Source: Vicinamibacterales bacterium
GTDB lineage: Bacteria; Acidobacteriota; Vicinamibacteria; Vicinamibacterales; UBA8438
Length of the DNA stretch: 64,000 nt
Reading direction: 5' to 3'
NCBI GenBank assembly: GCA_958296065.1
Contig: CATQHX010000010.1
Location: forward strand, 186,001 to 250,000
Position 1 is the first letter of the stretch, and each line of letters opens with the position of its first letter. The translations under genes and the position numbers were made by a program. The notes beneath the pieces are model-generated. The model saw nothing but the letters and a program-made list of their open reading frames with translations. It searched no databases and had not been told where the DNA came from. Below, piece after piece: positions 1-64,000 of the stretch.

Positions 1-242
1 CGCGCCCGCGCCAGCGATTGACACGAAGGGCAATGCCGGTTGCGGCAACTGTTGTACCAGACCCGCGTGTGTCCACAGCGGTCGCACGCCTCGACATGGC
101 CGCCGAGGGCCGCGGTCCGGCACTGCTCGATGGCGGTCATCACGCGCAGGTGCGCGGTCGACAACGCGGCCCCGGCCCGGGCACGATACGCGTCGCCGTA
201 CTGGCGGAAGACCTCCGCCACGCGAAGAAGCGGACGAGCCAC
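1..242 (-). CDS. IS91-family transposase, N-terminal part (cut by window edge)
   Basis: Read on the minus strand from a GTG at 242, this gives about 80 residues and continues past base 1. A cysteine cluster, with CDRCGHTR followed by NSCRNRHCPSCQ, is the N-terminal zinc-binding domain typical of IS91-type Y2 (HUH) rolling-circle transposases. The catalytic part lies outside the window. It sits directly behind the tyrosine recombinase gene (stop at 255) on the same strand, a pairing known in one branch of IS91 elements. The exact start is uncertain because GTG is the only candidate seen near the recombinase stop. Confidence 0.8.
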   Translation of the reverse strand, partial: MARPLLRVAEVFRQYGDAYRARAGAALSTAHLRVMTAIEQCRTAALGGHVEACDRCGHTRVWYNSCRNRHCPSCQSLARA

Positions 243-254
243 GACGGCCCCCGG

Positions 255-1118
255 TCAGTGCGTGGAGACCGACGCGGTCGCCGGTCGGGGAAGCAAGTCG
301 AGCGGGCTGGTCGCCGAACAGACCTTGGTCGTCGCCAACCGGAGGTAGCGCGCCGTGGTCTCCAACCGCCGATGACCGAGCAACAGTTGAATGGTGCGGA
401 CGTCGGTGCCGACTTCCAGCAAGTGGACCGCGAAAGCGTGGCGGAGTGAATGCGGCGTCACGGGTTTGGCCAGCCGACTGCGATACCGGGCGAGGCGACA
501 CGCCCACTGGACCGTCCCCTTCTGCATCGGCTGCTCTGGATTTCGCCCCGGGAAGAGCCACCGGGCCGGCCGCTCGACCCGCCACCAGGCCCGCAACTGC
601 TCGAGCAGCGTCGGCGAGAGCATGACGTAGCGGTCGCGAGCGCCCTTGCCCTGTGCGACATGCAGGACCATCCGGTCGCTGTCGACATCGGTGACCTGGA
701 GCCGCAGCGCTTCGCTGAGTCGCAGCCCCGCGGCGTAGCACGTGGTGAGGATCATGCGGTGCTTGGGACGCGCCACGCCGTCGAGAAACCGAACGACCTC
801 CTCGGGGCTCAGGACGACCGGCAGCGTCTCGCCGCGCTTCGGCAACGGCAGGGCCTCGACCGCCCAGTCTCGCTTGAGCGTGACCTGATAGAGAAAACGC
901 AGGGCCGCCACGGTGCCTGCCACCGATGTCGGCGCGAGCTGGCGGTCGTCGATCAAGTGCAACTGGTAGGTCCGGATGTCCTCGGGACCGAGCAGCTCGG
1001 GAGATTGCCCGTAGTAGCGCGCGAATTTCGCGACCTGCCGAAGATACGAGGTCTGCGTCTCGGCCGCCAGGTTCCGGATCCGCATGTCGTCGAGCATCCG
1101 TTGGCGAAGCACGGTCAT
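255..1118 (-). CDS. Tyrosine recombinase of an IS91-type element
   Basis: This 287-aa protein has the two-domain layout of phage/XerC-like integrases: an N-terminal SAM-like DNA-binding domain (about residues 1-85) and a C-terminal catalytic domain. Visible catalytic residues are the first Arg in AAGLRLSEALRL, the His-x-x-Arg box HSLRHAF, the His in LLGH, and the nucleophile Tyr in TTARYLRL. An AGAGGAG ribosome-binding site precedes the ATG at 1118. It lies just upstream of the IS91-type transposase on the same strand and probably belongs to the same element. Its role in transposition is not established. No frameshift is visible, so this copy may be functional. Confidence 0.88.
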   Translation of the reverse strand: MTVLRQRMLDDMRIRNLAAETQTSYLRQVAKFARYYGQSPELLGPEDIRTYQLHLIDDRQLAPTSVAGTVAALRFLYQVTLKRDWAVEALPLPKRGETLPVVLSPEEVVRFLDGVARPKHRMILTTCYAAGLRLSEALRLQVTDVDSDRMVLHVAQGKGARDRYVMLSPTLLEQLRAWWRVERPARWLFPGRNPEQPMQKGTVQWACRLARYRSRLAKPVTPHSLRHAFAVHLLEVGTDVRTIQLLLGHRRLETTARYLRLATTKVCSATSPLDLLPRPATASVSTH

Positions 1119-1261
1119 GGTGAGACTCCTCTGTGAACAGCGCCGGCCTGGGCCATCCAGGCGGTCGCGCAGAAGAGCCTACGGAGGACGACGAGCAGGG
1201 AGGGGGAATCAGGAAGCAGCCGGATGGAGACCACCCGGCCTGGTCGGCGTGTGCCTGGCTC

Positions 1262-1336
1262 CCGCGAAGCGGGTTAGTTCAATCGGTGTTCAACTTCGTC
1301 CGAAAAACCCAGCAAACTTGTTCGAGTGACACACCA
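1262..1336. repeat. Solo end of a second mobile element (TGACACACCA terminus)
   Basis: The last bases, TGACACACCA, abut CTAG at 1337. Read inward on the minus strand, the first 23 bases (TGGTGTGTCACT..GAACAAGTTT) match the left end of the 138-bp element at 11940-12077 with one difference. The inner part contains a TCGGTGTTCAACTTCG motif like the IS21-type end repeats near 43.5 kb. No transposase accompanies it, so it looks like a leftover end. The remaining 1119-1261 interval shows nothing I can identify. Confidence 0.55.
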
Positions 1337-1340
1337 CTAG

Positions 1341-3198
1341 CGAGGCTGCGCCTCAGACCGACGAGCATGTAGGTCTCGGTATCTGCTGACGGTAGGTCGG
1401 ACTCCGGCCGCTGCTCCCTCTGCGGCGCGAGCCGCGTTCATTTGTCGCACAATGGCGGCGGTGGCCATAGACTGGCCGATGGGGAGCCCATCGACCGGAG
1501 CCCGAGCCATGAAGGTAACACGATCCGTCGCCGAGATCCTGGCCCAGCACACGACGCTGGCCCTCGAATGCATCGACCGGCTGTACCTGAACGTGTACGT
1601 GCCGGTGCTGCAGCGGGCGGCGGGCGCCGCGTATTTCTTCCGCACGATCCGGGGCTGCAGCGTGCCGTCGTCGGCGCTGATGGCGCCGATGACGCAGCGT
1701 TTCGTGGATGCCATCAAGCGGTTCGCCGAACGCGACGGCATCGACATCGTGTCGTTCCGCCGGGGCGAGCGCAAGGACGACCGCACGCAGGAGTACCTGC
1801 ATCAGTGGCCCGGGGGCGAGGGCGTGCTCTACATCGGCAAGGCGCAAGAGAAGGCGCGGGTGCAGCGCACTCAGCGCCGCCGGCGCCCGGCCGGGGCGAC
1901 CTACGCGTGGCTGGTCGACTCGACGGCGATGGTGAACCACTTCTATTTCTACGTGTTCGACGACGACTTCGGGCCGTTCTTCCTGAAGTTCTGTTCGTAC
2001 TTCCCGTACAACGCGAAGCTGTGCATCAACGGGCACGAGTACCTGAAGCGGCAACTGACGAAGCGGGGCATCGCGTTCGAGCCGCTCGACAACGGCATCC
2101 TGCGTTGCGCGGACCCGGCGGCGATGCAGCGACTGGCCGATGGCCTGACGGCCGACAAGATTGACGCGCTGCTGCGCAAGTGGCTGTCCCGGCTGCCGCA
2201 CCCGTTCTCGTCCAGCGACCGGGAGCAGGGCATCCGCTACGACATTTCGATGCTGCAAGCCGAATTCGCCCGCACCGAGGTCTTCGACCGGCCGCTGGCC
2301 GGACGGGTCTTCTTCGAAGAGGTGATGCGCGAGAACCTCGACATGGGGCGACCCGACCACGTGCAGTTGATCTTCGACCGGCGCGTCAACCGACGCACCC
2401 CCACGCGGCATCGCACCCGCGTCATTACCGACGGGGTCATCCCGTCGCTGCATGTGGACTACAAGCACTCGCGCATCAAGCAATACCACAAGGAGGGGCG
2501 CGCCTTGCGCACCGAGACGGTGATCAACGACACGTACGACTTCGATGTTGGCCGCCGGCTGAAGAACCTCGATGATCTGAAACAGATCGGCTTCGCTGCC
2601 AACCGACGCCTGCTCGGCGTCGAACGCCTCAGCCACGACGCCACCATCGGAGCCGAGACGCTTGCTGCACTGCACCGTCCGGCGCACATCGACGGCCAAC
2701 GCGCTTCGACGCTGCGCTTCGGGGACCCTCGGGTGCAGGCGCTGCTTGCCGCGCTGCTGCGCTTCGATCTGCTGCCGGCGGGATTCCGCAACCGCGAGCT
2801 CCGCGAGGCGGTCGCCCCGCTGCGCGGGATGTCGCTCGACGACTACAACGCCGGACAGATGACCTACGACCTGCGCCGGCTGCGGCTGCGGGGGCTGATC
2901 GAGCGGATTCCGCGCACCCAGCGATATCGGCTCACCGCCGAAGGGCTGTGCATCGCGCTGGCCTACCACCGCACCCAGGCGCGCGTCCTGGGCCCGGTCC
3001 TGTCGGCCACGCTCGACGGAGAGTCGACTACCCGTCTGCGGGCAGCCGTCGCCGCGTACGATCGCGAGGTCGGCCACCTCTGGGAAGGACACGCGCTGGC
3101 CGCGTGATCAGGAGAACAGAACTGCCGACAGACAGGCCGATCCCAAACTTGACTCATCTGTGAAGATGGTCCTTGTTCAAGGATTCCAGTCAAGGATT
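1341..3198 (+). mobile_element. CTAG-flanked 1.86-kb element with one gene and hairpin ends
   Basis: The interval is bounded by CTAG at 1337-1340 and 3199-3202 and contains one open reading frame. Its first 37 bases match the start of the 140-bp repeats in this window with three differences. Its last about 58 bases match the end of those repeats apart from a short insertion. The left end carries a GAGGC-TGC-GCCTC hairpin. The right end carries a nested hairpin with CTTGACT/AGTCAAG and CATCT/AGATG arms. There are no terminal inverted repeats. Hairpin ends next to a fixed tetranucleotide resemble single-strand transposons such as IS200/IS605 or IS91, but the encoded protein is not a recognisable member of those families. 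That it is mobile is my inference. Confidence 0.65.
1509..3107 (+). CDS. Unknown 532-aa protein of the CTAG element (candidate mobility protein)
   Basis: The start MKVTRSVAEIL at 1509 was chosen because upstream in-frame residues look non-coding. I recognise the sequence type as a widespread hypothetical family, but no function. Conserved-looking features are a run rich in aromatic residues and cysteine (FCSYFPYNAKLCINGHEY, about residue 160-185), a basic His/Tyr segment (LHVDYKHSRIKQYHKEG, about 315), and a C-terminal winged helix (MTYDLRRLRLRGLIERIP, about 455) that suggests DNA binding. No HUH, DDE-type or serine/tyrosine recombinase motif stands out. It is the only gene between two CTAG-linked ends shared with miniature repeats, which suggests it mobilises them. 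A host DNA-binding protein is the alternative. Confidence 0.7.
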   Translation: MKVTRSVAEILAQHTTLALECIDRLYLNVYVPVLQRAAGAAYFFRTIRGCSVPSSALMAPMTQRFVDAIKRFAERDGIDIVSFRRGERKDDRTQEYLHQWPGGEGVLYIGKAQEKARVQRTQRRRRPAGATYAWLVDSTAMVNHFYFYVFDDDFGPFFLKFCSYFPYNAKLCINGHEYLKRQLTKRGIAFEPLDNGILRCADPAAMQRLADGLTADKIDALLRKWLSRLPHPFSSSDREQGIRYDISMLQAEFARTEVFDRPLAGRVFFEEVMRENLDMGRPDHVQLIFDRRVNRRTPTRHRTRVITDGVIPSLHVDYKHSRIKQYHKEGRALRTETVINDTYDFDVGRRLKNLDDLKQIGFAANRRLLGVERLSHDATIGAETLAALHRPAHIDGQRASTLRFGDPRVQALLAALLRFDLLPAGFRNRELREAVAPLRGMSLDDYNAGQMTYDLRRLRLRGLIERIPRTQRYRLTAEGLCIALAYHRTQARVLGPVLSATLDGESTTRLRAAVAAYDREVGHLWEGHALAA

Positions 3199-3202
3199 CT
3201 AG

Positions 3203-3342
3203 AATCCTTGACTGGCCGGCATCTTTACAGATGAGTCAAGTTCAGGTTTTGGTCGCTCTATCTTCTCCCTATTCCAATTCTCAGCGTGCCGGTTGCGGAG
3301 CAAACTCAACCTACATGCTTGTGGGTCTGAGGCGGAGCCTCG
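3203..3342 (-). mobile_element. 140-bp miniature CTAG element, inverted orientation
   Basis: This 140-bp unit lies between CTAG at 3199-3202 and 3343-3346. It is near identical, in reverse orientation, to the three copies at 11.8-12.4 kb. It meets the larger element head to head, sharing one CTAG, which creates a perfect 30-bp palindrome at 3186-3215 (arm CCAGTCAAGGATTCT). Its far CTAG supplies the stop codon of the RecQ-type gene. It has no coding capacity of its own; short ORFs across it are chance. Confidence 0.8.
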
Positions 3343-4977
3343 CTAGTAGGTTCCAAATCTCGCCTTCAGCACATCTGTTGGGTCCGTGCTCGTCTCGACA
3401 AGTGTCACAAACTCCCGAAATGACTCCAACTTGCCCTCAACTCGCGCATTGACCTCGTTCGCAATCTGTCGCATTTCCTCATCGCAAGCGTCCCGAGTGC
3501 GAAAAAACAATGTCTTGTCGGCTGCACGAACGAGCTTGATTTCGTCTCGATGAAGCAGGTCGAATATCTGCTCGACCGTCTTGCTAGGATCGATTCCAAG
3601 TTTGCGCATAGCGGCTGCCGTCGTCCTGTTCCTGGTTGCGGAATTGAGACGCTCGAGATATGCCATGCCCTCTGGCCTGCGGGCCTCAAGACACTGCAAG
3701 CGTCCCGGACCGCGGGCCAGCACATCGATAGCACCAATCCTCTGGAAGGCGTAAAACAGCGCATATTCGTCATCCTGACCTTGAAACTCAGTCCACGGAC
3801 TAATGGTCCTCAGCTCGCTTCGACCGACATTGCAAACCTGATTCCACACCTCACGCACCTGATCTACACTACGCCGCCCCTTCCCTATCATGTCTCGGCG
3901 CACCTTGCTGTTCACGGCTGTATACAGGAGCACACCAAATGCCGGATCGCCGTCGCGACCGGCCCGTCCCACTTCTTGATAGTACTGCTCGAGCGATTCG
4001 GGAAGCAGAAAATGGACCACGCCTCGAATGTCCGGGATGTCGATACCCATGCCAAAGGCCCCTGTAGCAAACACAATCTTGATATCGCCGGCCTCGAAAC
4101 GCTCCAGAGTGCCGTTCTTGACCTCCGGCCGCAGGTCGGCATCGAACGGCGCACATTGGTGGCCGAGTAGAGCAAATCGGTCTGCCAGCGCCCGTGTTCC
4201 TTGCGTCTTGCTCAGCTTTCTGTGTGCATAGACAACTAGCTTCTCGCCCCGATGCTTCTCGAGTAGTTCTTCTAACGCTGCGAGCTTCCCATTAGCATCA
4301 TCATAGATTTCGAAGCGGAGATCGAGATTCGTGCGGAGCATGTTCGTACTCCGAACGACAGCGCTCTTTGTCAGTCGAAAATCTCTGAGAATCTCCCTTT
4401 GGCTGTTCACATCAAGAGTAGCCGTGAGGCAAATGACAACTGGCCAGGAATCTCGCCCGAAGCAACGATCCAGAAAACCCGGGAGATTCTTGTACGGAGG
4501 ACGAAAGTCGTGGCCCCATTGCGAAATGCAATGTGACTCGTCGATCGCCACCAGCGTGACGTATTTCTGGTACCGGTTGACAAGAAACTCCAGATATCCA
4601 TCTGTCTCTGCACGCTCTGGCGAAACGAACAGAAAGCCGGTTCCATCCGCCCAAGCAAACGACTTGAGAGCCCGTTGAGCTTCGGAAGCGTCGGCGCCTC
4701 CGAGTGACAGTGCGTTAGCGCCCATCTGGCGGAGAGTTCCCGCTTGTTGCTGCATCAGCGCGATCAACGGCGAAATGATGATCGCAACGCCTTCCGAAGC
4801 GAACACGGGCAACTGATAGACCAAGGACTTGCCCATGCCAGTAGGCATGAGGACGAGCGATGATCGACCCGCCCAAATGCGATCAATCGCCTGCTCCTGG
4901 CAGTCCCGAAAACGCGGAACCTCCGGAAAAAAGGTCCTTAGGGCCTCGGTCTTCGTCCTGCTGAAATTCATCGTCAT
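3343..4977 (-). CDS. RecQ-type ATP-dependent DNA helicase
   Basis: This 544-aa superfamily 2 helicase has a Walker A (PTGMGKS, near residue 48), a DESH box (AIDESHCISQWGHDFRP), motif III (CLTAT), and the helicase C-terminal domain ending in FATGAFGMGIDIPDIR and QEVGRAGRDGDP. The RecQ zinc-binding cysteines and an HRDC domain are not obvious, so it is a divergent RecQ-like protein rather than housekeeping RecQ. Its ATG overlaps the stop of the upstream gene by ATGA, so the two are translationally coupled. The stop codon TAG lies in the CTAG joining it to a 140-bp mobile unit, so the original C-terminus may have been shortened. Unwinding of DNA in a phage-defence or repair pair is a plausible role. 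Confidence 0.85.
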   Translation of the reverse strand: MTMNFSRTKTEALRTFFPEVPRFRDCQEQAIDRIWAGRSSLVLMPTGMGKSLVYQLPVFASEGVAIIISPLIALMQQQAGTLRQMGANALSLGGADASEAQRALKSFAWADGTGFLFVSPERAETDGYLEFLVNRYQKYVTLVAIDESHCISQWGHDFRPPYKNLPGFLDRCFGRDSWPVVICLTATLDVNSQREILRDFRLTKSAVVRSTNMLRTNLDLRFEIYDDANGKLAALEELLEKHRGEKLVVYAHRKLSKTQGTRALADRFALLGHQCAPFDADLRPEVKNGTLERFEAGDIKIVFATGAFGMGIDIPDIRGVVHFLLPESLEQYYQEVGRAGRDGDPAFGVLLYTAVNSKVRRDMIGKGRRSVDQVREVWNQVCNVGRSELRTISPWTEFQGQDDEYALFYAFQRIGAIDVLARGPGRLQCLEARRPEGMAYLERLNSATRNRTTAAAMRKLGIDPSKTVEQIFDLLHRDEIKLVRAADKTLFFRTRDACDEEMRQIANEVNARVEGKLESFREFVTLVETSTDPTDVLKARFGTY

Positions 4978-5945
4978 GCCGGAATCTCAAATCTCTCATG
5001 AGCACGCATGGTTTTCAGGTCGGCCGCATGCTGGTCGCAGACGGCGCTGAAGAATCGCTCGACGTAGACGTAACGAATCCTCCTATCAATCGTGACTTCC
5101 GCGGTCTTGGCCCGCGCTTCGATCCACCTATAAATCCGGAAGGCGTACAGCGAGAAAACGTCGTACGGGTACCAATAGTTTTGGTCCATGACGAGGCTTC
5201 CGTCCGACGCGGGATGGACATCGTTGATCATCAGAAACTCCGACGATTCGCTCGGAAGACCGAAATGGTCACGGCCCGACAAGAAGTAGAGCCCGTATAG
5301 ACCGTACCTGCCCCGTGGCGGCAGTCGTTCCGGATCAAGATGAAAAAGCATGATGCTCTTGATTCCCATTCCGACGACATTGACCATGCTCATGCTCTCA
5401 TCGACATCAAGAGGATTGAGGCCGAAATCATCGGGAGAGTCGTGCTTATTGTATTGTACTGTGGAATGAGATTTCGACCATTCCGCACGAAAATCCAACA
5501 CCCTTAAAAAAACACCCAGCAGGTCGTTCGGACGCGCGCTCCGAAAGTGCATCTGCCATTTCTTGAGCTCCGCATGGCGCTGGCGCAGAGTATTCGCAAT
5601 CACAGGGACGTCTCGCGAGAGCCCGTCCTTGAAAGCGTTCGGGTCATCATAGAACTCGTCAATTACGTCAGGGTCGAAAAAAGTGCGATACTTCGCGGCC
5701 TCCTTTTTGTAGGACTCGGTCGCCGTCTCGAAGACTCTGGCCATAACGGCCGCTTCCTTCTCGCTGGCGTCGCCGCCGAACCTCGCGGCCAAACGTGCTG
5801 CCGGTGTTTCTTGCCGTCCGTCTTTGACGAATTGGTCCCAGTACTTGGGAAGCGCCCGTTCCACAGCGGCCCACACCTTCGCGATGTGATGGGGTTCGCG
5901 GACGAGATCGTATTCGTTCATTTCTTGGTTGGTTGACCGAATCAT
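4974..5945 (-). CDS. Unknown 323-aa protein coupled to a RecQ-type helicase
   Basis: The start is taken at ATG 5945 (MIRSTNQEMNEY) because GGGAAG lies just upstream; an in-frame extension to 6077 looks non-coding. I do not recognise a family. The protein is soluble and mostly helical in its first half, with many charged residues and no signal peptide or membrane segment. A central segment (about 165-260) contains NVVGMGIKSIMLFHL and RYGLYGLYFLSGRDHFGLP, followed by a WYPYDVFSLYAFRIYRWI stretch that may form a hydrophobic core. It overlaps the helicase start by 4 bases. Lower GC than its surroundings points to horizontal transfer. Partner or regulatory function with the helicase is inferred from the operon alone. 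Confidence 0.7.
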   Translation of the reverse strand: MIRSTNQEMNEYDLVREPHHIAKVWAAVERALPKYWDQFVKDGRQETPAARLAARFGGDASEKEAAVMARVFETATESYKKEAAKYRTFFDPDVIDEFYDDPNAFKDGLSRDVPVIANTLRQRHAELKKWQMHFRSARPNDLLGVFLRVLDFRAEWSKSHSTVQYNKHDSPDDFGLNPLDVDESMSMVNVVGMGIKSIMLFHLDPERLPPRGRYGLYGLYFLSGRDHFGLPSESSEFLMINDVHPASDGSLVMDQNYWYPYDVFSLYAFRIYRWIEARAKTAEVTIDRRIRYVYVERFFSAVCDQHAADLKTMRAHERFEIPA

Positions 5946-6285
5946 TTTGCTTCCCTTTCGTAGCCGCCGCCGATCCAGACGCCAGCGGGAGTGGCCAGTG
6001 TCCGCGGGCGCGGGTGGTGTTCCGGTCGTGTTCCGCCGCGGAATGTGGCGGCCGCGAGTTGGCGAGAATACCCACAATTAGACGCGGTCGTCAAGCTCGG
6101 GCGGCAGGAAGTGTGGCATTCGCCACTATCACGCTACCCAGCACGGAGTGTAGGGATTCCGGTGCGAACCGACCACCGTCCCGCGACCCGTGGGGAGCAG
6201 GCCGCGTTCACCGTCGCCTCCCTGAAGCAGGTGAAGGCCGAGACGCCTCGCTGCGGGGCGTCTGTGTCGTTGCCGCACGCATCGG

Positions 6286-6425
6286 GTGCGCAACGCCATC
6301 GCGGTCACGCTGACGGAGCATGATCTGACCCACATCGCACTCGAAGCGGGGGCCGTCGACGCGGCGGAGACGGAGGGCGTCCGCCTCGCCACCGTGCATC
6401 GCGTCAAGGGGCTGGAGTTCAACCC
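6286..6425 (+). pseudogene. Fragment of a UvrD-like helicase
   Basis: About 45 residues ending VRLATVHRVKGLEF match the C-terminal motif V/VI region of UvrD/Rep-type helicases, where the HRxKGLEF motif is characteristic. Neither the N-terminal ATPase motifs nor the last motif is present, and the frame ends shortly after. It is a short relic, unrelated in position to the intact UvrD gene at 12.5 kb. The bases between the operon start at 5946 and this fragment show no recognisable gene. Confidence 0.55.
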
Positions 6426-6559
6426 TCGTCATGGCCAGCATCAACACGGACCTCGTACCCCTGCCTGCCGCGATTGACGCACGCGGCGATGTCGTCGAGC
6501 GTGACTGCGGCGTGTGCAGCCAGCGGGCACGGCGGTACGACCGGCGCCCGCTGCGGTAA

Positions 6560-7230
6560 TGGCGGCATGCGCCGTGGGGACGAGCGGCGGTTTGGCTGCA
6601 GTATGCGCCGTGGCGGGTGTCGTGCGGACAGTGCGGAGTTCGAGCCGAGCGGGTGTCGTGGGCGACGGGCAGCAGCGCGTTCACGGCGCCGTTCGAGGAG
6701 TTGGCGGCGTATCTGGCGCAGGTGACGGACCGGACGACGGTCAGTCGTCTGCTGGGGATTTCGTGGCAGGCGGTCGGCAACATCGTCGAGCGGGTGGAGT
6801 CGCGGCAGCTCGACGACACGCGGTTCGACAACCTGCAGCGGGTCGGCATCGACGAGTTCAGCTACCGGAAGCGGCACCACTAGTTGACGCTCGTGGTCGA
6901 TCACGACCGCCAACGGGTGGTCCGGGCCGGCAAGGGACGCAGCGCCGCGACGCTGGACGCGTTCTTCGACCGATTGGGGCCGGCCGGCTGCGAGCGGATC
7001 GGCCTGGTGACGGCGGACCTGGCGGCGAGCTGGCAGAAAGCGTTGCGGGCGCGCGTCCCGCACGCGCGGGTGGTCTTCGACCGCTTCCATGTCGAACGCC
7101 TCGCGTCGGACGCGGTCGACGAGGTGCGTCGCGAGGAGCAGCGGCGCCTCGGCTCGAGAGAGAGGCAAATCGCTGAAGGGACGGCGCTACGCGTTGCGGA
7201 CGGCAGCGACGTTCGCCGATTCGTAATCCT
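6560..7230 (+). pseudogene. ISL3-family transposase remnant
   Basis: The 6617-6883 frame gives a zinc-finger end (SCGQCG), then ELAAYLAQVTDRTTVSRLLG and VGIDEFSYRKRHH. Translation continues in the same frame after an in-frame TAG at 6881 with LTLVVDHDRQRVVRAGKGRS and RVVFDRFHVERLASDAVDEV, the conserved DDE-domain blocks of ISL3 transposases. The N-terminus is frameshifted, the middle has a nonsense codon, and the C-terminal third is absent (a further shifted piece reads LKGRRYALRTAATF). It is clearly dead. Confidence 0.82.
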
Positions 7231-7834
7231 TTCCGGACATCTTGGAATCGTGGCGCCAGCGGGCGCTGATGGCGGATCACGTGAAACCTTACTCCAGGCA
7301 AGCGCAGCGTGGTGAGTCATCTCAACGCCGCACTGGCGTCCCTTGGGGTGTCTTCGGGATTCCGCTTGTGACGCGTCTCTCGTGGCTGTTGGGCTATGAA
7401 GCCGATGCGCGAACGGACAGCATATTCCGGGTGCGCAGCCGCGGTGACGGACGCCGTTCCGTGAAGTTCGGTGCGGACTCCCGCGGTTGCCAGCGAAGTG
7501 CAGATTTCCTGAACGAAAGTGGGGAGGACGGCGTCGTCGTACTCATTCCATGTGCAATCGACGCCCGGATTGTGCTGGACCCGACTGGACGATCGTTCCG
7601 TGGAAGAGGTCGTCGCCATCCACGTGGATCAGGAATTACCGCATGTCCTCCACGGCAAGAGCGAGTTGCCTTGGATCGCCGCCCTGCGTCCCGGGCGAAT
7701 GCGCGCGGCCTCAAGGTCGGGCGGTACCTGGCTGCCTGCGACTCGCCGTCGGTGCCGGCTGTCGGGGCGCGGCTGGGGCCCTGCGGTCGCGCTTGTGCGC
7801 CCTGGGTATCCGAGTTAACATATTCTCCAATCAA
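7231..7834. other. Gene-free stretch after the ISL3 remnant
   Basis: About 600 bases with no convincing gene on either strand. Overlapping frames have no family resemblance, and base composition drifts from GC-rich to AT-richer toward 7820, where the promoter of the downstream membrane-protein gene would lie. Confidence 0.5.
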
Positions 7835-8584
7835 ATGAGTCCTGAAGGTAGCGAACGTTTCCGGTATCTTGATTCGCAGTTGCATGACCAATGGCGGTCG
7901 TGGCACGTCCTTGTCCTGTGTGCGATTATTCTTGCGGGAGGCTTAGTAGGGCTATATGTGCGTCTTGGACATGGTTCGCTAGACTTCAGACCAGACATTA
8001 GTACGGAGATAGGCGGCGCACTCGTCAGCTTGACCATTCTTGTGGCGTCTGTGGAAATCGCGGCAGCAACGATCGTTGACATCTTTCGTGCGAAGAGCTA
8101 CTCGGAATGGTCTATGCGCGTACAGCGTGTCTCCGAGAGACTGTCGGATGAGGATTCGTCGGTGGAGATTCTCAGGAGGGCCTACCAGCGGGAGAAACAC
8201 TTCGTGCAGCGGCTGTACGAAAAGCAGATTATTCCACTACCGGTTGATGATCTCGGAGCTGATGAGCAGAATCGCGAGGGCTATAGGAGTTGGCTGGAGG
8301 TTGCAAGAGGAATCTATGCATTTGCGCTTGCGCGGCACGCCGCGATAACACGGGTGCGTGTCAGTTACGTGGTATTCGTTGCGGGGTTTCTCCTTGCGGT
8401 TGGCGGGGTTAGTGTTTTCTCGTTCGTCCTCATGGAGGGGGCAGTCAACAACTGGTTCGATAGACTTCTGGATTGGCTTGTCACGGGGTGTGTTATCGGT
8501 GGGGGCAGTACACGCTTGAATGGTCTACTGAGTCGGATTTCGGAGTTGCTTGGTCGTGCTCGACAGACGGGAATCGTCAAGTAG
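7835..8584 (+). CDS. Multi-pass membrane protein of unknown function
   Basis: The start is ATG 7835; upstream in-frame sequence is GC-rich and non-coding in style. The 249-aa product has hydrophobic segments at roughly residues 26-47 (VLVLCAIILAGGLVGLYV), 55-80, 180-205 (VVFVAGFLLAVGGVSVFSFV) and 215-230, separated by a charged cytoplasmic-type helical stretch of about 90 residues. Base composition is clearly lower in GC than neighbouring genes, suggesting acquisition. I do not recognise the family. Flanking genes are remnants, so context does not help. Confidence 0.65.
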   Translation: MSPEGSERFRYLDSQLHDQWRSWHVLVLCAIILAGGLVGLYVRLGHGSLDFRPDISTEIGGALVSLTILVASVEIAAATIVDIFRAKSYSEWSMRVQRVSERLSDEDSSVEILRRAYQREKHFVQRLYEKQIIPLPVDDLGADEQNREGYRSWLEVARGIYAFALARHAAITRVRVSYVVFVAGFLLAVGGVSVFSFVLMEGAVNNWFDRLLDWLVTGCVIGGGSTRLNGLLSRISELLGRARQTGIVK

Positions 8585-8955
8585 GTCGTTATGGGGGAGA
8601 CAACGGGCAGGCACCGTGCTTGGGTGCCAAGAGGTAGACGACCCTTTCGCGCACCGCCGCCGTCTGAGCGACAGCAAGCCTCACCGGCCGGAGGACCGCT
8701 GCCCTCCAGCACGACCGCGTTGCGCACGGCGTTGGTGCCCACCGGGCACGCGCGCAGACCCGCCAGAGAGGCGAATCCTCTGCTCGGCGCCGCCGTCGGG
8801 CTTGAGATTCAGAAGCAGCTCGCTGCGAAAGCGCGCGCGGCCGGGCGGCTGGAATGCCGTCCCACCTGCCGCGTCGGCAGCTTTCGAACCCGGCACGCCG
8901 ACGCGAGCGTCGGCGTGGCCCCGGCAGGCATCGGCCGTCAGGAACTTCGTCCCTG
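8585..8955. other. Gene-free stretch
   Basis: No convincing gene is visible. The minus strand gives a long open frame through here into the SWIM-type remnant, but it has no recognisable domain and biased composition only. Confidence 0.4.
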
Positions 8956-8961
8956 ATGCTC

Positions 8962-9240
8962 TCAGCTCTCCCCGTACAGCGCCCGCAAGGCCTCCCAGGG
9001 AGCCGAATGCAGGTTCAGAGCGCCGGGCGTGGCTTCCCAGCGGCGCACCGTCGTTGGCGTGACCTGGATCAGCTCCGCGAACTCGGCCACCGAACATCCG
9101 CATTGCTCGCGCAGGTCGGCGACCATCTCGCCCGTGGGTACGAATCCGGTGGGGGCGGCGGCGAGGTCGCTCGGCGTGGGGCGCCAGCGGGCGGTGGTCG
9201 GTGGCGGCGGTCGATACGTGAGCGTCTTCTTGACTTGACC
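8962..9240 (-). pseudogene. C-terminal remnant of a SWIM zinc-finger/HTH protein
   Basis: On the minus strand this encodes KKTLTYRPPPPTTARWRPTP followed by a Cro/XRE-like helix-turn-helix (REQCGCSVAEFAELIQV and TTVRRWEAT) and a PWEALRALY ending. It parallels, at DNA and protein level, the last about 95 residues of the intact SWIM protein at 47389-48465. The SWIM and N-terminal domains are missing, so it is a truncated paralogue rather than a free-standing HTH gene, although the HTH part is open. Independent expression as a small regulator cannot be excluded. Confidence 0.7.
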
Positions 9241-9611
9241 TGCCGCGATGGCGCGCCGCCGAGTCCTCCGGCGGCGGGGCGCCGAGAGACGCTCTCGACT
9301 CCGCAGGTCGGGATGCGGGCATCGAGTCTGCCGCCTTCGCCGACCATTCGGGCAACTTCGCATGTCACACAATAAGCATAAAGGTGTCTGATTTCATCAC
9401 AACGGTGTCGCATGTATCCGGTAGCATCGCTCGTGTAGGGGCACGGACCGAGGCTTTGATAGGGAGGATCGACCAACTGAGAGCTTCTTTCGTATGGATT
9501 TCGCTACCGCTGATGCTGCGGGGGACCGCGCAGGGAGTGGCCTTTCCTTGGGGCTATGCGAAGACAAGCGGGCTGCTGGGGCAGCTTCGCCGTAGTGAAG
9601 GAGATTATAGC

Positions 9612-10970
9612 ATGAAACCGTGCAACATGCAGTACGCCTTGCTTGTGTGCGCGCTCCTGTTGGGCGCCAGTCCGTCACACGCGCAGCAGTTCGATGAGGA
9701 AGGCGCGTTGCTAGACGGCTATAGTTCGGTGCCCATTGTCGGACAGGTGATCTCCGCTGTGCAGGACGCGATCGACGAACTGATAGCAGAAGCACTGGAT
9801 CGCTTCGATGCTTCCCTATTGCTTGCTGCCATGGAAGCGAGGGCTACGGTTAATCAGGTGGCAACGCAGTTCGATGACGTGCTGGAGCGTACGGTAGAGG
9901 AGCTGGATGGCCAACAACGTCGGAGCATCTCAGACATCACGTCATTGGCAACGCGCCTGACGAACACAGCAAGCAGCGACGTCAGCAGTCTCGTGAACTC
10001 GATACGACAGGATGTCCGCCTACTGGTTTCAAGGAACCCTGGGTTCGTGCATGTGATTCCCGGCTACGCCGTGGAGAACGAAGACTACATTGAGTTTGCA
10101 CTCGAGGGCACAGCGCTATCCCGAGCGCGGCTCTCTGACTTTAGGGTCGGTCCTACCCCGACTGAACCACCTATAGCAACTATGGACGACACGAGGGTCG
10201 CTATTCGCGTATCTCTCGATACCGGACCGGTGGCTGACCTGCTGAAAACGAGTACTGGCGATGACTACCCGCTCGAGGTGCCGATCTCGTTCATCCTTGA
10301 GGAATGTCGATTCTTTGGTTTGTGGTGCAGCGAAGGCCGAAGATTCCGTATTCTCGGGTATGTGCTCCCTGACAACGTGGGGACGGTGCGGGCCGTTTTT
10401 GTGGGAGATGTCCGTACCGAACAGCGAAGGGAAGTAACAAGAGGGCCGTTCGAGAGTCCTCGCGTGAAGTCAAACTGGCGCGGAAAGTCGGGGAAACGCA
10501 CTGATGTCTGGGCGGCAAGACCCGATGATGGCTGGAAGATCGACGTGGACTCCGCCCGTTTCAACTTCACGCTGGTGTTTGGCGGGTGCAGCGGGAGACG
10601 GTGTGCGGCCAGCTGGATGCAGCAGGACGAACAGCTGCTTAGAGTATGGACGCAAACGGAAACAGATCGAACTCCTTACGTGACCTGCAAGACGGCGACG
10701 ACGATCACGTTTACCCAGTGGATGTCGAGAACAGAAAGACAAACATCCAAGACAGACGTTGTGAACATTGAGCTTGGCGCGCGAGCCGTGTTGCCGTTGG
10801 ATTCGGAGAGTGGTTTGGTAAACGCGCGGTTGGCACATCTAGAGATTGAGTCTGATCTCGTGCGCGGCGGCACGAAGATCCTCAGGAATGGCGAATCTAC
10901 GGGCGGTCTGACCGTTGACTATGATCCAGCGACACAAATCGCCTATCTACAGGTGGCATACGGTAACTGA
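9612..10970 (+). CDS. Secreted protein of unknown function
   Basis: The start is ATG 9612, preceded by GAAGGAG; the longer in-frame extension to 9384 lacks a ribosome-binding site. The 452-aa product begins with a clear signal peptide (YALLVCALLLGASPSHAQQ), so it is exported. The mature N-terminal 150 residues are helical and acidic, with a possible coiled coil (about 60-140). The remainder is rich in beta-type sequence with cysteines (ECRFFGLWC, FGGCSGRRC). No known domain is recognised. GC content is lower than in core genes, and flanking remnants of IS elements suggest an acquired region. Confidence 0.7.
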   Translation: MKPCNMQYALLVCALLLGASPSHAQQFDEEGALLDGYSSVPIVGQVISAVQDAIDELIAEALDRFDASLLLAAMEARATVNQVATQFDDVLERTVEELDGQQRRSISDITSLATRLTNTASSDVSSLVNSIRQDVRLLVSRNPGFVHVIPGYAVENEDYIEFALEGTALSRARLSDFRVGPTPTEPPIATMDDTRVAIRVSLDTGPVADLLKTSTGDDYPLEVPISFILEECRFFGLWCSEGRRFRILGYVLPDNVGTVRAVFVGDVRTEQRREVTRGPFESPRVKSNWRGKSGKRTDVWAARPDDGWKIDVDSARFNFTLVFGGCSGRRCAASWMQQDEQLLRVWTQTETDRTPYVTCKTATTITFTQWMSRTERQTSKTDVVNIELGARAVLPLDSESGLVNARLAHLEIESDLVRGGTKILRNGESTGGLTVDYDPATQIAYLQVAYGN

Positions 10971-11189
10971 TTCCAGAGCGCGCTCCCCGATCGTTCTCTG
11001 CCCGCGCGGAGCCCTCGCCGCCTTGCGCCGGGTTCGGCGGGAGGCTCCTTTGCAACGCCGTCGCACTCTTAGGCCTGGACTATTGTTCCTGACGACCTCG
11101 ATTGGACCACAAAGGAGGGTCGAGAGGTGGCGAGCACCGGGTTGCGATGGGAAAAGATGAGCTCACGTCGAACGTTGTCGGTTCGCTTG

Positions 11190-11770
11190 GTCGCGTGTGG
11201 AGCATAGGAGCGCGTGGCGGAAGCGGGCCTTGTACGTCTTGTACGGGGGGAAGACGGGCGGCGTGGATGCGACGACGCTGGAAGCGAACGCGGCGATGCG
11301 GGGGATTCGGCGACGCCGCCGGAGACGCTGACGGAGGCGGCCGAGCAGGTCGAGGCGGTGCAGCCGGAAGGTTTTGAGGTCGCGGGGTGGTGGCCGACAA
11401 GGACTACCACAGCGACAAGACGCTGGTGGCTCTCGACGAGCTTGATGTTCGCAGCTACATCTCAGAGCCGGAGCGGGGGCCGCGCCGCTGGCAGGACAAT
11501 TCGGACCGGTAAGACGCAGCCAGCGCAGCGTTCCGCGCAGTAGGCGTTATACGGGAACCGTCGACGGGACGCGCAGGGACCGGGGGCGTCGTCTGCAGCG
11601 CCGGCGCGGAGGGCTGGTGGAGTGTCAGCGGTCACGTAGAATTGTGTCGTATGACCCGCTGGTCATACTGGCCGCTTCCGCGCGATCGCCAACAGTTGGA
11701 GCGGCCGTTTGCGCACCAGTACGAGACGGGCGGCTTACGGCGGGTGTGGGTGCGCGGCCCGTGTAGACGT
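11190..11770 (+). pseudogene. IS1182-type transposase remnant
   Basis: Pieces in different frames recall IS1182-family transposases: GVDATTLEANAAMR near 11258, then VADKDYHSDKTLVALDELDV and RSYISEPERGPRRWQD at 11390-11505, and QLERPFAHQYETGGLRRV at about 11693-11745. Their order and spacing fit the C-terminal two-thirds of such a protein, with multiple frameshifts and a stop. The miniature CTAG array begins just behind its 3' end. A hairpin GTATGACC-N4-GGTCATAC lies inside it at 11649-11668. The 10971-11189 interval shows nothing clear. Confidence 0.72.
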
Positions 11771-11795
11771 CCGGTTCCATCCAGCTTCTTCCTAG

Positions 11796-11935
11796 CGAGG
11801 CTCCGCCTCAGACCCACAAGCATGTAGGTTGAGTTTGCTCCGCAACCGGCACGCTGAGAATTGGAATAGGGAGAAGATAGAGCGACCAAAACCTGAACTT
11901 GACTCATCTGTAAAGATGCCGGCCAGTCAAGGATT
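11796..11935 (+). repeat. 140-bp miniature CTAG element, copy A
   Basis: Unit of 140 bp between CTAG at 11792-11795 and 11936-11939. Left-end hairpin GAGGC-TCC-GCCTC and right-end nested hairpin (CTTGACT/AGTCAAG around CATCT/AGATG) are intact. It is essentially identical to copies B and C. Confidence 0.9.
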
Positions 11936-11939
11936 CTAG

Positions 11940-12077
11940 TGGTGTGTCACTAGAACAAGTTTACAGTTCGACTTCCGCGGAGCAGCACCGCTGCCGCCCA
12001 CAATCGCCCGGAAATCGGGCGTTTCTGCAACCCGTCGGCCACACGAGGAAAGTGTAAGCCATTTCTGGGACACACCA
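11940..12077. mobile_element. 138-bp inverted-repeat element inserted at CTAG
   Basis: Termini are TGGTGTGTCAC at the left and GGGACACACCA at the right, giving 9-10 bp terminal inverted repeats, with CTAG on both sides as a 4-bp target duplication. It carries no gene and is best described as a MITE. It is placed exactly between two miniature CTAG units. Four-base CTAG duplications are known for some IS5-group elements, but the parent is not identified. Confidence 0.75.
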
Positions 12078-12081
12078 CTAG

Positions 12082-12221
12082 CGAGGCTCCGCCTCAGACC
12101 CACAAGCATGTAGGTTGAGTTTGCTCCGCAACCGGCACGCTGAGAATTGGAATAGGGAGAAGATAGAGCGACCAAAACCTGAACTTGACTCATCTGTAAA
12201 GATGCCGGCCAGTCAAGGATT
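12082..12221 (+). repeat. 140-bp miniature CTAG element, copy B
   Basis: Second array copy, between CTAG at 12078-12081 and 12222-12225, with the same ends as copy A. It shares its right CTAG with copy C. Confidence 0.9.
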
Positions 12222-12225
12222 CTAG

Positions 12226-12365
12226 CGAGGCTCCGCCTCAGACCCACAAGCATGTAGGTTGAGTTTGCTCCGCAACCGGCACGCTGAGAATTGGAATAGG
12301 GAGAAGATAGAGCGACCAAAACCTGAACTTGACTCATCTGTAAAGATGCCGGCCAGTCAAGGATT
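12226..12365 (+). repeat. 140-bp miniature CTAG element, copy C
   Basis: Third array copy, directly abutting copy B with a 144-bp period, ending at CTAG 12366-12369. Immediately afterwards comes a CRISPR-repeat-like sequence. Confidence 0.9.
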
Positions 12366-12368
12366 CTA

Positions 12369-12395
12369 GGGTTCATCCCTGCCTGCTCGGGGTGC
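12369..12395. other. Orphan CRISPR-repeat-like sequence (degenerate)
   Basis: GGGTTCATCCCTGCCTGC followed by TCGGGGTGC resembles the type I-E repeat consensus with mismatches in the stem. No second repeat or spacer-sized interval follows, so it is not an array. Confidence 0.35.
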
Positions 12396-12520
12396 CGTCG
12401 GCGTCCGAGATTGGACAAGCGTTCCGGTCCAAAGTCGTCCTTCGGGATGGTGTTCGCGGTTTCCGCTTCGTCGGCGAAACGCGTTTCGCACTTCGTTGGT
12501 GCTCGTGTTCCTGGATCTGC

Positions 12521-14641
12521 TCAGTCGAACAGGTGGACTTCCGGGCCGTACGGTCCCATCGTCATTCCGCGTTTCGGCGGGTCCCGCCGCTTCGTCCTCT
12601 TCGCCGCGCGATCGATCCGTTTGGGTTCGGGGGCCGCTGTCCAGAGCTCGGCCGGGATCTCGTCAAGGAACGGCGACGGGTGCGTCGGCCGCTCGTGGCC
12701 TCGCCTTCCGGTCATCTGCGGCACGCTCAGGTACAGCTCGGTCCGTGCCCGCGTCATCCCGACGTAGGCCAAGCGCCGCTCCTCCTCTACCACGGCCTCC
12801 TCGTTGCCGTCGGCGGTGCTCAGCGTCCCGCGGCTGGGCAGGTGCTCGGCGTCGAAGCCGGCGATGATCACCGTGTCGAACTCCAGCCCCTTCGCGCGGT
12901 GGAGCGTCGAGAGTGTGACGCGCGCGTCGGCGTTCGCGGTCTCGTCCGGCGCCCGCATGCTGCGGCAGTGCTCGAGGAACCCGGCGAGCATCTCGAGCCG
13001 GGTCTCGGCGGTTTCGGCCTCGTCATCTCCCCAGTCTTTCCGGAACACGCCTGCGTCGTGGATCAGCTCCCACACGTTGTCGGCGCGGTCGCCCGCGTCC
13101 GGGTCCGCGGACTTCTCGAGCGCGCCGAGGTAGCCGGTGATGCCGAGCACGGCTTCGAGCGCATCGTCGAGCGGTGCTGCCCGCGCCGGATCCCGGACCT
13201 CCCTTGCGAGGTCGAACCGCTGGGCCAGGCCTCGCGAGTGCCATTCCGGGAGGGCGCCTGCGCGCAGGGCGTGGCGGGCCCGCTGCCAGAACGTGCGGCC
13301 CGGCTGCCTGTCGATCGCCGAGATCGCCTTGCGGCCGATCTGGCGGTGCGGCGGGAGGTCGACGACCCGGCGCATCGCGTCGTCGTCGCCGTCGGGGTCG
13401 AGGGCCATTTGCAGGCAGGCCAGCGCGTCCTGGATTTCGGGACGGTCGTAGAAGCTCTGCCCGCCGGTGATGCGGTACGGAATCCCTGCCTGCTTGAAGC
13501 CGGACTCCAACGCGCGCGCCTGCGCGTTCGTGCGGTAGAGCACGGCGACGGTCTCGTTGTCGCGCGCGATCCGGGTGCTCGCCCGGTCGATCGCGAACGT
13601 TGCTTCTTCCGTCGCGTCCTTCGCGTGGTGGACCGCGGCGAGCGCCGAACCCTTCCGGGCGGCGCGCAGCGGGTGCTCCAGGCGCTCTCGGTTGTGGCCG
13701 ATCATTCGCTGGGCGGCCTCGAGGAGCGGCGCCGCGGAGCGGTACGCGGTGTCGAGGTCGATCCGCCGGGTGTTCGGGAAGACCTTCTGGAAGTCCAGGA
13801 TGTTGCGAAGTTCGGCTCCCCGCCAGCCGTAGATGGCCTGGTCGGGGTCGCCGACGATGAACACGTTGTGGTGTTCCTGGGCGATCAGCCGCGCGAGCAT
13901 GTACTGCGGCGCGTTGGTGTCCTGGCCCTCGTCGATGAGGACGTGGCGGTACCGCCGGGAGACCGCGGTCCGAGCCTCCGGCTGGTCATGGAGCGTCCAG
14001 ACGGCTCCGAGGAGCATGTCGTCGAAGTCGAGGCGGTTGGTCTTGCGGAGGACGGCCTGGTAGGCGTTGGCGAGGCTCGCGTTGCGGTCCCGGTGCTCGT
14101 CCTTTCCCCAGGCTTCCGGGCTGCCCGGGTCCTTCATCATGTTCTTGAGCACGCTCATCCGCTGGACGAGGGTCTGCGGCTTCCAGATGCGGATGTCGAC
14201 GCTGGCGTCGAACATGCACTGGCGCATGATGTCGAGTTGCTCGGCCTCGTCGGCGATCCCGAAGTCGGGCCGGATGCCGCTGCGGGCCCCGTGCTCGCGC
14301 AGGATGCTTCCGCACAGCCGGTGGAAGGTGGAGATCCACACCCGGCGCGTGACGTGGGCCGGGAGGAGTTCCTCGAGCCGGCTGCTCATCTCGCCGGCCG
14401 CCTTCCGCGTGAACGTGATGGCGGCGATCTCGCCCGGCGCGGCGCGGCCCTGCTCGATGAGGTAGGCGATCCGCCTGATGATGACGCGCGTCTTCCCGGA
14501 GCCGGGGCCGGCGATGACGAGGACGGGTCCGTCGGGGGCGGTGGCGGCTTCCCGCTGCCTGTCGTTCAGGTCGGCGAGGAGCGGTTGCCCTGCTTGCGCG
14601 GCCGGCCGCCGGTGCCGGCGTGCCCGGTCGTTGTCCTGCAT
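12521..14641 (-). CDS. UvrD/PcrA-type superfamily 1 DNA helicase
   Basis: The 706-aa product starts at MQDNDRARRH (14641); a longer in-frame start at 14731 adds a Pro/Thr-rich tail unlike the family. Motifs run in the right order: Q motif LNDRQREA, Walker A AGPGSGKT, Ia ITFTRKAAGEM, Walker B LIDEGQDT (DEGQ instead of DEFQ/DEYQ), III VGDPDQAIYGWRGA, IV YRTNAQAR, V TLHRAKGLEFD, VI EEERRLAYVGMTRAR. It should unwind 3'-5' in repair or replication. It is single, divergent from surrounding remnants, and its C-terminus ends shortly after a basic tail. Which UvrD/PcrA/Rep role it fills cannot be told. Confidence 0.9.
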   Translation of the reverse strand: MQDNDRARRHRRPAAQAGQPLLADLNDRQREAATAPDGPVLVIAGPGSGKTRVIIRRIAYLIEQGRAAPGEIAAITFTRKAAGEMSSRLEELLPAHVTRRVWISTFHRLCGSILREHGARSGIRPDFGIADEAEQLDIMRQCMFDASVDIRIWKPQTLVQRMSVLKNMMKDPGSPEAWGKDEHRDRNASLANAYQAVLRKTNRLDFDDMLLGAVWTLHDQPEARTAVSRRYRHVLIDEGQDTNAPQYMLARLIAQEHHNVFIVGDPDQAIYGWRGAELRNILDFQKVFPNTRRIDLDTAYRSAAPLLEAAQRMIGHNRERLEHPLRAARKGSALAAVHHAKDATEEATFAIDRASTRIARDNETVAVLYRTNAQARALESGFKQAGIPYRITGGQSFYDRPEIQDALACLQMALDPDGDDDAMRRVVDLPPHRQIGRKAISAIDRQPGRTFWQRARHALRAGALPEWHSRGLAQRFDLAREVRDPARAAPLDDALEAVLGITGYLGALEKSADPDAGDRADNVWELIHDAGVFRKDWGDDEAETAETRLEMLAGFLEHCRSMRAPDETANADARVTLSTLHRAKGLEFDTVIIAGFDAEHLPSRGTLSTADGNEEAVVEEERRLAYVGMTRARTELYLSVPQMTGRRGHERPTHPSPFLDEIPAELWTAAPEPKRIDRAAKRTKRRDPPKRGMTMGPYGPEVHLFD

Positions 14642-15430
14642 GGTCGGTCCGCGGGTTGGCGTTGACGGCGGACTGCCGGTCAGCGGTCGCGTCTTCTGGG
14701 GTTCAGCCCCGTGTGCCTTCGGGTTCGGCATCGGAAAGGAACGCTCACGTTCTGCGAGAAACGCTGAACCCTTGAGACGGCTCGACCATCGTATCGCGGT
14801 TCTGCGGCCCTTGGGTTTGCGTGCCCGTACGCAGCGGAGCTAATCCCTCAGGCGGCGTGTCCGGAGGCTGTGCTCGGTGGCCTTCGAGATCAAGTGCCGT
14901 GGCTCGTGTAGAAGTTCCCCGGGGCCGCTCCGGCCATCATCTGGTGTGCCGATCGGGGGGCGAGCCACCGGGACCGTGGCGCGAACGTCCTTGCGGCGAT
15001 CCGCGACGGGTTCATCCCCGCGCGTGCGGGGAAGCGATAAAGGAGCGCCCGGCCCTCGGCTCCGCAACCGCCGGGGACCGGCGCCGGTCGCGGGTCGAAG
15101 GGCTGGACGGGACGATGCCACCGGCCACACCGAACTACGCCGCGACCTACACGCTGCGGCACGTTGGCCTCGGAGAGACCCGAGCGCCGGCATCCGAGAC
15201 GCCGTCGAAGTGGTACTGACCGCGTTGCTGGAGGCGCACCTCAACGACAACACGAGAGCCGGCTGAAGCACCGAGGGGCGTCGCTCCTAGCCGCTGGGGT
15301 CCGCGGCCACGAACGGTACAGGGCGCTACGGCCTTAGTATTCGGCGATCGCGACGCGGAACACACAATCAAGCCGTGCGGGAGGGCGTCAGGGCCGCAAC
15401 GTGCCGCATGGATTTCAGGGAGGTAAAGAC
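14642..15430. other. Gene-free stretch with one orphan CRISPR-like repeat
   Basis: No gene is convincing over about 790 bases. At 15008-15034 lies GGGTTCATCCCCGCGCGT followed by GCGGGGAAG, a very good match to type I-E CRISPR repeats with an intact CCCCGC/GCGGGG stem. It stands alone: there is no second copy at spacer distance and no cas gene in the window. A ribosome-binding site GGGAGG for the next gene ends the stretch. Confidence 0.5.
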
Positions 15431-16678
15431 ATGACCGATACCAAGCCGTACCGGCGCACAATCCTCGGTGAAACAACGGAGCAAGCCATCACCGACGGCT
15501 TTGACCCAAAGGCCGGGAAGCTCTATGCCGCCATCGTGGACGAGTACGTCTGGTTGATCACGGAACTGGGCGAGTTCAACGACGGGTTCAGGGGGAACAA
15601 CCCATCAATGCTCCACATGCAGACCATCTCGAGTCGGTACGTGCAAAGACATCACAACCGGCTAGTCGAGAACATCATCGCGGGAATCATCCGGTTGACA
15701 GACACCGACGAAAATTCCGCCGGAATCAGCAGGCTACAGGAGCTGTTTCCAGGGGACGACGACACAGCCCAGCAGGTGTCGAAGATGGCCAACGATGCAT
15801 CGATGACCACGGTCCCTGCAATCAAGAAGTTGGTCAAGTGGCGGAACAAACGGATCGGCCACAGAGACACTCGTGACGCCGCAGCGGTCATACCGAAGCC
15901 GACACTCGACGAAGTACGCGACGCCATCGCAAAGATCGGCGCGCCGATCAAGCTCGTCTGGAGCAATAAGCTCGGACACCGTAGCGAGTGCGACGACCTC
16001 GAGACCCTCGAGCGCTACGCACACGGCGCCACTAGCCGGTTCGTGGGCGAGCACGTCTACGAAACCGATGACGTGCTCGCAAGTGGAGCGCGAGTTCTCG
16101 CAGAAATTGTTGAGGCGGACCCGTCGCACGACGTTGCGGCGATCGCCGAGGCGGTCGAACACATGTGCAACGTCAACGCGAAGCTGCTGAGCAACAAGGA
16201 CCTGACGGACGCAGAAAGGGAGTCGCTCAGAAACCTGATCTTCGCGGCCTTCAAGGCCGCAGAAAGACTCTCCAGAACGGCGGAGGCGCGCGCCAAGTAC
16301 ACGAAGCAAAGTGAATCGCTCCCGGGAAAACGCTGTCCCATGCGAACTTCGTCACCCCCTGGGTCCGACGAGCGGCTCCGGGAACGCGGCGACGATCGGA
16401 AGATCAGGTACCAGGAGATCGTCGACTACCGGATCGAGTACCCGTCCCGCAGAACCACGACGGTGCTACGTTTCGATGACCAGGGTGTCGCCCTCCCAGC
16501 GCCCGCGGGAGTCTCCACGCCAGAGCTGGATCCTCGGGTGCACGGGTGGCCGCTCGTCGAGGTGAATGACCCGAATCTCGTGGTTCTCCTCGTGCAGGAA
16601 CGCGACATGGTCCGGGGTCTAGAAGATCTGATGGACGGGCGCGAACGGGAACGCCATCATGGGGGGGACCGCCGGTAA
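15431..16678 (+). CDS. HEPN-domain protein (AbiU2-like), possible RNase of a defence system
   Basis: The 415-aa protein starts at ATG 15431 behind GGGAGG. Its N-terminal 145 residues are helical and end in WRNKRIGHRD, giving the R-x5-H signature (R138, H144) of HEPN RNases; the overall look resembles AbiU2-type HEPN proteins of abortive infection. A second helical part spans about 150-310. The last about 100 residues (from PMRTSSPPGSDERLRERG) are of different character, richer in beta-type and Arg/Pro sequence, and may be a fused domain or a frame running into non-homologous DNA. RNase activity is an inference from the motif. No partner toxin or antitoxin gene is adjacent. Confidence 0.65.
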   Translation: MTDTKPYRRTILGETTEQAITDGFDPKAGKLYAAIVDEYVWLITELGEFNDGFRGNNPSMLHMQTISSRYVQRHHNRLVENIIAGIIRLTDTDENSAGISRLQELFPGDDDTAQQVSKMANDASMTTVPAIKKLVKWRNKRIGHRDTRDAAAVIPKPTLDEVRDAIAKIGAPIKLVWSNKLGHRSECDDLETLERYAHGATSRFVGEHVYETDDVLASGARVLAEIVEADPSHDVAAIAEAVEHMCNVNAKLLSNKDLTDAERESLRNLIFAAFKAAERLSRTAEARAKYTKQSESLPGKRCPMRTSSPPGSDERLRERGDDRKIRYQEIVDYRIEYPSRRTTTVLRFDDQGVALPAPAGVSTPELDPRVHGWPLVEVNDPNLVVLLVQERDMVRGLEDLMDGRERERHHGGDRR

Positions 16679-16789
16679 CGAAGCGCAAACACCGCTCGCT
16701 GTAGCCCCGATCCTCATGCGAGTCGGCCCGCTGGGTAAGCGGCTGGTTGAGGCCGTCGGCGAGTCGCTGCCTCGCCGCTGGTGTGAAGG

Positions 16790-17405
16790 GCGGAATCTTC
16801 CCGGTCGGTCCCGTGACCAGCGACGTGCGCTGGCTCAACGGTCCCGGCTCCATCCAGGTGCCGCTGCCGGTGCTCGGCGTGATCAACGGTGTCCGGGAAG
16901 CGTTCCATAGCTTGTGCATCGCGACCGGGCTGCAGGTCCTGGAGGCGATGATGGAGGCGGATCGGGAAGCGCTGTGTGGCCCGAAGGGGCGCCACCAGGT
17001 CGAGCGGCCGGCGTGGCGCGGCGGGAGTGTCGACAGCCAGGTGACGCTCGGCGGCCGTCAGGTCGAGGTGCCGCGGGTGCGCGTACGCAGCGCCGAGGGT
17101 GAAGTCCCGCTGGCGAGCTTCCAGTGGGCGGCATCGACCGACCCGCTGGACGAGCACACGCTGGCCGCGGTCGCCGCTGGGGCGTCGACGCGCCGTTACG
17201 CGGGCACGTTGGACCCGGTACCGGCCGAGGTGAACGAGCGGGCGACGTCGAGCAGCACGGTGTCGCGGCGGTTCGTGGCGCTGTCGACCAAGCGCCTGCA
17301 TGCGTTTCTCTCCCGGCCGTTGGGCGAGCTGGCCTGGCGGGTGGTCTGCATCGACGGCAAGGTGTTCCGAGACCACTGCATGGTAATCGCGCTGGGGATC
17401 CGGGC
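16790..17405 (+). pseudogene. IS256 (Mutator-type) transposase fragment
   Basis: The frame reads VINGVREAFHSLCIATGLQV, EADREALCGPKGRHQVERPA, the zinc-associated region and RVVCIDGKVFRDHCMVIALG, matching the N-terminal half of IS256-type transposases including the first catalytic Asp (IDG). Homology stops at about 17405, where the sequence joins a resolvase fragment on the opposite strand. The missing second half makes it inactive. The frame stays open into the following sigma-factor gene by chance. Confidence 0.82.
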
Positions 17406-17407
17406 CG

Positions 17408-17600
17408 ACCTTGCCTTCGACGCGGATGTTCTTCTTGAGCGCCACGAAAGCGACATCCACCTTGGCGAAGGCGTCGAGGATGGCGACAACCTGACCCCGC
17501 GACCGGCCGAGCCGGGAGAGTTCGCTGACGATCAAGCAGTCGCCGCGCTGGAGGACGCTCAGCAACATCGTCGAGCCGCCGGCACCTGTCACAAGACATG
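17408..17600 (-). pseudogene. Serine resolvase/invertase fragment
   Basis: The minus strand reads LQRGDCLIVSELSRLGRSRG and VVAILDAFAKVDVAFVALKK then NIRVEGK, a block found near residues 45-100 of serine recombinases. The catalytic-serine N-terminus and the DNA-binding end are absent. It abuts the IS256 fragment tail to tail, so the junction is a hybrid of two decayed elements. Confidence 0.72.
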
Positions 17601-17634
17601 GAAGGTACCGGCGACCGGCTGCACTAATGCTTCC

Positions 17635-18117
17635 GTGAAGCCCAGCTGGAACAAGGTTCGAGCCGCTCACGGACCGGCGCTGGCCCGCATCATCGCGAGC
17701 TACGCCCCGCCCGGCCCTGACCGCGAGGACCTCGCACAGGAGGTGGCCTTGGCGCTGGTGCGGGCGCTGCCGGCCTTCCGCGGCGAGGCCTCGCTACGGA
17801 CCTACGTGCTGCGAATCGTGCACAACGTCTGCCTGCGCCAAGTCATGCGTCATCGGCGGTGGAAGCTCGATCCGATCGAGGAGGTCGCCGACCCGACAGC
17901 GTCACCGGAGCGAAGCGCGATGCAGCGTGAGAACGAAGCGCGGTTGGTGGCGGCGACCCGGAGACTCCCGGTAGGGCTCCGCCAGGTCCTGACGCTGTCA
18001 CTCGAAGAGCTTCCGCACTGCGAGATCGCCGACGTGCTCGGCATCACGGAGAACGCGGTCGCTATCCGCATGCACCGGGCGCGCCGGCTGCTCAAGACCC
18101 TGTTGGAGGAGCGATGA
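17635..18117 (+). CDS. ECF-type RNA polymerase sigma factor
   Basis: The 160-aa product from GTG 17635 has a sigma-70 region 2 (DREDLAQEVALALVRALPAF, GEASLRTYVLRIVHNVC) and region 4 (LPVGLRQVLTLSLEELPHCE, IADVLGITENAVAIRMHRAR). Upstream sequence is IS debris, so the GTG is the first sensible start. The next gene, a four-helix membrane protein, overlaps it by ATGA, the usual layout for an ECF sigma factor and its membrane-bound anti-sigma. It lies 0.9 kb ahead of a kinase/FHA/phosphatase gene run, which it may control, but no promoter motif was found to show this. Confidence 0.85.
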   Translation: MKPSWNKVRAAHGPALARIIASYAPPGPDREDLAQEVALALVRALPAFRGEASLRTYVLRIVHNVCLRQVMRHRRWKLDPIEEVADPTASPERSAMQRENEARLVAATRRLPVGLRQVLTLSLEELPHCEIADVLGITENAVAIRMHRARRLLKTLLEER

Positions 18118-18692
18118 GTGAAGAACTGGATATGGGGGCCCTGTGCCGCGAGTGGAAGGAAACCGACATGAAGACTATCGAAATGGCTCTGGAGACCGGA
18201 AAGCTGCGCCGAGAGGTCACCTGGACCTTTGTCGTGATGGCCGCGATCGCACTGTTGGCTGGAGGTAGCCTGTTCCGGCTCGTCTTCGCGGCTTCGACGC
18301 CCTGGACTACGCTACTGTCGGGTGTGATCGTTGTCGGTGTGAGTCTGGCACTGTTCCTGAGGTTTTTCCGTCGTCAGTGGCTTGCGGTGCGCGCCGCTGA
18401 CGCACTGCTGACCGGCACGCCGACCGAACTGGTCCGGGGCCGTCAGGCACTGATCGAGGTCGAGCTCTACGCCTGGACCGGCCGATCCGCCCGGTTCGCC
18501 GAGCTGCTGATCGGGCCGGTCGGGATTCTGTTCGCGACCGCTTGGTGGTGGATCGGCACCCTGTCAGTGTGGTTTCCCGTCGCTCTCGCGCTCGGCCTGG
18601 TGTCCTTCTCGGCCTACGGCCGGTTGCACCGGATTCCACGGCTGCGCCGGGAAATCGCCGAACTGGACGCTCTGGTCGCCACGCTTGTATAG
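18114..18692 (+). CDS. Membrane protein, candidate anti-sigma factor
   Basis: The 192-aa protein begins with a short cytoplasmic helix region (residues 1-35, including LCREWKETDMKTIEMALETG), then hydrophobic segments near 38-58, 62-82, 120-140 and 145-165. The gene overlaps the sigma-factor stop codon, so translation is coupled. A soluble N-terminal helix followed by membrane segments fits an anti-sigma factor, yet the canonical zinc-binding HxxxCxxC motif is absent. The role is therefore inferred from position. Confidence 0.65.
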   Translation: MSEELDMGALCREWKETDMKTIEMALETGKLRREVTWTFVVMAAIALLAGGSLFRLVFAASTPWTTLLSGVIVVGVSLALFLRFFRRQWLAVRAADALLTGTPTELVRGRQALIEVELYAWTGRSARFAELLIGPVGILFATAWWWIGTLSVWFPVALALGLVSFSAYGRLHRIPRLRREIAELDALVATLV

Positions 18693-19056
18693 CCCGCCTC
18701 CAGGCCCAGCAGCCTGAGGCGGAAGTCTCCACGTTCACTCGTATGGGCGGAAGGCGGCGATGGCGCGGTGTCCCGTGTGTCTGGTCCGCCCAGCAGGTTG
18801 GGCGGCCGCTGGCTCCAGGGGCTCTCGCCGTGACCATGACCGGCGGAGTTCGGTGCGGAATCCGCCGCCCTTTCCATCGGGAGGCACTCGAGTCGCGGCT
18901 CGTCGTTCCGCACGTCGCCACGCCATGTCTGGCGAACCCCGGCGAGGCGCCGCGCCGCGGCCCGCGCCTTGCACTCGTCGTCGTGCGCCACCAATGCGGT
19001 GTCGCCCGATCGCAGGGTCCGCATCGCCGGCAGCGTGCTGACGTAGAATCGCGCGT
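18693..19056. other. Intergenic stretch before the kinase cluster
   Basis: About 360 bases with no convincing gene. It presumably contains the promoter for the kinase operon, but no clear -35/-10 pair or ECF promoter was identified. Confidence 0.45.
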
Positions 19057-20745
<1,689 letters not shown>

Positions 20746-20802
20746 TGCCTGACAACGAAATCCGTCCCTGACAGGCAAGGCTGTAATAGACTGGCTTGCG
20801 TC

Positions 20803-21567
20803 ATGTTCGGCGCGAACGAGCTGCACCACCGTCTCGCCTCGTGGGCCGTGTCTGCGGCTTGCGCGATCGGCTTCATCGGCATGATGAGCCTGCTCCTGAC
20901 GGACGGCCGAGTCGCCGCCTTCCTGCTCGACCGCAACTCGACGGTCTTCGACTACCCCTTCACCATCCAGAACCTGATGTGGCTGATCTTCTTCGGGGCG
21001 CTGGCCGAGGTCGCCGTGCGCCACCGGCGCGCTCGTGTCGAGTCGCTACAGCTCGACGAGGGCCTGCTGCCCGAGGACGACGAGACGATGCTGCGGCTGC
21101 GGGACCTCGGCGCGATTCGCACTCGCGTCCGGGGGCAGGAGGACTTCTTCCTGCAACGACTCATCTCGCGCTGCATCCTGCAGTTCCAGAGCGCGCAGTC
21201 TACCGACCGCGCCAACGCGCTGCTGAACTCGTCGCTTGACCTAATGCAGCACGAGGTGGACACGAAGTACAGTCTGCTCCGCTATCTGGTGTGGGTGATT
21301 CCGACCGTCGGCTTCATCGGCACCGTGGTCGGCATCGCTGCGGCGTTGGACCAGGCGGGGGCCGCCGACGACTTCCAGGACCCGGCGCTGCTGGGCGAGC
21401 TCACGCGCAGCCTGGGGGTGGCCTTCTACACGACGATGCTGGCTCTGGTGCAGTCGGCGTTGCTGGTGCTGGCGCAGAACGTCACGCAGGCCAGCGAGGA
21501 AAGCGCGTTGAACCGGGCGGGCCAGTACTGCCTCGACAACCTGATCAACCGGCTCTACGAGAAGTGA
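20803..21567 (+). CDS. MotA/TolQ/ExbB-family proton-channel-like protein
   Basis: The 254-aa protein has a first membrane helix pair (about 13-35 and 48-70) and the signature C-terminal part: LVWVIPTVGFIGTVVGIAAA at about 165-185, then SLGVAFYTTMLALVQSALLV at about 205-225. That is the conserved core of MotA/TolQ/ExbB stators that couple proton flow to work. A dedicated MotB/TolR/ExbD gene is not adjacent, though the vWA protein at 27251 begins with a single TolR-like membrane anchor that could be its partner. It sits 11 bases before an FHA gene, so expression is surely shared with the signalling genes. Confidence 0.85.
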   Translation: MFGANELHHRLASWAVSAACAIGFIGMMSLLLTDGRVAAFLLDRNSTVFDYPFTIQNLMWLIFFGALAEVAVRHRRARVESLQLDEGLLPEDDETMLRLRDLGAIRTRVRGQEDFFLQRLISRCILQFQSAQSTDRANALLNSSLDLMQHEVDTKYSLLRYLVWVIPTVGFIGTVVGIAAALDQAGAADDFQDPALLGELTRSLGVAFYTTMLALVQSALLVLAQNVTQASEESALNRAGQYCLDNLINRLYEK

Positions 21568-21578
21568 AAGGCGTGGCG

Positions 21579-22223
21579 ATGCCCGTGTATCGAACCCCGG
21601 ACGGTCGGATCGTCGAGGAGAGGACCACCGTGAAGCCGCCGGGTGCCGGCCGCGACCGGAAGGCTAAGGACGCAGGGTCCGGCCGTGACGAGCCGCCCGC
21701 GCGTCCCGAGGGTGGCGGCGCTGCGCCGGAGACAGGACGCCGGCGCGCGGCATACACCCACCCGACGGTCGTCCGGCGACCCGGTGGGACGACCGGCAGA
21801 CAGGCGGCCCGCGACGACCAGCGCACACGGCTCGCCGGAGCCGTTCCTGCTGATGCGGCCGGCGCGGAGGAGACCGATCCGGTGGCGGGCTGGCTCGTGA
21901 TCGTCGAAGGGCCGGGCGCGGGACGGGACCTGCGGATCGGCGTGGGCCGCAACGATCTCGGTCGGGACGGCGACAACCGCATTGCGCTGCCCTTCGGCGA
22001 TACGCGGATATCGCGCCGGAAGCATCTGTGGGTCAACTACGATCCCCTGAACCGGGCATTCTCCGTCGCCCCGGGCAACAGCACGAACCTGGCGTACCTG
22101 AACGACGCTGCGATCGAGGAAGGGATGCCGCTCGCCGACGGTGCCACGATCACCGTCGGTCGGACGATATTGCGCTTTGTGGCGTTCTGCGGCGAAGGTT
22201 TCGCATGGCCCGATGCCGACTGA
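21579..22223 (+). CDS. FHA-domain protein
   Basis: The 214-aa product starts at ATG 21579. Residues 1-100 are a disordered, Arg/Pro/Gly-rich linker. Residues about 105-205 form a forkhead-associated domain, with IGVGRNDLGRDGDNRIALPF, the ISRRKHLWV stretch (Ser-Arg-Arg-x-His), GNSTNLAYLND and LADGATITVGRTILRF. FHA domains bind phosphothreonine, so it is a likely reader of the neighbouring kinases. The expected Asn of the NGT motif is NST here, placed as usual. It overlaps the start of the phosphatase gene by 11 bases. Confidence 0.85.
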   Translation: MPVYRTPDGRIVEERTTVKPPGAGRDRKAKDAGSGRDEPPARPEGGGAAPETGRRRAAYTHPTVVRRPGGTTGRQAARDDQRTRLAGAVPADAAGAEETDPVAGWLVIVEGPGAGRDLRIGVGRNDLGRDGDNRIALPFGDTRISRRKHLWVNYDPLNRAFSVAPGNSTNLAYLNDAAIEEGMPLADGATITVGRTILRFVAFCGEGFAWPDAD

Positions 22224-23256
22224 CTTCCTGCCGCTCGATATCGGCTCCGCGGCGCGCGCCTTGGTACTGGTCATCGCCGCCGCAATCAGTCTGTTGGCGC
22301 TGTCCATTCTGGCGCAGATCCCCGCGGTGGTTCTGATGTGGTGGCTGCGGCCGCAACCGGCGTACAACAGGCCGGAGGCGCCAGCCGGCGGCGGGTCTGC
22401 GATGTCGAGGGCCGCGCCGACGGACGCCGCCCGTATGCGCCTGCGCCGCGGCGGCGGGCAACTCGTAGGCAAACGCGAGATCCAGGAAGACGAGCTCGGC
22501 TTCATCGACGGCCCGACCCTCGATCCCGGCGGCCAGCATCCGGTAGTGGTCGTGGCGGACGGTATGGGCGGACATGCAAGCGGCGAGTTGGCGAGCCGGC
22601 TCGCGGTGCGCGCGTTCGTCGAGGCGTACGGCACGGAAGGCCGGCCGGCGGATCGGCTGCGGGCGGCGCTCGACCGCTCCAACCAGGCGATAGACGACGC
22701 GATACGGGACAACCTGTCGCACGACGGCATGGGCACCACGCTGGTGGCGGCGGCGGTCACGGCGGACGGCCTCGAATGGATCAGCGTCGGAGACTCCCCG
22801 CTGTACCTCTGCCGCGACGGTCGGCTGAAGCGCCTGAACGAGGATCACTCGATGGCCCCGGTGATAGCGGCCATGCGCGAGATCGATCCGGCGACGGCCA
22901 GGAGCATGAACCCGAACGAACTCCGCTCGGCGCTTGTCGGTTTCGCGCTCACCAAGGTGGACGCCTCGCCGATGCCGGAACTGCTGAAACCGGGCGACCT
23001 GATCCTGCTGGCGAGCGACGGCCTGAACACGCTGGACGAAGGTGAGATGGCCTCGCTCATCGCCACACGCCGCGGCGATGGGCCGGAGGCGGTGAAGGAC
23101 GCTCTGCTCGCGGCGGTCGCGGCGCAGGACGTGCCGGCGCAGGACAACGTGACGGTGGCGCTGATCGAGGCGCCTGGCGCGACGGGAGCGCCCGGCGCGT
23201 CGGGGTGCGCCCGGTGCGACGGGACCGCCGGAGTGCCGGTAGCATCGGGAGTCTGA
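22213..23256 (+). CDS. PP2C-family Ser/Thr phosphatase, membrane-anchored
   Basis: From ATG 22213 the 347-aa product starts with a membrane helix (about 15-45, LVLVIAAAISLLALSILAQI). The PP2C catalytic domain (about 75-320) shows the metal-binding VVVADGMGGHASGELASRLA, GMGTTLVAAAVTADG, SVGDSPLYLCRDGRL, LILLASDGLNTLDEGEM and DNVTVALIE motifs. The N-terminal metal residue motif is in NQEDE-like form KREIQEDELG. It should dephosphorylate the kinases' targets and switch the pathway off. A Gly/Ala/Pro-rich tail of about 20 residues ends it. It is 8 bases from the next FHA gene. Confidence 0.9.
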   Translation: MPTDFLPLDIGSAARALVLVIAAAISLLALSILAQIPAVVLMWWLRPQPAYNRPEAPAGGGSAMSRAAPTDAARMRLRRGGGQLVGKREIQEDELGFIDGPTLDPGGQHPVVVVADGMGGHASGELASRLAVRAFVEAYGTEGRPADRLRAALDRSNQAIDDAIRDNLSHDGMGTTLVAAAVTADGLEWISVGDSPLYLCRDGRLKRLNEDHSMAPVIAAMREIDPATARSMNPNELRSALVGFALTKVDASPMPELLKPGDLILLASDGLNTLDEGEMASLIATRRGDGPEAVKDALLAAVAAQDVPAQDNVTVALIEAPGATGAPGASGCARCDGTAGVPVASGV

Positions 23257-23263
23257 GGAGCGG

Positions 23264-24232
23264 ATGTCGAACGTAACGCGGTCGATTTCGGCCCGCCGCA
23301 TTGCCCGCATCGTCGTCGCGGCATGCATCGTTCTCGGCGTCGCGTGGGACGCCGTCCCGGCCCAGCCCGGTGCATCGACGGTCGACGAAGACATGGTGCG
23401 CGCCGTCGCCACTGCTGCCGAGATTGCAGCACAGCGGGACACGGAGGCGCGCGAGGCGCAGGCGGCGGCGAACGCGGCGTTGGAGGAAGCCGCCGAGGCG
23501 CAGGCGCGGGCCGATGCCGCCCTGGACCGTGCCCAGGCCCTGGAGGCGCAAGCGAACGCCACACAAGCCGAGCGGGACGCGGCGCGTGCGGAAGCCGAGA
23601 CCCTGCGGGCAGAAGCCGCGGAGAAGGAAGCCGCCCGGGTCGCCCTGGAGCAGCGAGCTGATACCGCCCTGGAGCAGGCGCGGGAGGCCCAGGCGCGGGC
23701 GGCGACTCTCGAGCGACAGTTGGTGCAGGAGCAACGGCATTTCTACTTGGCGCTCGTCGCCGCATCCCTGGCGCTGCTGGCGGTGATCCTGGTCGCGTGG
23801 CGCTTCGCGAGCCGCCGCCGCCTCGAGTTGGCGGCATCGGAGGCGGCGCGCCGGGCCAGTGAGGAACAGCTTGCCGCCGCGGTCACCGCTGCGCCGTTCT
23901 CCTGCCTGCTGGAGGGGACCGACACGAACGGTCGCAGCGTCGTGGTCAAGATCGGCGCCGAGCAGCTCGGGTCGCGCGACGGAATCGTAGTCGGCCGCAA
24001 CCCGGCTCAGGCGGGCGTGGTCCTCGACCACCCGGAGGCGTCGCGCGAGCATTTCCGGCTGGCCGCAACGGGCCGGAGCATCTCCATCGTGGATCTGCAT
24101 TCCACGAACGGCACCTTCGTGAACGGAACCGAGATCGAGCCCGACAAGGCGACCGTGCTCTCCTCTGGAGACGAGATCCGCGTCGGGGCCGCGATACGCC
24201 TGACCGTGTCGATCGACCGGGTCGCGCCGTGA
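23264..24232 (+). CDS. Coiled-coil membrane protein with C-terminal FHA domain
   Basis: The 322-aa protein starts behind TGAGGAG. It has a signal-type N-terminal hydrophobic stretch (ARIVVAACIVLGVAWDAV), an Ala/Glu/Arg-rich coiled coil (about 45-155), a membrane helix (about 163-185, FYLALVAASLALLAVILVAW), and an FHA domain (about 220-318) with IVVGRNPAQAG, EASREHFRLA and STNGTFVNG. Topology would place the coiled coil in the periplasm and the FHA domain in the cytoplasm, so it could pass an envelope signal to the kinase/phosphatase pair. It overlaps the start of a decayed vWA gene by GTGA. Confidence 0.85.
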   Translation: MSNVTRSISARRIARIVVAACIVLGVAWDAVPAQPGASTVDEDMVRAVATAAEIAAQRDTEAREAQAAANAALEEAAEAQARADAALDRAQALEAQANATQAERDAARAEAETLRAEAAEKEAARVALEQRADTALEQAREAQARAATLERQLVQEQRHFYLALVAASLALLAVILVAWRFASRRRLELAASEAARRASEEQLAAAVTAAPFSCLLEGTDTNGRSVVVKIGAEQLGSRDGIVVGRNPAQAGVVLDHPEASREHFRLAATGRSISIVDLHSTNGTFVNGTEIEPDKATVLSSGDEIRVGAAIRLTVSIDRVAP

Positions 24233-24783
24233 AGCCAACCCGCCGGGAGATCAGCATCCTTCAGCGTGTCGGCGATCGATCTGACCGAGGACGCGGCCGT
24301 CGGCGTCATCGATTTCAAGGACGGATGTGGCCGGCAGCCGGCCTTGCGCATCGCACCGATCCAGCGCATCGACCGGCAGTCGGTGCGGCGGCTGGCGGCG
24401 TTCGCGCGGTCGATGCGCCCCGGCTCGGCGGCCTGGAACGTAACGGTGGACGAGGACTACGCCGAGGCCTTGCGGGCGGCCGTCAACGCAGACTGGCGGC
24501 AGGGCAGTGAGCACCGCTCGATCGTCATGATCTCCGACAACCCGGCGCACGCCAACGCGCGGCAGCAAGCCATCGCTGACGTCGGCGCTTCGCGGGCCGC
24601 CCTAGCGCCCGGCACACTGTCTCGGCGGTCTTTGTCGACACGAGCTTGACCGCCGGTTCCGGCTACCCGGACGCGGCAGCGTTCATTCGCCGCGTGGCCG
24701 GGCCGGCGGCGGCCACTTTGTCCGCGCGGATGAGAACGCGTCGCTGTCGGCGACGATCCCTGCGGGCCATCTTCGAGGACTGA
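24229..24783 (+). pseudogene. Decayed vWA-domain gene with internal deletion
   Basis: It begins like the intact vWA gene at 27251 (GTG, KPTRRE) but has an extra C that shifts frame, then jumps from SAID-L directly to TEDAAVGVIDFKDGCG, losing about 515 bases that encode the membrane anchor, coiled coil and the metal-ion DxSxS site. The deletion endpoints share the short sequence CGAYCTG in the paralogue. Further frame changes appear near 24585, before the ending that still resembles RADENASLS. The gene is dead, and its place just behind the FHA gene suggests the vWA module was once the end of this operon. Confidence 0.8.
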
Positions 24784-24976
24784 TTCGCCTAACTGCCCCG
24801 AAAATGAACGACCCTCCCCGCGGTCCACACATCGCAGCGCTCGTCCCGGCCCCGACCCCTCCGCCGAGCGCAGGCCCGTTGCCAGTTTCCGCCGATGGAT
24901 GGCGCGGTTGGAGGTGGAGTGATAGCGATGTGGCTAGATGGCGCGGTTGAAGGTCGAGTTGTAGAATCGGGACGCC

Positions 24977-27175
24977 GTGACAGCGCATCAACATCCGGCC
25001 GCGCTGCCGAAGGGCCACCGCATCGGCGAGTACGAGATCGTCCGCGTGCTCGGCGCGGGTGGCTTCGGCATCACGTACCTGGCGTTCGACCACCAGTTGG
25101 ACGGACCGGTCGCGCTCAAAGAGTACTTTCCCGCCGAGGCGGCAAGGCGCGAGTTCGGATGGGGCGTCGCCCCGTCAAGCACGGGGAGCAAAGCGCTCTT
25201 CACCTGGGGCCTCGACCGTTTCATCGACGAGGCTCGGTCCCTCCATCGCCTTCGACACGCGAACGTCGTGCGGGCGCATCGCTACGTCCAGGCCTACGGC
25301 ACCGCGTACATCGTCATGGAGTACGTCGAGGGCGAGTCCCTGCAGCAGATCCTCCGGGTGCGCGACCGGCTGACGCCCGACGCTTGGCGGCGATTGCTGG
25401 ACCCGTTGATCGACGGGCTGGCCCACGTGCACGGCCACGGCTACCTGCACCGCGACATCAAGCCCGCGAACATCATGATTCGCGCCGCGGACGGGGCTCC
25501 GGTGCTGATCGACTTCGGCGCCGCGCGTGTGGCCGCCCGGGGCCGGACGCACACTCAGGTGCTGACGCCGGAGTACGCCCCGCTGGAGCAATATTCGCGC
25601 GAGGGAACGCAGGGACCGCCCACCGACATCTACGCCCTGGCCGCGGTCTCGTACCGCGTGCTGACCGGCGAGCGGCTGTCGAGCGCCCCGGACCGGGTGC
25701 TTGACGACGATTACGAGCCCCTGGCGAACCGCATCGCCGGCGCGAACCACCGGTGGCTGGCCGCCATCGACCATGGACTGGCGTTGCGGCCGGAGGACCG
25801 GCCCCAGACGGTCCCGGTATGGACTGCGGCGATGCGCGGCGCCCGCACCGCGCCCGTACCGAACGTCGATGCCGGGACCGACCGCAGCAGGAACGCCGCG
25901 CGGGCCTCCGCACCTCTGCAGGACGCTCCGGCCGCATCCGGCCGCTCCTCTCTGTCGTTGAGGCACTGGGGGTGGGTCCCGGTCTTAGTCATTCTTTTTT
26001 TCCTCGACGCCATCACGAGTGACCCGCCGGATCGAAATCCTGCCAGCGTCTCGGGCGAGAATGACCCAAGCGCGGACCGGCCGCAACGACCCGGTGCATC
26101 CGAGCCCCCGACGCGAGCGACCGCGCAAGCTCCGACGAGCAGAAGTACGCCGAGATCGCTTCCGGTCTCATCACCGGAAGCCGGCGAAGCCAGACTGGGG
26201 CTCGATCGGTCAGCCAGGCGGCTGATCCAGCGAGGGCTGCGCGCCGACGGATTTGATCCTGGCTCCGTCGACGGGTTGTTCGGACCGGCGACACGCGCGT
26301 CGCTGCGGGCGTGGCAGAGCTCCCGCGGGCAGGCGGCAACTGGCTATCTGAACGGCCAGCAGGTGGCGGAACTCCGGGATTCTGCACGTCGCCAGCAGCA
26401 GCGATCCGCCGCATCGACACCCGCAAACCGATCGACCGCACCAACTCCGACAGACGGAAGTACCTCGAACCCATCGCCCTTGATCTCAGCACCTGAGGGA
26501 TGGCCACCGGCACCCAGCCCCAAGGTAGCAAACGGAAGGTCGTTCACGCGCGGTTCACATCAGGATGACGTCCTCCGCCTGCAGGGCACGCCGACCAGCA
26601 TCAACCGGTACCCATCCCTGGGGCACGAAACATGGCGCTACGGATCCAGTTCCGTGACCATCTCGACCCGATCACGCCACGTCATCGAGTGGGCGAATCG
26701 CGGTGGCAACCTCAAGGTGCAACTGGCGCCGGGCCGTAACGGGACGAACGCGACATCGTTCACGCGCGGTTCACATCAGGATGACGTCCTCCGCCTGCAG
26801 GGCACGCCGACCAGCATCAACCGGTACCCATCCCTGGGGCACGAAACATGGCGCTACGGATCCAGTTCCGTGACCATCTCGACCCGATCACGCCACGTCA
26901 TCGAGTGGGCGAATCGCGGTGGCAACCTCAAGGTGCAACTGGCGCCGGGCCGTAACGGGACGAACGCGACATCGTTCACGCGCGGTTCACATCAGGATGA
27001 CGTCCTCCGCCTGCAGGGCACGCCGACCAGCATCAACCGGTACCCATCCCTGGGGCACGAAACATGGCGCTACGGATCCAGTTCCGTGACCATCTCGACC
27101 CGATCACGCCACGTCATCGAGTGGGCGAATCGCGGTGGCAACCTCAAGGTGCGACAGGCGCCCGCCGGTCGATGA
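24977..27175 (+). CDS. Transmembrane Ser/Thr kinase with peptidoglycan-binding-like domain and triplicated repeat
   Basis: This 732-aa protein (GTG start) has a kinase domain (about 16-290; GAGGFG, VALKEYF, HRDIKPAN, IDFGAARV, GPPTDIYALAAVSYRVLTG) with all catalytic residues. A membrane helix (about 333-350, WVPVLVILFFLDAI) is followed by a Pro/Ser/Thr-rich linker and a peptidoglycan-binding-like segment (about 410-465, RRLIQRGLRADGFDPGSVDG). Residues 522-732 are three copies of a 72-aa unit (SFTRGSHQDDVLRLQGTPTS, WRYGSSSVTIS) that resembles the small BamE/SmpA-like repeats of other extracytoplasmic proteins. It is a plausible envelope sensor. Its vWA neighbour follows 75 bases later. Confidence 0.88.
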   Translation: MTAHQHPAALPKGHRIGEYEIVRVLGAGGFGITYLAFDHQLDGPVALKEYFPAEAARREFGWGVAPSSTGSKALFTWGLDRFIDEARSLHRLRHANVVRAHRYVQAYGTAYIVMEYVEGESLQQILRVRDRLTPDAWRRLLDPLIDGLAHVHGHGYLHRDIKPANIMIRAADGAPVLIDFGAARVAARGRTHTQVLTPEYAPLEQYSREGTQGPPTDIYALAAVSYRVLTGERLSSAPDRVLDDDYEPLANRIAGANHRWLAAIDHGLALRPEDRPQTVPVWTAAMRGARTAPVPNVDAGTDRSRNAARASAPLQDAPAASGRSSLSLRHWGWVPVLVILFFLDAITSDPPDRNPASVSGENDPSADRPQRPGASEPPTRATAQAPTSRSTPRSLPVSSPEAGEARLGLDRSARRLIQRGLRADGFDPGSVDGLFGPATRASLRAWQSSRGQAATGYLNGQQVAELRDSARRQQQRSAASTPANRSTAPTPTDGSTSNPSPLISAPEGWPPAPSPKVANGRSFTRGSHQDDVLRLQGTPTSINRYPSLGHETWRYGSSSVTISTRSRHVIEWANRGGNLKVQLAPGRNGTNATSFTRGSHQDDVLRLQGTPTSINRYPSLGHETWRYGSSSVTISTRSRHVIEWANRGGNLKVQLAPGRNGTNATSFTRGSHQDDVLRLQGTPTSINRYPSLGHETWRYGSSSVTISTRSRHVIEWANRGGNLKVRQAPAGR
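26540..27152 (+). repeat. Three tandem 216-bp repeats inside the kinase gene
   Basis: Units begin at 26540, 26756 and 26972 with a 216-bp (72-codon) period and appear identical in DNA as well as protein. The third unit diverges only at its end (AAGGTGC then CGACAGGCG). Identity at silent sites implies recent amplification. Confidence 0.95.
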
Positions 27176-27250
27176 GCACACCATCGCTCGCGGATACGCG
27201 ATGAGTAGCATGGCGATTGGCCGCACGCCGTCGACCGACCAGGGGACGCC

Positions 27251-28318
27251 GTGAAGCCGACCCGCCGGGAGGCCAGCATCTTCAGCGTGTCGGCGATCGA
27301 CCTGTTCGCGTCGGCGCTCGGGGCCTTCATCGTCGTCGCGTTAGTGCTGCTGCCCTACTTCCCCAACACCGGCGACGCCCCTCCGGCCGGCGCGGACCCG
27401 CCGGTCGACCCGTCGTCCTCGCTTGGCATCTCGCCCGCCGAAGTCGAGGCGCTACGCGCCCAGGCGGCGCGGGCCGAGGCCGCCCTGGCCGAGGCGGAGC
27501 GGCGCGGGCGCGATCTGTCGGAGGCGCTGGAAGCGGCCCGAGCGCAGGCGTCGGCGCCCGCACCGACGCTGGCGAACCCCATCTCGCCCGCCGAGGTGGC
27601 AGCGCTCCAGGACCGGGTAGTGCGTTCGGACGCGGAGCTGCAGGCGGCGCGCGCCCGCGAGCGCGAACTCGCGCGGGCGCTCGACGCCGCGAAGTCGTCG
27701 GTCCGGACGCTACCGCCGATTGATCTCGTAATCGCCCTCGACACGACCGCGAGCATGACAGGCGAGGTGGCGAGCCTGCGCGAGGAAATCGCGGGCCTTT
27801 CCGCCCTCCTCGCCGACCTGACCGACGACGCGGCGGTGGGCATCATCGACTTCAAGGACGGCTGCGGGGGGGCGCCGGCCCTGCGCATCGCCCCGCTCCA
27901 GCGCATCGACCGGGAGTCCGTGCGCCGGCTGGCCGTCTTCACCCGTTCGATGCGTCCCGGTTCGCCGCGCTGCAACACGACTTCCGACGAGGACTTCGCC
28001 GAGGCGTTGCGCGCGGCCGTCGACGCCGACTGGCGCCCCGACAGCGAGCTCCGGTCGATCGTCCTGATCTCCGACAACCCGGCCCACGCCTATTCCCGGG
28101 AGCAAGCCGTGGCCGACGCCCGGCGCTTCTCGCGTGGCCCCGGCGCCCGGCACACCGTCTCGGCCGTGCTCGTCGACACGAGCGCCTTCGCCCCGACCTA
28201 CCCCGATACCGCGGCGTTCATGCAGCGCGTCGCCCAGGCGGGGGGCGGGCAGTTCGTCCGCGCCGACGAGAACGCGTCGCTGTCGGTGACGATTCTGCGC
28301 GCCGTCTTCGACGGCTGA
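27251..28318 (+). CDS. Membrane-anchored von Willebrand A-domain protein
   Basis: The 355-aa product (GTG start) has one N-terminal membrane anchor (about 17-38, FASALGAFIVVALVLLPYF), like the TolR/ExbD layout, then a Pro-rich linker and a coiled coil (about 60-150), and a vWA domain (about 158-350). The metal-ion site reads DTTASM (DxTxS), with GIIDFKDGC and LISDNPAHAYSREQA beyond. It should bind a protein partner through the metal site. The position after a membrane kinase, and an anchor resembling those that pair with ExbB-like channels, hint that it works with the channel protein of the cluster. It stops 34 bases before the convergent operon's end. Confidence 0.85.
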   Translation: MKPTRREASIFSVSAIDLFASALGAFIVVALVLLPYFPNTGDAPPAGADPPVDPSSSLGISPAEVEALRAQAARAEAALAEAERRGRDLSEALEAARAQASAPAPTLANPISPAEVAALQDRVVRSDAELQAARARERELARALDAAKSSVRTLPPIDLVIALDTTASMTGEVASLREEIAGLSALLADLTDDAAVGIIDFKDGCGGAPALRIAPLQRIDRESVRRLAVFTRSMRPGSPRCNTTSDEDFAEALRAAVDADWRPDSELRSIVLISDNPAHAYSREQAVADARRFSRGPGARHTVSAVLVDTSAFAPTYPDTAAFMQRVAQAGGGQFVRADENASLSVTILRAVFDG

Positions 28319-28352
28319 CACGGCGCGCCTTCTCGGCTCCGCCCGGTCCGGG

Positions 28353-29843
28353 TCACTCCGTCGGCTCCAACGGCAACCACCCCAGTCCTTTCTCTGCCTT
28401 TTCCGCCGGGGCTGCCGGCTCCCCGGCTGCTTCGGGCACCTCGTCCGCCGGGACCGACTCCGACTTATCCGCCGCGGCTGCCCGCTCCCCGGCTTCTCGG
28501 CGCACCCGGCCCGCCCGCGCCGTCCCTGGCTTCTCCGCCGCCGCTGCGTGCTCGCCGGCTGCTACGGCAGGCTCTCCGGCTTCTCCGGACACCTCGCCCT
28601 CGCGGGTCCTCGTTGCAGGACCCGTGATCTTCGCCAGCGACAGCTTCTCGCCGCACCACCACGAATGCTCCTCCCCGGCGTAACGCATGGGGGCCACGCG
28701 CTGATGTCCGGCGAAGCAACCCAGCAGCCACAGCGATTCGCGGACCGACCGGAAGTCGATCCCCGCAGCGATGAGCTCCCGAGCCTCGTTCCTCAACGCC
28801 TGCAGATCAACGGCCTCGTGCCATCCGTGGAACAGCTCCTTCCACCGGCAGAAGATGACCAGCGACCGAAAGCCGGACGGAAAGAGGCCGGGAGCGGCCT
28901 CCTCGAGGGCCGCGGCCAGACTCGCGACCTCAGCATCGCCCACGACATCCGCCAGCGTCGAGATGTCCGAGCGCCGGTCGAGCACTCCGCGCACGACCTC
29001 GCGGCACCGCTCGACGCCGTCCGACTGCTCCGGCCACGACAGCTTCTTCAGCACCTGGCCCGAGTCGATGAGGTAGTCGATGGCCCCGTAGTCGTACGGA
29101 TCGTGCCGCGTGAACCGATACGCGGCCGGAATCCAGGTCGCGGCGGTCTCCTCATCGATGTCCTGACCCTCCTGTCGATCGAGTTGACGAATCGCCGCTT
29201 CAACGGCGGCCTGCAACTGTCGTTCGCCATCGTCCCCCACGGGTTCGCCGGCGCCCTTCTCATCCGCGCGATCGTCATCGCCGAACAGCAAGCGACACAG
29301 CGCTTGGCCGCCGGCGATGGCGTTCTCGACGTTGCGCCGCGACCACTGCTCCAGTACGGGACCCTCGAAACGCGGTCGATCCAGCGCCACGCCGAGAGAC
29401 CGCATCCTGGGCTCCAGAATCCTCTTCGCCCGCCCCGTCGTCGGGATGACTTTCCGGACGTCGCCGACGCGGACTTCGATGACCTTCTCTCTCCTCGAGA
29501 CCGCCTGCCGCGGCTCCAGCTCCAGAATCACGACGCCTTCCTGGTCGTCCAGCATCAACTGCGGCAGGCTCTCCAGCAGATCCGGGACCCGCTTCTTCGC
29601 GGAGGCGGAAGGCCTGCCGTCAGCTTTCATCTTCAGCGGCACCACACGATCGCGGGGAATCTGGCCGCGGCCGTAGTGATAGAGAGACTGAAACTCCCCG
29701 TATGTCACGCCGACGAACCGGTGCGGGCCTGCTGTCGGCCTGCGCCGGTCGGTTCCTTCGGAAGACACGCGAGATTCCTTCTTCGGCACGCTTGGTCCTT
29801 CAGAGGAACAGTTCCTGTTGCGGCGCCTCTCCCGAGTCCCCAC
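28353..29843 (-). CDS. Unknown protein of the kinase-Hsp70 operon
   Basis: The 496-aa reading frame is the last gene of the minus-strand operon and overlaps the helicase gene's end by 44 bases; an internal GTG could be the real start. The N-terminus is Arg/Ser-rich. Residues about 40-100 (RFVGVTYGEFQSLYHYGRGQ, IPRDRVVPLKMK) and 100-370 look globular, with acidic helices and a tryptophan-rich block (WKELFHGWHEAVDLQALRNE, WLLGCFAGHQRVAPMRYAGE). The last about 100 residues are Ala/Glu/Pro low-complexity. No known domain is recognised. Its role must be inferred from the helicase and kinase-Hsp70 partners. Confidence 0.65.
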   Translation of the reverse strand: MGTRERRRNRNCSSEGPSVPKKESRVSSEGTDRRRPTAGPHRFVGVTYGEFQSLYHYGRGQIPRDRVVPLKMKADGRPSASAKKRVPDLLESLPQLMLDDQEGVVILELEPRQAVSRREKVIEVRVGDVRKVIPTTGRAKRILEPRMRSLGVALDRPRFEGPVLEQWSRRNVENAIAGGQALCRLLFGDDDRADEKGAGEPVGDDGERQLQAAVEAAIRQLDRQEGQDIDEETAATWIPAAYRFTRHDPYDYGAIDYLIDSGQVLKKLSWPEQSDGVERCREVVRGVLDRRSDISTLADVVGDAEVASLAAALEEAAPGLFPSGFRSLVIFCRWKELFHGWHEAVDLQALRNEARELIAAGIDFRSVRESLWLLGCFAGHQRVAPMRYAGEEHSWWCGEKLSLAKITGPATRTREGEVSGEAGEPAVAAGEHAAAAEKPGTARAGRVRREAGERAAAADKSESVPADEVPEAAGEPAAPAEKAEKGLGWLPLEPTE

Positions 29844-30966
29844 TCCGGGGCCGCTCGCACTCCACGTGGTGTAAAAGCCGATCCGGAATGTCCCGCACGT
29901 ACGGGTGCAACTCCCTTCCGTGGTACGACAGGAACAGGTTCCGCCGACTCCGCGTCAGGCCCACGAACAACAACCGCCGGGCGATGGCCTCGTCGTCCTT
30001 CCAGAAGGTCCGCCGCCCGGTCAGCCCCGGCAGGAACACCGTTTCGAAGTCCAGCCCCTTCGCGCTGTGGTAGGTCATCACATACGAGATCGAGCGACGA
30101 TCCGATTCATCGAGACTGCCGTGTCCGCTCCCCAGATACTGCAGCGGAACCCCGTCGCGCTGCAGGGCCTCGTTCACGGCGTCGTAGTCCTTCCCCTGGA
30201 ATCGAGGCTCCGGCGCGCCCGTCAGGCGGCACACCGCCCGCAGGAAGCGACGGATGTCCTTGCGCGTCGAGAACAGCGCGGCCGCCGGCTTTCCCACGCG
30301 GCTGTATCTGCTCAGCCTTTCCCACAACCACTCGGTCTCCCGCTCCGCGGTCTCCGCGTGCGCCAGCGTGACCTCGACCTCCTGCATGCGCGCCGTCGTC
30401 GCACCTTCGAGCCGGGACCCCGGCACGACGCAGCACGCGATGTCCCTGATCCTCTGCGTGAGGCGGTAGAGGGTCTCCAGCGAGACGATGTCCGGGTCGA
30501 GGAGGTCGAGACAGTCCCGAATCTCGCTCTCGGTGCTGCACTTGTCGTAAATCGACTGGTCGGTGTCACCGGCCGCCACGACGCGGCCGGCCAGCGCCCG
30601 GATTCGGCGCAGGTCGGCGGCCGGAATGTCCTGCACCTCGTCGAGCAGGATCCAGTCGTACCTTCGACCTTCATGCAAGAGTTGGTAGTAGGTCATGACG
30701 GGTGTGCGCCCGGCGAGATGCCGGCCCAGACCGCTCGCTATCAGGTCCTTCAGCGCATGCGTGTAGGTGGCGAGACAGATGCTCGCCTCGTCGTGCTCCG
30801 CCAGGATGCGTTCGGCCAGATGCACGAGCAGCACCGTCTTCCCGGTGCCCGCGAAGCCGCGAATCCAGTGGTTGCGCCGGTGGCGGGGGTCGACGACGGC
30901 GCCGCAACGCCGCAGCACATCCAGTTGCTGCTCACCCATCTTCCGTTCCGGCGGCTTCCAGTTCAT
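29800..30966 (-). CDS. Short superfamily 1 (UvrD-like) helicase/ATPase
   Basis: At 388 aa it is far shorter than UvrD or Rep. Recognisable motifs: RGFAGTGKTVLLVHLA (Walker A), WILLDEVQDIP (Walker B), VVAAGDTDQSIYD (III), TYHSAKGLDFETVFLPG (V) and RRLLFVGLTRSRRNLFLSYH (VI). The accessory 1B/2B insertions are largely missing. Its ATG overlaps the stop of the kinase-Hsp70 gene by ATGA and it overlaps the next gene too, so the three products are made together. Conflict or stress-response systems often carry such stripped SF1 ATPases. Whether it unwinds DNA or RNA is unknown. Confidence 0.85.
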   Translation of the reverse strand: MNWKPPERKMGEQQLDVLRRCGAVVDPRHRRNHWIRGFAGTGKTVLLVHLAERILAEHDEASICLATYTHALKDLIASGLGRHLAGRTPVMTYYQLLHEGRRYDWILLDEVQDIPAADLRRIRALAGRVVAAGDTDQSIYDKCSTESEIRDCLDLLDPDIVSLETLYRLTQRIRDIACCVVPGSRLEGATTARMQEVEVTLAHAETAERETEWLWERLSRYSRVGKPAAALFSTRKDIRRFLRAVCRLTGAPEPRFQGKDYDAVNEALQRDGVPLQYLGSGHGSLDESDRRSISYVMTYHSAKGLDFETVFLPGLTGRRTFWKDDEAIARRLLFVGLTRSRRNLFLSYHGRELHPYVRDIPDRLLHHVECERPRSGDSGEAPQQELFL

Positions 30967-33900
30967 CGTTCGATCTGTTCGGCGCCGGCCGTATTTCGGC
31001 TATGGATGAGCCCGCGGTTGGGACTCGCGGCCAGGACCTCCGGGCGGACCGGGTCGTCGTCAATCCGCCACCGCTTTCGATACTCGCGAACGTGCTCGAG
31101 AGTCCGTCGTTTGCCGAGCGTCCTCGCGTTCTGCTCTAGCAAGGCGCAATCGTCTTCCGTCAGGCTCTCCTTTGCGAGTTCCTCCTCCAGGATGTCGAAG
31201 GCTCGCGTTACGCACTCCAGCCCGCGGGGATCACCGTCGTCGCGCAGGGCATGGCCGTGAACCGTCAGGGCAGGGACGAAGTCCGGATCCAGCCGGAGCG
31301 ACCCCTCCATCAGACGTGCGCAGGCTTCCATGTCGCCGCGTCGCCGCTCGTCGATTGCGCAGTTGTAGGCGGTCACGCAGCTCGGCGCCCGCTGATGCGC
31401 CTTGAGCGACCACTCGCGGGAACGTCGGTAGTCCCCGGATCGCGCGTAGCTGTAGGTAATGCTGACGGCGTGGTCGCTGTCCGGATCCAGCCGTTCCGCC
31501 GCCTCGTACATCTCCGCCGCCTCCCGCCATCGGTGGGCCTTCTGGGCAGCACGCGCGAATGTCAGCACCGCCGCTGTAGCGGGACGACCCTTCCCGGCGA
31601 GAATCGAGGCGTTCAGCGCCTGTCTCGCCTGGAGCAGACGCCGCCCGCCGGGCAACAGCTCGGCGTTCGCCAGCGGATTCAGGATCTCCGAGGCGACGGC
31701 GGCGCCCCCGGCGTGGACCCTGACGACGAGGAGCTTGTCCCGGGAGATGTGGGACGAAATGCGGATGGTCTCCCCCTTCTCGAACCAGCCGGGGGGCGAC
31801 GGCGGCGGGACCGTCAGCACCGCCAGTATCTTGTCGCGTCCGCCGACGCAGAACGGCAGCTCCACGCGGGTCTGCCGTTCCTTCCCCACCGTCACCGACG
31901 TGATGGCGGTCGGCGACGGGACCGGAGAGCCGGCGTCGATCACCATTTCCTGCGTGATGGTGGCTGAGGACGGGACATCAGAGCCGGCGTCGATCACCCC
32001 TTCCTGATTGTCGTCCCGCGTCAGAACGTAGATGGGCTCGCTCGTGATCGGACGGACGATATCGTGCCCGAGCCCGTGGAGATACAGGGAGTGTATGGCG
32101 GCGCCCTGCGAGACGTGAGCACGAAGGTCGCAAGGCGTCACGCACTCGACGAAGCGGCCCATGTGCCTCTCGATCGCGCCGCGTACGAGGGAATTCGCGC
32201 TGCTGCCGCCGATGAACAGCACCATGTCGAGGTCGTCAGGCGTCAGCCCCGCCTTCTCCAGGGCGCTCGAAACGGGCTCCAGGACGCTCGGCGTGCGGTC
32301 CAGGCGGTCCTCGCCGGGCGACGCCGGGGCGGCGAGAAACGGCTCCATGATCTCCGCGAACTCGCCGAGGGTGATCTGCGGCTCGTCGAGGGTCCAAGAC
32401 CTGCCCCGCACCTCGATAACGTCGATGCCATCGGCCACGATCGGATCCGTGCACTCACGGAGGTCGGACGGATCGCCGGCGCCCCGCGCCTCGGCCTGTT
32501 TCGAGCACTGGATCTTCAGCTCCTCGGCGGCGTGCTTCAGACGGGGCAGCAGCAGCTTGTCTCGTTCGTTAGACGAGATGACCTCGTCCGGGTCGCCGTC
32601 GCCACGGAGCTGGGGCAGGAGAATACGCTTGGCGATGGCCCGATCGATGTCGTCGCCTCCGAGGGCGAGGAACTTCGAGATCGCCAGATTCCTGGAGGAG
32701 AGCCGCCCGTCCGCGATGCTGACCTCCAGCACCGAGATGTCGCACGTGCCGGCGCCGAAGTCGAAGACGAGCACGCGGCCCGCCTTCCGCGCGAGGAGCG
32801 CCGACACGGATGGACCCTCGGCGCCGCGCTCCATGTCGAACACGTAGCTGAGAAACGCCGCGTTGGGCTCGTCGATGAGACCGGTGTCCTCGACGGGGAT
32901 GCCGGCGCCGGCGAGCGCCCGCACGAGGTCGCGGCGCTGGTTGGCCTCGAACGCGGCGGGAACGCTGACCGCGTACACCGGCGGGGGCAGCGAATGATCC
33001 AGGACGTGCCGGTCCACGGCCTCACGCAGGTGATGCAGGAAGACCCTGGCGGCGTCCTGCGGCCGTTCGACCACCACCGGCGCGCGCCCCTCGGCGAGCA
33101 CCGTGTTGGGATACTGGGGGCCGAGGTCGACCCCGAGTTCCATCTTGAAGGACGACCAGAGATCCACTCCCTCCCGCAACGTCGCCCTCAGGTGCGGCGT
33201 CACGCCGCGGCCCACGAGCAGACGGCCGTTGCGCCAGGCGAGACAGCTCGGCACGAGATGGTCGTCGTGGCGTCTGTCTTCCTCGTCGAGCTGGGGAACG
33301 GAAAGCGGTTCGGCCCTGGGGACGCGACCTCCATCGTCCATCCGGACGATGCTGACCACCGTCGTCGACGTCCCGAAGTCCATGCCCACGAAGGTCTGCC
33401 GGGCCAGGTTCCCGCGGAGGGCCTCTGCGTCGCCGGCCAGATTCGTCACGGAAACACCCGCCGCCTCGTCGGGCGCGCGGTCGGGGCCGTCCGCGCCCGC
33501 CATGGCCGATCGCCACGCCGACACGGTCCGGGGCCGGTCGTCGGGCCGCAGCGCCATTCCCCGGTCAATCGCCGCGAGCCACCGAAGATCCGCCCCCGCG
33601 ACCCGCTCCGCAAGCGACTCGTACCGGTCGTCCACGGCCCGTACCGGCGCTTCCGGCGCGCACTCGCCGGTCAGCGCGCGGTACGAGACCGCCGCCAGCG
33701 CGTAGATGTCGGTGGGCGGCCCCTGCGCGCCCTCGGTCCCGTGCTGCTCGATGGGCGCATACCGCGGCGTCAGCACCTGGGTGTGCGCCCGGCCGCGCGC
33801 CGCCGCGCGCGCGGCCCCGAAGTCGATGAACACCGGCTCGCCGTTCGCCGCGCGAATCACGATGTTCGCGGGGGTAATGTCGCGGTGCACGTAGCCGTGT

Positions 33901-34358
33901 CCGTGCACATGCTCCAGCCCGTTGAGCAGCCGGTCCAGCCATTGCCGCCACTCGGCGACCGGCAACGGCGCGCGGATTCGCAGGACGGCGTCCAGCGACT
34001 CGCCCTCGACGTACTCCATCACGATGCAGGCCGTGCCGAGCGCCTCGACGTAGCGATGCACCCGCACCACGTTCGGATGCCGGAACCGATGGATCGACCG
34101 CGCCTCGTCCAGGAAACGGTCGAGACCCCAGGTGAAGAGCGCACGGCTCTCCTCCGCTGGCAACGCGGCCACGCGCTGGTCCGCGGTCCGCTCAGCGTGT
34201 TCGTGCGGAAAGTATTCCTTGAGCGCGACCGGTCCGTCTAGTCTCGTATCGTTCGCGAGATAGGTGATGCCGAAGCCGCCGGCGCCCAGCACGCGGACTA
34301 TCTCGTACTCCTCGATCCGGTAGCCCGGCGGCAGGGCGCGGGCGCACGTCTCGGGCAC
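30963..34358 (-). CDS. Ser/Thr kinase-Hsp70-TPR fusion protein
   Basis: The 1131-aa product (GTG 34358) joins three parts. Residues 15-290 are a Hanks-type kinase of the same subfamily as the two plus-strand kinases (GAGGFG, Lys47, DFG 179-181), but its catalytic loop reads HRDITPAN, with Thr162 where Lys is usual. Residues about 322-830 are an Hsp70-type actin-fold ATPase: VGMDFGTSTTVVSI (phosphate 1), VFDFGAGTCDISVLEV (phosphate 2), VLFIGGSSANSLVRGAI (adenosine). A short substrate-domain-like part and TPR-type helices (about 930-1070, ARAAQKAHRWREAAEMYEAA, DPDSDHAVSITYSYARSGDY) follow. It begins the operon with the small helicase. Activity could be reduced by the Thr162 change, though such HRDxxP variants exist in active bacterial kinases. 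Confidence 0.88.
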   Translation of the reverse strand: MPETCARALPPGYRIEEYEIVRVLGAGGFGITYLANDTRLDGPVALKEYFPHEHAERTADQRVAALPAEESRALFTWGLDRFLDEARSIHRFRHPNVVRVHRYVEALGTACIVMEYVEGESLDAVLRIRAPLPVAEWRQWLDRLLNGLEHVHGHGYVHRDITPANIVIRAANGEPVFIDFGAARAAARGRAHTQVLTPRYAPIEQHGTEGAQGPPTDIYALAAVSYRALTGECAPEAPVRAVDDRYESLAERVAGADLRWLAAIDRGMALRPDDRPRTVSAWRSAMAGADGPDRAPDEAAGVSVTNLAGDAEALRGNLARQTFVGMDFGTSTTVVSIVRMDDGGRVPRAEPLSVPQLDEEDRRHDDHLVPSCLAWRNGRLLVGRGVTPHLRATLREGVDLWSSFKMELGVDLGPQYPNTVLAEGRAPVVVERPQDAARVFLHHLREAVDRHVLDHSLPPPVYAVSVPAAFEANQRRDLVRALAGAGIPVEDTGLIDEPNAAFLSYVFDMERGAEGPSVSALLARKAGRVLVFDFGAGTCDISVLEVSIADGRLSSRNLAISKFLALGGDDIDRAIAKRILLPQLRGDGDPDEVISSNERDKLLLPRLKHAAEELKIQCSKQAEARGAGDPSDLRECTDPIVADGIDVIEVRGRSWTLDEPQITLGEFAEIMEPFLAAPASPGEDRLDRTPSVLEPVSSALEKAGLTPDDLDMVLFIGGSSANSLVRGAIERHMGRFVECVTPCDLRAHVSQGAAIHSLYLHGLGHDIVRPITSEPIYVLTRDDNQEGVIDAGSDVPSSATITQEMVIDAGSPVPSPTAITSVTVGKERQTRVELPFCVGGRDKILAVLTVPPPSPPGWFEKGETIRISSHISRDKLLVVRVHAGGAAVASEILNPLANAELLPGGRRLLQARQALNASILAGKGRPATAAVLTFARAAQKAHRWREAAEMYEAAERLDPDSDHAVSITYSYARSGDYRRSREWSLKAHQRAPSCVTAYNCAIDERRRGDMEACARLMEGSLRLDPDFVPALTVHGHALRDDGDPRGLECVTRAFDILEEELAKESLTEDDCALLEQNARTLGKRRTLEHVREYRKRWRIDDDPVRPEVLAASPNRGLIHSRNTAGAEQIER

Positions 34359-34919
34359 GACCTCGATCCTACTACGCGCGCCCGCCGGGCTGTTTCGGAC
34401 TCCGCCGCCGACTTCAATCAACCCAAATGTCTGCGATACCGACGAGAACGCGTCGCTCGGCGAATGGCGCCGACGCATGCCGCGCCGACGATGGGGCGGA
34501 CGCAGCGCCAGGTGTGGCAGGCTGCGTCTGCTCGGCGGCGCGCATCTGTTCAACCGGCGTTCTCGGACGAGAGCGTACGCCTGGACGTGCGGACGACTCT
34601 GCCGGTCACGGCGGCGCGTCTGCTCGACCGCATCTCCATCGGCGTTCCGGTGATCCGCGGCCCGGTGAGTTGCGATCTCAGGGGCGGTTCACCCGGCGCA
34701 ACGTTCTGCGAAGACTGCGGTAAGACGATGCGGCCCGGTGAGTTGCGATCTCAGGGGCGGTTCACCCCCCTGAATCGAGAACTGGGGCCATCGAACGGCC
34801 CGAACTGGGGTCATGGCATCGAAGTGCACCAGGGCCATGCTTTTCGGCCGATCAGGGCCATTGCATTGCACGGTGACCAGCGTGACCGCCGAAACGGCCT
34901 TCCCGCAGGGAAAAATACT
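34359..34919. other. Gene-free stretch with a direct repeat
   Basis: No gene is visible. A near-identical 36-bp segment (GCGGCCCGGTGAGTTGCGAT and following CTCAGGGGCGGTTCACCC) occurs at about 34658-34694 and 34729-34766. A short open piece between them (ATFCEDCGKTM) looks like a zinc-ribbon relic. At about 34785-34860 ACTGGGGYCAT motifs recur, similar to IS21-type end repeats. The promoter for the kinase-Hsp70 operon should lie near 34359-34450 but I cannot point to it. Confidence 0.5.
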
Positions 34920-34953
34920 GGGTGAGCGACCCCGGAACCGGGGTCGCTCACCC
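34920..34953. terminator. Strong 16-bp hairpin (possible terminator)
   Basis: GGGTGAGCGACCCCGG, a two-base AA centre, then the exact complement. No T-run follows on the plus strand, so it may be a structural repeat or terminator; it does not directly follow a gene. Bases 34954-35202 hold no gene. Confidence 0.5.
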
Positions 34954-35202
34954 CTCTTGCCTCCTCCTCGTGGTGTTGTTAGACCGTTGAATGCGCGGTG
35001 GGGTGCACTGGTGCGAGAAACCCCCAGTGTTTCCGGGCGCTTACGGTGTGTTCACGGTGAACAATCCACGCACTTTCGCCAGGCGGATCGACGGTCGGCG
35101 ATCGGTTGCAGGACCCTGCAATGAACTTGTTTACCTTGCCCAGATACGACTCATGCCGCTACTGTGTGGACATTGCGCAGCAAGGCGTGGTGTCATGGAG
35201 GC

Positions 35203-35622
35203 ATGAGGAAAGCGACGGTGACGGTTCGTCTCTCGGCGGGCCTGGTGGAACGGCTCGACAAGCTCGCTGTCGGGCTCGGCACGTTCGGCCTGAGTCGGCC
35301 GCGGGTCATAGAGGCTCTGGTTCAAGGCTGCCCTACCGGTGCAGATGCTCTGGAGAGGATGCTGCGGCATGCTGCGGGCGTCGACAAGCCGACGCGGCTA
35401 CCGGTGGATGCGGTCAAGCTGCAGGCGGAGTACGAACGCGGGCTCGAGGCCGGGCGCGCCGAGTCTGGGCCAGCGCACGCACTGGCGGACCGGGCGTGGC
35501 GTCTGCTGGTAACGGACCACCCCGACTTTGACGCGGCGTTCCACTGCCGTGCGTGGCTGGCTGATCACGATATCGAAGTCATCCACGACGAGGCCGACGG
35601 GCAGTTGAAGTTGCGGGAGTAA
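35203..35622 (+). CDS. Ribbon-helix-helix protein
   Basis: The 139-aa product starts at ATG 35203. Residues 1-45 (ATVTVRLSAGLVERLDKLAV, then SRPRVIEALVQ) fit a ribbon-helix-helix DNA-binding domain of the CopG/MetJ type, so it probably dimerises and binds DNA. The remainder is helical (about 60-135, AEYERGLEAGRAESGPAHAL, HDIEVIHDEADGQLKLRE) and unknown. RHH proteins often serve as antitoxins or plasmid regulators, but no toxin gene is adjacent. The gene's final codons lie inside the first unit of a 204-bp tandem duplication. Confidence 0.7.
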   Translation: MRKATVTVRLSAGLVERLDKLAVGLGTFGLSRPRVIEALVQGCPTGADALERMLRHAAGVDKPTRLPVDAVKLQAEYERGLEAGRAESGPAHALADRAWRLLVTDHPDFDAAFHCRAWLADHDIEVIHDEADGQLKLRE

Positions 35623-36016
35623 CGCCGCGCGTGGGGGTGTGGCGCGGCGCCAGCGTTCGCGTTATCGGGTCGGCCGTCAGGTCGAGTGCTGCGAGCACGA
35701 AATCGCCGCTCCGGCACTGAGAGGCGCACTTCTCGGTGCCGTGCACCATTAGACGCCGGATTCCGGCCTTTTGTTCCCGGGTGGCCGATCTCTTTCGGGG
35801 GGGCGCGTTTGAAGTTGCGGGAGCAACGCCGCGCGTGGGGGTGTGGCGCGGCGCCAGCGTTCGCGTTATCGGGTCGGCCGTCAGGTCGAGTGCTGCGAGC
35901 ACGGAAATCGCCGCTCCGGCACTGAGAGGCGCACTTCTCGGTGCCGTGCACCATTAGACGCCGGATTCCGGCCTTTTGTTCCCGGGTGGCCGATCTCTTT
36001 CGGGGGGGCGCGTTTG
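35605..36016 (+). repeat. 204-bp tandem duplication behind the RHH gene
   Basis: TTGAAGTTGCGGGAG begins at 35605 and again at 35809. Over about 204 bases the two units differ at only a few positions, including one inserted G after GAGCAC and a T-to-C change that removes the RHH stop in the second copy (GGGAGTAA versus GGGAGCAA). The units contain no recognisable gene. A second-copy RHH tail is thus present but not connected. Confidence 0.9.
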
Positions 36017-36169
36017 CGGGGCCGGTACGCTCGGTGCCGGGTTGGCAGGCGTCCCGCTTTTCGGTCTGTGCGCGCGGGACGCTCGGCGCGTGTCAGTATC
36101 GCGGAACACTCGGTGTGTACCGGTGGCGGGTCGTTTTGATGCTGCCTGGTCGGCAGGGTTCCGGGGCCG

Positions 36170-37410
36170 GCACGCGAGACCGGCGGAGACAGGTCGGGGA
36201 TCAGCCCGCGATTGATCCCGTGCGCGCTCGTTTGACGATGCGGCTGCGCGCCGCCTGGCGGAAGACCTCGGTCAACCGCACGACCGGGACAGGATGTCCG
36301 AGGCGATGATGTCGGCCAGCACCTGCCCCGGCCCCACCGAGGGGAGTTGATCGATGTCGCCCACGATCGGCAGGGCGGCTGTGTCGGGACTACGGCGAGC
36401 GACGCCCGCATCAGCATGACGTCGACCATGGAGGCTCGTCGACGACGAGCAGACCGCATTCGAGCGGATTGTCCGCGTCACGCCTGAAGCCGCCGGTGGC
36501 GGGGTCGGACCTCGAGCAGCCGGTGGATGGTTCGGGCCTGCTGCCCGGTGGCCTTGCTCATTCTTCGGGCGGCGCGGCCGGTCGGCGCGCACAGCACGAG
36601 CTCGACGCGCTTGGCGGCCAGGATGCGCAGGATGGCGTCGACCAGCGTCGTCTTGCCCACGCCCGGTCCTCCCGTGATGACGGTGGCCTTCGAGGTCAGC
36701 GCCAACCGCACCGCCTCGGCCTGGCCCGGCGCCAGCGACAGGCCGGCTCTGCTTCTCGACCCAGGGCAGCGCCCGCTCGACGTCGATGTCCGGCTAGGGA
36801 GCTTGCCAGCCACAACGTCGACGAGCCGCTCGGCGATCGCCCGCTCGGCCTGGTACAAGCCGCCGAGGAACAGGCACGGCGTGTCCGCGACGGTGTCTGC
36901 GACGACGGCGTCCTCGGCCGGCTCGCAGCCAGGCGCGGATACGCTCCTGCACGCCGCCAGCTCGAGAGCGGTTCGGACCGCATCGTCGGGCACGCCGAGC
37001 AGGCGGGCCGCCAGCGTGCCGAGCTCGTCGGCCGGCAGTCCGCAGTGGCCGTCGTCCATCGCCTCGGTCAGCGCGTAGCCGATGCCGGCGCGCACCCGGG
37101 TCATCGCCGTGCTGGTGATTCCCAGCTTCATCGCGATCGCGTCGGCGATCCTGAACCCGATACCGCGAATGTCGCGGGTGAGGCGGCAAGGGTTCTTCGT
37201 GATGACCTCGACCGTGTCGCTCCCGCAGGTCTTGAAGACCCGCACCGCCCGCGCCGTGGCCACGCCATGGCTGTGCAGGAAGACCATGCTCTCGCGAACC
37301 GCTTTCCGCTCGGCCCACGCGTCGGTGATGCGCCCGGCGCGAACCTGGCCGATGCCGGTGACCTCGCGAAGCCGTTCGGGCTCGGTCTCGGTGGGTTCAC
37401 GAGGAATGTG
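36170..37410 (-). pseudogene. recD2: recD2-type helicase pseudogene
   Basis: On the minus strand the order is helix-hairpin-helix REVTGIGQVRAGRITDAWAE, IRGIGFRIADAIAMKLGI, Walker [37 protein letters not shown] and TIHRLLEVR, then out of frame [23 protein letters not shown] and a HGINRGLIPDLS piece. These are the RecD2/RecD-like helicase motifs in order. The N-terminal OB region and the last third are missing, and at least two frameshifts fall near 36480 and 36300, so it is inactive. The strong similarity of the remaining part suggests recent decay. Confidence 0.82.
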
Positions 37411-37669
37411 TCGCTCGGCGTGGACTGCGTCCTGCTCGGCCTGATGCTCGGTGCGGTCGTCGGCAGGCGCTGCATTCGCGGCCGGTTCTGGCGGCAAAGC
37501 GGCTGGGGGATGTGGGCTGCTCGGTGCGGTCACCCGAGTAGCGTACCGTCCTGGCGCCCCGGGGCCGTTGCTCGGTGCGTGCGGACGGCGCGTCGGCCCG
37601 GATCCCGTGCTCACGATGGGAGCTTGTCGGCGTCGACGGTGCGGAGCGGTAGCCTGCAGATGTCGACTG

Positions 37670-37864
37670 ACTGCCTTCGGACTCGACCGCAGCATGCAGG
37701 CTGCGCGCCTCGTCCCCGAGCGCGTCAAAGACGGCCACGAAGTCGCTGAACTCGATGTTCACCGTGGTCTTGAACCGCTGGATCAGGTTGCGGGAGTTGA
37801 TGGCGGCGTCCACGCGGTACTTCCCGAACATCTCGATCGCGACCACGTGCATCTTGTCGGGCAT
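37670..37864 (-). pseudogene. Fragment of an unknown conserved protein
   Basis: The minus strand reads MPDKMHVVAIEMFGKYRVDA and AINSRNLIQRFKTTVNIEFS then FVAVFDALGDEARSLHAAVE, which looks like genuine protein, but after about residue 65 the frame turns into GC-biased junk. I do not know the family. It is adjacent to the recD2 pseudogene and may be part of the same decayed segment. Confidence 0.4.
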
Positions 37865-37996
37865 GACGACGTCGTCGGGCCATTCGGGTGCTGACGCGGG
37901 CAGGTCCTACAGCGTGTCGATCCAGGCCCTGAAGGAGTTCGGACTCGCCCGTGCTGCTCGGTGGCCGGGGCTCGGTGCGTGCGGACCGCCCGTCCC

Positions 37997-38830
37997 TGTG
38001 ATGCTGACCGAGTCATGCGCGGCCATGGCGAGACGGCGTGGGCCATCAGGCCGGGAAAAATGTGGGCCGCCGCCCACAATTTTCGTGCGGCGTTCGAAAG
38101 GGGGGCATCCGGCCCCGCATTGCGGTCCGGGCGATCGTGTGCCTGCCATCCAGACCGCAGTCTGCCGGCGCACGAATTCCCGCGCAGCCGCCGTGCAGGG
38201 CTACCTGGTTGGGGGCGACGCCAGCGCCCCGCACCGGCGATCCGAGGCCGACGGCCCGAGCCTGTGCGTGACGCGTGCTGCTCGGCGCATTGACAGCTGC
38301 CTGTCCGTGCAGGAGCGCGTCAGTTCCTGTTCCCTCTGCGACGCTGACCGCGGCGCCGCCGGGTGCGTTTTCCCGCTCGATGCGCGCGGTCAGTGCACCG
38401 GCGAAGCCGAAGGCGCCGGCCCGACCGGCCGCGCGACAAAGTGGTCCAGCTCCGCGGTCATCGTGCGGCCGGCGTTTCCGCGGCGCGGCCGCTCGAGCGG
38501 GTCGGGCGTCGCGCACGCCGGTCGGCAGATGCTCGGAGATGCTCCACAGGTGCTCGTGTGCGGAGGAGGTCGTCCTGCTCGGTGCGTTCCGCTGTGGTGA
38601 CCGGCGTGCTGCTCGATGCCGTGCGGTTGCCCAGGGTGCTGACCGGGGCATGCGCGGCCAAGGCGACACGGCGTGCACCGTCAGGCCGTATCCGCCGCGG
38701 AAAAATGTGGGCCGCCGCCCGCAATTTCTTCGTGCGGCGTTCGAAAAGGGGGCGTCCCGCCCCGCATTGCGGTCGGGGCGATTCCGGAGCCTGCCATCCG
38801 AACCGCGGCTGCCGGTGCGCGAGTTCCCGC
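37997..38830. repeat. Diverged direct repeat, about 190 bp, two copies
   Basis: Copies at about 37997-38185 and 38640-38830 share GCGCGGCCA, GAAAAATGTGGGCCGCCGCC, CGTGCGGCGTTCGAAA and CCCCGCATTGCGGTC in the same order, with scattered changes. The space between (38186-38639) holds no convincing gene on either strand. The function is unknown. Confidence 0.6.
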
Positions 38831-39002
38831 GAGTGGTACGAGACGCTGACCGACGGGAAGCCCTGGCACCTCGGCGCCCGCATCGGGAAGGGAACCAGTC
38901 GCGACCCGCGGCGCACCATCCGGATCGGATTCGCGCGCGACTGAGGAAGGCAACCGCGTGATCGTGGGGTTCATCGGCCTGCACCAGCGAAACCGGCAGT
39001 CA
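38826..39002 (+). pseudogene. Remnant of a small conserved hypothetical protein
   Basis: One frame reads WYETLTDGKPWHLGARIGKG, TSRDPRRTIRIGFARD and stops; a shifted frame resumes with RVIVGFIGLHQRNRQS. Joined they look like one small protein broken by a frameshift near 38943. There is no start codon in the intact part. I recognise a style common in mobile regions, not a function. Confidence 0.5.
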
Positions 39003-39880
39003 GGAAGAACCGGAAGGAAGCTGCGGGACCGGAGTGGACCGCCGGGGAAGCCCGGATGGGTGGACGGCGCGCGTCGGGCGCGATGGTCGCCGCCGTGGTG
39101 GTTCGCCGTGTGGTGGTGCAGCTCGCGCTGGGTGCTCGGCCGCGCACTCCGCCCGTCGGGCCGGCGGCGCCGGGGCGTCGCCCCTCACGCCCGACGCGTT
39201 CTCTCACGGCTGGAACGAGGCCGCTGTCCCCGGAGCGCCTCCGGGTCCGGTTGCGAGGGAGTCGAGAGAGAGGACGGCGGCGGGACGCGTAACGCAGCGG
39301 CGGCGCGGCGCCGGGGCTGGCGAGGCGGCGCCTGTCGGCGGTCCAGCCGGGTGGCCGGATACACTACAGGCATGGGCGCGCGAACCGGGCGGTAGCCGGC
39401 GAGGCGGCGCGGGACTGGGCCACCCGCCGCTTGCTGGTGGCGCGGCTGCGGCTGGAGACCGCCCGGCCGGCAGCGCAGCCTGCCGACCCCTGGCAGGGCG
39501 GGCTCGGTGAGAGCTTCGGCGGCCTGACTCGAGTGCAGTGCCCGGCCCTGCAAGGCCGGGCCGTTGATGCAGGCTGACGAGCCGGACACCGGCATGCGAC
39601 ACGACGACATGGCTGCCGTCTGTCGAAACAACGACGCGATTGCTCGCCTTGTGCGAGCGGTACGGTCCGGAAGAGTCGGCGGTGGCCGCTGTCGTGCGGG
39701 GACCGGCGCACGGGCGTACCGGGGTCGCCCTGCCGTGAGGACTGCCCGGCGTGGAACGCGACCGAGATGCGTGCGGCGGTCGACTGTCTCGAGCAGGCGG
39801 GCGCTGCGGCAAGGCCGACGTTCGTGCATTTCGGCGGCCGGCCCGATGCGGCGGCGGGTCGTGCTGGAGGGAGCATCACG
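39003..39880. other. Gene-free, very GC-rich stretch
   Basis: No convincing gene over nearly 880 bases. A GCCCGGCC-CTGCAA-GGCCGGGC hairpin occurs at about 39540-39561, without a T-run. Confidence 0.45.
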
Positions 39881-40135
39881 ATGTCGAGCAGCGGAATCCT
39901 GGATGCGCTGCGCAACGAGGAGCGCTCGCTCAAGAGCCAGCTCGTCGCCATCCAGCGCGCCATCGAGGCGATTGAAGGAACTGCCGCGCCGACCGCGCGG
40001 CGCGGCAGCAAGAAGGCGGTCAAGGCGGTCGGGAGGCGCAAGCGCACGATGACCGAGGAGCAGCGCCGGGCCGTGGCCGAGCGGATGCGGAAGTACTGGG
40101 CTGCACGTCGGGCGGAAAAGGCCGCGGGGAACTGA
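39881..40135 (+). CDS. Small basic helical protein of unknown function
   Basis: The 84-aa protein starts at ATG 39881 behind GGAGGGAG. It has an N-terminal amphipathic helix (ILDALRNEERSLKSQLVAIQ), a Lys/Arg-rich linker (ARRGSKKAVKAVGRRKRTM) and a helix EEQRRAVAERMRKYWAARRA. A coiled-coil dimer with basic arms, perhaps nucleic-acid binding, would fit. I do not know a named family. Good start signals and codon use make it a likely real gene despite decayed surroundings. Confidence 0.6.
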   Translation: MSSSGILDALRNEERSLKSQLVAIQRAIEAIEGTAAPTARRGSKKAVKAVGRRKRTMTEEQRRAVAERMRKYWAARRAEKAAGN

Positions 40136-40545
40136 CCGCGGCAGCGACGCGAACTGCGCGCCTCCGTTCTCCACGCCGGGGGCGTTGCCCGGCTCACCGG
40201 GACCGATGGAGAACTGCGAGCCGGCCCGGCGTCGTCCTTCGCAGAACGGCGCGGCGCGGAGCCACGCGCCGATGGTCTCGAGGTCCAACCGTCCGGGGCA
40301 CGAGAGGCCCTCGCGAGCAAGCCGCGTTGTATGACCAACGGGTCATGCAACGCGCTTTCCAGCGGCCGTCGACATCCGGGTCCGGGTCGCGGCTGGCCGC
40401 CGCCATCGAGTGTGCGGGACGCGGGCTCGTCCGAGGTTGTGCGGGGGGATTGCCCGCTGGCCGTCCGCGGGACGGATAGGGTGCCTGGTCCTCGTGCAGC
40501 GAGCGTCCGACGGGGTTGTCCGCGCCGACGGTTGGGTCTTCGGCG
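40136..40545. other. Gene-free stretch with an extended hairpin
   Basis: At 40323-40354 a 14-bp stem (CGCGTTGTATGACC against GGTCATGCAACGCG) encloses AACG, with one G-T pair. The core ATGACC-N4-GGTCAT recurs at 11651-11666. Otherwise no gene or family is visible. Confidence 0.5.
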
Positions 40546-40923
40546 CTACCAGCGCAGGCAGGGGTCCGAGAGTGGGGACAGGTCGTCGAGCAGCGGCGTG
40601 CTCTGGCCGGCGTCCTCGGCCGGGGCGGCTTCGGCTGCGTCCTCGATGCTATCGAGCAGCCCGAGCACGGCGGTTTCGGCGGGGTTGAGCGCGTGGTTGA
40701 GGAGCCACTGGCGCCGCCGGTGGCAGGCGTAGCAGCGCTCGTGCGTGGGCCAGACGAGGCGCCCGCAGGTCCCGGCGTCGAGAGGCAGGTCGACGCCGGC
40801 GCAGAGCTTCTTGTCGCGGTTGGCGGCCCGGTGGCGGCGCATGACCTCGCGATTGGCGATGCGGCGGCGCAGGCGGCGCAGCCACTGGCGCTGTTCGGGG
40901 CGGAGCAGGTCGGCGAGAGGCAT
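40546..40923 (-). CDS. Small Cys/His protein of unknown function
   Basis: The 125-aa product has a clear ribosome-binding site (AGGAGG) before ATG 40923. Residues 1-45 are Arg-rich helix (LRPEQRQWLRRLRRRIANRE). The segment about 50-85 carries C and H residues (KKLCAGVDLPLDAGTCGRLV, then THERCYACHRRRQWLL) that may bind zinc. The acidic C-terminus (about 90-125) is helical. I know no family name. Strong start signals on the minus strand and Cys/His spacing are the case for a real gene. Confidence 0.55.
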   Translation of the reverse strand: MPLADLLRPEQRQWLRRLRRRIANREVMRRHRAANRDKKLCAGVDLPLDAGTCGRLVWPTHERCYACHRRRQWLLNHALNPAETAVLGLLDSIEDAAEAAPAEDAGQSTPLLDDLSPLSDPCLRW

Positions 40924-41839
40924 CAGGTCGTCCTCCTGGAGAAAGGGAGTGGCCCCGGAGCGGGGCCGGTGGAGCGGGCCGGCAGGCCCTGTGGCGTTGC
41001 CGACGCGAGAGGGTCGGAGACCGGCGGCGTGGGGGCGGGGGGCAGAATGCAGAGGCGTGCCTTGACCGCCCGCCCGCCGGCTGCCCGGTCTCCGTTCGCG
41101 CTGCTTGATTGTCGCCCGCTACCGCTCTCCCCTCCGGGTCCGTGATCCTGCGTGCCGACTCGGGGAGGCGCGCCGGCCCGGCAGCGGCGTCGGCGTGGTG
41201 CTGGTGGTGGCGGCTTGCGCCGGCCCGATGCGGGGCGGGCGGCCGGACGGAAAGCGTCAAGGCCTCGAACAGCAGGTGGAGAGAGCCACTGGCGCACGCC
41301 TGGCGAGCGGGGACGCGTCGCAGCGGCCGAAGCCGCCGTTGACGACCTCGACGTGGCCGCAGGCGGCATCGTCGCTCTTGACGCCGTCGGTTTCGACGCG
41401 ATGGAGACCTCGCACAGGCCCGACGAGACGGAGACCGGTCACCTGCACGCGCCCGGACGTTCGCCCTGGGGCCCCGCAGCCGTGGCAGTGGAAGACGCGG
41501 TCACCTGCACGCGCCAGGACGTTCGTCTTCGTCGCGCAGGATCCGGAGCCGGTGTAAACGCGTCGCTACGACTTGACCCGTGGCCGGTTGCTCGCGTCGC
41601 AGATGCCCCCGGCGAGGATCCGCCGGACGATGTGGAAGCTGCGGGCGTCGCTCGGCGTCTCCTGCAAGGCTTCGGGGATGGTCGCCGGCCATGCTCTGCT
41701 TGTGGGGTCGCTGGCGTGTGAGCGGCGAGGAGGGTCAGCTCGGCAGGCAGTTGGCGCAGGTGTTCACGGGGTGCTCCCCCGGGTGGGAGATCGGCGTGTC
41801 ACGCCGGGGGTCGGAAGGTTTCCGAGGGCGGACTTTCGC
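40924..41839. other. Decayed region with a topA-like relic
   Basis: No intact gene. At about 41300-41380 frames give DASQRPKPPLTTSTWPQAAS, parallel to KDASQPPKPPIATSTLQQAA in the topA pseudogene at 42.9 kb, so a second, more decayed copy of that segment is present. The rest of the interval shows no clear gene. Confidence 0.45.
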
Positions 41840-42060
41840 CCAGCAAGAACTCTGGACTATGTCCAATCCCAGATTGTGTTCTGGAAATGAAGAGCAAGTG
41901 GAAAATGCACCAAAACAGGTGCATCTGCCGACCGTCAATACATTGACATCCTGCGAACGTTGACCGGAACTTGTTTTGTGCGTCTACAGGATTGACTCCA
42001 TGGAGTCAATCCAAGGAATTGGATCGACAAGTTGAAAACGCGAACAAAAGACGAATGCAT
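41840..42060. other. Low-GC island with clustered palindromes
   Basis: Composition falls far below neighbouring DNA. Palindromes: TGCACC-AAAACA-GGTGCA at about 41914-41931; a perfect 24-bp palindrome at 41989-42012 (arm GGATTGACTCCA); and ATCCAA-GGAA-TTGGAT at about 42008-42023. No gene spans it. Such clusters occur at replication or transfer origins, recombination sites or operator regions, but none can be named here. Confidence 0.6.
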
Positions 42061-42187
42061 TTGCTTGGCACGTATCCCTGCGCGCCCGCGTTTTCGCCCC
42101 CGTTGCAGCAGCCGTTCCGGGCCTGCTTCCAGTTGGCGCCGCAGGCGGCGATGCGCGCGGCGCCGGTCGGTTACGCTCGCCGGCGTG

Positions 42188-43376
42188 CCATCTCGTAATC
42201 GTCGAATCGCAGGGAAAGACGCGCATGATCAACCAGATCCTCGGGTCGGGCTACGCCGTCCGGGCCTCGCTCGGGCCGTGCGCGCGACCTGCCGCAGCCC
42301 AAGCGCGACGGGCGCTCGTCCGGCAAGCCGCGGCAGCAGACCCGCTTGGGGCTGGACATTGACGGCGGCTGGAAGCCGACCTGGGAGATCATCGACTCGA
42401 AGGCGAAGGTCGTCCGCGAACTGCGCAGCATCGGCCGCGGCGGCGTCGTCTCACCTGGCCACCGACCTCGATCGGGAGGGAGAGGCCATCGCGTGGCGCC
42501 TGCGGGACTTGCTGGGCGGGTCCGAGGACCGTTTCCGGCGGGTCACCTTCTCGGCGATCACGCCCGCCGCGGTGCGCGCGGCGTTCGAGCCCGCGCGCGG
42601 GATCGACTACGACTTGGTGCGCGCCCAGCAGGCGCGCCGGTTCCTCGACCGGGTGGTCGGGTTCACGGTGTCGCCGCTGCTGAGCCGGCGGTTGCGCGCG
42701 GGGCTGTCGGCGGGCCGGGTGCAGTCGGCCGCGCTGGCGATCCTGGCCGCGCGCGACGAGACGTTCCGGGTCTTCGCGCCGGAGGAGTTCTTTGGCGTCG
42801 ACGTGCTGCGTGGCGGTCGCCGGCGCGGATCCTGTGCGTGCATCGGTGGTCGATTCCGGCGGCGGGGTCGTCCGCTTCGGCGGACGCGGCGAGGCGGACG
42901 CGCTGGCGTCGCACCTGGCGGGGGCGGCGGTCACGCTGGACGACGTGGACCGCAAGGACGCGTCGCAGCCGCCGAAGCCGCCGATCGCGACCTCGACGCT
43001 GCAGCAGGCCGCCTCGTCGCTGCTGAAGCTGTCGGTGTCGGATACGATGGCGATGGCGCAGAAGCTCTACGAGGCGGGGAGGATTACCTGCATGCGCTCG
43101 GATGCGGTGATGGTGGCTCCCGAGGCGCAGGAGGCGGCGCCGGCGCCGTGCCGGCCGAGCCGCCGCGCGATGAGCTGTCGGGCGCCGAGGGCGACCCGTC
43201 GTTCGTCCCGCCCAAGCCTGCGGTGGTCGACTGGCCGAGCTCGCGGTGCAAGGGGCCGTTGGCGGTGCTGCTCGAGCGGGGCCGGCTGGTGCTGGCGCCA
43301 GCGGACCGGAGAGCGCGGCCACAGCAGTGGAACGACGCCGTACAGACGCTCCTGGAGTTGCAGGAACAGCCGGTTT
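42188..43376 (+). pseudogene. topA: DNA topoisomerase I (topA) pseudogene
   Basis: Toprim and core motifs of type IA topoisomerases appear in changing frames: LVIVESQGKTRMINQILGSG near 42198, HLATDLDREGEAIAWRLRDL at about 42455-42515, FLDRVVGFTVSPLL and GLSAGRVQSAALAILAARDE at 42640-42755, then in another frame TSTLQQAASSLLKLSVSDTM and AQKLYEAGRITCMRSDAVMV at 42990-43115, where the region before the catalytic Tyr should lie (ITYMRTDS in intact enzymes; Cys replaces Tyr here). At least two frameshifts and a lost catalytic Tyr show it is inactive. The chromosomal topA must lie elsewhere. Confidence 0.8.
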
Positions 43377-43392
43377 GACCCGTCCATTGAGG

Positions 43393-43409
43393 GTCAAGAT
43401 AGGATCTTG
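43393..43409. other. Short hairpin
   Basis: TCAAGAT-AGG-ATCTTGA lies just after the topA remnant. It may be an old terminator. Confidence 0.35.
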
Positions 43410-43454
43410 AACACCCGCTGCGGTACGCCACCACAGGGAGGGAACTGACAGAGC

Positions 43455-43535
43455 ATCGTCGCTACGCTCCGACGAGCGTTCACGTTCGCCGAAATCAGCG
43501 TTCACGTTCGCCGAGTTCGGTGTTCAACTTCAGCG
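43455..43535. repeat. IS21-type end repeats
   Basis: Three related motifs follow one another: GCGTTCACGTTCGCCGAAAT, GCGTTCACGTTCGCCGAGTT and GGTGTTCAACTTCAGCGAAA. Series of such repeats mark the termini of IS21-family elements. No istA or istB gene is present, so only an end remains. Confidence 0.55.
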
Positions 43536-43792
43536 AAATATCCATACTCATCGAACCCGTGGCTCTCGCGGTCCTGCATGATGTCGGCGTGCAGGCCGAG
43601 CCGGTCGTTGAGTCTCCAGCCGGCGTGGAGGCCCAGCGGTACGAAGTTCGTTTCGTAGCCGCCGATCACAGTGAACTGGTGCAGAGTGGAGACGCCGAGG
43701 GTCAGGCGCTTCGGCCCGTCGGGATCGGCCGGCTGGGCGGCGGCGAACTGGGCGGACAGCAGGATCATGGCGATGGTGACGATGATTCGCAT
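43536..43792 (-). pseudogene. Truncated outer-membrane beta-barrel protein gene
   Basis: The minus strand starts at ATG 43792 with a signal peptide (IIVTIAMILLSAQFAAAQPA), followed by FTVIGGYETNFVPLGLHAGW and RLNDRLGLHADIM, the alternating pattern of the first strands of an outer-membrane barrel. At about 43536 it runs into IS21-type end repeats and stops soon after (residue 96 in the open frame). Most of the barrel is gone, so it is a truncated gene, probably disrupted by the insertion. Confidence 0.62.
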
Positions 43793-44234
43793 GATTCCCC
43801 CCTTCCGTCCTGGAGTGCGTCAACCGGCTCCTGGGCGGGGCGCGACAGGCTCACGGACCGGCCCCCTTGCGCTCAGCCGTGCGATGGGCCCCGGGATCGT
43901 GTCCGCGACAGTGGGCGGCCAGGGCGCGAGCCGGGGTGGCGGGTGCTGTGCGAGCGGGCGGCCGCTCGGGCGAGACAGAAGCCCCTCGGCGACCGACTCG
44001 ACCGGGGCGGGCGCAGCAGGGATCCATCGCCCCCTCGGGATCTCACCAGGTCCCAAGAGGCGATGGTTTCGAGGATAGTCGTGAGTGGGAGGTGAACATG
44101 GGGCAGTAGGTCGGATCCGGAACCCGGCTTCGGAGCTTGTTCGTGATGGTCGTCTTCAGCCCCCGGCTGGCTGGGAGAGGAGGCGCAAGAGATGGCCGCG
44201 ACAGCGTTTCCGACAAAGTCTTCCTATCGCACGC
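43793..44234. other. Gene-free stretch
   Basis: No convincing gene. This interval separates the truncated outer-membrane gene from the coupled membrane protein/lipoprotein pair and should contain promoters for both, none of which is evident. Confidence 0.4.
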
Positions 44235-44570
44235 ATGTTGATCCCGGACCAACCAGGTCGGCTGGGATCGGCAGGCGCTCGCAGTCACGAACTCCCAACA
44301 CCGTACTGGCTGACCTCGGACGAGTGGGTGTTGGTAGCGCTCGTCCTCGCTTCGATTCTCGTTTTCCTCGGGTCGGCGATAATGATTCCGCCGGTTGCGA
44401 CGGTATATCGCGAGTGGCCGTCGGGCACGTGCCGCGCGGTCGTGACAGGCGATGGCGTGCCTGGCGATTGTGCGGCGCTACCGCCGTTCCATGATGTCGT
44501 TTGGGTTTCCCGGAGCTGGAATGGTCCGCGGGCTGGCGGGGCGCCGCTTGAGGAGACGGAGGGCACATGA
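44235..44570 (+). CDS. Small single-pass membrane protein
   Basis: The 111-aa protein starts at ATG 44235. A membrane helix spans about residues 32-53 (WVLVALVLASILVFLGSAIM). The rest contains two cysteines (GTCRAVVTGDGVPGDC) that could form a disulphide outside the membrane. It overlaps the lipoprotein gene start by ATGA, so the two are coupled, and a shared envelope function is plausible. No family is recognised. Confidence 0.6.
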   Translation: MLIPDQPGRLGSAGARSHELPTPYWLTSDEWVLVALVLASILVFLGSAIMIPPVATVYREWPSGTCRAVVTGDGVPGDCAALPPFHDVVWVSRSWNGPRAGGAPLEETEGT

Positions 44571-46186
44571 GTACTGCGGTCCCACGGAATCGGCGTACCG
44601 TCGAAGGCGCTTGGGTGGCCATCATCCTGCTGTTCCTGACCGTTTCGGCCTGCGGGCGGACCAACTCGCCGCACCCCGAGGCGACCAACGCCGACGACGC
44701 GCAGTGGGCGGTTGTCCAGGATTACCTTGACCTGCAGGCGACCTGGGAGGAACAGGCCGGCGGCATGCATGACATCTTCATGGCTGGCGACGGCACGGTC
44801 GAGGAGAACCTGCAGCGCGCGGAGGAGGAGCACGGGCAGTGGCCGGACGCCACTGCCGCCCTCGCCGCCGCTCGACAGCTCGTCGTGGCAGGCGGACCGT
44901 ACACGATCGAGGCGGCCGAGTTCCTCATCGAGCGGTCCGCCGGTCCCCTTGCGATGCTCGACCCGCTACGGCACGAGAGGCTGGAGGCGCTGGTCGCTGA
45001 AGTCGGACCAGCGGAGGCCTTCGCAGCACTCCGCGCAGCCGAAGATGTCACGTGGGAGGCGCTGATCGCCAAGCTCGGTCCCGACTGGTCGGTCGTTCAG
45101 GACTACCTCGGCAGGATGCCTGGCTCGAGCGCAATGCGTACAGCGGCCGCGGAGGGCGGTGGGTCGCCGAGCATGCGAAAGCGACCGAGCGTGGTTCGAG
45201 CCGTCGCTGCGGCGCGGGCGATCCTCAGCGCGGAGGGCGTGCACGAGAAGACGGTCGCGGCAGCGGAGTTCCTCGTTGACCACGCATGGGATGTGCCGCG
45301 CGGGGACTGGCACGGCGCCATCGGCGCCAGGGCGTTGGCGACCCACGCGCCACCCGGCTACGAGCGGTGGCCGAGAGTGTTGGGCGCCCTGGACATGGCG
45401 CCTCGCTCGAGCGGGGCTTGGGTATCTGTTTCCCCGATTGACGAGTTCTTCGCAGAGATGGCTTCGAACGCTGACAACCCGGTGCTGCGGGCGGCGGCGC
45501 AGTACCACTTGGCGGCCGGCCTGATGCGCGAAGCGAAGCGACCCATGATGTCGTCGTCGGAGCAGGACCACGCAGCACGCCGCGAGCGCGCCCTCGAGCA
45601 GGCAAAGGGACTCAGCGCCGGCGTCGAGGACGAGACGTTCGACGACTCGATGCGCAGACCGGGCGACGAGATGCCCCGGACATTCGCCCAGGCCGAGGCC
45701 GACCTGATGGCCAGCATCGAGCACGCGACGGTAGGCAGCACGCTGCCGGAGTGGACGGGGCGGCGACTCGACGGGACCGAGGAGCCGCTCTCGGCCTACA
45801 GGGGCCGTGTGCTGCTGATCGACTTCTGGGCGACGTGGTGTGTGCCCTGCATTGATGCGTTGCCGGAACTCCGCGAGATGGTCGGCGAGCTGCCGGCCGA
45901 TCGGTTCGCGCTGCTGGCCATCAGCGTCGACGAGGAGCTCGAGACGGTGACCGAGTTCATGGAGCGGGAGGCGATGCCGTGGTACAACTGGCACTTGGGC
46001 CTTTCCAGCGACCTTGAGCGCATCCTCAATGTTCGCGGCTTCCCGACCTATCTGCTGGCCGACGAGAACGGCAGGATCTTGTCCAACGCCGACGGCCCGC
46101 TCGCCAGGCTACGATGCATGGCCGAGCGGGAAGTAGCGGGTAAGGCGCCTGACTGCCCGGCAGCCGAGTGGCTCGGCACACAGTGA
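44567..46186 (+). CDS. Lipoprotein with C-terminal TlpA-type thioredoxin domain
   Basis: The 539-aa product has a lipobox (FLTVSACG, Cys about 31), so it is a membrane lipoprotein. Residues about 40-380 are helical and unknown, with repeated Ala/Glu/Arg stretches. Residues about 390-535 form a thioredoxin-like domain: LPEWTGRRLDGTEEPLSAYR, VLLIDFWATWCVPCIDALPE, and the cis-Pro region RGFPTYLLADENGR. The active site CVPC is the TlpA/ResA type, which reduces periplasmic disulphides. A small membrane protein precedes it with overlapping ends. Confidence 0.85.
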   Translation: MSTAVPRNRRTVEGAWVAIILLFLTVSACGRTNSPHPEATNADDAQWAVVQDYLDLQATWEEQAGGMHDIFMAGDGTVEENLQRAEEEHGQWPDATAALAAARQLVVAGGPYTIEAAEFLIERSAGPLAMLDPLRHERLEALVAEVGPAEAFAALRAAEDVTWEALIAKLGPDWSVVQDYLGRMPGSSAMRTAAAEGGGSPSMRKRPSVVRAVAAARAILSAEGVHEKTVAAAEFLVDHAWDVPRGDWHGAIGARALATHAPPGYERWPRVLGALDMAPRSSGAWVSVSPIDEFFAEMASNADNPVLRAAAQYHLAAGLMREAKRPMMSSSEQDHAARRERALEQAKGLSAGVEDETFDDSMRRPGDEMPRTFAQAEADLMASIEHATVGSTLPEWTGRRLDGTEEPLSAYRGRVLLIDFWATWCVPCIDALPELREMVGELPADRFALLAISVDEELETVTEFMEREAMPWYNWHLGLSSDLERILNVRGFPTYLLADENGRILSNADGPLARLRCMAEREVAGKAPDCPAAEWLGTQ

Positions 46187-46191
46187 GCGAC

Positions 46192-46223
46192 GGGCGGGTC
46201 TTCGTGATTCCGGTGATCCGCCC
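46192..46223 (+). terminator. Likely terminator after the lipoprotein gene
   Basis: GGGCGGGTC and GATCCGCCC form a 9-bp stem with one G-T pair, five bases after the stop codon. There is no T-run. Confidence 0.45.
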
Positions 46224-47043
46224 CCGCCCGGCAGCTTGACCGTCACCTCCGGGGGCGCGGCGCGGGTCGTCGAGATTGGCCGCGGTCGCCGGGTTGTTGG
46301 CGGCGTGGGAGTGCCGAGGGATCACGCCGCGGCGTGGTACTGCAGTCACCCCCGTGCGGGGAAGACGAGCGGCCCATCGCGATTCGTACACTGCCAAGGC
46401 CGCCGTGCTCGCGCAGCGAGCGGCGCCTCGCATGGTCAACTTTCCGGAGGCGCTGCCGGTATCACCGTGCGTGGCGTGCGGTGGGTCGCCGTGCCGTCGC
46501 ACGTGTCGTCTGGGAGCGCAGCCCGGCGCGTGAGATGCGAAGCATGCACCGTGTCGCCCGCCGGTCGACATGCTCGTGGACTGGCGGCTCCAGATCCTCT
46601 TCCAGTTGGGCCTCGTATAGCGTCTTCAATGTGGTCGCGTTCATGCTCGCGGCTCGCTGACTGCTCCGCCGGTGACGGTGCTGGGGTGCGGTTGCCACGG
46701 TCCTTGATGTTCGCACGATCTGCGGTCCTGAAGCGCCCGGGTCTGCGGAGGGTCAATTCGCGAGAAGACCGGCGGCGAGGTCACGGAGTCGATGGCGTAC
46801 GCCGGCTGGCACCTGGCGTGTGCGGGCGTCAGCCACTCGTCGCGGTCGACGACGGGCGCCGGCGATGCGGGACTGGCGAGCCCGATCCGGAGCCTCGCGC
46901 ACCGGGAAGGCCGCATTCGCTCCGTGACGGTCGTGACCGAGCATTGGGCGGACCCATTGGGACCGGTAAACGAGCGACCGTCGGTCTGCATACTTCCTCT
47001 ACCGCCGAACCAGATGGCTGGCGGCGTCAGAGGAGGTGGTTCG
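46224..47043. other. Gene-free stretch
   Basis: About 820 bases without a convincing gene; decayed coding traces cannot be named. AGAGGAGGT near its end is the ribosome-binding site of the AlpA-like gene. Confidence 0.4.
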
Positions 47044-47250
47044 ATGACCAGGCGTGTTCTCCGGCTCAAGCAGGTACAGGCGCAGACCGGACTGTCGCGC
47101 TCGACCATCTTCGCGCTGCAGCAACGAGGCATCTTCCCGCGGTCGATCAAGATCGGACCCAAGGCGACGGGCTGGTACGAGGACGAGGTGCAGAATTATA
47201 TCGAGACCCGTCCGCGCGGCGGCGGCCACCGGGCCGGGAAGAGACGGTGA
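47044..47250 (+). CDS. AlpA-family DNA-binding regulator
   Basis: The 68-aa protein (ATG 47044, ribosome-binding site AGGAGG) is a MerR-like winged-helix protein of the AlpA family: LRLKQVQAQTGLSRSTIFAL and QQRGIFPRSIKIGPKATGWY, with WYEDEVQNYIETRP at the end. AlpA proteins regulate integrase genes of P4-like prophages and islands. A P4-type integrase gene lies 3.2 kb away, and a broken AlpA-like tail sits right before it (50177), so this may belong to the same island. It is the clearest sign that this region was acquired. Confidence 0.85.
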   Translation: MTRRVLRLKQVQAQTGLSRSTIFALQQRGIFPRSIKIGPKATGWYEDEVQNYIETRPRGGGHRAGKRR

Positions 47251-47388
47251 CCGGCGGGCGGTGTCAGTGCGGGTCAGGACCGACTGCCAACCTCGGCGCC
47301 AACTGAGATCCGGTCCCGATCGTTCGCCACCACCTCTGTCGGGATCGGGTTGGCGCTGACTCCGAGAGCAGGTATCCGCGCGGGAACA

Positions 47389-48465
47389 TCATTCCTGGTA
47401 CTTTCGGCTCTCCTGGTACAGCGCGAGCAGGGCTTCCCAAGGACGGGCCCGCAGGTTCAGCGGTCCGCGCGTGGCCTCCCAGCGGCGCACCGTCGTCTCG
47501 GTGACCTGGATCAGATCCCCGAACTCTGCGACCGAGCAGCCGCACTGCTCGCGCAAGGCGGCGGCCATCGCGCCCGTGGGCAGAAATCCGGCCGCCTTGT
47601 CGGCGAGGTCGGCTGGCGTGGGGCGCCGCCGCGCGGCGGTTGGGGCCGGCGGTCGATACGTGAGCGTCTTCTTGATCTGGCGGGATACCGCCGCCGAATC
47701 GCTCGACCTCGGGGCACCGGCGGCGGGAAACGCCTTCGACTGCGCCGCTACGGGTGCGTTCACGGCGCTCGAGTCGGCTGCGCTCAACACGGGCGCGCCG
47801 TTGGTCGGGGAAGCCTCGAGACCGCCGGCTGCCACCCTGTCGCGTGGCGCAGCAGGTTCGGCCGCAAGGAGCTCGGTCTCATCGACGCCGCGCAACAGAA
47901 ACAGCAGCTCCGGACTGTCGTCCAGCCGACTGCCGATGCCGGAGAGGACCGCTGCCGCATGCTTGCACATCGTCGCTCCGTCCCCGCATTCGCATGACGC
48001 CACCATGTCTTGGGGTTGCGGAAAAACACCGCTGTCGCGATCGGTGACGATCTCGGCGATGTCGTCGGAGAACCGGCCCTGGCGCAACTCCTGCACCGAA
48101 CCGATCCGAGCGGCGCACGCCGTCGCGATGGCGAGCCAGGCGGCTCTCTCGAGTGGCCGTATGCGGAGCGACACATGGTAGAGCGCCGAGCCGATCACCA
48201 TCGCGTCGACGCCGCCGGATGCGATTGACAGATGACACACGCAGCCGTTGCGCAAGTAGGCCCTGCCATGCGCCAGACGAGCCGCGTATTCGGAGAACGA
48301 CTCGATGTGCGCGCACCAGCGCGTGCCCCAGAAGTTTCTGGCGACAGTGCGCCCCCGCAATTCCACCGGTTGCAGCTTCACGCCGCGTGCGAGCAGACGG
48401 TTTATCTCCGAGACCGTCCGTGCTCGCTGCGCGTCGACGAGAACGTAGCGTGGATACCAGTGCAC
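47389..48465 (-). CDS. SWIM zinc-finger protein with C-terminal HTH
   Basis: The 358-aa product (GTG 48465) has an N-terminal domain (about 5-115) with GRTVARNFWGTRWCAHIESF and GRAYLRNGCVCHLSI, and then a SWIM zinc finger, CECGDGATMCKHAAAVL (about 160-176), followed by ELLFLLRGVDETELL. A linker (about 205-270) leads to a helix-turn-helix domain (REQCGCSVAEFGDLIQV, ETTVRRWEAT). SWIM proteins commonly partner a SNF2 helicase, but no intact one adjoins it; an open frame just upstream (about 48470-48600, minus) is too short to identify. Its C-terminus is duplicated as a fragment at 8962-9240. Confidence 0.85.
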   Translation of the reverse strand: MHWYPRYVLVDAQRARTVSEINRLLARGVKLQPVELRGRTVARNFWGTRWCAHIESFSEYAARLAHGRAYLRNGCVCHLSIASGGVDAMVIGSALYHVSLRIRPLERAAWLAIATACAARIGSVQELRQGRFSDDIAEIVTDRDSGVFPQPQDMVASCECGDGATMCKHAAAVLSGIGSRLDDSPELLFLLRGVDETELLAAEPAAPRDRVAAGGLEASPTNGAPVLSAADSSAVNAPVAAQSKAFPAAGAPRSSDSAAVSRQIKKTLTYRPPAPTAARRRPTPADLADKAAGFLPTGAMAAALREQCGCSVAEFGDLIQVTETTVRRWEATRGPLNLRARPWEALLALYQESRKYQE

Positions 48466-48602
48466 TCGCAGAACCTGTTGTTACGACCGCCGGGTTCCAC
48501 ACGCGGGCATGTGCGGTCGTCTTGCCCTTGGTCTTCTGGTGCAGCAGGTCGGCCGCGGCGAGCACGTCGTTCCCGAACGCGGCGAGCCGGACGACCATGT
48601 GC

Positions 48603-49370
48603 TCAGTCAACAGCGACAGGCGCGCGCGCGTCAAGCGTCGGCACGTACCCGGGCGCGAAGCCGTTCCCGCAGCGGTCCGGGTCGCCGCAGTACCGGGCGC
48701 CGCGGCCGGCGCGGTAGGCTCGCCGGGCCGCAGCTTCTTCCGCGCCGCTGAAGACCGGGAACGTGTCTCCGACCACCGCATCCCAGTTCATCGTCGCGGT
48801 TTGCCGGCCCGTGTGGTAGAGCCCGAACGCGTGGCCGATTTCGTGCACGATGAGCTCTCGAATCCCGTCGCTCAACGGCCTGTGGCTTCCGTTCCAGCGT
48901 ATCCAGACCTGCCCGTGCGTATCACCTATCAGCGCGCGGGCATCAATCTGGTCGCCCCCCCACTGCTCGCCGGTTTCGCTCGAGTACTCGGCGGGAGTGA
49001 CGTAGCGGACGATGACCCATCCGTACTCGGGCTGTCGGTCCTCGCAGCCGGCGCGCACGCGCTCGAGGTACGGCGTGCCGGTAAGCTGCTCGGCGACGAT
49101 GGGAACCACTGCTCGCCAGTAGTGCAGCTCGCGCCAGGACAGCCGCCAGTTGTGGGCGCACTCGGTCGCGCTCCCGAGGCGGATGAAGAACCGCGGGTTC
49201 TTGTAGGGCAGAACCCACGACTGGCCGCGGTTCGTGCCCATCCGGTCGTAGTCGTCGAAGATGAGCTCTCGATAGAGCTCGTCGTCGTACGGCATCCCGT
49301 CGCTCTGGTGCGGAACAGGCTGTGCGCTGGCCACGCCGGCGACGAGGAGAATCGGCAGGAGGAATCGCAT
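48603..49370 (-). CDS. Secreted zinc metalloprotease (metzincin)
   Basis: From ATG 49370 the 255-aa product opens with a signal peptide (MRFLLPILLVAGVASAQPVP). The catalytic signature is HEIGHAFGLYH, the metzincin HExxHxxGxxH zinc site, and the Met-turn is TATMNW about 15 residues further. Two Cys pairs are near the end (YCGDPDRCGNG). It probably hydrolyses peptides outside the cell or in the periplasm. The in-frame extension to 49550 is not needed and lacks a signal. Confidence 0.88.
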   Translation of the reverse strand: MRFLLPILLVAGVASAQPVPHQSDGMPYDDELYRELIFDDYDRMGTNRGQSWVLPYKNPRFFIRLGSATECAHNWRLSWRELHYWRAVVPIVAEQLTGTPYLERVRAGCEDRQPEYGWVIVRYVTPAEYSSETGEQWGGDQIDARALIGDTHGQVWIRWNGSHRPLSDGIRELIVHEIGHAFGLYHTGRQTATMNWDAVVGDTFPVFSGAEEAAARRAYRAGRGARYCGDPDRCGNGFAPGYVPTLDARAPVAVD

Positions 49371-49381
49371 CGTCACGTCGT

Positions 49382-49588
49382 TCACCTTGGACCGCCGGTC
49401 GACGGACCCGTTATGCAGCGCCATTTCCCTTCGATGAACTTGAGCTTTCCTCCCCGCCCCTCGCATTCCTTCTTCATCTGCGCGTGCTTCTTGAAAGCGT
49501 CGCCAACCGCCTTGGCCTGTGCATCGGTAGGCGTGTCCTTCTTCCGACACGATCCGCGCCCGCCGTGCCCGTCGGGGTCCCAGTAGCG
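49382..49588 (-). other. Open frame continuing behind the KOW-like gene's stop
   Basis: The minus strand reads DRYWDPDGHGGRGSCRKKDT, PTDAQAKAVGDAFKKHAQMK and KECEGRGGKLKFIEGKWRCI before TGA at 49382. It is in the same frame as the KOW-like gene and is separated from it only by its TAG. It has no good start codon of its own, so it is either a read-through extension, a nonsense-mutated domain, or the remains of a separate small protein. Confidence 0.4.
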
Positions 49589-49591
49589 ATC

Positions 49592-49804
49592 CTACAACCC
49601 TGCGACAGGGACGAGTTCAACCTCGTCTCGCGTCACCAGAATCGGTCGCCGGCCGCGCCAGCACTCGCTGTCGACGCGAACTTCGTACAGGCCGTCCGAA
49701 TCGTTCATGAACGTGACGATGCCGGTCAGGCCCTCCAAGGGCGACGGTCGGATCAAGCGCACTCGCGAACCGACCGACACGCCAGCGCGTGTGGATTCGC
49801 TCAT
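49592..49804 (-). CDS. Small KOW-like (SH3-fold) protein
   Basis: The 70-aa product (MSESTRAGVSVGSRVRLIRP, then LEGLTGIVTFMNDSDGLYEV, RVDSECWRGRRPILVTRDEV) has the pattern of a KOW/SH3-type beta-barrel domain as in NusG tails: GSRVRLI...PLEGLTGIV. The start at 49804 is preferred to 49822. It could bind nucleic acid or ribosomal protein, but the fit is by pattern only. The reading frame continues past its TAG as noted for the neighbouring frame. Confidence 0.5.
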   Translation of the reverse strand: MSESTRAGVSVGSRVRLIRPSPLEGLTGIVTFMNDSDGLYEVRVDSECWRGRRPILVTRDEVELVPVAGL

Positions 49805-50176
49805 ATAAAGACTTCCTCGCATGAGCGCCCCACTGTGGAAAACCCTGTTGAAGGACTGCTCCCGACGCCTCCGCCGTCGTGCAGTTGCGGCGCGGTTTAG
49901 CGTTTTGCACTTCCACCGGGCAGGAGCCTCGCTCGCTCTGGCCGCCGTACGGGCCGGGCTCGACGGCTCGGTGCAGAGGTTCGGCTCCCGGTCTCAGCAG
50001 CGATGACGGGTCTGTCATGCTGGCAGTGAAGCGAAGCCTGCGGACGAGTCGCGGCGAGAGCAGACCGCTCACGACGTTCCCGTCTGAGCTTCGCTGAGCG
50101 GAAGCGCCCAACGCCGGAGCACCGTCTCGCAGCCGAGGGCCGGCCTCGACCGCGCGACCCCGACGGAGTCCGCGCC

Positions 50177-50250
50177 AGTGATTGGACCGAAGGCCACTGG
50201 CTGGTGCGAGGACGAGGTGGGGCGCTACGTCCAGACGCGTCCGAGCTGCC
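50177..50250 (+). pseudogene. AlpA-like C-terminal fragment
   Basis: VIGPKATGWCEDEVGRYVQT matches the C-terminal stretch of the intact AlpA-like protein (IGPKATGWYEDEVQNYIETR). The helix-turn-helix part is missing. Confidence 0.6.
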
Positions 50251-50437
50251 GCCGGCGGACGTCGCAACGTAGCTGGTGTCGACCGCCCGCGGAAGCGCCT
50301 GTGCAGCCTCACCCGGGCGGCGAGCCCCATCCCGCTGGACGGAGCGGTAGGACCGACGACCGATTCGTCGATGGTTTGCCTTCCAAGAGCCTGCGATTGA
50401 GCCGGGCACTGCGTTGTGCCGACGGTGTCAGGGAACG

Positions 50438-51691
50438 TCAGCCCGCCGCCGGCGCAGTTGCGGCCTGCCGGCATGGCCCGTCCAGATAACGCATCCAGTC
50501 GTCCATCAGCCGGCGGCGCCGCTCGAACAGGTCCGAGCGCGCATACGCCGCCTCGGTCTGGTTCCGCACCACGTGCGCCAACGCCGCTTCGATCACCTCC
50601 CGCGGATGGTCCGTCCGCTCCGACGCCCAATCCCGAAACGACGAGCGGAAGCCGTGAGGCACCGCCCCGATACCCAACGCCTTGAGCAGCCCCGACAGCG
50701 TCGCGTTGTGGAACGGCTTGCCGCGCCGGCTCGGAAACACCAGTTCCGCGGGTGCGACCCGTGTCGAGTCCGCCCGAAGCCGACGGGCCTGGTCGAGGAC
50801 CTCGACCGCCCGGTTGCACAGCGGCACACGGTGCTCCCGCCCGGTCTTCATCCGCGCGGCAGCGACCGTCCACACCCGCGCGCCGATGTCCATCTCGCCC
50901 CAGGTCGCCAGTCGAACCTCGCTGGAACGCGCCGCCGTCAGCACCAGCAGCTCGAAGACCAGCTTCAGCCCCACACCCGCCGCCGAGCCGCGTACCGCTG
51001 CAATCGCCCCGGCGACCTCGCCATGCGGAAGCGCCCGCTGGTGCCGCACCACAACCGGCCGCTTCGGCAGCGCCGCCGTGACCGCATCGCCCGCCGGGTT
51101 GTCGTTGCGGTACCCTTGCGCGATGGCCCACTTCATGACCGCGCCGATGCGCTGGCGCACCTGTTGCGCCGTGGCGTGCTTGCGCGTCCAGATGGGCTGC
51201 AGCACCGCCATCACGTCGGCGCTCGTCACCCGGTCGATGCCCTTGCCGCCCAGACGCGGGTATGCGTACTCGCCCAGCGTCGCCCGCCACCGGTGCGCGT
51301 TGCTGCCCCCGGCCTTCCACGCCGGGCCGTGGATCGCGAGCACCTTGTCGACCGCCTCTTCGAAGGTCGGGATGCCGGGGGCGCGGCGTTCGCCGGCGCG
51401 CGGGTCGCCGCCCGCGCGGGCGAGCTTGCGGTTGGCCAGCGCCTGCTCGCGCGCTTCCGCCAACGGCACCAGCGCGAAGCTGCCGAGGCCGAGCGCGCGA
51501 AGCTTGCCGTGGACGACGAGCCGCTGCACCCAGCGGCGCGCCCCGGACGGCTCGACGTGCAGGTACAGTCCGTTGCCGTCGCAGTATCTGCCGGGGTGGG
51601 CGACGGTGCGGCAGAAGGCGGCCGAGAGCGCCTTGTGGGGATGGGGGCCTCTGGGCTTGGTCTTTCGGGAGCTGTCGGTGGGGTGTTCCAT
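50438..51691 (-). CDS. P4-type tyrosine integrase
   Basis: The 417-aa protein starts with an Arm-binding-type N-terminus (GRYCDGNGLYLHVEPSGARR, WVQRLVVHGKLRALGLGSFA), has a SAM-like core-binding domain (about 110-215), and a catalytic domain with Arg in TAARSSEVRLATW, HGFRSSFRDW, and the Tyr in TEAAYARSDL. That is the P4/CP4-57 integrase layout used by genomic islands. It appears intact. No tRNA gene flanks it in this window, so the attachment site is not obvious. The island probably extends through the AlpA gene. Confidence 0.9.
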   Translation of the reverse strand: MEHPTDSSRKTKPRGPHPHKALSAAFCRTVAHPGRYCDGNGLYLHVEPSGARRWVQRLVVHGKLRALGLGSFALVPLAEAREQALANRKLARAGGDPRAGERRAPGIPTFEEAVDKVLAIHGPAWKAGGSNAHRWRATLGEYAYPRLGGKGIDRVTSADVMAVLQPIWTRKHATAQQVRQRIGAVMKWAIAQGYRNDNPAGDAVTAALPKRPVVVRHQRALPHGEVAGAIAAVRGSAAGVGLKLVFELLVLTAARSSEVRLATWGEMDIGARVWTVAAARMKTGREHRVPLCNRAVEVLDQARRLRADSTRVAPAELVFPSRRGKPFHNATLSGLLKALGIGAVPHGFRSSFRDWASERTDHPREVIEAALAHVVRNQTEAAYARSDLFERRRRLMDDWMRYLDGPCRQAATAPAAG

Positions 51692-52010
51692 GTGCTATTC
51701 CATGTACAATTCGATCCTGGAACAGGGCGCACCAAGCTGGCCCGAACTGGACGGCACGACGGGCGGCCGTGTTCCAGTAACCCTATTTTACAGGGGTATT
51801 TACCCTGGTGGATGCTGAACGTGACCGGACGTGAGTGAACGATCTAGAATGGCCGTTCGTGGTGAAACCCCGCGTAGCATCGAGGGCGGCGAGGCGCCCG
51901 CGTGGCAAGGCGCGACGAGGAAGCATATTGGGCATATTCGACCGAGGAGCAACGCAGTCCACGCGGGATGCATCGCCGCTCGAATGCAGCGGGGATTGCG
52001 CCACGGGCTC
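51692..52010. other. Short gene-free stretch upstream of the integrase
   Basis: About 320 bases with nothing definite; GGAACAGGG and CAGGGGTATTTACCCTGG, an imperfect palindrome at 51790-51810, may mark an attachment or operator site. Confidence 0.35.
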
Positions 52011-53234
52011 CTATGGCACCCGCCCGACCGCGGCAGCGGCCAGGGTCGCCACGAGACCGCGCAGCCGGACCACGTCGCCGCCTCCGTCCGGATGCACCCG
52101 GCTTGACAGAAAGACAACGACGGTCCGCGTATCGGGATCGATCCAGATCGAAGTGCCCGTGAACCCGGTGTGACCGAAGGAACGGGTCGAAAAGAGGTCG
52201 CCACGGTTGCTCGAGTAGCGCGAGTCGATGTCCCACCCGAGGCCGCGCCGCTCCTCCAGGCGTGCCGGCGTCGAAGGCCTGGTCATCCGGGCCACCGTGA
52301 GCGGGGCGAGTACGGTCTCGCCCGAGGCCGTGCGTCCGCCGTCCAGCAGCATCGTGCCGAAACGAGCGAGATCGTCGGCGGTACCGAACAGGCCGGCATG
52401 GCCCGCCACGCCCCCCATGCGCCGCGCGGTCGGGTCGTGAACGGTACCCCGCAGCATGACCGCCTCCGGGGCGCCGCAGGGCCAGCCGAGAGGCGTGCAG
52501 GCCTCGGTGGGAGCGATACGCGCCACGAGATCGGGACTCGGACGGAACGCCGTGTCGCGCATGTCGAGCCGGGCGAACAGGCGCTCGCGAGCGAAGACGT
52601 CGAGAGGCTGCCCGCTCACCCGCCGCACGATCTCGCCAAGCAGGACAAAATTGAGATCGCTGTAGATGAACCTCTCGCCCGGGGCCGCCCTCAGGCGTTC
52701 AACGAACACGCGCCGCAGCGCCTCCCCGGATCCCTCGAACTCCTCCTCGAGCGGCAGGTCGGGACGCAGCCCCGACACATGCGTCAGGAGGTGCTCGACG
52801 GTGACGGCGTCCTTGCCATGGCGCTCGAACCCGGGCAGATAGCGGGCGACGCGGTCGCGCAGGCGGACGGCGCCGTCCTCCACGAGCGCCATAACGCTCG
52901 GAGCGGTCGCGACCGCTTTCGTCAGGGACGCGAGGTCGAAGATGGTATCGACCGTCATGGGCTCGGGCGCCGGGCGCACCGCGCGAAGTCCGAACGCCTT
53001 CCGGTAAACGGTCCGGCCCTGATGAGCGACGAGAACCACCGCGCCGGGGAGTTGCCCGGCCGCAATCGCTTCGCGCACGACGACATCGATTCGCGCGAGG
53101 CTGGCCGTATCGACCGCCGGCAACGGGCCGACGCGGCTTTGAGCACCGGCCCGGGACGCCGCCGGCGCCGCAAACCCGGCAAGGAAGCAGAGGGCTACTC
53201 CGATAGCGGCGAGCCGGTGGCGAATTCCGTACAT
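52011..53234 (-). CDS. Secreted serine beta-lactamase-like hydrolase
   Basis: The 407-aa product begins with a signal peptide (RLAAIGVALCFLAGFAAPAA). It shows the class C beta-lactamase/penicillin-binding motifs SLTK (S-x-x-K, about residue 100), YSD (Y-x-N position, FIYSDLNF) and the third motif region GHTGFTG (H-T-G). It is a serine hydrolase for peptides, esters or beta-lactams in the periplasm. Whether it is a lactamase cannot be told by sequence alone. A longer in-frame extension to 54107 lies over the divergent genes and is not real. Confidence 0.88.
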   Translation of the reverse strand: MYGIRHRLAAIGVALCFLAGFAAPAASRAGAQSRVGPLPAVDTASLARIDVVVREAIAAGQLPGAVVLVAHQGRTVYRKAFGLRAVRPAPEPMTVDTIFDLASLTKAVATAPSVMALVEDGAVRLRDRVARYLPGFERHGKDAVTVEHLLTHVSGLRPDLPLEEEFEGSGEALRRVFVERLRAAPGERFIYSDLNFVLLGEIVRRVSGQPLDVFARERLFARLDMRDTAFRPSPDLVARIAPTEACTPLGWPCGAPEAVMLRGTVHDPTARRMGGVAGHAGLFGTADDLARFGTMLLDGGRTASGETVLAPLTVARMTRPSTPARLEERRGLGWDIDSRYSSNRGDLFSTRSFGHTGFTGTSIWIDPDTRTVVVFLSSRVHPDGGGDVVRLRGLVATLAAAAVGRVP

Positions 53235-53253
53235 CGACCTGACCGGATCCGAG

Positions 53254-53259
53254 TATACT
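53254..53259 (+). promoter_or_regulatory. Possible -10 box upstream of 53343
   Basis: TATACT lies in the 108-bp space between the divergent hydrolase and the TPR protein gene. No convincing -35 was found at the usual spacing. Confidence 0.35.
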
Positions 53260-53342
53260 GTCCGGTGCTCCGGTCGGCCGCGGGGCGCACGACGGCCCCG
53301 CCGCAGCCGGCTGGAGACATCCACCAGGCAAGAGGAAGCGCC

Positions 53343-53993
53343 ATGCCACGTTCCGCAGTCGCCGTTTCGGTGCCGGTCATCGCATCCCTGCTCCTGCTGT
53401 CGTTCGTCGCGGTCGCCGCCGCCCAGACCGGTGTCGTCACCGGGGCGGTGCGGGACATCGAAGGCGAACCGATCGTTGCCGCCGAGGTAGTGGGAGAGAA
53501 CACGGAGTGGCAGCGCCGCGTCGAAGTGACGACCAACGACTCGGGCCGCTTCTCCATCATCGGCCTGCAAAGAGGGCGCTGGCTCTTCCTCGTTCGGCAG
53601 CGGGGGTACGAGCCGGTCCAGGGGTTCGCCAACGTGCGCGGCTCCGGTACTGCCCGCGTCAATTTCGTGATGGAGGCGGATCCGCTGCATCCACCCGCTC
53701 CGTCGACCGGCGTGCTGGCCAATCTTCGTGGCGACGAACTGCAGGAAGCGCTCGACGCCGCCGACGCCCTCTACGATGATGGCGACTACGACGGGGCCAT
53801 CGACGCGTACGAAGCGGTGCTGATCACCGTGCCGAGGCTGACAGCCCTGCACGTCCAGATTGGAAATGCATACCGCGGAAAGAACGACACCGAGCGGGCG
53901 CTCGCGGCGTACCGCGCGGTGCCGGCGGGCGATCCGGCGAGCGTCGAGGCACGGGGAGCGATCGAAGCGCTGCAGGCCGGCGCGGATCGATAG
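53343..53993 (+). CDS. Secreted carboxypeptidase-regulatory-like and TPR protein
   Basis: From ATG 53343 the 216-aa protein has a signal peptide (VIASLLLLSFVAVAAAQT), a carboxypeptidase regulatory-like beta-sandwich (about 30-110, GVVTGAVRDIEGEPIVAAEV, GRFSIIGLQRGRWLFLV) and TPR helices (about 130-210, LYDDGDYDGAIDAYEAVLIT). The combination is frequent in Acidobacteria and resembles the next gene, with which it may have arisen by duplication. It is extracytoplasmic, probably a protein-interaction factor. Confidence 0.85.
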   Translation: MPRSAVAVSVPVIASLLLLSFVAVAAAQTGVVTGAVRDIEGEPIVAAEVVGENTEWQRRVEVTTNDSGRFSIIGLQRGRWLFLVRQRGYEPVQGFANVRGSGTARVNFVMEADPLHPPAPSTGVLANLRGDELQEALDAADALYDDGDYDGAIDAYEAVLITVPRLTALHVQIGNAYRGKNDTERALAAYRAVPAGDPASVEARGAIEALQAGADR

Positions 53994-54039
53994 CTTCAGC
54001 GCTTCCGCGCGCGGGGGCGCGGGGCGCGGGGCACGGATA

Positions 54040-54069
54040 TTGACTGCTTTTGCAACAATCGGCGAGTAA
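54040..54069 (+). promoter_or_regulatory. Possible promoter for 54106
   Basis: TTGACT at 54040-54045 and GAGTAA at 54064-54069 are separated by 18 bases, 37 bases upstream of the start codon. It fits loosely to a sigma-70 promoter. Confidence 0.4.
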
Positions 54070-54105
54070 TTCCCGGCGCCATTCCGGGACATACAGGAGC
54101 ACGAC

Positions 54106-55107
54106 ATGAGCCTGCGTCTGCATCACATCATCTGTTCCGCGTTCGGTTTGGCCCTGATCCTGACCATCGCCGGCTCGGCGGCGGCACAGGGCCAGGGTCG
54201 CGTGGTCGGCGAGGTCACCGACGACGACGGGAACCCGCTGGCCGGCGTCCAGATTACGGCCACGAACCCGAACGCCAATCCTTCGGAGTTCACTACCACC
54301 ACCGGGAACGACGGGAACTTCGCCATCATCGGGCTGGTGAGCGGGCGATGGATGTTCCGAGCCGACTGCGAGGACGCCTGCGCCGAACGGAACGGGTCAC
54401 CGCGCGGCTACGGGCCGAGCGAGGGTCCTTCCAACATCACCCAGACACGGAACCCGCCCATCGACTTCGCGCTGGCCCGCATCCGGCACCCGCTGGCGCA
54501 GATGCTGGGCGACGAAGCGGTGGCCGGGATCGATCTGGACGCGATAGATGCACAGATCGAGGGCGCCGACGCCGCGTTCAACGGCGGCAACTACCAGGAA
54601 TCCATCGCCGGTTACGAGGCGGTGCTCGGGCAGCTTCCGGCGCTGAGCAACCTGCACTTCAACATCGGCAACGCCTACTCGCAGATGCAGGATCACACCG
54701 CCGCCATCGCCGCCTTCGATCGCGCGTTGGCCGCCGACCCGCAGAATCAGACCGTACAGGTCGCCCGCGCCAGAGCACGGTTGGCGAACGGCACGGCCAA
54801 CGCGGCCGACCAGCAGGTGCTCGAGCAGGCCGCAACGAGTCTCTCCGCTTCACGCGAGGACCTCTACAACCAGGGCGAGCAAGCCTTCGCCCAGGGCGAC
54901 GTAGACAGCGCGGACCAGTGGTACGAGCGCGCGATCATGGTCGACCCGAACTGGGCCAAGCCGCTCTACAAGCGAGCACTCGTGGCGCTCAACAAGGGCG
55001 ACATGGCGGCCGCCAAGGAGTACTTTCAGCGGGTGGTCGACGTCAACGATTCCTCGTCGCCGGAAGAGACCCAGCAATCTCAGAACATGCTGAACGCGCT
55101 GCCCTGA
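54106..55107 (+). CDS. Secreted carboxypeptidase-regulatory-like protein with TPR repeats
   Basis: The 333-aa product has a signal peptide (FGLALILTIAGSAAAQGQG), a regulatory-like domain (about 30-120, GRVVGEVTDDDGNPLAGVQI, FAIIGLVSGRWMF) and several TPR units (about 150-325, AAFNGGNYQESIAGYEAVLG, LHFNIGNAYSQMQDHTAAIA, YERAIMVDPNWAKPLYKRAL). It resembles the upstream protein in layout but is longer. A strong hairpin follows 31 bases after the stop. Confidence 0.88.
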   Translation: MSLRLHHIICSAFGLALILTIAGSAAAQGQGRVVGEVTDDDGNPLAGVQITATNPNANPSEFTTTTGNDGNFAIIGLVSGRWMFRADCEDACAERNGSPRGYGPSEGPSNITQTRNPPIDFALARIRHPLAQMLGDEAVAGIDLDAIDAQIEGADAAFNGGNYQESIAGYEAVLGQLPALSNLHFNIGNAYSQMQDHTAAIAAFDRALAADPQNQTVQVARARARLANGTANAADQQVLEQAATSLSASREDLYNQGEQAFAQGDVDSADQWYERAIMVDPNWAKPLYKRALVALNKGDMAAAKEYFQRVVDVNDSSSPEETQQSQNMLNALP

Positions 55108-55138
55108 GCCGCCGCGCAGCAGCACTTCGTGCCCCGAC

Positions 55139-55179
55139 CGCTGCATGTGACACCGGCCTTTCCGGCGTCACATGCAGCG
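55139..55179 (+). terminator. Terminator hairpin after 54106 gene
   Basis: CGCTGCATGTGAC-A-CCGG pairs with CCGG-C-GTCACATGCAGCG across a 5-base loop, with one mismatch. There is no strong T-run. Confidence 0.7.
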
Positions 55180-55290
55180 TTGCGGCCGTCGTCGAATTGC
55201 TCGTTTCGCGCGCCGTATTTCCGGCTCCAGCCCCCGCAACTGCTTCCCCTGCCCGCTTGACCCGCGCTCCGCTTTCGCTCATCATGGATA

Positions 55291-55308
55291 TGAATGAACG
55301 TTCATTCA
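55291..55308. promoter_or_regulatory. Operator-like palindrome over the tetR start codon
   Basis: TGAATGAACGTTCATTCA is a perfect 18-bp palindrome of the TGAATGA-type seen as operators of TetR-family fatty-acid regulators. It covers the start codon of the TetR gene itself, which would allow autorepression. A second copy before fadN was not seen. Confidence 0.65.
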
Positions 55309-55953
55309 GAAGCCCTGCCGCAGAAGCCCGGGAAGCCACGCCGAGCGTCGGCACGCAAACGGTCCGGAAGCAGCGACAAGCGGGCTGCGATTCTGAACGC
55401 GGCAACGCACGTGTTCGCCCGGCGTGGCTTCTTCAACGCCCAGGTTGCCGACGTGGCCCGGGAAGCGGGCGTCGCGGCGGGTACGGTCTACCTCTACTTC
55501 CGCGGCAAGGACGACCTGTTGACCTCCATCTTCGAAGAGTCGATGACCCGGGCCCTCGCACAGACGCAAGAGGCGCTCGAAGGCGTCACCGACCCGATCG
55601 AGCGGTTGCACCGTCTCGCTCGCGTCCACCTCGGAGGCCTCGGCAGCCGCCGTGACCTGGCGATCGTCTTCCAGGTCGAGCTGCGACAGTCGACGAAGTT
55701 CATGGAGCGCTTCTCCGCCACCCAGCTCCGCGCCTACCTCGACCAGTTGCGGGACGCCGTGTGCGCGGCCCAGGAGGCCGGACTGTTCCGCACCGACCTC
55801 AGTCCGACGCTGGCCGCCAAGGCCATCTTCGGGGCGCTCGACGAGATGGTGACCAACTGGGTGCTGAGCAACCGCGATCACCGGCTGATCGACGACGCGG
55901 ACCCGGTCATCGACCTGCTGGTGAACGGGATGAGGGCGCAGCCGGGAAACTGA
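55294..55953 (+). CDS. TetR-family regulator, FadR-like
   Basis: The 219-aa protein (ATG 55294, or a later start after the palindrome) has the TetR HTH (about 28-75, KRAAILNAATHVFARRGFFN, VADVAREAGVAAGTVYLYFR). The C-terminal part (about 85-215) has LARVHLGGLGSRRDLAIVFQ and FGALDEMVTNWVLSN, typical of acyl-CoA-responsive TetR proteins that repress beta-oxidation genes. It begins 4 bases before the fad operon (stop at 55953, fadN at 55958), so it is probably its repressor, released by acyl-CoA. Confidence 0.85.
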   Translation: MNVHSEALPQKPGKPRRASARKRSGSSDKRAAILNAATHVFARRGFFNAQVADVAREAGVAAGTVYLYFRGKDDLLTSIFEESMTRALAQTQEALEGVTDPIERLHRLARVHLGGLGSRRDLAIVFQVELRQSTKFMERFSATQLRAYLDQLRDAVCAAQEAGLFRTDLSPTLAAKAIFGALDEMVTNWVLSNRDHRLIDDADPVIDLLVNGMRAQPGN

Positions 55954-55957
55954 CACC

Positions 55958-58255
55958 ATGCAGCGCATACACTCGGTCGCCGTGCTGGGAGCAGGGGTCA
56001 TGGGGGCCCAGATCGCGGCACACGCCGCCAACGCGGGACTCTCCGTCCTCCTGCTCGATCTCGACGCCGCCACCGCCCGCGACGGGCTGAGGCGTGCGCG
56101 CAAGCTGAAGCCCGACCCGTTCTTCACACCCGGGACGGCGGGGCGCATCGCCACGGGCGGGTTCGACAACGAGCTGGCTCGGATCGCCGAGTGCGACTGG
56201 GTCGTCGAGGCGGTCGTCGAGCGTCTGGACGTCAAGCAGGAGCTGCTGGCGCGGGTAGAGCCGCACCGGGCACCGAGCGCCGTCGTCAGTTCGAACACGT
56301 CGGGCATCCCTATCGCCAGCCTCGCGGCCGGACGCGGCGAGGCCTTCCGGCGCCACTGGCTCGGAACCCACTTCTTCAATCCGCCGCGGTACCTGCCGCT
56401 GCTCGAGATCGTTCCCACCGGCGACACGGACCCGGCGGTGGTCGACGCCATGGTGCGGTTCGGCGACCGTGCACTGGGAAAAGGGGTGGTGGTAGCGAAG
56501 GACACCCCGAACTTCATCGGCAACCGCATCGGCATGTTCGGCGTAACGCGGGTGCTGGAGCAGCTCGCGGGCGACGCTTTCACGATCGAGGAAATCGACG
56601 CGATGACCGGCCCCGCCATCGGCCGGCCCCGTTCGGCGACGTTCCGCACGCTCGACATCGCAGGGCTGGACATCCTGGCCCACGTGGCGGCCAACCTGGC
56701 TGAGCGCCTCGAGAACGCGGCGGAGCGCACCTCCTTCACGCTGCCCCGACTGGTCGCCGACATGGTCGAACGGGGCTGGATCGGGTCAAAGGCAGGCGCC
56801 GGCTTCTACCGGAAGCAGAAAGCGGCAGGAAGCAGCGAGATCCTGACGCTGGACCCGCGGACCATGGAGTACCGCGCCCGTCGGTCGCCGCGATTGCCGG
56901 CGCTCGACGCCGCCGCGGCCATCGACGACCACGGCGAGCGGATTCGGACGTTGTTCCGGGGAAAGGACCGCGTCGGCGAGTTCCTTCGCGCGACGCTCGC
57001 GCCCACATTGGTGTACGCCGCGGAGGTTGCCCCGGCAATCGCCCGCTCCATCGACGACATCGATCGCGCCATGCGGTGGGGCTTCGGCTGGGAGCTCGGT
57101 CCCTTCGAGCTCTGGGACGCCATCGGCGTCGACGCCGTGCTCGAAGCGGCAGGACGCGCCGACCCGCCGGCCCTGGTGCGCGACCTGCAGCGGCCGGCCG
57201 CGGCCGGCACCGCCCGCTTCCGCGAGGGCGCGTCGCCGCCACGGGCTCCCGATCTGCAGCTCCTGCGGCGGGCGAAGGACGACCGCCCACCGGTCAGGCG
57301 GAACGCCGGCGCCAGCCTTGTCGATCTCGGCGACGGCGTGCTCGGGCTGGAGTTCCACTCGAAGATGAATGCCATCGGCGGCGACACCGTCGCGATGATG
57401 AAGGCGGGTGTGGAAGAAGCATCCAGCAACTTCGAGGCGCTGGTCATCGGCAACGACGCGCCGGCGTTCTCCGCGGGCGCCAACCTCATGCTCCTGCTGC
57501 TCGAGGCGCAGGAGGAGAACTGGGACGAGATCGACCTGATGGTCCGCACCTTCCAGTCGGCCGTCCTCGGGCTGCGGTATGCCGGCGTGCCGGTCGTCGC
57601 CGCCCCGGCCGGCCTCGCTCTCGGCGGCGGCTGCGAGATTGTGCTGCACGCGGACCGCGTGCAGGCCGCGGCCGAAACCTACATGGGCCAAGTCGAAGTG
57701 GGCGCGGGCCTGATTCCGGCCGGCTGCGGAACGAAGGAGCTCCTGGCGCGGTTCACGGACCGCGCGCCGTCCGGCGCGGCCGACCCGCTGCCGTACATCC
57801 AGCGGGCGTTCGAGCTCATCGGATTCGGCAAGGTGTCCACGAGCGCCGGCGATGCCCGGCGCCTCGGACTGCTGCGCGGCACGGATGCGGTCACGATGAA
57901 CCGGGAACGCCTGCTCACCGATGCCAAGGCGGCGGCGCTGAACCTGGCGCGTGCCGGCTATCAGCCGCCTCCACCGCGGAACGATGTTCCCGTGGGCGGC
58001 GCCGGGGTCCGCGCGGCCCTGGATCTCGGGGTGCATCTCGCGTGGCGCGGGGGGCACATCAGCGACTACGACGCGCACATCGGACGGACGCTGTCCCGCA
58101 TCCTCGCGGGCGGCGATCTCCCGCACGCCGCGACGGTATCGGAGCAGCGGCTGCTCGATCTCGAACGTGAAGCGTTCCTGAGCCTGTGCGGCGAACGGAA
58201 GACACAGGAACGCATCGCTCACGTGCTCAAGACCGGAAAGCCCCTGAGGAACTGA
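55958..58255 (+). CDS. fadN: 3-hydroxyacyl-CoA dehydrogenase/enoyl-CoA hydratase (FadN-like)
   Basis: The 765-aa enzyme has an N-terminal NAD-dependent hydroxyacyl-CoA dehydrogenase: VAVLGAGVMGAQIAAHAANA (GxGxxG), VVEAVVERLDVKQELLARVE and HFFNPPRYLPLLEIVPT. The C-terminal part holds the crotonase fold: FSAGANLMLLLLEAQEENWD, LGGGCEIVLHADRVQAAAET and VEVGAGLIPAGCGTKELL. The dehydrogenase-first order and the following fadA/fadE genes match the FadN type known in Bacillus rather than FadB. It performs hydration and oxidation steps of fatty-acid beta-oxidation. Confidence 0.9.
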   Translation: MQRIHSVAVLGAGVMGAQIAAHAANAGLSVLLLDLDAATARDGLRRARKLKPDPFFTPGTAGRIATGGFDNELARIAECDWVVEAVVERLDVKQELLARVEPHRAPSAVVSSNTSGIPIASLAAGRGEAFRRHWLGTHFFNPPRYLPLLEIVPTGDTDPAVVDAMVRFGDRALGKGVVVAKDTPNFIGNRIGMFGVTRVLEQLAGDAFTIEEIDAMTGPAIGRPRSATFRTLDIAGLDILAHVAANLAERLENAAERTSFTLPRLVADMVERGWIGSKAGAGFYRKQKAAGSSEILTLDPRTMEYRARRSPRLPALDAAAAIDDHGERIRTLFRGKDRVGEFLRATLAPTLVYAAEVAPAIARSIDDIDRAMRWGFGWELGPFELWDAIGVDAVLEAAGRADPPALVRDLQRPAAAGTARFREGASPPRAPDLQLLRRAKDDRPPVRRNAGASLVDLGDGVLGLEFHSKMNAIGGDTVAMMKAGVEEASSNFEALVIGNDAPAFSAGANLMLLLLEAQEENWDEIDLMVRTFQSAVLGLRYAGVPVVAAPAGLALGGGCEIVLHADRVQAAAETYMGQVEVGAGLIPAGCGTKELLARFTDRAPSGAADPLPYIQRAFELIGFGKVSTSAGDARRLGLLRGTDAVTMNRERLLTDAKAAALNLARAGYQPPPPRNDVPVGGAGVRAALDLGVHLAWRGGHISDYDAHIGRTLSRILAGGDLPHAATVSEQRLLDLEREAFLSLCGERKTQERIAHVLKTGKPLRN

Positions 58256-59067
58256 TGACGGACCGCGGCGCCGGCCCGCCACTCGTGCTCGTCCCCGGCA
58301 TTCAGGGCCGCTGGGAATGGATGCAGCCCACGGTGGATGCCCTCGCGGCCCGCTGCCGCGTGATCACGGGCTCGCTGCCGGGCGAGGTCGGCTCCATCGC
58401 CGGCATGGATCCGGCGGTCGGGTTCGAGCGCTACATCGAATGGCTCGACGCCCTGCTCGAGCGCACCGGCGTCCGCGGTCCGGTATCGCTGTGCGGCGTT
58501 TCCTACGGCGGCTGGATCGCGTTGCACTACGCCGCGGCGCGCCCGGACCGCGTCACGACGCTGACCCTCGTCTCCACGCCGTCGCCCTCCTGGCAGCCGG
58601 GATGCAGGGTGAACCGGTACCTCGCGGCTCCCCGGCTGATGTCGCCGGTCTTCGCGCTCGGCTCGTGCTTCCGCATCTACCCGGAGATCGCAGCCGCCTT
58701 TCCGGCGCTCGGCGCGCGCACACGGGTCATCGCGAATCACTTGCGGCGAGTCCTGCGGTACCCCATCGCACCGACCTCGATGGCCGGGCGCGTGCGCCTG
58801 GCGGACCGCATCGACTTCGCCGCCGACTGTCCTCGCATCACGGCTCCTACCCAGGTCGTCACCGGCGAGCCGGAGCTCGACCGCGTCGTGGAGGTCGCAA
58901 GCACCCGGGAGTACCTGCGGGCCATCCCGGGCTCGCGCTACGATCGGCTAGACCGGACGGGACACATCGGGCTCATCACGCGGCCCGAGCGCTTCGCCGA
59001 CGTGGTGACCGCGTTTGTTCGTTCACACGCGGCGAGTGCCGCGGCGCAACTGCGGATTCCCGCATGA
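58255..59067 (+). CDS. Alpha/beta-hydrolase
   Basis: The 270-aa product starts in the TGATG overlap with fadN. The nucleophile elbow is GVSYGG (Ser about residue 84); VLVPGIQGRWEWM and a C-terminal RTGHIGLITRPERF supply the oxyanion region and the catalytic His. It lacks a signal peptide. Position within the beta-oxidation operon suggests acyl-CoA thioesterase or lipase-type activity on fatty-acyl compounds, but the substrate cannot be read from the sequence. Confidence 0.82.
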   Translation: MTDRGAGPPLVLVPGIQGRWEWMQPTVDALAARCRVITGSLPGEVGSIAGMDPAVGFERYIEWLDALLERTGVRGPVSLCGVSYGGWIALHYAAARPDRVTTLTLVSTPSPSWQPGCRVNRYLAAPRLMSPVFALGSCFRIYPEIAAAFPALGARTRVIANHLRRVLRYPIAPTSMAGRVRLADRIDFAADCPRITAPTQVVTGEPELDRVVEVASTREYLRAIPGSRYDRLDRTGHIGLITRPERFADVVTAFVRSHAASAAAQLRIPA

Positions 59068-59098
59068 TCGGCAAATCCAACGCAAGCGAGTCAAGACC

Positions 59099-60283
<1,185 letters not shown>

Positions 60284-60327
60284 ACGGGACTGGGCCGACC
60301 CGGGACCTTTCACACGACGAGGGAATC

Positions 60328-62100
60328 ATGACTACCACGGCAATCGGAACCGTCCCCCGCGGCGGCGAATGGCTGCTGGAATCGGCGCCGCCGGACAGCG
60401 TCTTCACGCCCGAGCGCATGACCGACGAGCATCGTCTCATTCAGCAGACGGCGCAGGAGTTCACGAACGAGGTCGCCGAGCACACCGACCAGCTCGAGAC
60501 GAAGGACTGGGATCTGACCCGGGAGCTGCTCAGGCGCGCCGGCGAGCTCGGGCTGCTGGCCACCGACGTGCCGGAGGCCTACGGCGGCCTGGCGCTCGAC
60601 AAGGCCAGCGCGGCCATCATCGCCGGTTGCCTTGGCCAGTGCGGCTCCTTCAGCGCCACCTACGGCGCGCATGCCAACCTCGCGATCCTGCCCATCCGGA
60701 TGTACGGCACCGAAGAGCAGAAGCAGCGCTACCTGCCGGACCTGGTGATCGGCGAGACCGTCGGGGCCTACTGCCTCAGCGAGGCGGGATCGGGCTCCGA
60801 CGCGCTCGGAGCCAAGGCGCGCGCGACGCGGCAGCCGGACGGCAGCTTCGTCCTCAACGGCGAGAAGATGTGGATCACGAACGGCGGGTTCGCCGACCTC
60901 TACATCGTCTTCGCGAAGGTGGACGGCGAGCACTTCACGGCGTTCATCGTCGAGCGCGGCTTCGACGGCGTCTCCACCGGCAAGGAAGAGCACAAGATGG
61001 GCCTGCACGGCTCGTCGACGACGCCGGTGATCCTGCAGGATGTGCGGGTGCCGGCCAACAACCTGCTGGGTGAGATCGGCAAGGGCCACAAGGTCGCCTT
61101 CAACGTGCTGAACTTCGGCCGCTTCAAGCTGGGCGCCTCGACGGCGGGCGGCGCACGCGGCGCCATCGGCGAAGCAGCCCGCTACGCGGCCAGCCGGCGG
61201 CAGTTCGGGCAGCCGATCGCCAGCTTCGGGGCGATCAAGCACAAGATCGGAGGAATGGTCGCCAGAACCTACGCGCTGGAGTCGATGGTCTTCCGCACCG
61301 TGGGTCTCATCGACGGAACGCTGGAGGCCACGGATCCCGGCGACGGCGGCGCCATGCTCCGCGCCCTCGAGGAGTACGCGGTCGAGTCGTCGATTCTCAA
61401 GGTGGCCGGCAGCGAGACCCTCCATGAGGTCCTCGACGAGAACGTGCAGATCCACGGCGGGAACGGGTTCGTCCGGGACTACCCGGCCGAGCGGCACTAC
61501 CGCGATTCGCGGGTGAACCGCATCTTCGAAGGGACGAACGAGATCAACCGGCTGCTCATCCCCGGCATGCTCGTCAAGCGCGCCGCCAAGGGCGACCTGC
61601 CGCTGATCCCGGCCGCAAAGAAGCTCCAGGACGAGATTCTGGCTCCGTCGGCGGCGGCCGCACCGCCCGACTCTCCGCTGGACGCCGCCGCGGCGACGGT
61701 CGGCATGTTCCGCAGGGTCGGACTGGCCGTCATCGGACTCGCCATGCAGACCTACGGGCAAAAGCTGAGCGAGCAGCAGGAAGTGCTTTCTTTCGCGGCC
61801 GACGCCGTCATCGACACCTATGCCGCCGACAGCGCGGTCGCCCGCGCGCAGGCCGCGACGACGACCGGGGCGACCGGCGCCGACCTGCAGTCCGACGCCG
61901 CCTCCTCGTACGTCAACGGGGCGGCCATGCGCATCGAATCTGCGGCCCGCTCCGCGTTCGCAGCCATGGCCGAGGGCGACACGCTGCGGACGCACCTCGC
62001 GGGATTGCGCCGCCTGCTCAAGGTGACGCCGATCAACGACGTGCGCATCCGGCGGCGGCTCTCGGAAGCGACGGTGGAACGCGGCGCCTACCCCGTATGA
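60328..62100 (+). CDS. fadE: Acyl-CoA dehydrogenase (FadE-like)
   Basis: The 590-aa flavoprotein carries the acyl-CoA dehydrogenase signatures: YCLSEAGSGSDALGAKARAT, KMWITNGGFADLYIVFAKV, SRRQFGQPIASFGAIKHKIG and NVQIHGGNGFVRDYPAERHY, then RIFEGTNEINRLLIPGMLVK, with Glu of EGTNEIN as the expected catalytic base position. The C-terminal extension (about 430-590) is like the longer FadE of Bacillus. It performs the first step of beta-oxidation. It ends the operon before a strong hairpin. Confidence 0.92.
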   Translation: MTTTAIGTVPRGGEWLLESAPPDSVFTPERMTDEHRLIQQTAQEFTNEVAEHTDQLETKDWDLTRELLRRAGELGLLATDVPEAYGGLALDKASAAIIAGCLGQCGSFSATYGAHANLAILPIRMYGTEEQKQRYLPDLVIGETVGAYCLSEAGSGSDALGAKARATRQPDGSFVLNGEKMWITNGGFADLYIVFAKVDGEHFTAFIVERGFDGVSTGKEEHKMGLHGSSTTPVILQDVRVPANNLLGEIGKGHKVAFNVLNFGRFKLGASTAGGARGAIGEAARYAASRRQFGQPIASFGAIKHKIGGMVARTYALESMVFRTVGLIDGTLEATDPGDGGAMLRALEEYAVESSILKVAGSETLHEVLDENVQIHGGNGFVRDYPAERHYRDSRVNRIFEGTNEINRLLIPGMLVKRAAKGDLPLIPAAKKLQDEILAPSAAAAPPDSPLDAAAATVGMFRRVGLAVIGLAMQTYGQKLSEQQEVLSFAADAVIDTYAADSAVARAQAATTTGATGADLQSDAASSYVNGAAMRIESAARSAFAAMAEGDTLRTHLAGLRRLLKVTPINDVRIRRRLSEATVERGAYPV

Positions 62101-62121
62101 CCCGCGGGTTCGGCGCCGTCC

Positions 62122-62162
62122 GGAGCCGGTGGCGCAAACCGGAGTTGGCTGCCACCGGCTCC
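62122..62162 (+). terminator. Terminator-like hairpin after fadE
   Basis: GGAGCCGGTGGC and GCCACCGGCTCC form a perfect 12-bp stem with a 17-base loop, 22 bases after the fadE stop. It plausibly ends the fad operon. Confidence 0.65.
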
Positions 62163-62314
62163 TGGACATTGGGGATATATTTGTAGGGCAGGCATGCTCG
62201 GGAGTCTGCGCCGTTGACCGCGGGCTCCTGGAGGGTTGGTTGGGGCGGACAGCGGAGCCGCAGGGCGCGGTTTCCGGGCTGCGAGGATCGAGGCCGGTGA
62301 GCAGACGCATCACG

Positions 62315-62989
62315 ATGCGCGTAACGGTTGGCCCGGGTGGAGGACTGTCTGCCGGGGCGCTGCTGGGCTCGCTCCTGCTGGCGGCGGCCTGCGGGCCGCC
62401 GGAGCCGGACGAGATCGACTACCTGGAGCAGCTTGTCGATGCCCGCGCCTACAAGGACGAGTTCCTGAAGAGCGACCCGGAGTCCTTCGTACCGCTCGAC
62501 AGACGCTCGTGGATGGTGCCGCTTCGCTACTACGACCCGGATCCGTCGTACCGCGTGCCCGCCAGGCTCGACATCGCCGACGACCAGCCGATCTTCGACA
62601 TCCCCACGTCGACCGGGCAGTTCCGCCGCATGCAGCGCATCGGCCACCTGGAATTCGTGCTCCACGGCGAGCCCCGCAGGCTCACGGCATTGCTTTCCGA
62701 GGAGGAGGGCCTGTTCGTGCCGTTCCGCGACGACACGAGCCGCAGCGAGACCTATCCGGCCGGACGCTACATCGACCTGCCGTTCAGTCCGACCGGCGTC
62801 TACGACCTCGACTTCAACCGCGCCTACCACCCGACGTGCTACTTCGACGAGCAGTACGACTGCCCGTTTCCTCCTCCGGAGAACCGACTCCCGACGGCGA
62901 TTCGCGCCGGTGAGAAACTGCCTCCCGAAGACGAGCGCCGGCTGCCGATCTTCGCTCCGGAACCGCCGGCCGACGCGCCGGGGCCATGA
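62315..62989 (+). CDS. DUF1684-family lipoprotein
   Basis: The 224-aa product starts at ATG 62315 and has a lipobox (SLLLAAACG). The sequence KDEFLKSDPESFVPLDRR, PLRYYDPDPSYRVPARLDIA, EEEGLFVPFRDDTSRSETYP, GRYIDLPF and NRAYHPTCYFDEQYDCPFPP plus AIRAGEK fit DUF1684 proteins from end to end. Function is unknown; a role at the cell envelope is suggested by the lipid anchor. It overlaps the next gene's start by ATGA. Confidence 0.85.
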   Translation: MRVTVGPGGGLSAGALLGSLLLAAACGPPEPDEIDYLEQLVDARAYKDEFLKSDPESFVPLDRRSWMVPLRYYDPDPSYRVPARLDIADDQPIFDIPTSTGQFRRMQRIGHLEFVLHGEPRRLTALLSEEEGLFVPFRDDTSRSETYPAGRYIDLPFSPTGVYDLDFNRAYHPTCYFDEQYDCPFPPPENRLPTAIRAGEKLPPEDERRLPIFAPEPPADAPGP

Positions 62990-63768
62990 GCCCGCCGGCA
63001 AGCCGGAATCCCGGCGAGCGGATCGCAAGCGCCGAGCCGCTGCTTGGCGTCGTCTTCGACTTCGACGGCGTCATCGCGGACACGGAGCGTCTCCACCTGC
63101 AGGCGTACCAGGATGTTCTGCGCGAGCGCGGGATGACTTTGTCCCGCGACGACTATCAGGCCCGCTATCTGGGATTCGACGATGTCGGCGTGTTCACCGC
63201 CATAGTGGCCGACCGCGGTTCTACCCTCGATCATGGCGAGCTGGACCGACTGATCGAAGCAAAGGGTCGGCGGTTCACGGCTCTGGTCGAAGCAGGCGAC
63301 GTCGTATTTCCGGACGCGCCGGCCTGCATCGAGAGGCTCGCCGCCGATCTCGTTCTGGGAATCGCCTCCGGAGCGCTTCACCAGGAGATCGAGGACATTC
63401 TGAATGCCGCCGGACTCCGCGACCATTTCTCCGCGATCGTCGCCGCCGACGACGTCGAGCACGCCAAGCCGGCGCCGGACGGCTATACCCGGGCGGTGGA
63501 ACTGCTGTGCGAGGCGCTCGGGCGCGCCCCGTCGCCGACCGGTTTCATTGCGATCGAGGACTCGCGCTGGGGCATCGAAGCCGCCGTCGCCGCCGGACTG
63601 CCTTGCATCGGCGTTGCGACGACCTACGGCGCCGACGAGCTGCCGGGGGCGGCCGTCGTCGTGCCGGGTCTGGCCGACATCGACCACCGCTCGCTGACCG
63701 CCGCGCAGCGCGGGGCGGCGGCACCGGTCGACGTACGCACGCCACCGGTGCACAATGGAGACCAGTGA
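62986..63768 (+). CDS. HAD-superfamily phosphatase (beta-phosphoglucomutase-like)
   Basis: The 260-aa protein has HAD motif I VVFDFDGVIADTE, motif II LGIASGA, and motif III/IV AKPAPDGY and AIEDSRWGIEAAVAAG. A cap domain spans about 35-100. It belongs to the CbbY/beta-phosphoglucomutase-like group, which acts on small sugar phosphates or similar. The start overlaps the DUF1684 stop, and the next gene starts at GTG inside its own stop, so the three are translationally coupled. Confidence 0.88.
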   Translation: MSPPASRNPGERIASAEPLLGVVFDFDGVIADTERLHLQAYQDVLRERGMTLSRDDYQARYLGFDDVGVFTAIVADRGSTLDHGELDRLIEAKGRRFTALVEAGDVVFPDAPACIERLAADLVLGIASGALHQEIEDILNAAGLRDHFSAIVAADDVEHAKPAPDGYTRAVELLCEALGRAPSPTGFIAIEDSRWGIEAAVAAGLPCIGVATTYGADELPGAAVVVPGLADIDHRSLTAAQRGAAAPVDVRTPPVHNGDQ

Positions 63769-64000
63769 CGAGCGTTGTCTCCGCGGACTTCATCCGGCGC
63801 TTTACCGAGGTCGCCAAGGCGCCTTCGCCCGATCTGGCGCCCGCCGCGCTGGCCATCGCGCGCATGGAGTATCCGCAGCTCGACGCATCGCGTTACCTGC
63901 GGACGCTCGACCGGATGGGCGACGACGCGGCGGACCGGCTCGCAACCCTCGGTGACGACGCGGACCTGCTGCGCCGCATCGCGGGAATCAGCACCTACCT
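63765..64000 (+). CDS. SirB1-family protein, N-terminal part (cut by window edge)
   Basis: Starts at GTG 63765 overlapping the HAD gene stop, and continues beyond base 64000. The first 78 residues (FIRRFTEVAKAPSPDLAPAA, LAIARMEYPQLDASRYLRTL, DRMGDDAADRLATL) fit the SirB1 N-terminal (transglutaminase-like) domain. The rest is not visible. Confidence 0.65.
   Translation, partial: MTSVVSADFIRRFTEVAKAPSPDLAPAALAIARMEYPQLDASRYLRTLDRMGDDAADRLATLGDDADLLRRIAGISTY

What the first reader, a model, noticed from the sequence alone, without database searches (positions are those of the whole stretch)
17635..34358. Large kinase/FHA/PP2C/ExbB/vWA plus kinase-Hsp70-TPR/helicase locus: a candidate undescribed signalling or conflict system
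The sequence shows two convergent operons meeting at 28318/28353. One has a Ser/Thr kinase, a MotA/TolQ/ExbB channel, two FHA proteins, a PP2C phosphatase, a decayed vWA gene, a second membrane kinase and an intact vWA protein, preceded by an ECF sigma factor and a membrane anti-sigma candidate. The other has a kinase-Hsp70-TPR fusion, a short SF1 helicase and an unknown protein in overlapping frames. All three kinases share one subfamily (glycine loop GAGGFG, GPPTDIYALAAVSYR), which argues they work in one pathway. Known relatives include TerY/vWA-kinase-phosphatase triads and MotA-like ZorAB channels of defence systems, but I know none with this full set. That it is one system is inference.
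Basis: partly seen in the sequence, partly recalled or inferred. Interest (0 to 1): 0.88.

Follow-up and report, generated by a model that had tools for sequence, protein, structure and literature searches.

The report
Phospho-regulated ion-motor cassette plus Hsp70-helicase module
A soil-type bacterium carries an apparently undescribed membrane ion-motor and protein-phosphorylation cassette that is widespread in bacteria, and in this one lineage it has been joined, by a shared kinase domain, to a chaperone-helicase pair that elsewhere sits among anti-phage defence genes.

Summary
The genes are as described. Comparative genomics splits the locus into two modules. (1) An ExbB/TolQ-fold channel, a single-pass partner with an invariant membrane Asp and a periplasmic vWA domain, Ser/Thr kinases, FHA proteins and PP2C form a conserved cassette. 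I found 53 ExbB loci in at least five phyla, often with a trypsin-FHA protein; flanking genes are mostly metabolic. I found no description of it in the papers searched. (2) The Hsp70-TPR gene plus compact SF1 helicase is a separate conserved pair, next to DISARM-type, Dpd-type, type IIG or PDC-S01 genes in several genomes. The modules meet only in the window's close relatives: window, sister species G184, and a broken copy in G543 (1 of 50 cassette genomes searched). There, the cassette's own kinase domain was fused to the Hsp70. A block of at least 10 kb (K2, vWA, orphan, helicase, kinase-Hsp70) spans both operons and is about 91-94% identical between species, against 86% for one core gene and 74-81% for the rest of the cassette, so it moved as a unit. 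'One conserved system' is refuted. A recent, lineage-specific coupling of a phospho-regulated stator to a defence-type module is supported. Its function, perhaps Zorya-like envelope sensing, is inference.

The parts
19057..20745 (+). K1: Ser/Thr kinase of the cassette, with Asp-rich C-terminal part
   Evidence: PF00069 5e-37; cassette kinase clade
20803..21567 (+). ExbB/TolQ-type channel (A subunit)
   Evidence: PF01618 2e-12; AlphaFold pLDDT 90, Foldseek top hits all TolQ/ExbB/MotA/PomA; 53 relatives
21567..22223 (+). FHA1: cytoplasmic FHA protein
   Evidence: PF00498 8e-6; conserved next to ExbB
22213..23256 (+). PP2C phosphatase with N-terminal TM (ORF opens at 22141; ATG at about 22213)
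   Evidence: PF13672 6e-14; DGMGG and DNxTV motifs
23264..24232 (+). FHA2: signal/TM, coiled coil, TM, cytoplasmic FHA; sits where other cassettes have trypsin-FHA
   Evidence: PF00498 9e-18; hydropathy
24266..24783 (+). Frame-broken C-terminal remnant of a vWA gene, probably the cassette's original vWA
   Evidence: blastn 24277-24783 against an intact vWA, 79%; FHA2 is followed directly by vWA at g162 loci
24977..27175 (+). K2: kinase, peptidoglycan-binding domain, 3 BamE-like repeats
   Evidence: PF00069, PF01471 1e-10, PF04355 weak
27251..28318 (+). B subunit: short cytoplasmic N-terminus, one TM with invariant Asp17, periplasmic vWA
28353..29843 (-). Orphan protein, found only in this genus
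   Evidence: no family; 85% relative in G184 only; fold prediction failed
29800..30966 (-). Compact SF1 (UvrD-like) helicase of 388 aa with all motifs
   Evidence: PF13361 2e-11; relatives beside Hsp70 in other genomes
30963..34553 (-). K3-Hsp70-TPR: cassette-type kinase fused to Hsp70 ATPase domain and TPR (start between 34553 and about 34358)
   Evidence: PF00069 2e-30, PF00012 9e-22
24809..34964 (.). Co-inherited block spanning both operons (right end beyond the G184 contig)
   Evidence: about 91-94% identical to G184 against 74-81% for the DNA to its left and 86% for one core gene
17635..18692 (+). ECF sigma factor and 3-TM protein; not shown to belong to the system
   Evidence: sigma70 r2/r4; no relative at any cassette locus

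Best explanation
The locus is a recent join of two modules. Module 1 is a widespread chromosomal trans-envelope cassette. An ExbB/TolQ-fold A subunit and a single-pass B subunit, with an Asp in its membrane helix and a vWA (or other) domain in the periplasm, probably make an ion-driven stator. Its state is set by Ser/Thr kinases, reversed by a PP2C phosphatase and read by cytoplasmic FHA domains, which in most relatives are tied to a periplasmic trypsin-like protease and here to a coiled coil. Module 2 is an Hsp70-TPR protein with a compact SF1 helicase, a pair found in defence islands. In this genus a cassette kinase was fused to the Hsp70 and the pair came in with a fresh K2-vWA pair as one block of at least 10 kb. 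Proposed working: an envelope signal, felt through the peptidoglycan-bound kinase K2 and the vWA stator arm, changes phosphorylation; K3 carries that signal to the Hsp70-helicase, which acts on foreign nucleic acid or its protein complexes. Shown by sequence: the parts, the cassette's conservation, the fusion, the co-inheritance. Inferred: ion flow, the direction of signalling, and a defence role.
For: Cassette: 53 ExbB loci in Pseudomonadota, Acidobacteriota, Gemmatimonadota, Bacteroidota/Rhodothermota and Latescibacterota. In 37 loci with at least 4 kb on both sides, a B subunit is present in 34, FHA in 30-31, kinase in 29, PP2C in 28, trypsin-like in 22 and vWA in 18, nearly all on one strand. 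The B-subunit membrane Asp is present in 54 of 54. The A-subunit model (pLDDT 90) has TolQ/ExbB/MotA/PomA as its best 50 matches. Fusion: K3 is inside the cassette kinase clade. Hsp70-helicase pair: adjacent genes in most of the Acidobacteriota loci found, beside DrmD (3e-283), DpdE, type IIG RM or PDC-S01 genes. Co-inheritance: same convergent layout in G184; sharp identity step at 24809, with synonymous divergence 0.12-0.27 in the block against 0.50-0.77 outside. K3 kinase dN/dS 0.14.
Against: Only two intact copies of the joined locus are known, plus one frameshifted copy (G543), so the join may be short-lived. The helicase and orphan have high dN/dS (0.63, 0.53). K3 has Thr in place of the catalytic-loop Lys (HRDIT) and DFA for DFG in G184; the fused Hsp70s lack the Lys equivalent to DnaK Lys70. 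The B subunit gives no Pfam match to MotB or ExbD, so its stator role rests on topology and the conserved Asp. No experiment.
Confidence: 0.6

Rival explanations
1. Two neighbours without shared function: a housekeeping envelope-signalling cassette, and a defence-island Hsp70-helicase pair whose kinase domain was picked up by chance recombination in a mobile-element-rich region and now acts alone.
For: The modules are separable in 49 of 50 genomes. The region is flanked by two integrases and the block abuts a mobile-type element in G184.
Against: The block that moved includes K2 and the vWA B subunit of the cassette together with K3-Hsp70, helicase and orphan, replacing the old vWA. The K3 kinase domain is under strong constraint (dN/dS 0.14).
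Confidence: 0.3
2. The whole locus is one ancient conserved signalling or conflict system.
For: Same layout in G184; shared kinase subfamily.
Against: The Hsp70 protein is absent from 49 of 50 other cassette genomes, and the Hsp70-helicase pair occurs without kinase or ExbB genes elsewhere.
Confidence: 0.04
3. The cassette is a Zorya or TerY-P relative that simply escaped current profiles.
For: ExbB gives a weak ZorA hit (1e-5, 22.7 bits); kinase, PP2C and vWA are the TerY-P trio.
Against: No ZorA-length tail, no peptidoglycan-binding B subunit and no ZorC/D/E-like gene in the window cassette; the vWA is membrane-anchored and the kinases lack zinc ribbon or OB fold in Pfam.
Confidence: 0.06

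Closest known systems
Zorya (ZorA/ZorB plus ZorC/D/E)
   Same: MotA/ExbB-class channel, single-pass partner with periplasmic domain, helicase-type gene nearby; ZorAB is a 5:2 ion-driven motor that needs peptidoglycan binding (PMC11890865)
   Different: Periplasmic domain here is vWA; ExbB lacks the long ZorA tail; kinases, FHA and PP2C are added; helicase is a short UvrD-like one paired with Hsp70, not a SNF2 ZorD
TerY-P triads (vWA, PP2C, Ser/Thr kinase), as described with CoCoNuT systems (PMC11090510)
   Same: vWA, PP2C and Ser/Thr kinase encoded together
   Different: vWA is membrane-anchored; kinases carry peptidoglycan-binding/BamE-like or other tails instead of zinc ribbon or OB fold; ExbB and FHA are core
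CoCoNuT and GTPase-centred conflict systems with Hsp70 (PMC11090510, PMC7159879)
   Same: Hsp70 homologs used in conflict systems; loss of catalytic residues suggests binding rather than turnover
   Different: No McrB/McrC, GTPase or tubulin here; Hsp70 is paired with a compact SF1 helicase and fused to a kinase
ExbBD/TolQR/MotAB stators
   Same: A-subunit fold and conserved pore-helix motifs; short N-terminus, Asp in the B-subunit TM
   Different: Only 13-19% identity in structure alignments; B subunit has no detectable sequence match to MotB/ExbD/TolR
ArnA-ArnB of Sulfolobus (FHA-vWA pair, PMC6509490)
   Same: FHA protein binding a phospho-regulated vWA protein
   Different: Archaeal, no channel

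Membership tests
Zorya | ZorA-type A subunit (profile match, long cytoplasmic tail) | tested here: not met
   22.7 bits, E=1e-5 over 89 residues; 254 aa protein
Zorya | ZorB with periplasmic peptidoglycan-binding (OmpA-like) domain | tested here: not met
   B subunit has vWA; no OmpA match
Zorya | ZorC/ZorD or ZorE | tested here: not met
   No PADLOC ZorC/D/E match listed for the ten locus proteins (lists cut at 25 for kinases and helicase)
TerY-P triad | vWA + PP2C + Ser/Thr kinase in one operon | tested here: met
TerY-P triad | Kinase with C-terminal zinc ribbon or OB fold | tested here: not met
   None in Pfam at E 0.01
ExbB/TolQ/MotA stator (A subunit) | MotA_ExbB domain and fold | tested here: met
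   PF01618 2e-12; Foldseek top 50 all this fold
ExbB/TolQ/MotA stator (complex) | B subunit with membrane Asp at the N-terminal TM | tested here: met
   54/54 carry the Asp; no sequence homology to MotB/ExbD found
ExbB/TolQ/MotA stator (complex) | 5:2 assembly and ion flow | not testable with these tools
   needs structure or biochemistry
MADS kinase MAD6 / PD-T4-6 | Curated MAD6 model score | tested here: not met
   128-135 bits against cut-off 460
Hsp70-TPR plus compact SF1 helicase pair | Hsp70-family match of this clade with adjacent short SF1 helicase | tested here: met
   G227, G246, G244, G524, G429, and a truncated helicase in G390
DnaK-type active Hsp70 | Catalytic Lys (Lys70 of DnaK) | tested here: not met
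   LVGRGVTPHLRA here against VGEGAKRLRA in most stand-alone relatives

The most novel reading that the evidence does not exclude
A phospho-regulated stator works as an envelope sensor and, in this lineage, directly drives an Hsp70-helicase effector through a shared kinase: an anti-phage machine of Zorya-like logic assembled independently, on top of a widespread undescribed motor-plus-phosphorylation cassette.
Probability: 0.3. Interest if true: 0.9.

Novelty: new variant of a known kind. Interest (0 to 1): 0.72.

Why it matters
Ion-driven stators power flagella, nutrient uptake, gliding, division and Zorya defence. A family whose B subunit carries a vWA domain and which travels with its own kinase, phosphatase and phosphopeptide readers would be a stator whose work is set by protein phosphorylation. 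It is present in culturable genera (Pseudidiomarina, Alishewanella, Aliiglaciecola, Roseovarius), so it can be tested. The lineage in the window shows how such a cassette may be wired to a defence-type effector pair by fusing one of its kinases to the effector's chaperone.

Tried and rejected
Orphan 28353-29843: no family, no PDB, plasmid, phage or viral relative; weak hits in G182 and G140 lay opposite or inside unrelated genes; fold prediction failed for want of relatives (pLDDT 39). Hsp70 family on plasmids and in 398 genomes of the phylum of G553 at a strict cut-off: nothing, so its range outside Acidobacteriota is open. ExbB on plasmids: one Rhizobium record. Literature searches for the cassette found no description; the library lacks most subscription papers, so this is weak evidence of novelty. 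MAD6, PD-T4-6, Mokosh and PglW kinase hits are generic kinase matches. GajB hits of the compact helicase are generic UvrD matches. The sigma/anti-sigma idea was dropped because neither gene recurs. Failed calls without result: 4, 15, 31, 39, 47, 63, 90.

Full report
Observation. The window lies in a 6.5 Mb, 83-contig genome; named relatives and genus-level neighbours are Acidobacteriota, Vicinamibacteria type. Active-site checks: HRD/DFG in K1 and K2, DxTxS and further MIDAS-type residues in the vWA protein, DGMGG and DNxTV in PP2C, all helicase motifs. The genes are constrained between the window and a sister species G184 (dN/dS 0.14-0.63; no stops in the G184 copies).

Module 1, the cassette. 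ExbB searches in the phylum found 77%-identical copies in another genus, each followed by FHA1, PP2C, FHA2 and vWA and preceded by cassette-type kinases, with no Hsp70, helicase or orphan gene. One scan of 85,000 species gave 53 loci in Pseudomonadota, Acidobacteriota, Gemmatimonadota, Bacteroidota/Rhodothermota and Latescibacterota. With iterative profiles and counting only the 37 loci with at least 4 kb on both sides, a B subunit is present in 34, FHA in 30-31, kinase in 29, PP2C in 28, a trypsin-like-FHA protein in 22 and a vWA domain in 18; 23 loci have all four of kinase, FHA, PP2C and B subunit. The scan used exact peptides, so the count is a lower bound. Variants include a thermolysin-type peptidase fused to FHA in Pseudidiomarina (PF02868 1e-37) and kinases with FGE-sulfatase-like tails (identified by profile similarity among loci; the FGE name is from memory of the motif).

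The partner protein. The vWA gene begins with about 11-13 residues rich in Arg/Lys, then FSxSALDLFASALGAFI and a hydrophobic helix. The Asp is present in all 54 relatives, while the C-terminal domain varies (vWA in about half). This is the layout of MotB, ExbD, TolR and ZorB. No Pfam match to those families was found, and the relatives were collected with this same segment, so homology is not claimed; the stator role is inferred from topology, the Asp, and adjacency to an A subunit. The A subunit, folded from 40 relatives, has pLDDT 90, and its 50 best PDB matches are all TolQ, ExbB, MotA or PomA (best TM-scores 0.60/0.68; E-values only about 1e-3).

Module 2, Hsp70-TPR and compact helicase. 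The Hsp70-TPR part of K3, searched in 396 genomes of the phylum, finds eight other genomes with a distinct Hsp70-TPR family (E 1e-24 to 1e-56, other than DnaK). In most, a short SF1 helicase of about 400-420 aa follows directly, in several overlapping by 4 bases as in the window. None has a kinase on the Hsp70 and none has ExbB nearby. Neighbours include DrmD (3e-283), DpdE (5e-96), a type IIG restriction enzyme (1e-175), an HKD-Snf2 protein and four PDC-S01 matches. By contrast, 75 genes flanking the cassettes are mostly metabolic with few defence matches. Hsp70 homologs in conflict systems are known from CoCoNuTs and GTPase systems (PMC11090510, PMC7159879).

How the two met. Of 50 other cassette genomes, one (G543) has the Hsp70 protein, as a frameshifted kinase-Hsp70 gene beside ExbB. 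G184 has the same convergent arrangement as the window. In a kinase tree, K3 falls in a 100%-supported group of 16 acidobacterial cassette kinases, near K1 (quick tree, and non-cassette kinases were represented only by three from the own genome). So the kinase on the Hsp70 most likely comes from the cassette. Identity between window and G184 steps from 74-81% (ExbB to FHA2) to about 91-94% (from 24809, just before K2, to 34964 at the G184 contig end), synonymous divergence from 0.50-0.77 to 0.12-0.27; one core gene is 86% identical. In G184 the step coincides with a mobile-type element, also present at window 1335-3189. In the window the step coincides with a broken vWA gene, at the place where relatives have their vWA directly after FHA2. 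The simplest reading is that a block with K2, a new vWA, orphan, helicase and kinase-Hsp70 came in as a unit and took over the cassette's vWA. That the block carries two cassette parts with the Hsp70-helicase pair is the best evidence that they work together in this genus.

Mechanism (inferred). Ion flow through the ExbB-vWA stator and peptidoglycan contact by K2 are set by or set phosphorylation; PP2C resets it; FHA1 and FHA2 read it, as FHA-vWA pairs do in ArnA-ArnB (PMC6509490). K3 links this to the Hsp70-helicase. The fused Hsp70s have lost the Lys equivalent to DnaK Lys70 in all three copies, while seven of eight stand-alone relatives keep it, so a switch or scaffold role fits better than a folding cycle. 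K3 itself keeps HRD and the DFG Asp but has Thr for the catalytic-loop Lys, and G184 has DFA; it may be a weak kinase or a docking domain. A defence role is suggested by the helicase pair's neighbours and by the surroundings (HEPN AbiU2-type gene, UvrD helicase, two integrases), and by analogy with Zorya, whose ZorAB motor needs ion flow and peptidoglycan binding (PMC11890865). None of this is shown.

Verdict. Real, unusual, and separable into a widespread cassette for which I found no description (with the limits of the literature library) and a lineage-specific link to a defence-type pair.

Noticed in passing
window 15401-16678 (+): HEPN AbiU2-type gene (PF18734 7e-10), likely a separate defence or toxin gene just upstream.
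   Followed up: no
window 12521-14731 (-): Long UvrD-family helicase (PF00580 6e-80; GajB-like model 2e-97), possibly housekeeping.
   Followed up: no
window 255-1118 (-) and 50438-51691 (-): Two tyrosine integrases bracket the region, suggesting integrated mobile DNA.
   Followed up: no
window 1335-3189: Element coding a 551-aa protein without Pfam match, 90.5% identical to one that abuts the co-inherited block in G184.
   Followed up: partly
window 26500-27170, inside K2: Three near-identical tandem repeats (BamE-like, about 72 aa); repeat number differs in relatives (many more in G359).
   Followed up: partly
L118:17291-19870: Thermolysin-type peptidase fused to FHA domains in the Pseudidiomarina cassette.
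   Followed up: partly
L075 about 9588-14301 (G359): Genes that by eye look like a zorA-zorB-zorC trio some 14 kb from a cassette; not tested with profiles.
   Followed up: no
L141:8806-9466: Second, decayed piece of the cassette (B-subunit N-terminus 91% plus broken kinase) elsewhere in the own genome.
   Followed up: partly
L135:10001-10333: G184 has a second partial ExbB (81%) with a kinase, cut by the contig end.
   Followed up: no
window 19057-20745, K1 C-terminal part: Run of about 20 consecutive Asp residues in the kinase tail.
   Followed up: no

Follow-up and report, generated by a model that had tools for sequence, protein, structure and literature searches.

The window analysed here is a stretch of 64,000 nucleotides from a Vicinamibacterales bacterium (contig CATQHX010000010.1, positions 186,001 to 250,000), and all coordinates are counted from its first letter. 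On its forward strand, the open reading frame (ORF) at 24977–27175 encodes a 732-amino-acid Hanks-type Ser/Thr kinase that comprises, in order, a kinase domain, one predicted transmembrane (TM) helix, a PG_binding_1 domain and a C-terminal array of tandem repeats. The features of the locus are:

24977–27175, forward strand: Hanks-type Ser/Thr kinase gene, 732 aa (ORF; Pkinase PF00069, E 5e-35)
25031–25684, forward strand: kinase catalytic domain, aa 19–236 (Pfam PF00069)
25949–26005, forward strand: single predicted TM helix, aa 325–343 (Kyte-Doolittle mean 1.51 over 19 residues, moderate)
26210–26368, forward strand: PG_binding_1 domain, aa 412–464 (Pfam PF01471, E 9.7e-11, over the cut-off)
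26540–26755, forward strand: repeat unit 1, 72 aa (TRF and direct comparison)
26756–26971, forward strand: repeat unit 2, the same as unit 1 at 216/216 bp (direct comparison)
26972–27172, forward strand: repeat unit 3, first 181 bp the same, then its own tail, with the stop codon at 27173–27175 (direct comparison)
27251–28318, forward strand: vWA-like protein with an N-terminal hydrophobic segment (PF13519, E 1.2e-5, just below the cut-off)

The catalytic domain scores 121.6 bits against PF00069 (cut-off 31.7), which identifies the protein as a Hanks-type kinase. TM helices were called by a simple hydropathy scan rather than a trained predictor, and the single peak found between the kinase domain and the repeats (aa 325–343) is only moderately hydrophobic at 1.51. 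The original prediction of a membrane kinase with a peptidoglycan-binding-like domain therefore agrees with the Pfam assignments of Pkinase and PG_binding_1 and with the predicted helix. PADLOC matches of the kinase, which fall mainly in the catalytic part with several reaching about aa 300–390, are expected for any Hanks kinase and were set aside.

TRF reported the array at 26540–27162 with a period of 216 bp, 2.9 copies and 99% matches; 216 bp corresponds to 72 codons, and the period is in frame with the ORF. As the array contains an exact self-match of 397 bp at offset 216, its repetition is not due to chance. The original prediction had placed three identical 216-bp repeats at 26540–27152. 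These coordinates are correct, 27152 being the end of identity in unit 3, but units 1 and 2 alone are identical over the full 216 bp; unit 3 matches both of them exactly through its first 181 bp. As a control, we sampled 20 kb from each of 20 other contigs of this genome (400 kb in total), which contained one exact tandem match of at least 60 bp, with a 107-bp period, and zero Ns. The window is likewise free of Ns and has two more tandem duplications, at 12078 and 35605, the latter (35605–36016) being a duplication of 205 bp with 99% identity by TRF.

Each unit represents one copy of a module of ~60–72 residues with the motif F-T-x-G-S-x-x-D-D-V-x-x-x-x-G-T-P ... W-x-Y-G ... V ... V-x-x-W-x-N ... 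L-K-V, and successive modules are joined by the linker P-G-x-N-x-T-x-A. Positions G16 and W32 are present in 33 of 33 aligned units, and F2, G5, S6, V11, P18, Y34, V39, V48, W51 and L58 are nearly invariant. No Pfam family reached its cut-off on the array, BamE being the nearest. Searches of PDB sequences with the unit and three profiles gave weak matches (best E 0.0049), the best of which, to the mitochondrial ribosomal protein mL74, was confined to a local stretch and was not accepted as homology. Against PHROGs the array reached E 1.4e-5 with a family of unknown function, no single stretch passing alone, and neither a scan of viral_contigs nor tblastn against phages returned a relative. No description of the module was recognised in literature searches that were judged by titles and the starts of abstracts and were not aimed at the motif.

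The only near-identical kinase match in another genome was in the sister genome G001 (92%; weaker matches were found in G002 and G003), where unit 1 is followed by the beginning of unit 2 and, past a gap, by the closing part of the last unit. Within the genus, two of four genomes (G000 and G001 only) contain the module when matches with E of 0.01 or less are counted, and the window unit matches 3 of 60 nearer relatives, its own genome counted. A narrower profile found the module in 4 of 396 Acidobacteriota genomes and broader profiles in at least 6 of 396 (own genome counted), the latter a lower bound given that the phylum surveys scored the best 14–15 candidates per genome. Weak matches within the window's own genome (L004–L007, E 0.17–2.4; 4 of 7 rows) were set aside as chance.

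Two kinases of the Holophagales MAG SB0665_bin_19 (G213; name inferred) carry the module. Kinase 1 has at least 3 units, which share 91–97% DNA identity among themselves over at least 59 codons and about 70% with the window; a count of at least 4 was lowered because the fragments flanking a gap of 10 Ns overlap by 55 identical bases. Kinase 2 combines Sel1 repeats with 5 diverged units. The 72-aa period is common to the sister and Holophagales genomes. Elsewhere, kinases with 5 units and with 14 diverged units are encoded by G381 and by the one-contig genome G229, respectively, and the gene just upstream of the 14-unit kinase (L044:1144–3015) encodes another member of this kinase group, with a fused FGE-sulfatase (formylglycine-generating enzyme-like) domain. 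A plasmid protein of Paenibacillus peoriae has 3 units. Single units end a J-domain-like membrane protein in G299 (L049:1672–2451; J domain read from the translated sequence) and a J-domain membrane protein in G021 (L009:3–1085, reverse strand; J domain confirmed by Pfam) that is cut by the contig end, and one unit occurs in a multi-TM protein at a contig end in G300. Searched against plasmids, the G299 unit gave no matches.

The comparison with related genomes that had been proposed as a check thus revealed tandem copies whose number and sequence differ between genes and genomes, and the predicted variability of repeat number held at that level, with 1, 3, 5 and 14 copies. The core residues of the module are kept from Acidobacteriota to Paenibacillus. 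Because it is found in tandem in the sister and in distant Acidobacteriota kinases as well as in the Paenibacillus plasmid protein, and singly on a J-domain protein, sequence comparison indicates that this is a real portable module and not an invention of the assembly. Its single occurrence on the J-domain membrane protein of G299 argues that one unit would fold alone.

The window encodes three kinase paralogues, at 19057–20745, 24977–27175 and 30963–34553 (reverse strand), whose catalytic DNA is about 76% identical and whose C-termini are unrelated; the last is fused to Hsp70 and TPR. Around them are genes for a MotA/TolQ/ExbB-like protein, PP2C, an FHA protein and the vWA-like protein, which adjoins the kinase in the sister species too. 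Translated sequences show similar neighbours beside other module-carrying kinases, with a trypsin-FHA protein confirmed by Pfam in G213. This arrangement suggests that the cluster serves membrane signalling and that its kinases exchange C-terminal modules. The Hsp70-kinase fusion of the window cluster may be set beside the J-domain proteins ending in the module in G299 and G021.

Several further irregularities were observed in this region. A run of (ACG)19 at 20273–20330 is translated as poly-aspartate in the neighbouring kinase (19057–20745). Upstream of the repeat-bearing kinase, 24229–24785 holds a broken partial vWA-like copy (510 bp, 79% identity), the intact copy being the one downstream at 27251–28318. 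Window positions 3189 and 24809 adjoin in the sister genome (L050 10333/10335), such that about 21.6 kb (3190–24808) is either extra in the window genome or lost in the sister. Part of this segment, 20867–24258, is only 74–81% identical to its match, a cluster at another place on the sister contig, versus 90–94% for the flanks. A 148-bp element is present in four identical copies (3199–3346 on the reverse strand, 11792–11939, 12078–12225 and 12222–12369), one of which lies at the margin of the extra segment. When the element was examined for terminal inverted repeats, none was clear, and its outer ~38 bp also occur alone elsewhere in the genome.

We then asked how old the array is. The non-repeat part of the kinase differs by 5.4% between window and sister, with a dS of 0.107, and unit 1 of the window differs from unit 1 of the sister with a dS of 0.119. 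Within the window, dS is 0 for unit 1 versus unit 2 and 0.02 for unit 1 versus unit 3. The reported identity at silent positions is therefore confirmed for units 1 and 2, whereas the remainder of the gene has a dS of 0.107 relative to the sister species. A divergence of 5.4% predicts about 9.8 differences per 181 bp, and there are 0 between any two window units. In the sister, unit 1 versus its own unit 2 gives a dS of 0.206 over 30 codons, above the between-species value. Across the 90 bp covered in both sister units, 79 sites are the same in all three sequences, at 3 sites both sister copies are alike and the window units different, and at 8 sites the sister copies differ from each other, the window unit agreeing with copy 1 at 3 and with copy 2 at 5. 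At 4 further sites, a base common to the sister's unit 1 and its last fragment is unlike all window units. The window units thus appear as a patchwork of the two differing sister copies.

Since two or more copies that differ from each other are already present in the sister MAG, the array would be older than the species split, and the simplest account is that it predates the split and was homogenised separately in each lineage. Concerted evolution of the array is well supported, though by few sites; 30 codons, next to a scaffold gap, are available for the second sister copy, and a chimeric assembly at that point would weaken the case. The recent amplification originally proposed gives way to an old array, with recency retained for its homogenisation. 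Gene conversion or unequal crossing-over between copies could have made the old array uniform repeatedly, and would also permit changes in copy number.

The position of the array relative to the membrane differs among the module-carrying kinases. In three of them (the window kinase, the sister kinase and kinase 1 of the Holophagales MAG) a TM helix comes before it, and there the array is predicted to lie outside the inner membrane. The remaining 3 of the 6 kinases compared (G213 kinase 2, G229 and G381) have no TM helix before the array: none was found at all in Holophagales kinase 2 and G229, and the only one in G381 comes after it. In these three the array is predicted to be inside the cell. 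The suggestion that the units form an extracytoplasmic sensor part fits the window protein, with its predicted helix and PG_binding_1 domain, but does not generalise to the half of the kinases without a preceding helix; the module thus appears to be a general interaction module and not a dedicated outside sensor.

For the window protein, we propose that a receptor-type Ser/Thr kinase ends, on the outside, in three copies of a single module that is autonomous and probably rich in beta structure. Located beyond the inner membrane and next to a peptidoglycan-binding domain, the array would most likely serve as a multivalent binding or spacing arm. Such an arm might set the position or the clustering strength of the kinase, and copy number would in turn tune signalling. 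An old, homogenised module array acting as a binding or spacer arm on a receptor kinase is, taken as a whole, the explanation towards which we lean, by a modest degree.

That the assembler made the copies from one unit is very improbable in our judgement, although the copies are perfectly identical. Two related MAGs do break within the array, at 100 Ns in the sister and at 10 Ns in the Holophagales MAG, where the 55-bp exact overlap on both sides looks like the product of a k-mer join; such breaks are expected when short reads, the presumed read type of both MAGs, meet near-identical units. Against this origin, the window unit is in frame with its own linker and the last copy has a distinct tail, the 72-aa period recurs in the sister and Holophagales genomes, the one-contig genome has 14 diverged units that are unlikely to be miscounted, and the 400 kb taken from elsewhere in the window genome is free of Ns. 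The artefact that the original prediction had allowed for is consequently unlikely as the source of the array, homologous arrays existing elsewhere, and survives as a caution about number: arrays of the module appear to be real, and the count of three in the window is as assembled. If the copies are real, they could still be a neutral by-product of recombination, with copy number having no effect on the kinase. The wide spread of copy number between genes (3, 5, 14), with no rule visible, accords with this, and the retention of core residues from Acidobacteriota to Paenibacillus speaks against it for the module, though not directly for copy number; we regard neutrality as unlikely.

A single-unit model built from 9 sequences is an antiparallel beta meander (pLDDT 77), and the best VIA-align matches, weakly blade-like, are largely propeller-like proteins, as might be expected if the units were blades of a beta-propeller closed by dimerisation (3 + 3) or, for 14 units, as 2 x 7. 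PknD of Mycobacterium tuberculosis offers a precedent, as a receptor kinase with an outer part of repeated beta motifs acting as a sensor (PMC6213207). Yet those VIA-align scores are at most Z 5.1, a range the tool calls common, Foldseek gave a best E of 0.31 with none at 0.001 or better, and the three-unit model (pLDDT 61, pTM 0.32), of low confidence, repeats the same strands per unit without a reliable inter-unit arrangement or a confident closed shape. Unlike PknD, the window module has no significant sequence or fold match and also occurs singly, as in the J-domain protein, making a propeller improbable. Classing the unit as a short BamE/SmpA superfamily member (PF04355) is somewhat more likely, though still doubtful, the resemblance being weak and lying in the G-T-P and W-x-Y part. 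Pfam E-values are 7.4e-4 on the window kinase and 9.1e-5 on the Paenibacillus protein, and hhalign pairs G-x-x-x-x-x-V-x-x-x-x-G-T-P ... W-x-Y in the same order. Both proteins nevertheless miss the BamE gathering cut-off of 23.2 bits (19.7 and 22.6, respectively), 2 of 11 diverse units match alone, and the hhalign result (P 0.019, probability 2.5%) covers 30 columns of a BamE profile of just 5 sequences. The model moreover has, with modest confidence, a strand and not a helix at D-V-L-R-L, and in contrast to BamE/SmpA the module is carried by kinases and J-domain proteins, in many cases as tandem copies. No BamE chain appears among the Foldseek or VIA-align matches listed for the single-unit model, which at pLDDT 77 gives little ground for comparing folds. 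A relation to BamE would therefore rest on sub-threshold scores and a short motif.

The binding or spacing arm that we favour has its closest parallel in the PASTA receptor kinases (PknB, PrkC, StkP), which likewise combine a Hanks-type kinase, one TM helix and a variable number of tandem repeats outside, and which serve here as an analogy for the role of the array (PMC6213207; PMC6428115). The outer domain of PknB is described as binding lipid II and directing the location of the kinase (PMC6428115). PASTA is, however, not among the 9 Pfam families found on the window kinase at E up to 1, and NF033483 scores 120.7 bits against a cut-off of 450, with its best stretch in the kinase domain. Unlike PASTA kinases, the window kinase has near-identical copies of a repeat that is not PASTA and whose module is also found without a preceding TM helix. 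The array is thus most likely PASTA-like in use and not in family. Intragenic tandem repeats of Legionella pneumophila are described as similarly in frame within genes and variable in number between strains (PMC2639597); the window module differs in being conserved, in having distant homologues and in its homogenisation relative to a sister species. A receptor kinase with outer tandem repeats is accordingly a known kind, and it is the module for which the libraries searched gave no named family above cut-off.

Both related MAGs with close copies (2/2) break inside the array, and arrays of this type may be under-counted for this reason. Together with a sister that has differing copies, the homogenised array provides a natural case for studying whether a bacterial receptor kinase is tuned by the number of its repeats. 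A broader and more speculative reading, which we offer tentatively, is that an unnamed portable module found from Acidobacteriota to Paenibacillus might provide signalling proteins with an adjustable arm for binding, whether inside or outside the membrane, with recombination continually resetting both copy number and sequence. If this is true, receptor kinases would have a built-in means of adjusting their avidity far more quickly than point mutation allows.
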